DNA from: a virus
Direction: 5' to 3' (one strand)
Virus record (IMG/VR): IMGVR_UViG_3300017991_000358
Location: 1 to 26,947 of that record
Length of the DNA: 26,947 nt
Below, one piece after another: positions 1 through 26,947 of the stretch. The notes under the pieces are model-generated. The model was not told the DNA's origin. It was given only the letters and a program-made list of their open reading frames with translations, and did not search any database. The translations under genes and the position numbers were made by a program. Numbering within the stretch: the first letter of the stretch is position 1; each line of letters begins with the position of its first letter.

Positions 1-2
1 CC

Positions 3-104
3 GACTCGAGCCCTCCCCCGGAGCAACAGGATCTCGGTGTTCATGCCGACGAACCGCCCGACGATTACGAGGCGCCGGCGGGCGACGCCGACACCAAATC
101 TTGA
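3..104 (+). CDS. C-terminal end of an upstream phage gene (partial)
   Basis: An open frame enters from the left edge and stops at TGA 102-104. The 33 visible residues are acidic and rich in proline and aspartate (for example EQQDLGVHADEPPDDYEAP). This looks like a disordered C-terminal tail. A portal or head-maturation protein would normally sit just before the small head genes and scaffold that follow, so the gene is probably one of these. That is inferred from gene order only, because no domain is visible. The other two forward frames give arginine-rich or low-complexity translations, so this frame is the best candidate. Confidence 0.5.
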   Translation, partial: DSSPPPEQQDLGVHADEPPDDYEAPAGDADTKS

Positions 105-118
105 TCATTCCCCCCCCG

Positions 119-127
119 TGCTATCCT
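119..127 (+). promoter_or_regulatory. Extended -10 motif TGCTATCCT
   Basis: The hexamer TATCCT (122-127), preceded by TGC, ends 7 bases before the ATG at 135. This would place the transcription start at the start codon. A weak -35-like TTGATC lies at 101-106, and the spacer contains a run of eight C (110-117). There is no Shine-Dalgarno sequence. It is one of a recurrent family in this window. Confidence 0.55.
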
Positions 128-134
128 CGCCTCC

Positions 135-866
135 ATGGCGAAGCTCATCCAAACCGACGGGACGTTGACCGTACAGACCGATCGTAATCTCGGCGGCAAC
201 GGCTCATGTACGAAGGATCTGGCGCTTGGCGCCTCGGGGTGCTCGTCGTCTCAACGATACGCTGACGCGGTCGCTTGCACGTCGCAGCAAGTCTCGACCA
301 CGGGCGACCCGGGCGACGCGTTCGACGACCTCGACGGCGTCGACGACCTCTCCGAAATCGAATTCCTGTTCCTTCGGTCGGACAATGACGTTGTGCTTCG
401 GCTCGACGCCGTCCCCGCCGACGCGCAAGCCGTCGCCGGCGCGTTCCCAACGGGATTTGGTGGCGGGGAGACACTGATCACGACGATCGACGGTGTCGCC
501 GTCACCACGACTTTTGACGCCGCCGATCAGAGCGCCGCGCAATGCGCCGCCCGGATCAATGCCGCTATGGCGCTCGCTGGCATCGCCACGCCGCGGGCCG
601 ACGTCGTCGCAGGCCAGATCCACATCACCGGCGTTGCCACGGCCGTCGCCGGCGCGGAAGGGCTCCTGTCGTTCGCCGGCACGGGCGCCGCTCAACTCGG
701 CCTCGATGCCGGCTCCTCGCCAACAATCACCCCCGCCAAGGGACAGGACGTGACGATCTCGGGCCTGTTCCTCGCGGAGTTCTCCGGCACGTCGAGCCGC
801 AAGCCGACGGCCGCCCAAATCAGCGGAAACGCCACGGTCGAGATCATCGCCGCCGGTCGGTCGTGA
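135..866 (+). CDS. Putative phage structural protein with a hook-IN-like beta domain
   Basis: This 243-residue protein lies between the upstream head gene and the scaffold/capsid pair, so it is probably a virion or capsid-associated protein. Residues about 108-192 form a beta-rich unit with the pattern IDGVAVTTTFDAADQSAAQ, then ARINAAM, then VVAGQIHITG. Two related units occur in the sheath protein at 7025-9232. The pattern resembles hook-IN-type domains of flagellar and phage tail proteins. The N-terminal 50 residues contain three cysteines. There is no signal peptide or membrane segment. The ATG at 135 has no Shine-Dalgarno sequence but follows a -10-like motif by 7 bases, so translation may be leaderless. 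The exact role is unknown. Confidence 0.8.
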   Translation: MAKLIQTDGTLTVQTDRNLGGNGSCTKDLALGASGCSSSQRYADAVACTSQQVSTTGDPGDAFDDLDGVDDLSEIEFLFLRSDNDVVLRLDAVPADAQAVAGAFPTGFGGGETLITTIDGVAVTTTFDAADQSAAQCAARINAAMALAGIATPRADVVAGQIHITGVATAVAGAEGLLSFAGTGAAQLGLDAGSSPTITPAKGQDVTISGLFLAEFSGTSSRKPTAAQISGNATVEIIAAGRS

Positions 867-887
867 GAGTGGATGATCGTGGTCATG

Positions 888-896
888 TGTTAGATT
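888..896 (+). promoter_or_regulatory. Extended -10-like motif TGTTAGATT
   Basis: TAGATT (891-896) is preceded by TGT. A transcription start near 904 would give a leader of about 24 bases with the purine-rich Shine-Dalgarno AAAGGGA (911-917) before the ATG at 928. It is weaker than the TGnTAnnCT members because it ends in TT. Confidence 0.35.
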
Positions 897-927
897 CGTC
901 GCGAGACGAGAAAGGGAACGAAAAGCC

Positions 928-1596
928 ATGTCGTCGACCGTGAAAGCCGAACTCAACAAGTCGAACCCGAACAACGTTTCGGATCTTCTCCGTCTGCTCG
1001 AGGCGGGGCGGACCCTCGAGGTGCTTCCGCGGACGGAGCAGCTCGCCGTGACCGCGCACATCGCGACGCCGTCGCGCCCGGCGCGAACGATCCTCTCCTG
1101 TTTCATCACGGCCGCCGGCGCGAACACCGGAGAGGCCGACGTCTCGAAGAAAGAGACGATCCCGCCGGCCGCCGGAGATTGCGCGATCAATGAGGATGGG
1201 AACATTCAGTTCGCCGCCGCTGACGTCGTGACCGAATGTGAAGTTACGTATGTCCCCGTCGAAGGCGAACTCGTCGAGGACGAGATCATTGCCGTGACCG
1301 CGGGCGGGCTCGGCACGCTCTCCGGCTCGAAGGGCGCGATCCAGATCGTGAGCGCGACCCTCAACGCCCCGGCCGTGACCCCCGGCGCGAAGGTCCCCGA
1401 GGCCCGCGGGACGGCGGCCGGCGCCCTCGCCGGCAGTGGTTGCGCCGTCACGCTCGACGGAAACGGTGTGCAGTTCGTCGCCGCCGAGGCCGCCGTCGCG
1501 TGTACCGCGACCGTTTCCTATTACGCGTTCCCTGGCGTTGGCCAGGCGAAGGACGACGCCGGAACGCGGCTCGAAGCCTCGTTCGATCTGTCCTAA
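928..1596 (+). CDS. Putative capsid-associated structural protein with an internal repeat
   Basis: This 222-residue protein precedes the scaffold gene. Two segments resemble each other: residues about 82-110 (GDCAINEDGNIQFAAADVV, then TECEVTY) and about 170-200 (GCAVTLDGNGVQFVAAEA, then ACTATVSYY). Each carries a matching cysteine pair (C85/C104 and C172/C192). This suggests a duplicated beta-sandwich, as found in capsid decoration or head-fibre proteins. That role is inferred from position and repeat structure. No signal peptide or membrane segment is visible. The ATG has a good Shine-Dalgarno (AAAGGGA, 911-917), unlike the gene before it. Confidence 0.8.
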   Translation: MSSTVKAELNKSNPNNVSDLLRLLEAGRTLEVLPRTEQLAVTAHIATPSRPARTILSCFITAAGANTGEADVSKKETIPPAAGDCAINEDGNIQFAAADVVTECEVTYVPVEGELVEDEIIAVTAGGLGTLSGSKGAIQIVSATLNAPAVTPGAKVPEARGTAAGALAGSGCAVTLDGNGVQFVAAEAAVACTATVSYYAFPGVGQAKDDAGTRLEASFDLS

Positions 1597-1655
1597 TCGG
1601 TCGGCGATGACGCCGACGGAGACCACCGACACCCCCTAGACCAGGAGAGACCACC

Positions 1656-2375
1656 ATGCCAGAATCGACAGATCCGACCGTCACGCCCCCGGCGACGCCT
1701 CCGGGCGCCGAACCCGCCGCGCCCCCGGCGCCATCGGAACCGCCAGCCGACGCGGCCGACGGAGCCCCGGAGCCCCCGGCGACAATTTCCATGACGACGG
1801 CGCAACTCGACGAGCGCCTCAAGCGTCACGAGGCGGCCTTGCTGCGGAAGCTCGGCCTCGAGAGCCCCGACGACGTCGTCGCCATGCGCGAGCGTCTCTC
1901 CGAGGCCGAGAAGGCCGAGCAGGAACGACAACGCGCAGAGCTTTCCGAGGTCGAACGGCTCAAGGCCGAGATCGCGGACTGGGAACAGAAACACGGGACG
2001 GAGGCCGAAAGCGCAAAGTCGCTTCGCGAAGAACTCGACGAGCTTCGCGCGGAGACGCACCTTCGAGGGCTCTTCGTCGAGCGCGGGATTTCGAACGCCG
2101 ACTATGCCCTGTACCTTGTCGATCAGAAGATCGCATCGCTCGACGAGGGCGCAGACTTCGACGAGGCCGCGTTCCTTGACGAGATCGCCGCGAGCGACCA
2201 ACACAAGGCCGCTCTCGGTATCGCCGCCGCCCCTGGCACGCCGCCCGGCGCGAACACGACGCACAACCAGGACGGACCCCCGCCCCGCCCCGAGACCCCC
2301 GGCGAATTCGACGCGATGGCGGCAAGCCCCGAAGACGTCAAACGCCGCCTCGCTGACCTCGGTTTCCACGGCTGA
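1656..2375 (+). CDS. Probable capsid scaffolding protein
   Basis: This 239-residue protein lies immediately before the major capsid gene, the usual place for a scaffold. The first 45 residues are rich in proline, alanine and glutamate. Residues about 50-140 are highly charged and helical, with heptad-like runs (RLSEAEKAEQERQRAELSEV) typical of scaffold coiled coils. The C-terminus is polar and ends RRLADLGFHG. No catalytic Ser-His or ClpP-like protease motif is apparent, so a protease fusion is unlikely. The start is set by AGGAGAGA (1643-1650) before the ATG. Scaffold sequences are poorly conserved, so the call rests on composition and position. Confidence 0.8.
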   Translation: MPESTDPTVTPPATPPGAEPAAPPAPSEPPADAADGAPEPPATISMTTAQLDERLKRHEAALLRKLGLESPDDVVAMRERLSEAEKAEQERQRAELSEVERLKAEIADWEQKHGTEAESAKSLREELDELRAETHLRGLFVERGISNADYALYLVDQKIASLDEGADFDEAAFLDEIAASDQHKAALGIAAAPGTPPGANTTHNQDGPPPRPETPGEFDAMAASPEDVKRRLADLGFHG

Positions 2376-2523
2376 TTTTCCCGCCCGTTTGCACGCCCCT
2401 CCCGATCTGCGGTACTTTGAACACGGATCGGACAGGAGAGGGCCCCCACGCGACGCCGGCGGTAACAGGCGGATCGGGCTCCTCGACGTCCAAGGATGAT
2501 TTGGATTCAGAGGAGGAAAGACC
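2376..2523 (+). promoter_or_regulatory. Leader region of the capsid gene with strong ribosome binding site
   Basis: This 148-base gap separates the scaffold and capsid genes. The best Shine-Dalgarno in the window, AGGAGGAAAG, lies at 2511-2520, directly before the ATG at 2524. A weak -10-like TACTTT lies at 2413-2418 and would give a leader of about 100 bases. AGGA (2434-2437) plus GCCC (2442-2445) can pair with GGGC (2476-2479) plus TCCT (2480-2483), giving a bulged stem upstream of the ribosome binding site. No intrinsic terminator is seen. Confidence 0.45.
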
Positions 2524-3903
2524 ATGCCCGTTTCGCTCGCAGGATTCGACCCCGCAATCGCGGCCGTTCTTCAAGACAACACGCTCGAGCGCGTTTTCCG
2601 CGACGCCATGTTCCCCCGGCTCATGTTCCGCATGGATGCGACGCCGGAACGCTGGGACGCCGACGTCGGCGAAGTCAAGTTGATGACGCGCACGGGCTTG
2701 ATCCCCGTCGCGATCACCGCGTTGATTCCCGGAACCGACCCGACCCCGTCAACCTATGCCGTCGAGCAGTGGAGCGCGCAGGCTGCCCAGTACGGCAACG
2801 CGATCGACACTCACATGCCCTCGAGTCGCGCCGCGCTCGCGTCGAAACTCCTCCGGGACACGAAGCAACTCGGCTTGAACGCTGGCCAGACGCTCAACCA
2901 GATCTCGCGGAACCGCCTGTTCCGGGCCTATTGCTCCGGCAACTCCGCGGCCGTCGCCGTCGCCGCCATCGGCGCGAATCAGGTTCGCGTCGCGTCCCTC
3001 AACGGGTTCACCGAGTCGCTCGTCAACGGCGTTGTGACCCCCGTTTCGGCCGCCGCTCCGCTGACGATCACATTCGGCGGAACCGAGCCGAACCGCAACG
3101 TCATCGCCGCGACCCCCGACGACCCGTCGGCACCCTTCGGGCCCGGAACGCTGACCCTCTCGGCGGTCCTGACCGTCGGTGTCGCAGCTCGCGAAGCCGT
3201 TGTCGCCTCGAACGCCCCGCGTATCTATCGCGTCGGTGGCGGCGCCACGGTCGACGCGATCAACGCCGCCGACGTGTTGACGCTCGACGACGTGATCAAC
3301 GCCGTTGCGTTCCTCCGCGGCGACAATGTCCCGAACCATGACGACGGGTACTTCCATCATCACCTCGGAACGCAGGCGGAAGCGCAGCTCTTCGGCGACA
3401 ATCACTGGCAACGTCTCCACGAATCTTTGCCCGATTCGGCCGCCTATCGCGAGTTTTCCGTCGGCCGCGCCGTCGGGTGCAACCACTATCGCAACACCGA
3501 GTGCCCCGACTCGCTCAACTCCGGGACGCTCGTCTCCTCGGGTGCCGCGGCGGCCGAGTGCTCGCCCGACGTCGGCGCCGAGATGATCAACAACAACGGC
3601 ATTCGGATCGGCCGAACGATCATCACCGGCATGGCGAGCCTATATGAGTGCTACATCCCCGAGGCCGACTACATCACCGAGGCCGGCGTCACGGGTCGGA
3701 TCGGGAACTTCTCCGTCGTCAACAACGGCGTCCAGGTCATGACCGAACGCATCCGATACACCATGCGCGCCCCCCTCGACCGTCTCCAGCAGATCGTTGG
3801 GCAGGCGTGGTCGTGGTCCGGTGACTTCGCGATCCCGTCCGATGAGGTCACGACTGGCCGCCGCTACGGTCGCGCTATCGTGATCGAGCACGCCATCGGG
3901 TAG
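2524..3903 (+). CDS. Major capsid protein (HK97-fold, probable)
   Basis: This 459-residue protein would form the icosahedral shell. It follows the scaffold and precedes the neck genes, and it has the strongest ribosome binding site in the window, as expected for the most abundant virion protein. The N-terminal third (residues 1-150) contains the helical element ALASKLLRDTKQLGLNAGQ typical of capsid proteins of this size. Residues about 160-245 look like an inserted beta domain ending in GPGTLTLSAVLTVGV. After that come VDAINAADVLTLDDVINAV and a P-domain-like core with DDGYFHHH at about 273-280. No long scaffolding delta-domain is fused to it. The family within the HK97 fold cannot be fixed without profile or structure comparison; N4 gp56-like and P22-like capsids are candidates. 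Confidence 0.85.
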   Translation: MPVSLAGFDPAIAAVLQDNTLERVFRDAMFPRLMFRMDATPERWDADVGEVKLMTRTGLIPVAITALIPGTDPTPSTYAVEQWSAQAAQYGNAIDTHMPSSRAALASKLLRDTKQLGLNAGQTLNQISRNRLFRAYCSGNSAAVAVAAIGANQVRVASLNGFTESLVNGVVTPVSAAAPLTITFGGTEPNRNVIAATPDDPSAPFGPGTLTLSAVLTVGVAAREAVVASNAPRIYRVGGGATVDAINAADVLTLDDVINAVAFLRGDNVPNHDDGYFHHHLGTQAEAQLFGDNHWQRLHESLPDSAAYREFSVGRAVGCNHYRNTECPDSLNSGTLVSSGAAAAECSPDVGAEMINNNGIRIGRTIITGMASLYECYIPEADYITEAGVTGRIGNFSVVNNGVQVMTERIRYTMRAPLDRLQQIVGQAWSWSGDFAIPSDEVTTGRRYGRAIVIEHAIG

Positions 3904-3935
3904 CACGCGCCCCTCGACTTTCCCGCCCGACTCTG

Positions 3936-3944
3936 TGCTATTCT
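3936..3944 (+). promoter_or_regulatory. Extended -10 motif TGCTATTCT
   Basis: TATTCT (3939-3944) with TGC in front ends 7 bases before the ATG at 3952. There is no Shine-Dalgarno in the 48-base gap. This is the same arrangement and spacing as the motif before the gene at 135. Confidence 0.55.
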
Positions 3945-3951
3945 CGCTCGC

Positions 3952-4407
3952 ATGAGCGATACCAAATCCAACCCGAAAGCCATGAGCGTCGCCGATCTCC
4001 GTGCGCGAGCCCGTTATTTCGGAATCACTCCCGGCACGATGCGAAAAGACGACCTCGTCGCGGCCATCGCCGAGGCCGAAGAACGCGTCGCCGCTGTTGA
4101 GACCGCCCCCGAGGACTTCGGGACGTTGCCCCCGCTCGAGGCCGCCCCCGACGACGAGCCTTCGGCTGAAGAGGAGGCCGCCGCCGTCGAGGCCGCCGTC
4201 GCACCGAGCCCGACAGATCCGATCGCTGGCGACGTCGACGCGCCCCCGATCGTGCATCCAAGATTCCGCCTCATGAGCGATATCAAGATCGCGACGCCCC
4301 GCGGAGCCGTGCGGCTCCTCGCCGGGCGAATCGTCGACGCTGGTCAGTACGACCTCGACGCGATCCGTTCCGCCGGAGGAGTGCTCGCGCCGATGATCGA
4401 AAGGTGA
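3952..4407 (+). CDS. Small phage protein with N-terminal HeH/SAP-like helix motif
   Basis: This is a 151-residue protein. Residues about 10-42 (MSVADLRARARYFGITPGTM, then RKDDLVAAIAEAE) match the helix-extended-helix pattern of SAP/HeH or Rho N-terminal-like modules, which often bind nucleic acid. An acidic, alanine-rich linker (about 45-95) follows. The C-terminal 50 residues form a compact domain (FRLMSDIKIATPRGAVRLLA, then GRIVD). Proteins with this kind of module are common just after phage capsid genes, where they may act at the head vertex or on packaged DNA. Its role here is inferred. The gene ends at TGA 4405-4407, just before the next small gene. Confidence 0.75.
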   Translation: MSDTKSNPKAMSVADLRARARYFGITPGTMRKDDLVAAIAEAEERVAAVETAPEDFGTLPPLEAAPDDEPSAEEEAAAVEAAVAPSPTDPIAGDVDAPPIVHPRFRLMSDIKIATPRGAVRLLAGRIVDAGQYDLDAIRSAGGVLAPMIER

Positions 4408-4412
4408 TCACG

Positions 4413-4652
4413 ATGCCTCTTCGCAAGGGATGCAGTCGGCGAGCGATCGCCGCCAACGTGAAAACGGAGCGCCGGCGAGGCCGCCCCCGTCGCCAAGCCC
4501 TCGCGATCGCGCTCGACACGGCGCGAAAAGCCGCGGAGAAGGCCGGAACCCCCGCCAAGGGCCCGGGGCCCGCCCCCGACGGTCCCCGGCGACAAAAGCG
4601 CCCACGGCGCCGCCGGGCGGGGCGCCTCCGCGGGATGCCTCGCGAGCGGTAG
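4413..4652 (+). CDS. Small, very basic phage protein
   Basis: From the ATG at 4413 the protein has 79 residues and begins MPLRKGCSRRAIAANVKTE. It then has the motif GRPRRQALAIALDTARKA. This matches a widespread class of small phage proteins of the form MPLxKGxSxxxIxxNxxxE, then GxPxxQAxAIAxxxAR. Their function is not established. A GTG at 4404 would add three residues and overlap the previous stop, but the family start and AAAGG at 4400-4404 favour 4413. The C-terminus is rich in arginine and proline. The high charge suggests nucleic acid or capsid binding, which is an inference. Confidence 0.7.
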   Translation: MPLRKGCSRRAIAANVKTERRRGRPRRQALAIALDTARKAAEKAGTPAKGPGPAPDGPRRQKRPRRRRAGRLRGMPRER

Positions 4653-4671
4653 ACGCGTCGCCGCCGCCTCA

Positions 4672-4680
4672 TGCTATCCT
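4672..4680 (+). promoter_or_regulatory. Extended -10 motif TGCTATCCT
   Basis: TATCCT (4675-4680) preceded by TGC ends 6 bases before the ATG at 4687. It is identical to the motif at 119-127. No Shine-Dalgarno is present in the 34-base gap. Confidence 0.55.
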
Positions 4681-4686
4681 GCCCCT

Positions 4687-5088
4687 ATGGCGGCACTCAC
4701 AGAACGCGAACAGGCGCAGATCATCCGGCATCTCGGCTATGCGAACTGGTCGTCGCTCGCGTCGTCGTTCCAGCTCGGATATCCGGCCGCGTCGCAACCC
4801 GAATTCCTCGTTCGTGACGCTTTCGCCCGAATCGACGCCGAGGGGCTCGAGCTTGTGCGGCGCGACGTTCGCGAGTTGAACTGCATCGAAGATCAGATGT
4901 CGGAGGCCCGCTCTCGCTTCAAGGCGCTCCGGCTTGGCGAGTTGACGCCAAACCAGAACGAAATTCGCCAACTCCGGCGAGAGTTTGCCGAATGGCAAGC
5001 GAAGCTCGCCAACGACCTCGGAGCCCCGATCAATCCCTTCGCTCGCGGGGCCCTCGCCGGCGGTCGCAACGCCACGGTGATCTCGTGA
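4687..5088 (+). CDS. Putative head-tail connector/neck protein
   Basis: This 133-residue, mostly helical protein opens MAALTEREQAQIIRHLGY and has a charged middle with helix-turn-helix spacing. It ends near DLGAPINPF. The LGY opening, the helical repeats and the closing LGxP motif fit small connector-type proteins found after the capsid gene in many myophages. In position it is the first of four head-completion genes. The assignment is by pattern and order only. The gene has no Shine-Dalgarno and a -10-like motif 6 bases before its ATG. It overlaps the next gene by four bases (GTGA). Confidence 0.65.
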   Translation: MAALTEREQAQIIRHLGYANWSSLASSFQLGYPAASQPEFLVRDAFARIDAEGLELVRRDVRELNCIEDQMSEARSRFKALRLGELTPNQNEIRQLRREFAEWQAKLANDLGAPINPFARGALAGGRNATVIS

Positions 5089-5648
5089 GCGACAACCCCC
5101 GCGGCCCGCTCCCGGCGACGAGAGATCATCGTCTGCGCGATGGTTCCGGCCGTTCCCTCGTCGAAGATCTCGGCGGGGTCGTCGACGATCTGCGGCAAAT
5201 GCTCGTTGAATTCGGTCTTCGGCCGTACACGGTTCATGTCGTGCGGGTCCGGTGGTCCGGTGGCGAGGTCGGCCGCGGGACGCCGGCGACGGCCGTGGAT
5301 CTCGCGCTCCTCCCGACTCCTCGTGTCCGGTCGCTCGAGGCCCTCGCCTGGCAATCCCGAGAGGGCGGGCACGTCGAGCGCGGGGACGTTCGGCTCGAGG
5401 GCATCTCGCCGCGGTACACCGAAGACGAGATCGAGAGCTATTTCGGCCGTGCCGACGGCGAGGAGTGCTTCGTCGAAGTTCGAATGGACCGCCGCGACGG
5501 CCGCGAACCGGAACGCCGCCGGTTCACGATCGCATCGCCGCCCGTGCGACGTCCCGACCGTTTCGACTGGTCGGTCACGATCCGCAAACAAGACGGCAAC
5601 CGGGAGCGCGACGGCTCGCGCCGGGCACCTCGTCGCCGCGTCTGGTAG
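5085..5648 (+). CDS. Conserved-type neck protein of unknown function
   Basis: The start is the GTG at 5085, which overlaps the TGA of the previous gene (5086-5088). An open frame extends further upstream but only inside that gene. The 187-residue product contains LVEDLGGVVDDLRQMLVEFG, then LRPYTVHVVRVRWSGGEVGRG, and later DVRLEGISPRYTEDEIESYF. Proteins with this layout recur between the connector and gp10-like genes of phages. Residues about 88-187 are rich in beta-type sequence and arginine. The tail of the protein is strongly basic. It is probably part of head-tail joining; the biochemical role is unknown. Confidence 0.7.
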   Translation: MSDNPRGPLPATRDHRLRDGSGRSLVEDLGGVVDDLRQMLVEFGLRPYTVHVVRVRWSGGEVGRGTPATAVDLALLPTPRVRSLEALAWQSREGGHVERGDVRLEGISPRYTEDEIESYFGRADGEECFVEVRMDRRDGREPERRRFTIASPPVRRPDRFDWSVTIRKQDGNRERDGSRRAPRRRVW

Positions 5649-5651
5649 CCT
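5643..5651 (+). promoter_or_regulatory. Extended -10 motif TGGTAGCCT overlapping a stop codon
   Basis: TAGCCT (5646-5651) is preceded by TGG and ends 6 bases before the ATG at 5658. Its first three bases are the TAG stop codon of the previous gene. There is no Shine-Dalgarno. Confidence 0.5.
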
Positions 5652-5657
5652 TACCCC

Positions 5658-6299
5658 ATGGCCAAGAGAGTCACCCCCGGCGAGCTTGCCGACCGGCTCC
5701 GCACCATGTCGCGGGACTACCAAGAGGCCGCCGTTCGCGGACTTCAATCGGCCGCGATGGTGCTCGAAGGATACGTCGTCGAGGCGATCATGGACACGAA
5801 GCCGGAACCGCCGCACAACACCGGAGAGATGGCGCGATCGACGGGTACGAATTTCACCCCGAACGGCGCGATCGTTTCGGTCGACGCTCCGCACGCGCCC
5901 TTTATGGAATACGGTACGCGCCCCCATCGGCCGCCCGTGGCGCCGCTTGCCGACTGGGCTTATCAGAAAGGGATCATCGACTCCGATCCCGTCCAAGTAA
6001 CGAAAGTCGCCTATGCAATGCTCAAAGCGAAGGGCGAGGCCGCCGTCGAGCCGCGGCCTCAACCAGGCGAGAACGAGGAACCGCCCGAGGCCGAAGATCC
6101 TGTCGCACGCGACGCCATGATCGTCGCCGGCGTCGTCCGTGGCATCGAAAAAAACGGCCTCGCACCTCGACACTTCATGGCGCGGGCCGTCGACCGGCTC
6201 GAACGCGAGGGCGTCATCGACCGAGAGATCAGGGCCGAGTTGCGCGAGGTCGGTCTTCGTGAGCCCGGCCGCGGGAACTCGCGGGGAACGGAGCTGTAA
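5658..6299 (+). CDS. HK97 gp10-like head-tail joining protein
   Basis: This 213-residue protein carries the hallmark of the gp10/neck-type family: an N-terminal helical region followed by HNTGEMARSTG, then VDAPHAPFMEYGTRPHRPPV and PLADWAYQKG. In family members this segment packs in the neck or tail-completion ring. An acidic, proline-rich insert (about 127-150) is followed by a second helical region with LAPRHFMARAVDRLE, which also fits the family. The protein is longer than typical gp10-like proteins (about 110-150 residues) because of this insert. The start lacks a Shine-Dalgarno and follows a -10-like motif by 6 bases. Confidence 0.8.
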   Translation: MAKRVTPGELADRLRTMSRDYQEAAVRGLQSAAMVLEGYVVEAIMDTKPEPPHNTGEMARSTGTNFTPNGAIVSVDAPHAPFMEYGTRPHRPPVAPLADWAYQKGIIDSDPVQVTKVAYAMLKAKGEAAVEPRPQPGENEEPPEAEDPVARDAMIVAGVVRGIEKNGLAPRHFMARAVDRLEREGVIDREIRAELREVGLREPGRGNSRGTEL

Positions 6300-6302
6300 C
6301 CC

Positions 6303-7010
6303 ATGGCGACAGGCGACAGAGTCACGACGCACCACCGAGAGGCCCACGTCGCGATTCCAAACCGAATGGGCCCGCGAAAAGCCATGGGCGAGGCACTCGC
6401 GGCGTTCCTTCTCGGTCTCGAGTTCCGGGTCGACGGCGGGGACGACGAGCAAGACGCCGTCTTTTCGCTCGAGCGAGTCTTCGACCGTTGGCCGCTCCCT
6501 GACGAGCGGCTCCCTTACCCGTGTGCGTCTCTCGTCAGTAGGGCGCCTGTTCCCGTGCTCCAACACAATTTGACGCCAACCCCGCTCGAGGAAACGTGGG
6601 GCACGTATGACGGCCTCGTTGCGGGGTGCGCGCCCGGTGGAAAGTCAACGGTGCTCTGGAAAGAGGGCGGGGCAACAGTCGCCTTTCAGGTCGATTTCTG
6701 GTGCGACACCGACGCAGATCGCGAAGCCGTCGAGGCGCTCCTACCGTCGGCGTTTGCGCCCGAGGAAACCGCCGCCGGCGTCATCGTTGAAGGACCGCCC
6801 CTGTACTATTCGCGCCCCGTGCGGCTCGTTCTCGACTCGATGGACTATGACGATTCAGCGGCGAACGCCTACGCCAACGAGCGCCGCTTGCGATGCGTCG
6901 TCGACGCCGACTGTGATATTGTTTCGCTCAGGTGGGCACCTGCGATGAAACCTCCAACCGTGCTGGTGGACGTCGAAGACCCCGCCGATCCAAGTAGCGA
7001 AGAGGACTAG
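6303..7010 (+). CDS. Putative tail terminator/completion protein
   Basis: This 235-residue protein sits directly before the sheath gene, where contractile phages usually encode the tail terminator. The sequence VAFQVDFWCDTDADREAVEA, followed by a beta-hairpin-rich region ending YANERRLRCVV, resembles the strand-helix layout of terminator-type proteins that bind inter-residue wall sites. The first 50 residues are charged and the C-terminus is acidic (DVEDPADPSSEED). GGAG at 6291-6294 is a suitable Shine-Dalgarno for the ATG. The assignment is by context and general pattern. Confidence 0.6.
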   Translation: MATGDRVTTHHREAHVAIPNRMGPRKAMGEALAAFLLGLEFRVDGGDDEQDAVFSLERVFDRWPLPDERLPYPCASLVSRAPVPVLQHNLTPTPLEETWGTYDGLVAGCAPGGKSTVLWKEGGATVAFQVDFWCDTDADREAVEALLPSAFAPEETAAGVIVEGPPLYYSRPVRLVLDSMDYDDSAANAYANERRLRCVVDADCDIVSLRWAPAMKPPTVLVDVEDPADPSSEED

Positions 7011-7024
7011 GGAGGATTTGAGGT

Positions 7025-9232
7025 ATGAGCGCTTTTATTCGGCGGTTTCGCGATCTGCCCACGTTGGAGCAACTCACCGCGATTGAGCAAATCACGATCA
7101 TTGACCGGACTCCGCAGGTCCCTGTAACGGGCGTTGGGTTCGGGACTCTGCTCCTCGTCGGTGAGTTCGAGGACGGCGCGTTCAATACGCCAACCGAGGT
7201 TCTCGGCGCGAACGACGAGCGGTCGAAGTTCGGCGGGTTCGGATACCAATACGGAGATAGCAAGTATCAAAACCCGTGCGGTCGTCGACACTTAGCGGAG
7301 GATTGGAACGGGAACGGATGGATCAAGGGGCTGAATCTCCGACCCCAGCGCAAGATCATTTGTCGTGTCGACACGAGCGTCGGCGACGTCCGGTTCACGC
7401 TCGCCGCCGCGGTCAGATCGGCCGCCGCGCCCTTCGACCTCACCGCGGCCGATCAGGCAACCGTCACCACCGACACCGGAGCCGGGGCCTCGACGGCGAT
7501 CACTGCGACGGTGGCCACGGCCGCCGGCGCGGGGTTCGCCCCCGGGCCCACGGGGTACACCGGAGGCGAGCAGATCGGGATCACGATCGATGCCCTGCCC
7601 GAGGTCGTCGTCTCATTCCAGGTCGGCGACCAGACGGCCGCCAACGTCGTCTCGCGGATCAATGCCTTTCTCGGGTCAACCCTCGCCGTGGTCAACGCTG
7701 GCGAGATCGACATTTCGTCGATCCAGGCTGGCTCGGGAGCGTCCGTCGTGCTCCGCGACGTCACCGACCCGGGCGGCGGCACCACGCTTGCCGCGATCGG
7801 TCACGTCGCCGGCGCGTCGGCCGGCGCGGGCAACGTCGCCAACGTCAACGCCGTTACGGCTGCCGAAGCAGCGAACCTGATCAACTCCGTTGCGGTCGCC
7901 GGCGTCAACGGGATCGCAGCCGTCGACGCCGCAACACAAGAGGTCGTCGTCTATCGCACGGGCTCCGCGACGGGCACGATCAAGATCGACGACACTGTCG
8001 GCACGATGGCAACCGACATGGGGTTTACGACCGGGACGGTCGTTACCGCGAACGTCGGCGCCGCGTTCGACCTCGCCGCCGGAACGCGTGTTCGAAATGC
8101 CGGCGGTGACGAATGGGTCACAATGCGGTCGATCTCCTGGCCCGAGGGCACGGTCGCCGCGCCCAACGACGGGACGCAAGACGTCGAGGTGCGGCCGGCG
8201 ACCGACGACGGAACGGCCCTCACGGCGCTTGCCGGGACCGTAACAACGCTTGCCGACCTTCCCTCGTCTCGAATGGTCGAGGTCACAAACCCGTCGAACC
8301 TGTCGGCCGCGCTCACCGAAGCGCAGATTGACGCCGCCTATGCTGCCGCGTTCACCGCGACCGAGGACCCGACGAAGGTCTCGAGGGCCACGACGGTCAT
8401 GATCTCGGCGCGGCGCTCCGCTCAGGTTATCGTTTCCGGGCGACAGAGCGCGCTCGACGCGAGCGCCGAGGGGTGCCAGGGGCGCGTTTTCGTTTCCCGC
8501 GCTCCCATCGGCTACAGCTCCGCGCAAGCGATCGCAGACGTCGCCAGCTACCGCCGCGATCGGGTCGTTTACACCTGGCCAGGATGGACCATGTACGTTG
8601 CCGAGATCGCCACACTCGGCGCCGCCGGCGGGACGGGGTTCAACGCGTCGGGCATCATCTCGATCGGTGGTGACGGGCCGCTCGCGGATCTCATGTGCGC
8701 CTTGCCGCCGGAGGAGAACGTCGGGCAGGTCACGGGCCGCCCCGATCTGTATCTCGCCGACATCGAGGCGACCGGGGAGACCATGGGGCGCACGCTTTAC
8801 ACGGCGCTCAAGACCGCTGGGATCTGCGCTCCTCGGGTCGACGATGACGGCAACTTCGTTTATCAGAGCGAGGTCACGACGTCGTCGATCGAAGGACGAA
8901 AGACGATCAAGCGCCGGCGCATGGCCGATTACATCCAAGACTCGTTCGCGAAGCTCGCGATCCCGTTCACGAAGAAGCTCGCGACCGACGCCCGGCGCTC
9001 CGGCATGGACGCCGCGGGGACCGAGTTTCTCGAGGGGCTCCTGTCGCGCAACGCTCCCGACGCGCAGCGGATCGCCGATTACTCGTTCGGCGAAGTCACC
9101 AACGAATATGACGGGTACGAGGCGCGCGGGGTCTTCGTTTGGGCGTCCGCCGTCCGGTTGCTCTCCAGCATGGATACGATCGTCTTCGATACCGAGATCG
9201 GCGAGGGCGTCACGATTACCGAGGCCGAATAG
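7025..9232 (+). CDS. Tail sheath protein
   Basis: This 735-residue protein forms the contractile sheath around the tail tube. Typical sheath features are visible: an N-terminal FGTLLLVGEFEDGAFNTPTE segment (about 39-58), FGGFGYQYG, and a C-terminal domain with YIQDSFAKLAIPFTKKLATD that would interlock subunits. Residues about 130-345 are an unusual insertion of alanine- and glycine-rich beta units. Two hook-IN-like copies can be seen there (about 179-264 and 272-337), related to the domain in the protein at 135-866. In an assembled sheath such insertions would lie on the outer surface. A strong Shine-Dalgarno (AGGGAGGA, 7010-7017) precedes the ATG, and the tube gene follows 21 bases later. 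Confidence 0.92.
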   Translation: MSAFIRRFRDLPTLEQLTAIEQITIIDRTPQVPVTGVGFGTLLLVGEFEDGAFNTPTEVLGANDERSKFGGFGYQYGDSKYQNPCGRRHLAEDWNGNGWIKGLNLRPQRKIICRVDTSVGDVRFTLAAAVRSAAAPFDLTAADQATVTTDTGAGASTAITATVATAAGAGFAPGPTGYTGGEQIGITIDALPEVVVSFQVGDQTAANVVSRINAFLGSTLAVVNAGEIDISSIQAGSGASVVLRDVTDPGGGTTLAAIGHVAGASAGAGNVANVNAVTAAEAANLINSVAVAGVNGIAAVDAATQEVVVYRTGSATGTIKIDDTVGTMATDMGFTTGTVVTANVGAAFDLAAGTRVRNAGGDEWVTMRSISWPEGTVAAPNDGTQDVEVRPATDDGTALTALAGTVTTLADLPSSRMVEVTNPSNLSAALTEAQIDAAYAAAFTATEDPTKVSRATTVMISARRSAQVIVSGRQSALDASAEGCQGRVFVSRAPIGYSSAQAIADVASYRRDRVVYTWPGWTMYVAEIATLGAAGGTGFNASGIISIGGDGPLADLMCALPPEENVGQVTGRPDLYLADIEATGETMGRTLYTALKTAGICAPRVDDDGNFVYQSEVTTSSIEGRKTIKRRRMADYIQDSFAKLAIPFTKKLATDARRSGMDAAGTEFLEGLLSRNAPDAQRIADYSFGEVTNEYDGYEARGVFVWASAVRLLSSMDTIVFDTEIGEGVTITEAE

Positions 9233-9253
9233 GTCAGAAAAGAGAGGTAGGCA

Positions 9254-9694
9254 ATGCCTGACAGGCTCAAAGGGCAAGAGGTCGACGTCAACGTCTTTTC
9301 GGCCACGAACGGGCTTGAAACGTCGTTTCAGAACGTGGGGTCGATCGAATTCCAGTTCGACCGGGAGATCCTCTCGGAAGGGTATCTTGGGCAGACGACC
9401 GAGCAGAAGGACGACATCCACACCGGCGTTTCGGGCACGCTCACGATCAACAGTCGAACGGCCGACGTCATGTCCCTGATCCAACGCATCACCGAAGCGT
9501 CGAAAGGCCGCCTCCCCGGGGAGTCGATCCAGATCGTGGCGTCGTATCGGTTCCCGCTCGGCGGGACGCGGCGGGTCGTGATCCCCGATGCGAAGTTCGG
9601 GAACATTCCGATCAACGCGAGCGATCGGAAATCCTACGTCGAATTTCGGTTCGAGTTCGCCGCCGACGACGCAACAATCCTCGCCGCGCCCTGA
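9254..9694 (+). CDS. Tail tube protein
   Basis: This 146-residue protein is the expected partner of the sheath and has the usual length for myophage tubes (about 140-170). The pattern RLKGQEVDVNVFS, GSIEFQFDREILSEGYLGQT, TEQKDDIHTGVSGTLTI and a C-terminal beta-rich stretch ending YVEFRFEFAA is characteristic of tube proteins that stack as hexameric rings. The Shine-Dalgarno is GAGAGG (9242-9247). It is cotranscribed with the sheath. A C-rich 156-base gap with a promoter-like motif follows. Confidence 0.9.
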   Translation: MPDRLKGQEVDVNVFSATNGLETSFQNVGSIEFQFDREILSEGYLGQTTEQKDDIHTGVSGTLTINSRTADVMSLIQRITEASKGRLPGESIQIVASYRFPLGGTRRVVIPDAKFGNIPINASDRKSYVEFRFEFAADDATILAAP

Positions 9695-9733
9695 CCCTCC
9701 CCCCCCATCGTCTCCGCACAATTTTACGCGATA

Positions 9734-9742
9734 GGGTATCCT
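9734..9742 (+). promoter_or_regulatory. -10-like motif GGGTATCCT
   Basis: TATCCT (9737-9742) has the same hexamer as two other motifs here but lacks the TG extension. A start near 9750 would give a leader of about 100 bases before the ATG at 9851. A run of eight C (9699-9706) lies upstream. Confidence 0.4.
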
Positions 9743-9783
9743 CGACGGCGTCCCGTGTCGGCGCCTCCCGGGGTGTCGGTCTC

Positions 9784-9832
9784 CGCTGGTGGTGAGGCGT
9801 CGGCGCGGGGCATTGACCCCCGCACACCAGCG
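9784..9832 (+). promoter_or_regulatory. Structured leader hairpin before the tail chaperone
   Basis: CGCTGGTG (9784-9791) pairs with CACCAGCG (9825-9832). Inside it GCGGGG (9805-9810) pairs with CCCCGC (9818-9823) around a 7-base loop. The Shine-Dalgarno region GGGAGAAAGG (9834-9843) begins just after the outer stem. The hairpin has no following U-run, so it is not an intrinsic terminator; it may modulate translation of the chaperone. Confidence 0.5.
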
Positions 9833-9850
9833 CGGGAGAAAGGCCGATAG

Positions 9851-10414
9851 ATGACGGAAAAGCAGAAGCAGAACAGAAACGCCGAAGAACCCGACGAGAC
9901 GGGGGCGCAGAGCGCCGGAAAGCTCGTCAAGGGGCTAACGTTCGACCCGGGGGCGTTCGACGCGATGGTGGCGCGCACGTCGTCGACGGCGTCGGAAGGG
10001 GGCGAGGCGCGCACGCTTCGCCGGCGCGGGGTCAAGGTCACGGTCTGGCCCGAAATGTGCCGACCGGGAGCATACGACCAACCGATTCAGATCACGCTTC
10101 TCGAGCTGGATTCCGACCAGGAACTCCGAGCGCTCCGAAAGCTCGGTCAGTACGGGCCGGCGCCGTCCGAAGGGAACGAGCTCCCGACCGCCGCCGACGC
10201 GACATCGTCGGGGCAGGCTCTTTCCCTCGTGCTCGGCCGCGCGTCGGTCCATGCCGTCAACGGGCGCGTGCTTGCTCCGCATGAGAAGGATTACCTTTGG
10301 GATTCGCTTTCAATGCCGGGGCGACTCGCCATTGGTGCGGCGTTCCTCGAGCATTGCGCGGGGCTCACCGGGGACGCTTTGGGAAACTCGCTAGCCTCGG
10401 TGGAAATCGAATAA
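9851..10414 (+). CDS. Tail assembly chaperone (gpG-like, unshifted product)
   Basis: This 187-residue product lies between the tube and tape measure genes, the position of the G/GT-type tail assembly chaperones. These bind the tape measure and recruit tube subunits but are absent from the mature tail. The N-terminus is polar and disordered. From about residue 56 it is a compact domain (RRRGVKVTVWPEMCRPGAYD, then ITLLELDSDQELRALRKLG), ending in helices. The Shine-Dalgarno is GGGAGAAAGG, followed by ATG 9851. Near the 3' end, in the right phase, is the slippery heptamer GGGAAAC (10381-10387), which allows a -1 shift into the next frame. Confidence 0.85.
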   Translation: MTEKQKQNRNAEEPDETGAQSAGKLVKGLTFDPGAFDAMVARTSSTASEGGEARTLRRRGVKVTVWPEMCRPGAYDQPIQITLLELDSDQELRALRKLGQYGPAPSEGNELPTAADATSSGQALSLVLGRASVHAVNGRVLAPHEKDYLWDSLSMPGRLAIGAAFLEHCAGLTGDALGNSLASVEIE

Positions 10415-10662
10415 GTGGCTCCCTTCGCCGCCATCCCGAGGTCGCCGTCCAAATTTACGTCGGCATCCTCCTCGCGTTCGAGGGGCCGTGGCGCGAGGGC
10501 GGCGTCGAGGAGATCTGGCGAAGAGTCGCGTTTGCGACGCGATACGGCCACATCGGGCTCGCCGAGGCCCTCACAATGCCCGTGCGCGATCTGGCTCTCT
10601 ACGGTCGCGCTCTCGCCGATCTGATCGAGAGCGAGAACACGCCGTCGCCGGGGGCGGGGTGA
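9851..10662 (+). CDS. Tail assembly chaperone, -1 frameshift fusion (gpGT-like)
   Basis: Predicted product of a programmed -1 ribosomal frameshift at GGGAAAC (10381-10387). The 0-frame reads ttG GGA AAC. After slippage reading continues at CTC 10387 in the -1 frame, giving 179 plus 91 residues (270) and ending at TGA 10660-10662. The T-like part contains PEVAVQIYVGILLAFEGPW, an EEIWRRVAFATRYG helix and LYGRALADLI. This region has no good start of its own; its only upstream ATG (10297) lies inside the G-like gene without a ribosome binding site. Stem bases 10395-10403 and 10431-10441 lie 7 bases after the heptamer. The layout matches lambda G/GT and the equivalent genes of many myophages. Confidence 0.85.
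10381..10441 (+). promoter_or_regulatory. Programmed -1 frameshift site: slippery heptamer and downstream stem
   Basis: GGGAAAC at 10381-10387 fits X XXY YYZ with the reading phase G GGA AAC. CCTCGG (10395-10400) plus TGG (10401-10403) can pair with CCA (10431-10433) plus CCGAGG (10436-10441), giving nine pairs with a two-base bulge. The spacer is 7 bases, within the usual 5-9. The 0-frame stop is at 10412-10414, inside the loop. Confidence 0.85.
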
Positions 10663-10668
10663 TACTCT
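10660..10668 (+). promoter_or_regulatory. Extended -10 motif TGATACTCT overlapping a stop codon
   Basis: TACTCT (10663-10668) with TGA in front; that TGA is the stop codon of the frameshift product. The motif ends 6 bases before the ATG at 10675. No Shine-Dalgarno is present. Confidence 0.55.
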
Positions 10669-10674
10669 GACCCC

Positions 10675-12894
10675 ATGGCCGACGAATCATACAAGGTCGA
10701 AGCCGAACTCGAGTTGCGAAACGCGCGGGGCGTCGCCGCCGACCTCACGAAGGCGGCCGACGCGTTCGAGCGGTTCGGCGATCAGAACCGAAACGCAAAT
10801 CGAGCACTTTCCGAGGCCGCGAGGGCGACACGGCGCGCGGAGCGCGCAACTGAAGAGTACAGGCGGCAACTCGCCCGCGTCGGGCAGGTCGCCGGGGCCG
10901 CCTATCGCCGGATCGGCGGAACCTTCTCGCGCCTCGGGACGGCGGCGCGCATGTCGAGGGCGTCGACGGGGCATACCGTTCGGAACCTCGTTGCTCTCGG
11001 CGCAACCTACATGGGGATCAACGCCGTCGCCGGCGCGTTCGAGCGACTCGTCGGCGCCACGACGGCGGCAAACTCGAGCGTGGAAAACACGATCCTCTCC
11101 GTTGCGAGTCTGTACACCGAGATCGAGCGTGTTTCGTTCGCCGACGCACAACGCGAAGCGGCGGGCCTGTATCGCCAGCTCGAGCAACTCGCTATTTCGA
11201 GCCCAGGGACGACGGCGAACCTCTCCGATATGTTCACGATGGCATACGGCCCGATGCGGAGGGCGGGCGTCGAACTGAACCGCCTCACGACCTTTTCTCG
11301 CGACGCTGTCGCCGTGGCGTCGGCGCTGCGGATCGATGCTCCGCAGGTTGCCAGAGACATTTCGATGCTCATGACCGGCGTGGCAGGCACCGACGTTCGC
11401 ACGTTTCGCACGCTCCGATCCATGGGGATGATCACCGAATCGACGGAGGAGTGGAACGAGATGGCGCAACGTGCGCCAGCCGAGGCCGCCCGCCGCTTGA
11501 TGGATATCTTCGACCGACTCGGTCGACAGAGCGCCGAAGCGTTCGGCCGCACATGGTCGGGCGTGACGTCGGCGTTCTCCGACATCACCCAATATTTCAT
11601 GAGGGCGATTTCGTCCCCGGCGTTTCGCGTGCTCCGCGACAACCTCCGACGGCTCAACGACACGTTGATCAAGTTTCGCCCGGGGATCGAGAAGGTGCTA
11701 ACGGCCGTAGGCGGCGGTATCGCGCGAGTTTTCGCCGGTGTGATCGAACGGATGCGCCGCGCGTTCGTCTGGGTGATCACGAACCTCGACACGATCGGAG
11801 CCCGGATCGATTCCGTCATCGCGACGTTTCGCCGGCTTGCTCCGATGGTGCGATCGATGTTGATCGCCGGCGTGGCGTTGAAGATCGGCGCGGGGGTGCT
11901 CGGTGCGGTGCTAGCCGGGGCCGGAGCGATCATCTCAACGATCGGTGGTGCCGTCTCCGCGTTGCTTCCGCTTCTCGCCGGCGGCGGCGGAGCGGGAATA
12001 CTCGGGATGCTCGGGATCGGTGGCGGGGCGACGGCGGCGGCCGGAGGGGGCGCAGCCGTCGCCGGGGGCGGGGCTCTCGCCGCGATCGGGCTTCCTGCCG
12101 GGGTTGTGGGCATTCTCGCCGTGGCGGCGGCGCTCGAAGTCGCGCTAGGGGCCCTTGTGACGGCAATCGGCGTCGCGGCCGGGACGGTAACGATCATTGT
12201 TTCTGTTTTCGTTGCGCTCCAACGGCAAGGCGACAGGCTCCGCGGATATTTCGAAGGATCGGGGCGGGCACTCGTCGGCGCCGTCAACAATTTCTGGGCG
12301 GCGCTTGTCGGGATTTGGGCGGCGGTTTCCCCATGGCTCGAGACGCTCGGTTTCATCATCGTGGGCGTCGTCGTTTCGGGATTCCGAATTCTCGCCGATG
12401 TGCTTCTGTTTCTGTCGAAGGTCGCCCGCGTTGTGTCGGTGGTGATCATGTTGGTCGGGCGCGCGCTCGCGCCGATGGCCCGGGTTATCCGTGAGGTGTT
12501 TCACGACCTGTTCACCCAACTTCGGCTTTTCTCGGCCGTGCTCGCTCGGTTCATTCGATGGTTGCCGGGCGCGACCGGCATGGTGATTCCGTCCGTGTCG
12601 CTCCCGCAAGGGCAGGGGGGCGGCGTCAGTGACGGGATCGATCGTTGGTTTGCCGACTTCATGTCGGCGCTTCGGGGGAGCAATCAACCGACGACCGAGG
12701 GCGGCGGCGGCACGGGGACCGCGCCGGAGGCCCGCCCATCCGTCAACGTCGATATGCGCGGCGCTCGAATCGAAGTCAACCAGGAATTCCGCGAAGCCGA
12801 CCCGGATCGCGTCTGGGTGCGCTTCCGTGACGCGCTCGAACGTGAGGCCGTGCAACGGGTCGGGTCGGGCTTCGTCCCGGCCCTAAGTCGCTGA
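10675..12894 (+). CDS. Tape measure protein
   Basis: This 739-residue protein would set tail length and is ejected ahead of the DNA. The N-terminal 90 residues are charged and helical (ELRNARGVAADLTKAADAFE). A middle region (about 100-330) contains the SSVENTILSVASLYTEIERV segment seen in tape measure proteins. Residues about 395-520 are strongly hydrophobic with glycine and alanine repeats and several potential membrane helices, as expected for a protein that enters the host membrane. The C-terminus has PSVNVDMRGARIEVNQEFRE, then DPDRVWVRFRDALE, a common tape measure ending. At about 1.5 angstrom per residue the predicted tail is roughly 110 nm. The gene follows the chaperones and lacks a Shine-Dalgarno. 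Confidence 0.9.
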   Translation: MADESYKVEAELELRNARGVAADLTKAADAFERFGDQNRNANRALSEAARATRRAERATEEYRRQLARVGQVAGAAYRRIGGTFSRLGTAARMSRASTGHTVRNLVALGATYMGINAVAGAFERLVGATTAANSSVENTILSVASLYTEIERVSFADAQREAAGLYRQLEQLAISSPGTTANLSDMFTMAYGPMRRAGVELNRLTTFSRDAVAVASALRIDAPQVARDISMLMTGVAGTDVRTFRTLRSMGMITESTEEWNEMAQRAPAEAARRLMDIFDRLGRQSAEAFGRTWSGVTSAFSDITQYFMRAISSPAFRVLRDNLRRLNDTLIKFRPGIEKVLTAVGGGIARVFAGVIERMRRAFVWVITNLDTIGARIDSVIATFRRLAPMVRSMLIAGVALKIGAGVLGAVLAGAGAIISTIGGAVSALLPLLAGGGGAGILGMLGIGGGATAAAGGGAAVAGGGALAAIGLPAGVVGILAVAAALEVALGALVTAIGVAAGTVTIIVSVFVALQRQGDRLRGYFEGSGRALVGAVNNFWAALVGIWAAVSPWLETLGFIIVGVVVSGFRILADVLLFLSKVARVVSVVIMLVGRALAPMARVIREVFHDLFTQLRLFSAVLARFIRWLPGATGMVIPSVSLPQGQGGGVSDGIDRWFADFMSALRGSNQPTTEGGGGTGTAPEARPSVNVDMRGARIEVNQEFREADPDRVWVRFRDALEREAVQRVGSGFVPALSR

Positions 12895-12901
12895 CGTCGC
12901 G

Positions 12902-12910
12902 TGGTAGACT
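12902..12910 (+). promoter_or_regulatory. Extended -10 motif TGGTAGACT
   Basis: TAGACT (12905-12910) preceded by TGG ends 7 bases before the ATG at 12918. It is identical to the motif at 21259-21267. There is no Shine-Dalgarno in the 23-base gap. Confidence 0.55.
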
Positions 12911-12917
12911 GCTCGGC

Positions 12918-14003
12918 ATGACCGCCGAGGCGCTCACCATCACAGAGTTGACCGGCTCGCAACGCTCGATCGTGCTTCGCGACAGGGTGCTACCGTACCG
13001 CCCTGTCGCGTGGGGCGGGGCTCATGAGCGGGTCAAAACGTGGTACGCGGGCAACCCAGTTGCCACGATTCAAATGCTCGGCCCTCGAGAGCGCGAAACC
13101 GAAATCCGCGGGACGTGGAAAACGCGCTACATCGCCGCCGACGGGGCGCGCATGGTGTCGCTTTGGGGCTTCGACGACCTCGCCGATTCCGACGATGGCA
13201 TCACGGCCGAGATCCTCGTCGCCGCGTTCAAGCGGCTCCGCGTTGCCGGAAATCTGCTCCGGGTGTCATGGGGGCCCGAGGTGCGCCGTGGGGTGCTCGC
13301 GGAATTCACGCCGAACTGGCAACGCCCCGAAGACGTGGAATGGTCGGCCCTCTTCGACTGGACGCAGATCGGCGACGTCGACGCTCCTCGCGCCGCCGAC
13401 GTCTCGCAACCGTCGGTTGATCTCGAGGCAGAAATGGCCGCGCTCGATGACGTGGCGAGTCGATTGCCCCCGATCATCATTCCGAACGTCACGACGGCGT
13501 TGATCGCAGCCGAAGAGGCCGTAAGAATCGCCGCCGTAACCCTGGCGGGGCAGGTCGCCGCCGTCGCCGGCGTCCCCGAAATCGGGTCGGAGCAGTTCCG
13601 AGGAATCGCCGCGACGGTCGACGCGCTCGTGACGGAAGGCGCTGCGTTGCGCGCCCTCGTCGAAGATGGGGGCCTCGAGTTTCTGATTCCGACCGACGGC
13701 GCCGTCGACGTGCTCGGCGTCGGCGCATGGCGCGGGGACCTCTCCGCGGCGGTGCTCGCTCTCCTGGTCGCTGCCATCGCGGCTCGTGAGGGCGTGCGCG
13801 GTCGCCTCGTCGACGATTTCCTCGCGGTCGTGGTGCTCCGCGGCGGTCAGACGCTCCGCACGCTCGCTAGGGACTACTACGGCGACGCCGGCGCATGGAT
13901 ACTGATCGCCGACGCAAACGGCTTCACAATCTCGAATCCTCCGGTTGGAACGATCCTTGTCATTCCGAGGCGGGGCGGCGCGGGCGTCGGGGCGTCGGTG
14001 TGA
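12918..14003 (+). CDS. LysM-domain baseplate/tail protein
   Basis: This 361-residue protein starts the baseplate cluster. The N-terminal 130 residues form a beta-rich tail domain (RDRVLPYRPVAWGGAHERVK, then ATIQMLGPRERETEIRGTW) typical of proteins encoded right after the tape measure. Residues about 155-300 are alanine-rich and helical. The last 55 residues are a LysM-like module: LRTLARDYYGDAGAWILIAD, then ANGF, then PPVGTILVIP. LysM modules bind peptidoglycan-type glycans, and in contractile systems they are found in hub-associated proteins (P2 gpX-like or T4 gp53-like). The start lacks a Shine-Dalgarno and follows a -10-like motif. The stop overlaps the next start (GTGA). Confidence 0.82.
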   Translation: MTAEALTITELTGSQRSIVLRDRVLPYRPVAWGGAHERVKTWYAGNPVATIQMLGPRERETEIRGTWKTRYIAADGARMVSLWGFDDLADSDDGITAEILVAAFKRLRVAGNLLRVSWGPEVRRGVLAEFTPNWQRPEDVEWSALFDWTQIGDVDAPRAADVSQPSVDLEAEMAALDDVASRLPPIIIPNVTTALIAAEEAVRIAAVTLAGQVAAVAGVPEIGSEQFRGIAATVDALVTEGAALRALVEDGGLEFLIPTDGAVDVLGVGAWRGDLSAAVLALLVAAIAAREGVRGRLVDDFLAVVVLRGGQTLRTLARDYYGDAGAWILIADANGFTISNPPVGTILVIPRRGGAGVGASV

Positions 14004-15790
14004 CCACGTTTCGGCCGTCGGCTCGAGTCAAGCTCACGATCCGAACCGAGGAATTCTCCGAAGTCGACGGGCTCGAATCTCGCCTCCCTCCCGGAACCGC
14101 ACCGGGAACGGGCGTGCCATGGGCGCCCCCGCCGCCCGAGGCGGCCCCTCATGCGTCGAGCGAGGGCGCAACGACCACCGACACGGTCGAGGCCCTTTCG
14201 CGCAACCAGGAGCGACGCAGGGCGCTACAACGACGGCGGGGCGAGTTATCTGCCGACGACTACGATCGGCAACTCCGAGCAATTGACGAAGAGTGGGAGG
14301 ACATCTACCGGGGGAACGTCGCGAACGCCGGCGGTGACGATCACCCCCCGGAGGCCGTCACGGGCGCGGTCGACGACGATCTAACGGTCGTGGGGTACGT
14401 CGAGCCGCGCTCCGTCTCGATTGAGCGAAACGGGCTTGCAAGCGCCGATACTGCGACGTTGGTAATCGATTTTCTCGACGCGCCGATCGACCCGCGGATC
14501 GTTAGGTCGGCCCACGTCGAAATCGTGATCGGGGTCGTGCCAGCCGACGATTACGAAGCGGGGCTCGAGCGGGGCGAGACGCGCGACGACGGATCTCTCC
14601 GGTCTCTCGTCGCCCCCGCCATCGAGGGCACGGTTCCGCGTGGCGCGACCAGGTTTCTAGGCTACGTCGACGAATGGGACGTGTCCTATTCGGAGCAGGG
14701 CGACACGATTACGATCGAATGCCGCGACATGAGCGCGCCTCTCCGAGATTTACCGCTTCCGGCGGGGCTCTCGATCGATCTGTCGCTTCCGCTCGACGAA
14801 GGGGTGTCGGCATTTCTCGAAACCGCGAGCGCCACAACCAGGGGCGTCACGGTTTCCTACCGCGGGGCGGGCGACCCACCGACGCCGGCGGATTCGATGC
14901 CCGCGAGCCGTCGCGCTCGTCGGGGTTCGGTTGCGCGACGTGCCCGGCGGGGCGGGTCGTCTATGTCGCTATGGGACCACATCACCGACGTTTGCCGCGG
15001 CGTCGGCCTCCTTCCGGTGGTTGACGGATTCGACGTCGTGCTCCTCGACCCCCGAACGCTCGTCGTCTCCGAGGGGATTCGGCGCATGGTTTACGGGCGC
15101 AACCTCCAACGGCTCGAGTTTTCCCGTCGTCTTCAGGGGTCGAAGGTGCCGACGATCGAGGTACGCTGCTACGACCCCGACATCGGCCGCGTGATATGGG
15201 CGCGTTTCCCCGTGAGGAGCGGTGAGCGTCGAAGCGGAGTGCTCGGCCGTGACAACCCGCCGCGAGCTCTCCGAGCCAACGAGGTCACGCCGTCGGGGGC
15301 GAACCCCGACGACACGATCAAGACTCTGATCGTGTCGGGAATCACCGATCCCGCGCTCCTTGAGCGAATCGCCGAATCGGCGTTCGATCAGATCGGCCGA
15401 CAGGAGATCGAAGGGACGCTCGCAACGCTCGACGCGTGGAGCTATGACCGGACACCCGATCTCGCCGATTTGCTTGATCTCGACCCGGGCGATTCCGTCG
15501 AGGTGCTCGTCGCCGCCGCGTCGGGCGAGGAGTCGGAGGCCGAAGGCACCACAACGAGCTTGGCACGTCTCACGGCGATGGAACGGGCCCGGCGCGCTTC
15601 GTATCTCGAGGCCCTCGGGTGGCCACGGGCGGTCGCTCAGCGGTTCGCCGCGCTTCAGGACGCTACAGGGTTCCAAACCGTTTTCCGCGTCCAAGACGTG
15701 CGGCTCGACTTCGACGCGCAGCTCGGCTTGAAGATCGAGGCGGGGTTCGTGAACTACATCGAAGTCAGAGAAGACGAGGCGGGATCGTGA
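14000..15790 (+). CDS. Baseplate hub protein (gpD/gp27-like)
   Basis: The start is the GTG at 14000, overlapping the previous TGA. A longer frame exists upstream but only within that gene. The 596-residue product has an N-terminal beta element, a charged, proline-rich insertion (about 25-115), then hub-like beta domains: ATRFLGYVDEWDVSYSEQGD, then TITIECRDMSAPLRDLPLPA. The later part (RRMVYGRNLQRLEFSRRLQG, then VPTIEVRCYDP) is typical of phage late control gene D-type hubs, which form the trimeric ring above the spike. It lies between the LysM protein and the OB-fold spike, as in many contractile systems. The stop overlaps the next GTG start. Confidence 0.82.
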   Translation: MTTFRPSARVKLTIRTEEFSEVDGLESRLPPGTAPGTGVPWAPPPPEAAPHASSEGATTTDTVEALSRNQERRRALQRRRGELSADDYDRQLRAIDEEWEDIYRGNVANAGGDDHPPEAVTGAVDDDLTVVGYVEPRSVSIERNGLASADTATLVIDFLDAPIDPRIVRSAHVEIVIGVVPADDYEAGLERGETRDDGSLRSLVAPAIEGTVPRGATRFLGYVDEWDVSYSEQGDTITIECRDMSAPLRDLPLPAGLSIDLSLPLDEGVSAFLETASATTRGVTVSYRGAGDPPTPADSMPASRRARRGSVARRARRGGSSMSLWDHITDVCRGVGLLPVVDGFDVVLLDPRTLVVSEGIRRMVYGRNLQRLEFSRRLQGSKVPTIEVRCYDPDIGRVIWARFPVRSGERRSGVLGRDNPPRALRANEVTPSGANPDDTIKTLIVSGITDPALLERIAESAFDQIGRQEIEGTLATLDAWSYDRTPDLADLLDLDPGDSVEVLVAAASGEESEAEGTTTSLARLTAMERARRASYLEALGWPRAVAQRFAALQDATGFQTVFRVQDVRLDFDAQLGLKIEAGFVNYIEVREDEAGS

Positions 15791-16542
15791 CGACAAGGGG
15801 ACCGGCGGCGCGTGCTCGAGTTCGTCGACGGCTCGACTTCGCCCGGATCGCCGACGCCATAGCGCGCCCCGGGATTGACCCGCGGCCGTGGGTCGCCGAG
15901 GCCCGCGTTGACGACGACGACGACGCGATCGTATGGGACGCCGAGATCGGTTGGCTCGTCGACGTGACGCTGACGACTGGGGAGCACGCCGGCGAGGGCC
16001 CCGTGGTCTGTCGCGTGGCGTCGCCAGCGCAAGGGGCCGGCGTCACCATGGCTCGGCCGCCTCGCCGTGATTCGCGCGTGCTCGTCGTCTTTCCCGACGG
16101 CGACCCAAACACCGACGCTGTGGTCGTCGGACAACTCCACGACGCCGAAGAATTCGGCGCTCCATCCGAGGTCAACGGCGACAACATCACCGAAGACCTC
16201 GCGCTCGAGACGTGGATCACGGTCGCCCCCGACGAAAATCTCGACGAGCAATGGCGAAACGTGCGGATCACGGTCGCCGATGACGGCGGCGCCATGGTGC
16301 TCGGGGCCGCCGAGGCCGACCAAGCGTTCGCCCGCGGAAATGACCTCGCCGATGCTCTCGATGATTTCGCCGCCGCCGTCGGCGACTTCGCTCAAAGCCT
16401 CGCTGCCTCGACGCCCGCGCCACCGAACGGGGCGCTTACCGTGGCCGATGCGATCGCCGCCGCCGCGCCCCTTATTGCCGCCGCCGAGGCGTTCCAGGCG
16501 TCTCGCGCTCAATACCTTTCGACTCGCATCGTTGGCGATTGA
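15787..16542 (+). CDS. Baseplate spike protein with OB-fold (gpV/gp5-like)
   Basis: The start is the GTG at 15787, overlapping the stop of the hub gene. The 251-residue product has a basic N-terminus. Residues about 50-130 look like a gp5/VgrG OB-fold: GWLVDVTLTTGEHAGEGPVV, then RDSRVLVVFPDGDPNTDAVV and VGQLHDAEEFG. A short beta-type stretch (WRNVRITVADDGGAMVLG) may form part of a spike helix. The last 70 residues are alanine-rich and helical. No lysozyme domain is present. The role would be the central membrane-piercing spike below the hub. Confidence 0.75.
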   Translation: MTTRGPAARARVRRRLDFARIADAIARPGIDPRPWVAEARVDDDDDAIVWDAEIGWLVDVTLTTGEHAGEGPVVCRVASPAQGAGVTMARPPRRDSRVLVVFPDGDPNTDAVVVGQLHDAEEFGAPSEVNGDNITEDLALETWITVAPDENLDEQWRNVRITVADDGGAMVLGAAEADQAFARGNDLADALDDFAAAVGDFAQSLAASTPAPPNGALTVADAIAAAAPLIAAAEAFQASRAQYLSTRIVGD

Positions 16543-16568
16543 CGCAGCGCCGCTTTGTGACGTCCCCG

Positions 16569-16577
16569 TGATATGCT
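16569..16577 (+). promoter_or_regulatory. Extended -10 motif TGATATGCT
   Basis: TATGCT (16572-16577) preceded by TGA ends 6 bases before the ATG at 16584. There is no Shine-Dalgarno in the 41-base gap. Confidence 0.5.
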
Positions 16578-16583
16578 GCGTTC

Positions 16584-17582
16584 ATGACGATCCATCGAAC
16601 GCTGAATCAGGCGGGACTCGGCGGGAATTACACGACGTGGTGGTTGATTAAGACGCTCGAGGCCGCGGGTTGGGTGATCGGCTCCTCGGGCTCGGGAACA
16701 GGCGGTATCTTCTCGGGCGTCGGTGACGTGTTCGACCCCGCCATCAATCCGGTGGTCAACAGCGCTATCACGAGCATCGGCGTCGGCATCGGCTCCGAGA
16801 ATTGGGGGAATGCTCGATGTTGGGTTGTGCTCACAGCGCCCGACGGATCGCAGCTTGCGATCCAGCGTGATGACACCAACGCCGACTCCTACGATGACGA
16901 ATGGGCATATCAATACAGCCCGGCCGGGACGTATCAGCACACATCGGGGCTCGCGAATACCGTTCCGCCCTCCATCGATGCGATCGATATACACGGGACG
17001 GTGAATAGTTCGTGGCCATCGATTCACGAAAACGGCGGAACGGCTAACCTGATTCAAATCGCTGCCGATGATGCCCTCTCGCCCGCTGGTTTCAGCGGGT
17101 TTATCATGCTCGAAATGATCGCCTCGAATCAGATCGAGTCGATGTTGATGATGGATGATTTTCGCAACGTCCCGAGTGGGCAGTTCGCTGCTCACGCGAA
17201 AACAATCTACATAAACGACGGCCCCGACTCGTGCGATTGGGCGCAGCTTACGTCGCTTACGGTCGGCCCGAAAACAATCATCGATTACGGGGGGGGTTCC
17301 GAGGCGTGGGAATGCGCGCCGTGCCACAGGATCGTGGATGGGGTCGCGCATAACCTTTATCCGAATGCCGGGGGTGCCCCTGCTAGCGGGGAGGTGCCAT
17401 TCCCAGTGCCCATTGGCCGCTATGACCATGGTGGCTTCGGCGGCCTCTCGCGCTGGCTCAAATGGGCGGCGGTGAGCCGTGGTTACAACGAACGCTCCGT
17501 CTCCGAACTCCTCTGGTATTTCGGCGACGTGGTCATTCAAGACCTTTCCGACGGCGTGACGATCCCCGCTTCGATTCCGTGA
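16584..17582 (+). CDS. Unrecognised protein in the baseplate cluster
   Basis: I do not recognise this 332-residue protein. It sits between the spike and the gp25-like gene, so it is probably a baseplate or tail-tip component. It is rich in glycine, serine, isoleucine and aromatic residues, with no membrane segment or signal peptide. The first 20 residues (MTIHRTLNQAGLGGNYTTWW) look like a helical anchor. The rest appears beta-rich. It has four cysteines: ARCWV, DSCDW and a CAPCH pair (residues 244-248). An eight-G run (17289-17296) lies within the coding frame as GGG codons. Base composition is somewhat less GC-rich than in the neighbours. A receptor-binding or tail-tip role is possible but not shown. 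Confidence 0.75.
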   Translation: MTIHRTLNQAGLGGNYTTWWLIKTLEAAGWVIGSSGSGTGGIFSGVGDVFDPAINPVVNSAITSIGVGIGSENWGNARCWVVLTAPDGSQLAIQRDDTNADSYDDEWAYQYSPAGTYQHTSGLANTVPPSIDAIDIHGTVNSSWPSIHENGGTANLIQIAADDALSPAGFSGFIMLEMIASNQIESMLMMDDFRNVPSGQFAAHAKTIYINDGPDSCDWAQLTSLTVGPKTIIDYGGGSEAWECAPCHRIVDGVAHNLYPNAGGAPASGEVPFPVPIGRYDHGGFGGLSRWLKWAAVSRGYNERSVSELLWYFGDVVIQDLSDGVTIPASIP

Positions 17583-17594
17583 GGAGGAGGCAGC

Positions 17595-17777
17595 ATGGCG
17601 ACGTGGCTCAACGACCCGATCGCGCTCTCGCTTCCGATTCATTTTGACGCATCGTATTTGAATCAAACGATGAGAACCACGCCGGGCCCCGCGCCTGTTA
17701 TCTCGAATGAGGTACCGACGCCGGGTTCGACGCAAGCCCCCCCCCTTGTGCTCATCTCCGTTGACGTGGAGTCGTAG
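17595..17777 (+). CDS. 60-residue protein sharing its N-terminus with the next gene
   Basis: A strong Shine-Dalgarno (GAGGAGGAGG, 17581-17590) precedes ATG 17595. The first nine residues (MATWLNDPI) are identical to those of the following gene, and the first 28 bases are an exact repeat (17595-17622 and 17780-17807). The remainder is proline- and serine-rich with no known domain, and carries a nine-C run near the end (17737-17745). It could be a small tail protein, or a remnant left by a tandem duplication of the next gene's start. The intact frame and good ribosome binding site favour expression. Confidence 0.6.
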   Translation: MATWLNDPIALSLPIHFDASYLNQTMRTTPGPAPVISNEVPTPGSTQAPPLVLISVDVES

Positions 17778-17807
17778 AAATGGCGACGTGGCTCAACGAC
17801 CCGATCG
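17595..17807 (+). repeat. Exact 28-base direct repeat at two start codons
   Basis: Copy one is 17595-17622 and copy two is 17780-17807. Both begin with ATG and encode MATWLNDPI in frame. The sequences diverge immediately after the repeat. Confidence 0.9.
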
Positions 17808-18823
17808 AACTTTTCCTGAGCGGGATTGTTGGGACCTCGCTTACCGTTACGGTCTCCAACCCCTCGGTCGGAGTTGTTGTTGTCTACGACCCGTTTCTAG
17901 GCGGTTGGCAACCAGGATGGAACGGCGGTTTCACCGGGCTCGGTGACGGCGATATCGCAGTTTCGATCACCACGATCCCGGCGCTCGCATCGGGTGCATG
18001 GACTGTGATTGTTTCCGCGACCGCCTATGGCGGCGCTCTCGGCGGGGGGTCGTGGTCGTTTGCGTTAGCGACCTTCGCTATTGTCACCGCGTATCAAACG
18101 AGTTTGAACACGGTTGACGTGACCTTCGACGCGGAACCGAAGCACCTTGACCCCGTTGATCCTACCGATGGAACAAACCGCACGAATTTTGTTATCGCCG
18201 GGCCTGTCGCGCCATACCCAGAACGGCTCCTACAGGTCGTGACATACGAGGGTGACAACACACTCCGTCTTTGGTTCGACGGCGAACTCGTACCCGGCGA
18301 AATTTATATTATCACGCTATCCGGTATCGAAAGCGTCGGGGGAACCCCGCTTACCGGGTTAGGAGTTTTCGCGTTCTTGGCGTTCGGCGCCGCTGACGTG
18401 CCCGTTCCGCTTGAACTGGAGACCCTCGACGCCTACGACATACGAAACCCTCTTGCCGACCGTGACGCACCGACAGGGGCCGCTCTCGGCCAAGTCGTGC
18501 TCGATGAGACGGGCGACATCGACGTCGAGGCGCGGCGGCGGTATTTGCGGAAACGGATCTTTCGTCGTCTCGGAACGAGAAAAGGGGCAATGCTCCACCT
18601 TTCTGATTACGGGCTCGAAATCGACTCAAAACGGCTTCTGAAAGCGGCCGAATTGCGAAAACTGCAAGCCGACGCCGAGACGCAAATCAAAAAAGAACCT
18701 GGTGTGCGAGCCGTTCGTGTAAGCGTTCGGCAAATCCAACCAGGTCTTGTTTATTTGAAGATCAAGGTGCGCGACAAGTTCGGCTCGCTCGACATCGAGG
18801 GGGCGTTCGGAGGGGACGAATAA
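17780..18823 (+). CDS. Baseplate wedge protein: Ig-like domains fused to a gp25-like domain
   Basis: This is a 347-residue protein. The C-terminal 130 residues match the gp25/W wedge family: DAYDIRNPLADRDAPTG, VEARRRYLRKRIFRRLGTRK, GAMLHLSDYGLEI, then VRAVRVSVRQIQPGLVYLKI. Gp25-like proteins usually stand alone at about 110-150 residues and help trigger sheath contraction. Here about 210 residues precede the domain, looking like two beta sandwiches (about 15-95 and 96-200). The second has the pattern NTVDVTFDAEPKHLDP, then YIITLSGIESVGGTPL, which resembles SbsA-type Ig-like domains. The Shine-Dalgarno GGAG (17768-17771) precedes the ATG. It overlaps no gene and is two bases after the previous stop. 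Confidence 0.82.
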   Translation: MATWLNDPIELFLSGIVGTSLTVTVSNPSVGVVVVYDPFLGGWQPGWNGGFTGLGDGDIAVSITTIPALASGAWTVIVSATAYGGALGGGSWSFALATFAIVTAYQTSLNTVDVTFDAEPKHLDPVDPTDGTNRTNFVIAGPVAPYPERLLQVVTYEGDNTLRLWFDGELVPGEIYIITLSGIESVGGTPLTGLGVFAFLAFGAADVPVPLELETLDAYDIRNPLADRDAPTGAALGQVVLDETGDIDVEARRRYLRKRIFRRLGTRKGAMLHLSDYGLEIDSKRLLKAAELRKLQADAETQIKKEPGVRAVRVSVRQIQPGLVYLKIKVRDKFGSLDIEGAFGGDE

Positions 18824-18825
18824 TC

Positions 18826-19956
18826 ATGCCGGATCTCCCGACTTTTTCCGATCTGTTTGATGTTTTCGCCGAGGAAATCCAAGCCCGCGGTGAATCGAAG
18901 CCTGTCGGTCAACGGTTCTCTCCGTCGGAAATTTACACGCCGGGTTCCGATATCAACCTAATCGGGGCCGGCGCCGCCGCCATGGCCGAAGACGTAATTC
19001 GAACGCTCGGTGGTGAGTTGCTCGCGCTCACACTCGACGGCGCAGAAGGCGAAGATCTCGACCGATGGGGGGGGGATCGATATTCCGCAACAATCCCAAG
19101 AAAAACAGCAACGCCTTCTGTGGGATCGCTGCAATTCACGCGACCAACAACGGCCGCCGGCGCCGTCGTTCAGTCGTCGGGTTCAATCATGCGAACGAGC
19201 GGCGGTGTTCGAGTCGAAACGCTCGCCGCCGCGTCGTTCGGCGCGGGGTCGCTCGGCCCGGTCAACGTCCCTGCGCGTGCTGTCGAGGCGGGGACCGCCG
19301 GCAACGTCGACGAAAACACGATCACGGCGTTTGTCTCGGCGAAGGCCGACCAAACGCTCCTCGTGACGAACCCCGACGTGTTCGCCGGCGGTGACGACAC
19401 CGAAACCGACGAGCGGTTCAAGGTTCGTCTTCGGGCGTTCTTCGCCGCGGCTCGTCGAGGGGTGCTCGCCGCCGTCGAGTTCGGCGCCTTGACCGTCCCG
19501 GGCATTCGACAGGCGGCGGCAGTGGAGCTGGTATCGCTCCCCCTCGGAGTGCCCAACGGGTTCGTTCGGGGCTATGTCGCCGACGCACAAGGGCGGGCAA
19601 ACGCCGACCTCGTCGCGCTCGTCGAGGCCGCGCTACTTGATTTCCGGGGTGCAGGGATCGTCGTCGACGTGCTCGCCGCTGTCCCGTATTACCAGGCGAT
19701 CGAACTCGACATCGACTTCGCGTCTGGAACCGACACCGTCGCCGCGTTTGACGACGTCGCCGATACGATCGTCGCTCGAGTAAACGCGCTCGCTCCTGGC
19801 GAGACGCTCCTTCGGTCTCGAATTGTGACCGCGGCCGAGTCGATTACGGGCGTGATCGTTCCCGATGGCGCCGTGGTCGTGCCGGCCGGCGACGTCGTGC
19901 CGACGGCAAACCAGGTGATCCGCACACGTCGCGATCTGATCACCTCGGTCGTGTAG
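18826..19956 (+). CDS. Baseplate J-like wedge protein
   Basis: This 376-residue protein has the classic baseplate J layout. There is an N-terminal helical region with GAEGEDLDRWGGDRYS, then a central beta domain (GSLQFTRP, then GVRVETLAAASFGAG). VNVPARAVEAGTAGNVDENT follows, then the DDTETDERFKVRLRAFFAAA helix, and a C-terminal domain ending in repeated beta-alpha units. The P2 J/T4 gp6 family forms the wedge ring that clamps the tube and sheath. It follows the gp25-like gene by two bases, with Shine-Dalgarno GGAGGGG (18809-18815). A nine-G run (19067-19075) is in frame. Confidence 0.9.
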   Translation: MPDLPTFSDLFDVFAEEIQARGESKPVGQRFSPSEIYTPGSDINLIGAGAAAMAEDVIRTLGGELLALTLDGAEGEDLDRWGGDRYSATIPRKTATPSVGSLQFTRPTTAAGAVVQSSGSIMRTSGGVRVETLAAASFGAGSLGPVNVPARAVEAGTAGNVDENTITAFVSAKADQTLLVTNPDVFAGGDDTETDERFKVRLRAFFAAARRGVLAAVEFGALTVPGIRQAAAVELVSLPLGVPNGFVRGYVADAQGRANADLVALVEAALLDFRGAGIVVDVLAAVPYYQAIELDIDFASGTDTVAAFDDVADTIVARVNALAPGETLLRSRIVTAAESITGVIVPDGAVVVPAGDVVPTANQVIRTRRDLITSVV

Positions 19957-19959
19957 TAT
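19954..19959 (+). promoter_or_regulatory. -10-like motif TAGTAT overlapping a stop codon
   Basis: TAGTAT includes the TAG stop of the J-like gene (19954-19956) and ends 8 bases before the ATG at 19968. It is a looser match than the TGnTAnnCT members. A G-run lies in between, so a weak Shine-Dalgarno cannot be excluded. Confidence 0.35.
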
Positions 19960-19967
19960 GGGGGTCG

Positions 19968-21278
19968 ATGCCGACCCTTACGAAAGAGCGACTCCTCGAT
20001 ATTTGGCGAACCTTCCTTGACCGCTCCTACACTGACCCGCTCGAGAATGACGGCGGCGGAATAGGGTTTGATGTCGTCGCCGCCATCGCAGCGACGCTCG
20101 AGCGGGCGAGCCGTGCTGCGGACGTTTCGACTCAGGCTCTTTACATCCTTCCGCATTCGATCCAAACGCAACCCCCGGCGGCGGGATCGACGAAGGCAAC
20201 AGGTCAGATCGTCTTGACCCGCCAACCCCCGACGCTCGGAGATCTCGACCTCGAAGAAGGCGACGAAATCCTCGCGACGCTGACGACCCCCGACGGAACG
20301 TTGGTGGGAGCGGCAACGCTCGAACTCGCGGCCGACGTTGTGCTCCCCGAGGGCTCCACGGCCCCCGTGGCCGTCGCGGCGCGGGCGGCAAGGCCCGGAT
20401 ATGCCGGCAACGTTCCCGACACGAGAGGGCGTGTTCTGCGCTTCGCTGAGCGAACTACCATCACGGTATCCAACGTAACCTCGAACGCGACGACACCGGC
20501 GACGCTTGAAGACACGGGCGACGGTTCGCGATTCGACGCTGGAATGGCGGGGGCGTGGGTCCGGTTCACCGCAGGCCCGAACGCGACCGAAGACCCCCGG
20601 CGGATTAGGTCGGTCTATGTCGGCCCGTCGTCGACGCGTCTATCGCTAGACGGGCCCGCGCTCGTCGCCGGGACCGACAACGTCGTTCAAGTCGTTGATC
20701 TCAACACGCTCGGTGTTGTTGTGTCGCAAGACGGCGATTTTTCCGGCGGGACTCATGGGTGGCTCGACGCTCTCGGCGGGGAGCGCGATGTTGGGCGCAA
20801 CCCGAACGAGGCCGATGCCGATTATCGCGAACGCGTCAAGGAGCTCCCCGACGTCGTGAGCCCGAACGCTCTCGAGCGCGCCGTGTCGCGCATTCTGACG
20901 CCGTTGGGCATCCCTTACAGAGTCATCGAGTCGCGAGCCGACACAATCGAGGGCGCGGCGTGGGGCATTCACCCTTGGGACGACACCGCGGCCGACGTCG
21001 GGCTCCTCGGGCGCCCTCACCTTTGGCAGGGCGACGGGTTCGAGTATCGCGGGTTTTATGTGGTCGTGGAACGAACGGCGGTGTCACTGGTCGCGGCGGC
21101 GTGGGATTACGAACCCGGCGTCGGTGGCGTGACCCCGTCGTCGGCGTGGGATTTTTCGTTCTGGGATGGTGCCGACTTCGGCTTTATCAATCTCCTCCAA
21201 CGTGTACGCGACGAGGTCGACAAAACCCGAATGGCTGGCGTCCCGTGGCTTTTTGTGCTGGTAGACTCGGTCCCATGA
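19968..21278 (+). CDS. Second baseplate J-like wedge protein
   Basis: This 436-residue protein shares the J-like plan with the gene before it: helical N-terminus, a beta domain with LDLEEGDEILATLTTPDGTL, and VAVAARAARPGYAGNVPDTR. After that comes an RNPNEADADYRERVKELPDV helix and PNALERAVSRILTPLGIPYR, a signature of the J/gp47 group. Residues about 180-250 contain an inserted beta segment (GAWVRFTAGPNATEDPRRIR). The C-terminus departs from usual J proteins and is rich in tryptophan. Two J-type genes next to each other are consistent with a heterodimeric wedge. The start has no clear Shine-Dalgarno. Confidence 0.85.
   Translation: MPTLTKERLLDIWRTFLDRSYTDPLENDGGGIGFDVVAAIAATLERASRAADVSTQALYILPHSIQTQPPAAGSTKATGQIVLTRQPPTLGDLDLEEGDEILATLTTPDGTLVGAATLELAADVVLPEGSTAPVAVAARAARPGYAGNVPDTRGRVLRFAERTTITVSNVTSNATTPATLEDTGDGSRFDAGMAGAWVRFTAGPNATEDPRRIRSVYVGPSSTRLSLDGPALVAGTDNVVQVVDLNTLGVVVSQDGDFSGGTHGWLDALGGERDVGRNPNEADADYRERVKELPDVVSPNALERAVSRILTPLGIPYRVIESRADTIEGAAWGIHPWDDTAADVGLLGRPHLWQGDGFEYRGFYVVVERTAVSLVAAAWDYEPGVGGVTPSSAWDFSFWDGADFGFINLLQRVRDEVDKTRMAGVPWLFVLVDSVP
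21259..21267 (+). promoter_or_regulatory. Extended -10 motif TGGTAGACT
   Basis: TAGACT (21262-21267) preceded by TGG ends 7 bases before an ATG at 21275, which opens an eight-residue mini-cistron. The fibre-like gene starts at 21298 with AGGAG (21284-21288) in front. The motif lies inside the end of the previous gene. Confidence 0.5.
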
Positions 21279-21301
21279 CCGACAGGAGACGACGCCCATG
21301 A
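21275..21301 (+). other. Mini-cistron (MTDRRRRP) overlapping the next start
   Basis: An eight-codon frame opens at ATG 21275, 7 bases after a -10-like motif. Its TGA (21299-21301) overlaps ATG 21298 of the fibre-like gene as ATGA. The Shine-Dalgarno of that gene lies inside it. It may couple leaderless initiation to the next gene, or be a chance result of the short leader. Confidence 0.4.
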
Positions 21302-22854
21302 TTCACGACGGAATCCCGATCACCACGCTCGAGCGCACGGTTTCAACCGATGTTGTCAACGCACAAGAACTCGCAGCCCGAACGGCGGCCGAGATGCTCT
21401 CGGCGCTCCGGGCGCGCTCTGCGAGGGGGAGTGTCCCCGCGTCGACGCCGACCGTTGGGCTTCGTACTTCGATCGCGTCGGGGCTCATGGCCAGGGTTAG
21501 CGGCGTCGACCTCGTCGTGTCCGTCGGGCTCCTCGCTCAATTGGTCCCGGCAAGCCCGCCCGACGTGCCCGCCCCGGGAGCGCTCGATTCCGACTATCGG
21601 GTCGGCTTGCAAATGGTCGAAGAGACGCTCGCCGACCCATGGGACGGCACGAACAGATGGTGGCTCCTCGAAGCTCGCGTCGTGCGGGAAACGACGCTCG
21701 AGGAAAACCGCGACATCTACAATCCGGCGACGCTCTCCTATTCCCTAAGCGGTACGACGCTCCCGAAGCGGTACGAGAGCCGGATCGAGTATCAATGGAC
21801 CGCGGGGACGCTGGCCGCTGTCCCCGCGACGTCAGCAAACTGGGCACCGATCGCGGCGCTGTTCCGGCCCGCCGGAGGCGGCCCCTTGTCGGAGTCCTAT
21901 CTGTTCCCGCTGACGTTGCAACTCGAGGATATCGTAACGCCCGGGACGGCGGCGGGGCGGTGTCGCCGATCGCGGTATTTCATGCGCCCGATCAACGGCC
22001 TTGGTCGCGATTCCTCCGACTTCGAGATCGACCTGGAAACGGAAGTCGCCGGCGTCCGGTGCCACGCTCGCACGCTCACGGGTCAGACGTTCCAACCCCG
22101 CGGACTCGTCGTCGAGGCGGCGTCCATCGCCGCGCTCAACGTCGCCGACACTTGGGGTTATGTCTACCTCGCGCCGGGCCCCGATATGATGCCACGAAAG
22201 AATCACTACGGGGAAACCGGACTCGAGGTGCAAGGGTTTCTTGTCGTGTCACGCACGCCCCCCGACGAGCACGGCGCAAACTCTCTCGCCGTCACGACGC
22301 CCGCCCCCCTCCAATACGTCATCGGTGCAGGCGAGGCCGCTTGCGTCGGGCTCGTGCGGTCTGCCGGCGGCGCGACGGCGTGCCGATTCGTCGCGTGCTC
22401 GTCGGAGGGCGAGGGACGCATCACGGCGCGCGAGTTCGTTGGCGGGTTTGCGATGCTCGCCGCCAACACATTCGGCTCCGCAGGATCTCCCCATAACCTT
22501 GCAGTAATCGGCCCCGGCGGCACAGAAGATGTGCCCTATGGTGTGATCCTGCGGTGCTTCGTTGAACACACCACGCTCGACGCGACGGCCGTGGCGGCGG
22601 CTCTCGAGACCACCTTCGGGATGGGGTCGGCGCTCGGCCTCGCTGACGACGTCGCCACCCCCGGTTCATGGCCGCGGATCATGCTGTCAACAAACATACT
22701 CCAGTCCAAAGAGTTCGAGCTTCACCCGAATGGAAACCTCTCGTTGCTCGTCTCCTACGTGCCGCGGACTTCCGCCATGGCAAATAGCGGAGGCGGCGCC
22801 GCCGACGGCGGGACGACGGTGCTCCGGGCAGGGATGCACGGGTTTCGGTTCTAG
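21298..22854 (+). CDS. Putative tail fibre/tail-tip protein, paralogue 1
   Basis: This 518-residue protein lies after the second J-like gene, where fibre or collar proteins are encoded. The N-terminus (ITTLERTVSTDVVNAQELAA, then RTAAEML) is matched by the next protein (VTTLERVVSQDFNRAQDI). The shared core includes PGALDSDYRVGLQ, WWLLEARVVRETTLEENRDI, YNPAT, a SRTPPDE loop and EDVPYGV. Segments between the conserved blocks differ strongly between the two. There is no signal peptide or membrane segment. I infer a structural tail-tip or fibre role, perhaps host recognition. The start is supported by AGGAG (21284-21288). Confidence 0.72.
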   Translation: MIHDGIPITTLERTVSTDVVNAQELAARTAAEMLSALRARSARGSVPASTPTVGLRTSIASGLMARVSGVDLVVSVGLLAQLVPASPPDVPAPGALDSDYRVGLQMVEETLADPWDGTNRWWLLEARVVRETTLEENRDIYNPATLSYSLSGTTLPKRYESRIEYQWTAGTLAAVPATSANWAPIAALFRPAGGGPLSESYLFPLTLQLEDIVTPGTAAGRCRRSRYFMRPINGLGRDSSDFEIDLETEVAGVRCHARTLTGQTFQPRGLVVEAASIAALNVADTWGYVYLAPGPDMMPRKNHYGETGLEVQGFLVVSRTPPDEHGANSLAVTTPAPLQYVIGAGEAACVGLVRSAGGATACRFVACSSEGEGRITAREFVGGFAMLAANTFGSAGSPHNLAVIGPGGTEDVPYGVILRCFVEHTTLDATAVAAALETTFGMGSALGLADDVATPGSWPRIMLSTNILQSKEFELHPNGNLSLLVSYVPRTSAMANSGGGAADGGTTVLRAGMHGFRF

Positions 22855-23252
22855 GAAAGGCGGGCGACAATGGCAATTCAAGGCACCGTTCCAGTAACCA
22901 CGCTCGAACGTGTAGTGAGCCAGGATTTCAACCGGGCTCAGGACATCATCAATCGTACCGTCGTCGAGGCGTTCCGCGTCTGGGCCCGAGAAATTCGCTC
23001 CGGTCTGACTCCGATACAAGCAGACGTTACCAACGTCGCCTCGGGCTTGACGGTTGTTCAATCGGCCGGAACAAACGTGGTTGTAAACCCCGGGCTCCTC
23101 GCTCAAGACGTCGCGGCGAGTCCGCCCGCCGTCCCGACGCCCGGAGCACTCGATTCCGACTATCGGATCGGCCTCCAGCTCTCGACGCACGACCCCGGCG
23201 ATCCGTGGGATGCAACGGCGGCATGGTGGCTCCTCGAAGCTCGCGTCGTGCG
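21657..23252 (+). repeat. Exact 30-base direct repeat shared by two paralogous genes
   Basis: The 30 bases at 21657-21686 are identical to 23223-23252. They encode WWLLEARVV in both fibre-like genes. The two copies are about 1.57 kb apart and would support recombination between the genes. Confidence 0.9.
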
Positions 23253-24348
23253 AACGACGACGCTCTCCGAGGCCCGCGACATTTTCAACCCAGCAACGGA
23301 AACGTTCGCGCCGTCGGGCGCTCCTCTTGACAAGCAATATGAGTCGCAAATCGAGTTTGCCTGGAAAAAGGGCACGGCCTCGCAGATACCGACGCCAACG
23401 GCTGGCTTCGCGCGCATCGGCGCCCTGTACCGCCCCGCGCTCGGCGGCGCGATTACCGACGCCGACATCGTGCAACTCGTCGCACAAGTCGACGACCTGT
23501 CCTCGCACGTTGGAATCAACGGGACGGCGAAGCGCGACAATTTCCGTTTCCGCGTCGACCCCACGACGCTTGACGCGACGTTCAGTCTTGCCGGGCAAAG
23601 CGACGGGGTGCGCGTCTGGGCTCATGGCCATACCGCGCAGACCTTGCGATCCGTCGTTTTCATCGACCCGGGCGACGTCGGAGACATCGCTACCGCCGAT
23701 CTGTGGTGGTACGTGTACCTTGCGGCGGGGAACGGCTGCCTTCCATCGAACCTTTACGGGGCAAACATTGACCATCGGGGTTTGATCATCGTCTCGAGAA
23801 CGCCCCCGAACGAGTCGGGGACGAATAGCGGCGCAATCCAATCGCCCGACCCGTTCCCGGCGACGATCGGCACGGGAAAGGCTGTGCATCTCGGGTGCTT
23901 CGCGGGAAGCGGCGCCGGGGCAAACATGGCGCCGATCGATGTCGCCGACAACGGAGAGGGCGTTATCCCCGATGATTACGCGGTGATCGGGTTGACGGCC
24001 GCGAACAGTTACTTGAACGGCACTCCAACGGATTTTGGGATTCTGGGGCCCGGCGCAACGGAGGCGGTCCCCTACGGCGTGGATCTCGAACTCGAAATCA
24101 GAACGAATTTTCTCGACCCCACGTCCGTTGCGCTCGGCATGTTTTGGGTGCAAACGGCCGTCGGAGAAATGACCCCGTTCGTTGCGTCGTGTCGCGATCT
24201 CGGCCTCTGGAAATCGTGGTGGCACAAGGGCGCGTCTTTAATCATCACGCCAACGGCGACAGGGCTTTCCGTTGCGATGGCAACGATCGCCGTCGCAAAC
24301 GTTGCGAACAACGTGTACGAGCTTCGAGTTTGCGGCATACGTTTTTGA
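22870..24348 (+). CDS. Putative tail fibre/tail-tip protein, paralogue 2
   Basis: This 492-residue paralogue of the preceding protein starts 15 bases after it, with Shine-Dalgarno GGAAAGG (22854-22860). Conserved blocks occur in the same order: TTLERVVSQDF, PGALDSDYRIGLQL, WWLLEARVVRTTTLSEARDI, FNPAT, GLIIVSRTPPNESGTNSGAI, GATEAVPYGV. The C-terminal part differs. The pair looks like an old tandem duplication followed by divergence, as expected for proteins under host-range selection. An alternative is that the two form a heteromeric tail-tip structure. Confidence 0.72.
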   Translation: MAIQGTVPVTTLERVVSQDFNRAQDIINRTVVEAFRVWAREIRSGLTPIQADVTNVASGLTVVQSAGTNVVVNPGLLAQDVAASPPAVPTPGALDSDYRIGLQLSTHDPGDPWDATAAWWLLEARVVRTTTLSEARDIFNPATETFAPSGAPLDKQYESQIEFAWKKGTASQIPTPTAGFARIGALYRPALGGAITDADIVQLVAQVDDLSSHVGINGTAKRDNFRFRVDPTTLDATFSLAGQSDGVRVWAHGHTAQTLRSVVFIDPGDVGDIATADLWWYVYLAAGNGCLPSNLYGANIDHRGLIIVSRTPPNESGTNSGAIQSPDPFPATIGTGKAVHLGCFAGSGAGANMAPIDVADNGEGVIPDDYAVIGLTAANSYLNGTPTDFGILGPGATEAVPYGVDLELEIRTNFLDPTSVALGMFWVQTAVGEMTPFVASCRDLGLWKSWWHKGASLIITPTATGLSVAMATIAVANVANNVYELRVCGIRF

Positions 24349-24354
24349 TAAACT
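24346..24354 (+). promoter_or_regulatory. Extended -10 motif TGATAAACT overlapping a stop codon
   Basis: TAAACT (24349-24354) follows TGA, which is the stop codon of the fibre-like gene (24346-24348). A start near 24361 would give a leader of about 24 bases to ATG 24385, containing AAAGGA (24370-24375). Confidence 0.5.
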
Positions 24355-24361
24355 GACCCCG

Positions 24362-24388
24362 TTGAACGGAAAGGAACGCAAGGCATGA
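24362..24388 (+). other. Possible mini-cistron (TTG start) overlapping the holin-like start
   Basis: A TTG at 24362 lies 7 bases after the -10-like motif and opens an eight-codon frame (NGKERKA after the start). It ends at TGA 24386-24388, overlapping ATG 24385 as ATGA. Length and overlap are identical to the mini-cistron at 21275-21301. The TTG start makes it less certain. Confidence 0.3.
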
Positions 24389-24693
24389 CCGACGAAGTTT
24401 CAAGCCCTCAACTGATCCCCTCGAGATGCAACGCTCACGATGAAATGAATCGTCGTCTGGCTCGCGTCGAAGCTGTCACCGACAACACGGACAGAAACGT
24501 TTCAGAAATGCGCGCCGAAGTGAAGGAGGCGCTACAGAGCATTTCGAACGCAAAAGCCGAGGCCGCCCGGCTCGGCGGCGGTGTTTCGAGCGCCGGCAAG
24601 GTGCTCGCGATCGTTGTCGCCGGGCTCGTCCTTCTCGCCACGTCGGTCGCTTCGTTCGCCTCGGTTGCGAAGCTCTTTCTCGATTCAAACTGA
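24385..24693 (+). CDS. Probable holin-type membrane protein (XhlA-like layout)
   Basis: This is a 102-residue protein. Residues about 18-62 form a charged coiled coil (NRRLARVEAVTDNTDRNVSE, then MRAEVKEALQSISNAKAEAA). Residues 71-95 form one hydrophobic membrane helix (AGKVLAIVVAGLVLLATSVA), followed by a short tail. This coiled-coil-plus-helix layout is that of hemolysin XhlA-like proteins, common in phage lysis modules. The position near another multi-helix membrane protein supports a lysis role. No endolysin is visible in the window, so its partner may lie beyond the right edge. Confidence 0.65.
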   Translation: MTDEVSSPQLIPSRCNAHDEMNRRLARVEAVTDNTDRNVSEMRAEVKEALQSISNAKAEAARLGGGVSSAGKVLAIVVAGLVLLATSVASFASVAKLFLDSN

Positions 24694-24726
24694 TTCCCCC
24701 GTTCCTCCCCGCTCAATCCGTTGGTG

Positions 24727-24732
24727 TAGACT
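24727..24732 (+). promoter_or_regulatory. -10-like hexamer TAGACT
   Basis: TAGACT is the same hexamer as at 12905 and 21262. A start near 24739 would give a leader of about 21 bases with Shine-Dalgarno AAGGGAGA (24743-24750) before ATG 24760. Confidence 0.45.
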
Positions 24733-24759
24733 CTCCCCATAGAAGGGAGACCCGACACC

Positions 24760-25602
24760 ATGGAAGGGATCATCACTCAGGACATCATCAACACGCTTGT
24801 CGCGAGCGCCGAGGCCGGGCAATGGTGGCGCCTCGTCGGGGCGATCCTCGTCGTGCTTTGCGCTCTCGCTCGATTCCTCGTCAACGGCCGGTTGACAGAC
24901 GCCGTTCGAGAATGGGTCCTTGCCGTCGTGGCGGTGTCCTGGGTTTGGGCGGGCGCGCTCATGGTCGGCGGTCGATGGTGGTCGGCGCTTTTGATGGCGG
25001 TCTTCGTCTCGGCGTCGAGCGGGAAACTTTGGTCCAAGGTGCGCGAGTTGCTTCCGAAGGCGCCCGGGACAACGGCGGTGCTCCTCGTGCTGGCACTCCC
25101 GCTTGTGACGGCGTGCGAGGTGCGGCGCGTCCAAACGGGCATCCGAACGGGGCTTGTGAGCGTCGACGAAGGCGTCGCGGCGGCGGATCGCATCGTGGCG
25201 AGGAGCGCAGATGAAGCCAGCGACGAGGCCCTCGAACGCATTGAAGCCGAGTGCCCGCCCCCGTGCCCCGACGCCGTCGCGCGCTTTCGAATCGCGATGG
25301 ATGGGTGGATCGAGGCAGCTCGAGCCCTCCGCGTCTCTCACGAGGCGCTTGTTGCACTCGACGAGGCGCTCGAAGTGTGGATCGCGGCCGGGACGTTGCC
25401 GGAATCGTGGCCGACGCTCTGTGACGCGGGGAGGCGCGGTCTCGAGGCGCTCTTGGCGGCCATAGATGCCGCAACGGGCGGCGAGGTACCGGAAGCCCTC
25501 GAGTCGGCTCCAGCGGCTCTCGCGGGCGTCTGCGCCCTCGCGGCGCCGTTTGTGGAGGCGCTCACTGAAGAACAGGAAGGGGCCCCCCATGGCAATCGCT
25601 GA
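24760..25602 (+). CDS. Multi-helix membrane protein with an internal lipobox-like segment
   Basis: This is a 280-residue protein. Three hydrophobic helices lie at about 22-40, 51-70 and 73-88, a holin-like arrangement. A fourth hydrophobic stretch (TTAVLLVLALPLVTAC, about 104-119) ends in LVTAC, a lipobox-like motif with C119. After it come about 160 soluble, alanine- and glutamate-rich residues with several cysteines (AECPPPCPDA). The layout could be a holin fused to a lipoprotein such as an outer spanin. Alternatively it is a single multi-spanning protein. A GTG at 25039 could start the lipoprotein part separately, though its ribosome binding site is poor. Function is not established. Confidence 0.65.
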   Translation: MEGIITQDIINTLVASAEAGQWWRLVGAILVVLCALARFLVNGRLTDAVREWVLAVVAVSWVWAGALMVGGRWWSALLMAVFVSASSGKLWSKVRELLPKAPGTTAVLLVLALPLVTACEVRRVQTGIRTGLVSVDEGVAAADRIVARSADEASDEALERIEAECPPPCPDAVARFRIAMDGWIEAARALRVSHEALVALDEALEVWIAAGTLPESWPTLCDAGRRGLEALLAAIDAATGGEVPEALESAPAALAGVCALAAPFVEALTEEQEGAPHGNR

Positions 25603-25774
25603 GATCGTGCTCGATTTGATTCAGAAACTCGTCGAGATCGGCGCCGCCGCGATCAAGCGCAACGACCCGGAGGCGCTCCGGCGCGTCCGCGACGTTATCG
25701 ACGGAGAACTCGAGACGGAGCGCGTGATTCGCGAGGGCGAGGAGCGCGCCCGGCGACTCGAGGGCGGATCATGA
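25589..25774 (+). CDS. Small charged helical protein
   Basis: The ATG at 25589 overlaps the end of the previous gene by 14 bases and is preceded by AGGAAGGGG. The 61-residue product is helical: MAIAEIVLDLIQKLVEIGAA, then AIKRNDPEALRRVRDVID, ending in a charged coil. It has an amphipathic N-terminus but no clear membrane helix. I do not recognise the family; small proteins of this type often sit in phage lysis regions. The longer frame upstream is only a shadow of the preceding gene. Its stop overlaps the next ATG (ATGA). Confidence 0.65.
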   Translation: MAIAEIVLDLIQKLVEIGAAAIKRNDPEALRRVRDVIDGELETERVIREGEERARRLEGGS

Positions 25775-26271
25775 CGATCCTAAAACGGAAAGCGCCCCCG
25801 TTGCTCGTCAACCCGACGGCGCGACGTCTCGATCAGGCGGTTCCCGTTGGCGCGACCGGGCATTTTCGCGGCCCGAATATCCTCGTCGACGGTGACATGG
25901 AGGCCGCGGGGGTCGGCGCCTGGATTGCCGGATCTTCTGCGGTGTTGACGAAGGGAACGCCGGCGCTTTTCGACGGGTTGCAAAAAATGAGAGTCGGCTA
26001 CGGCGGAAGCTCGAACCCGTCGGCGCGACAGGACGTCTTGTCGATCGGCTCGACATACCGCGTAACCGGGTGCGCCGAGAGCGACGGAACGGCGGTGCCT
26101 CGCCTCTACGTGATCGGCCTCGGGGATATATGGACCGGCGCCGCTAGCGCAGGGTTGCAATTTTTCGATGTCACATTCACGTCGACCCATGCGCGATTCT
26201 ATCTCGCGCACACCCTCGCGGTCCCGGGACATGCAGACTGGGACGGGCTCTATCTATCACTGGAGAGCTGA
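25771..26271 (+). CDS. Probable carbohydrate-binding-like beta-sandwich protein
   Basis: The ATG at 25771 overlaps the preceding TGA. The 166-residue product has an N-terminal linker followed by GPNILVDGDMEAAGVGAWIA, GLQKMRVGYGG, TYRVTGCAESDGTAVPRLYV and a final strand pattern (HADWDGLYLSLES). This is the layout of carbohydrate-binding (CBM4/9-like, galactose-binding-type) beta sandwiches often found in phage appendage proteins. Its position directly before a tailspike gene suggests it adds a glycan-binding or structural module to the tail tip. No catalytic motif is seen. Confidence 0.65.
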   Translation: MTILKRKAPPLLVNPTARRLDQAVPVGATGHFRGPNILVDGDMEAAGVGAWIAGSSAVLTKGTPALFDGLQKMRVGYGGSSNPSARQDVLSIGSTYRVTGCAESDGTAVPRLYVIGLGDIWTGAASAGLQFFDVTFTSTHARFYLAHTLAVPGHADWDGLYLSLES

Positions 26272-26275
26272 CGAC

Positions 26276-26947
26276 ATGATTACGGTAACGCCCGAAGATT
26301 TCGGAGCAATCGGCGACGGTGTCGCAAACGACGCGGGCGCCTTTGACTCGGCGCTCGCAGCTCTCGCCGCGGCGGGGGGCGGGATCTTTCTCGGTGATCC
26401 GGGGGCGTCCTACTCGCTGTTCCGCGACGTCGAGATCCCGGCGTCGCACATCACGATGGATTTCCGCGGGGCGGTGCTGACGGCAAAGGGCCGGCTCATC
26501 GCCTGCGGGGACTCGGGGGTCCACGGCGACAGATCCGGCGTCCTGGTCGACGTTCACATCCGAAACGCGAGGCTCCGCGGGCTCGGTGGGTACGCGTGCC
26601 CCAGGGGTCCCCGCCTGTGGTGGGTCGATGACAGCTCGATTTCTGGCATCGACCGCGAGGGCCAGTCAGGGAGCGTCCTCAATCTCTACATGGCTTGCAA
26701 AACCGTGGTCCGTAACTGCCGCATCGCGGGCGGGCGGGACACCCCAGGCGGCGGCATGATCGGCGTCCTGCTCTGGCACTCGTCGGACTGCATCGTCGAC
26801 GACGTCGAGATCGACGGGCAGGGGTTGCCCTTCGCCTACGGCCTCCAGATCAAGGGCGGATCGCGGAACGTTGTGAGCCGCGTCCGCGTCCACGACAGCG
26901 TCGACGGGAGCCACGTTAGCGCCGATGTCGGGATCAGGGATCGGGGC
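26276..26947 (+). CDS. Tailspike with pectate-lyase-like beta-helix (partial, runs off right edge)
   Basis: The ATG at 26276 follows the previous stop by four bases, with GGAGAG (26262-26267) as Shine-Dalgarno. At least 224 residues are read without a stop. The N-terminus MITVTPEDFGAIGDGVANDA, then GAFDSALAALAAAGGG is the hallmark of the pectate-lyase-superfamily entry to a parallel beta-helix. Further on, repeated short strands follow (VDVHIRNARLRGLGG, VVRNCRIAG, IVDDVEIDG, NVVSRVRVHDS), as in right-handed beta-helices. Such tailspikes bind and often cleave host surface polysaccharide. Catalytic residues cannot be judged from this fragment. Codon choice looks more CTG-rich than in the genes before it, which hints at separate acquisition. 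Confidence 0.85.
   Translation, partial: MITVTPEDFGAIGDGVANDAGAFDSALAALAAAGGGIFLGDPGASYSLFRDVEIPASHITMDFRGAVLTAKGRLIACGDSGVHGDRSGVLVDVHIRNARLRGLGGYACPRGPRLWWVDDSSISGIDREGQSGSVLNLYMACKTVVRNCRIAGGRDTPGGGMIGVLLWHSSDCIVDDVEIDGQGLPFAYGLQIKGGSRNVVSRVRVHDSVDGSHVSADVGIRDRG

Follow-up and report, generated by a model that had tools for sequence, protein, structure and literature searches.

An exact 28-nt repeat at two consecutive gene starts beside a gp25-type baseplate gene of a viral contig, and its possible origin in gene splitting

The repeated start and the genes around it

The window, meaning the whole stretch of DNA that was analysed, is one linear IMG/VR record of 26,947 bases. Its genes follow a contractile-tail order, in which hub and spike candidates are succeeded by a 332-aa gene, a 60-aa ORF (P0001), a gp25 fusion (P0002), a Baseplate_J gene, and more tail genes. 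The features considered below are as follows.

13895-16542: baseplate hub and spike candidates
16584..17582, + strand: 332-aa gene, immediately upstream of the 60-aa ORF and within a low-GC stretch
17595..17777, + strand: 60-aa ORF P0001, with coding-like codon usage, GAGGAGG upstream, and residues 33-58 that resemble the first Ig-like strands
17595..17622, + strand: repeat copy 1, the first nine codons, including the start, of the 60-aa ORF
17737..17745, + strand: run of nine C inside P0001, read by eye, a weak point for sequencing
17775..17821, + strand: proposed inserted or junction stretch, comprising TAG and AA, then the 28-nt copy and roughly 8-11 nt more, placed by frame arithmetic, the join test, and inference, with approximate borders
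17780..17807, + strand: repeat copy 2, identical to copy 1, the first nine codons, including the start, of the gp25 fusion
17780..18823, + strand: gp25 fusion P0002, 347 aa, with a partial Ig-like region (about 14-97), a second beta domain (about 98-210), and a gp25-like part (about 240-345)
18826..19956, + strand: Baseplate_J protein (E 5.1e-26), directly downstream of the gp25 fusion

The sequence ATGGCGACGTGGCTCAACGACCCGATCG occurs exactly twice in the window, at 17595-17622 and 17780-17807, and both copies begin at the A of consecutive ATGs that lie 185 nt apart. No third copy exists in the window at three or fewer mismatches. A chance origin was rejected because 100 shuffles gave no copy, and the next longest direct repeats found in the window measure 19 and 18 nt once a diverged gene pair at 21.5-23.3 kb is set aside. 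When the 20 other gene starts of the window were compared with their own 1.5 kb upstream, the longest match was only 7-13 nt. The exact duplication of 28 bases at two successive start codons, which the original prediction had reported, is therefore true and nonrandom. The span given for it, 17595-17807, extends from copy 1 through the last base of copy 2. Identity beyond the repeat drops to about background (20/60 after, 7/20 before), and both ends are abrupt. The original statement that the rest differs completely thus holds for the DNA, but not fully for the protein, where likeness reaches weakly to 13 residues (MATWLNDPIxLxL). The 28 identical nucleotides without any silent change, together with the abrupt ends, point to a recent short copy, unlike a diverged gene duplication, and tandem gene duplication with slow divergence was rejected on the same grounds, the adjoining bases being at background identity. 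The 28-mer had no match in viral_contigs, nor did the locus DNA in annotated phages. A second case of similar starts on adjacent tail genes is seen at 21298-22854 and 22870-24348, two consecutive genes that are copies of each other, now diverged (75% and 82% identical in DNA across stretches of 103 and 87 nt), with the N-termini PITTLERTVS and PVTTLERVVS.

The codon score of P0001 in its own frame is -0.08, compared with a 5th percentile of -0.11 for real genes and a 95th percentile of -0.49 for shifted frames. Its start is preceded by the SD-like site GAGGAGG, and its junction with the gp25 gene, TAG-AA-ATG, leaves a stop-to-start gap of 2 nt, equal to that between the gp25 and Baseplate_J genes. 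Normal codon usage, the SD-like site, and the 2-nt junction suggest that P0001 is, or until recently was, coding sequence, while its product might have little or no function of its own. P0001 had no match in NCBIfam or the PDB, neither P0001 nor P0002 had one in annotated phages, and genome_contigs, searched with two alignments, gave none. P0001 was found in 0 of 8 related records, an empty answer that, for this search, carries no weight. Neither promoters nor terminators were found in a scan of 17300-18100. GC content falls from about 0.66 to 0.55-0.62 across approximately 16.5-19.1 kb, which spans the 332-aa gene, the 60-aa ORF, and the gp25 fusion, and the GC3 of the gp25 gene (0.632) is the lowest among the genes listed; the dip is in keeping with an exchanged stretch. 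The 332-aa gene had no family match and no counterpart in 13 related records.

The gp25 fusion and its homologs in related records

The locus is best read as encoding a gp25-type wedge protein of the baseplate, with an N-terminal Ig-like domain. P0002, whose ATG is preceded by the SD-like GGAG, scores 17.1 bits against Pfam GPW_gp25, which is below the curated cut-off of 27.2, and weakly matches phrog_975 (E 0.0083), and its gene stands directly before the Baseplate_J gene, the position of a gp25 wedge. The sole PDB sequence match of the gp25 part is TssE 6gj1 (E 0.012). In a Foldseek comparison, the P0002 model, with a mean pLDDT of only 60, matched the gp25-like 2ia7 with E 1.8e-3 and a target TM of 0.64; the model also has many other structural matches, including the S-layer protein SbsC, an Ig-like beta-sandwich. 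The gp25 part is presumably essential. Searches with P0002 in viral_contigs and with Baseplate_J in annotated phages gave no match.

A nearly identical record (G003, L010; same or sister phage) is 99.9% identical over window positions 1-12405 and then ends before the locus. The nearest relative that covers the region is IMGVR_UViG_3300035698_015109 (hereafter G005), whose gp25 homolog is a 949-aa protein with 47% identity to P0002 over residues 40-345 and with E 7.4e-6 against phrog_975. It carries five complete tandem Ig-like units ahead of the shared core, and its N-terminus is MAIYGSFLYG. This homolog is encoded at 6751-9600 on the minus strand of L019 (G005:C1), and its units are about 110 aa each, the first two being very alike; the array may expand and contract. 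The Ig region of G005 had no match in annotated phages. At the locus itself G005 has no small ORF and no repeat, and in place of the 332-aa gene and the 60-aa ORF of the window it has genes of 819, 648, and 95 aa. In other relatives the gp25 fusion measures about 290-300 aa, starts with a Gly-rich, aromatic stretch, and lacks a full Ig-like unit of the G005 kind. Across the eight records whose gp25 starts were compared, 8-13 nt at most are shared with their own upstream sequence, versus 28 in the window. Among these eight, G012 and G013 are nearly identical and the start of G009 was taken as the first GTG, not the likelier inner ATG, while L003, L005, L006, and L007 were left out because their gp25 matches to P0002 were weak or below the default limit. 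The original prediction had named, as counterevidence, relatives that lack the small gene and the repeat together with absence of the peptide; relatives of that description are indeed seen, which corresponds to one half of the statement. No relative with an uncut gene was found.

Complementarity of the two proteins within an Ig-like unit

A profile of about 110 positions was built from the five Ig-like units of G005. P0002 matches it from position 37 to 108 only (22.1 bits), that is, relative to G005 it has the later part of one unit and misses the first strands. P0001 alone matches from position 1, at 1.8-4.2 bits. Of 1000 shuffles, hmmsearch scored 910 and left 90 unreported, and 17 of those scored did as well as P0001. 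The tail of P0001, APVISNEVPTPGSTQAPPLVLISVDVES, aligns to the first Ig-like strands, the best G005 unit being PPVISNNLPTGANEDGAVDISFDCSDD. Joined together, P0001 and P0002 cover profile positions 1-108 with 28-30 bits, versus 22 for P0002 alone. The joined score was reached by 10/1000 and 13/2000 shuffles, and by 6/1292 and 6/2150 natural 51-residue segments from other proteins of the window, which gives an empirical frequency of about 0.3-1%. MAFFT, unprompted, aligns the P0001 tail with the first strands and leaves a gap in P0002 at these positions. When single G005 units were compared with the tail, one beat most shuffles (18/2000 were as good), whereas 410-1166 of 2000 were as good for the other four. 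Neither P0001, P0002, nor the joined domain matched an Ig family in Pfam or PHROGs. Structure does not decide the matter, since AlphaFold2 confidence is mostly below 50 for P0002 residues 1-97 and averages 48 in the poor reference model of G005. That residues 33-58 of P0001 represent the missing first part of the Ig-like unit of P0002 is suggestive only.

Possible origin of the repeated start

The explanation that we favor, with a probability of roughly 0.45, is that an Ig-gp25 wedge gene was recently cut in two by a short insertion that contained a stop codon and repeated the gene's own start. In a single recent event, about 41-44 nt, comprising an in-frame stop codon and a duplicate of the gene's opening 28 nt, would have been inserted into the Ig-like domain within its first third. 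With 185 nt between the two starts (2 mod 3), the reading frame and the spacing of the Ig-like unit would both be accounted for if 41 or 44 nt had been inserted. The upstream piece would then have become the 60-aa ORF, consisting of the old N-terminus and the first strands of the domain, and the downstream piece would have been rescued by the copied ATG in the right frame, yielding the 347-aa protein. The gp25 part would thereby stay expressed, probably by re-initiation across the 2-nt gap. We infer the insertion, its order and recency, and the translational coupling. Two features weigh against a split, which need not produce an SD-like site and an operon-like 2-nt gap unless these were selected, and which does not require the copy to begin precisely with the first base of ATG; a copied piece that begins at ATG is what one would expect if a working start was selected, though not to the base.

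One alternative, possible but rather doubtful, is module replacement, in which foreign DNA recombined beside the gp25 start and left the start twice, P0001 being a small accessory gene or incoming scrap that never belonged to the same domain. The GC dip, the three other genes in G005, and the abrupt ends of the repeat all agree with such an exchange, but the P0001 tail resembles just that Ig-like part which P0002 is without; the 0/8 result for P0001 among relatives also speaks against it, though without weight. The suggestion in the original prediction that the repeat marks a recombination event is accordingly sustained in kind, by the exact repeat and the features just named, but we prefer the splitting of one gene to a swap of modules. 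The same complementarity would acquire another meaning if both products were made and fitted together, P0001 completing the truncated Ig-like domain of P0002 with its missing first strands to form a natural split domain whose halves share nine N-terminal residues, but we regard this as improbable.

An artifact is unlikely, though somewhat less so than such a split domain. A local mis-join could have duplicated the 28 nt in a metagenome contig, the true gene being continuous; the locus is known from a single contig, the only nearly identical record ends before it, and a run of nine C lies within P0001. A mis-join at a shared word, however, normally yields one copy, not two, and here the repeat starts exactly at ATG, the stop-AA-ATG junction is clean with an SD-like site, and the 347-aa frame is kept. 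We give still less credit to the idea, put forward in the original prediction, that MATWLNDPI is a docking tag, a shared address directing both proteins to the same baseplate site. Nine identical residues at two consecutive starts would suit an address, but the identity is at the DNA level without silent change, the motif heads no other gene in the window, and the gp25 homologs of the eight relatives begin otherwise. The proposed search for such starts elsewhere gave 19 MxxWLNDPI matches in 18 IMG/VR stretches, and none of the 19 heads a recognizable baseplate protein. Hardly credible is a programmed frameshift, by which ribosomes translating P0001 would slip into the reading frame of gp25 and produce an extended protein. 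The ORFs do follow one another and occupy different frames, as this would need, but a TGA at 17762-17764 interrupts the gp25 frame and confines any shift to 17765-17777, where no slippery heptamer was seen by eye, and the gp25 gene has its own ATG and SD-like site.

The repeated start thus probably has an ordinary cause, namely the splitting of a gene within a tail region that recombines, and its likeliest reading is as a local oddity, not a new system. The case for a split Ig-gp25 gene illustrates how a single step may both divide a phage tail gene and rescue it, through duplication of the gene's start, in the setting of a region where Ig-like modules are exchanged. Should the two halves of the domain work in trans, the assembly would be unusual; otherwise, the locus cautions that the 60-aa ORF should not be annotated as a new baseplate protein. 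The C-terminal part of P0002 is alike, weakly by profile and perhaps by fold, to gp25-like wedge proteins (GPW_gp25, PHROG 975 and 43, and TssE of type VI secretion), and P0002 likewise adjoins Baseplate_J, but it differs from them in its much longer N-terminal beta domains, its sub-cut-off Pfam score, and its repeated start. Ig-like domains on phage structural proteins form a known class, beta-rich units in tandem on a tail gene, which is clear in G005, whereas P0002 holds just the later portion of a single unit, the first part possibly lying on a separate ORF. With the G005 gp25 fusion the window shares the gene order around Baseplate_J, but the proteins themselves contrast, 347 aa with a partial Ig-like unit against 949 aa with five units and another N-terminus.
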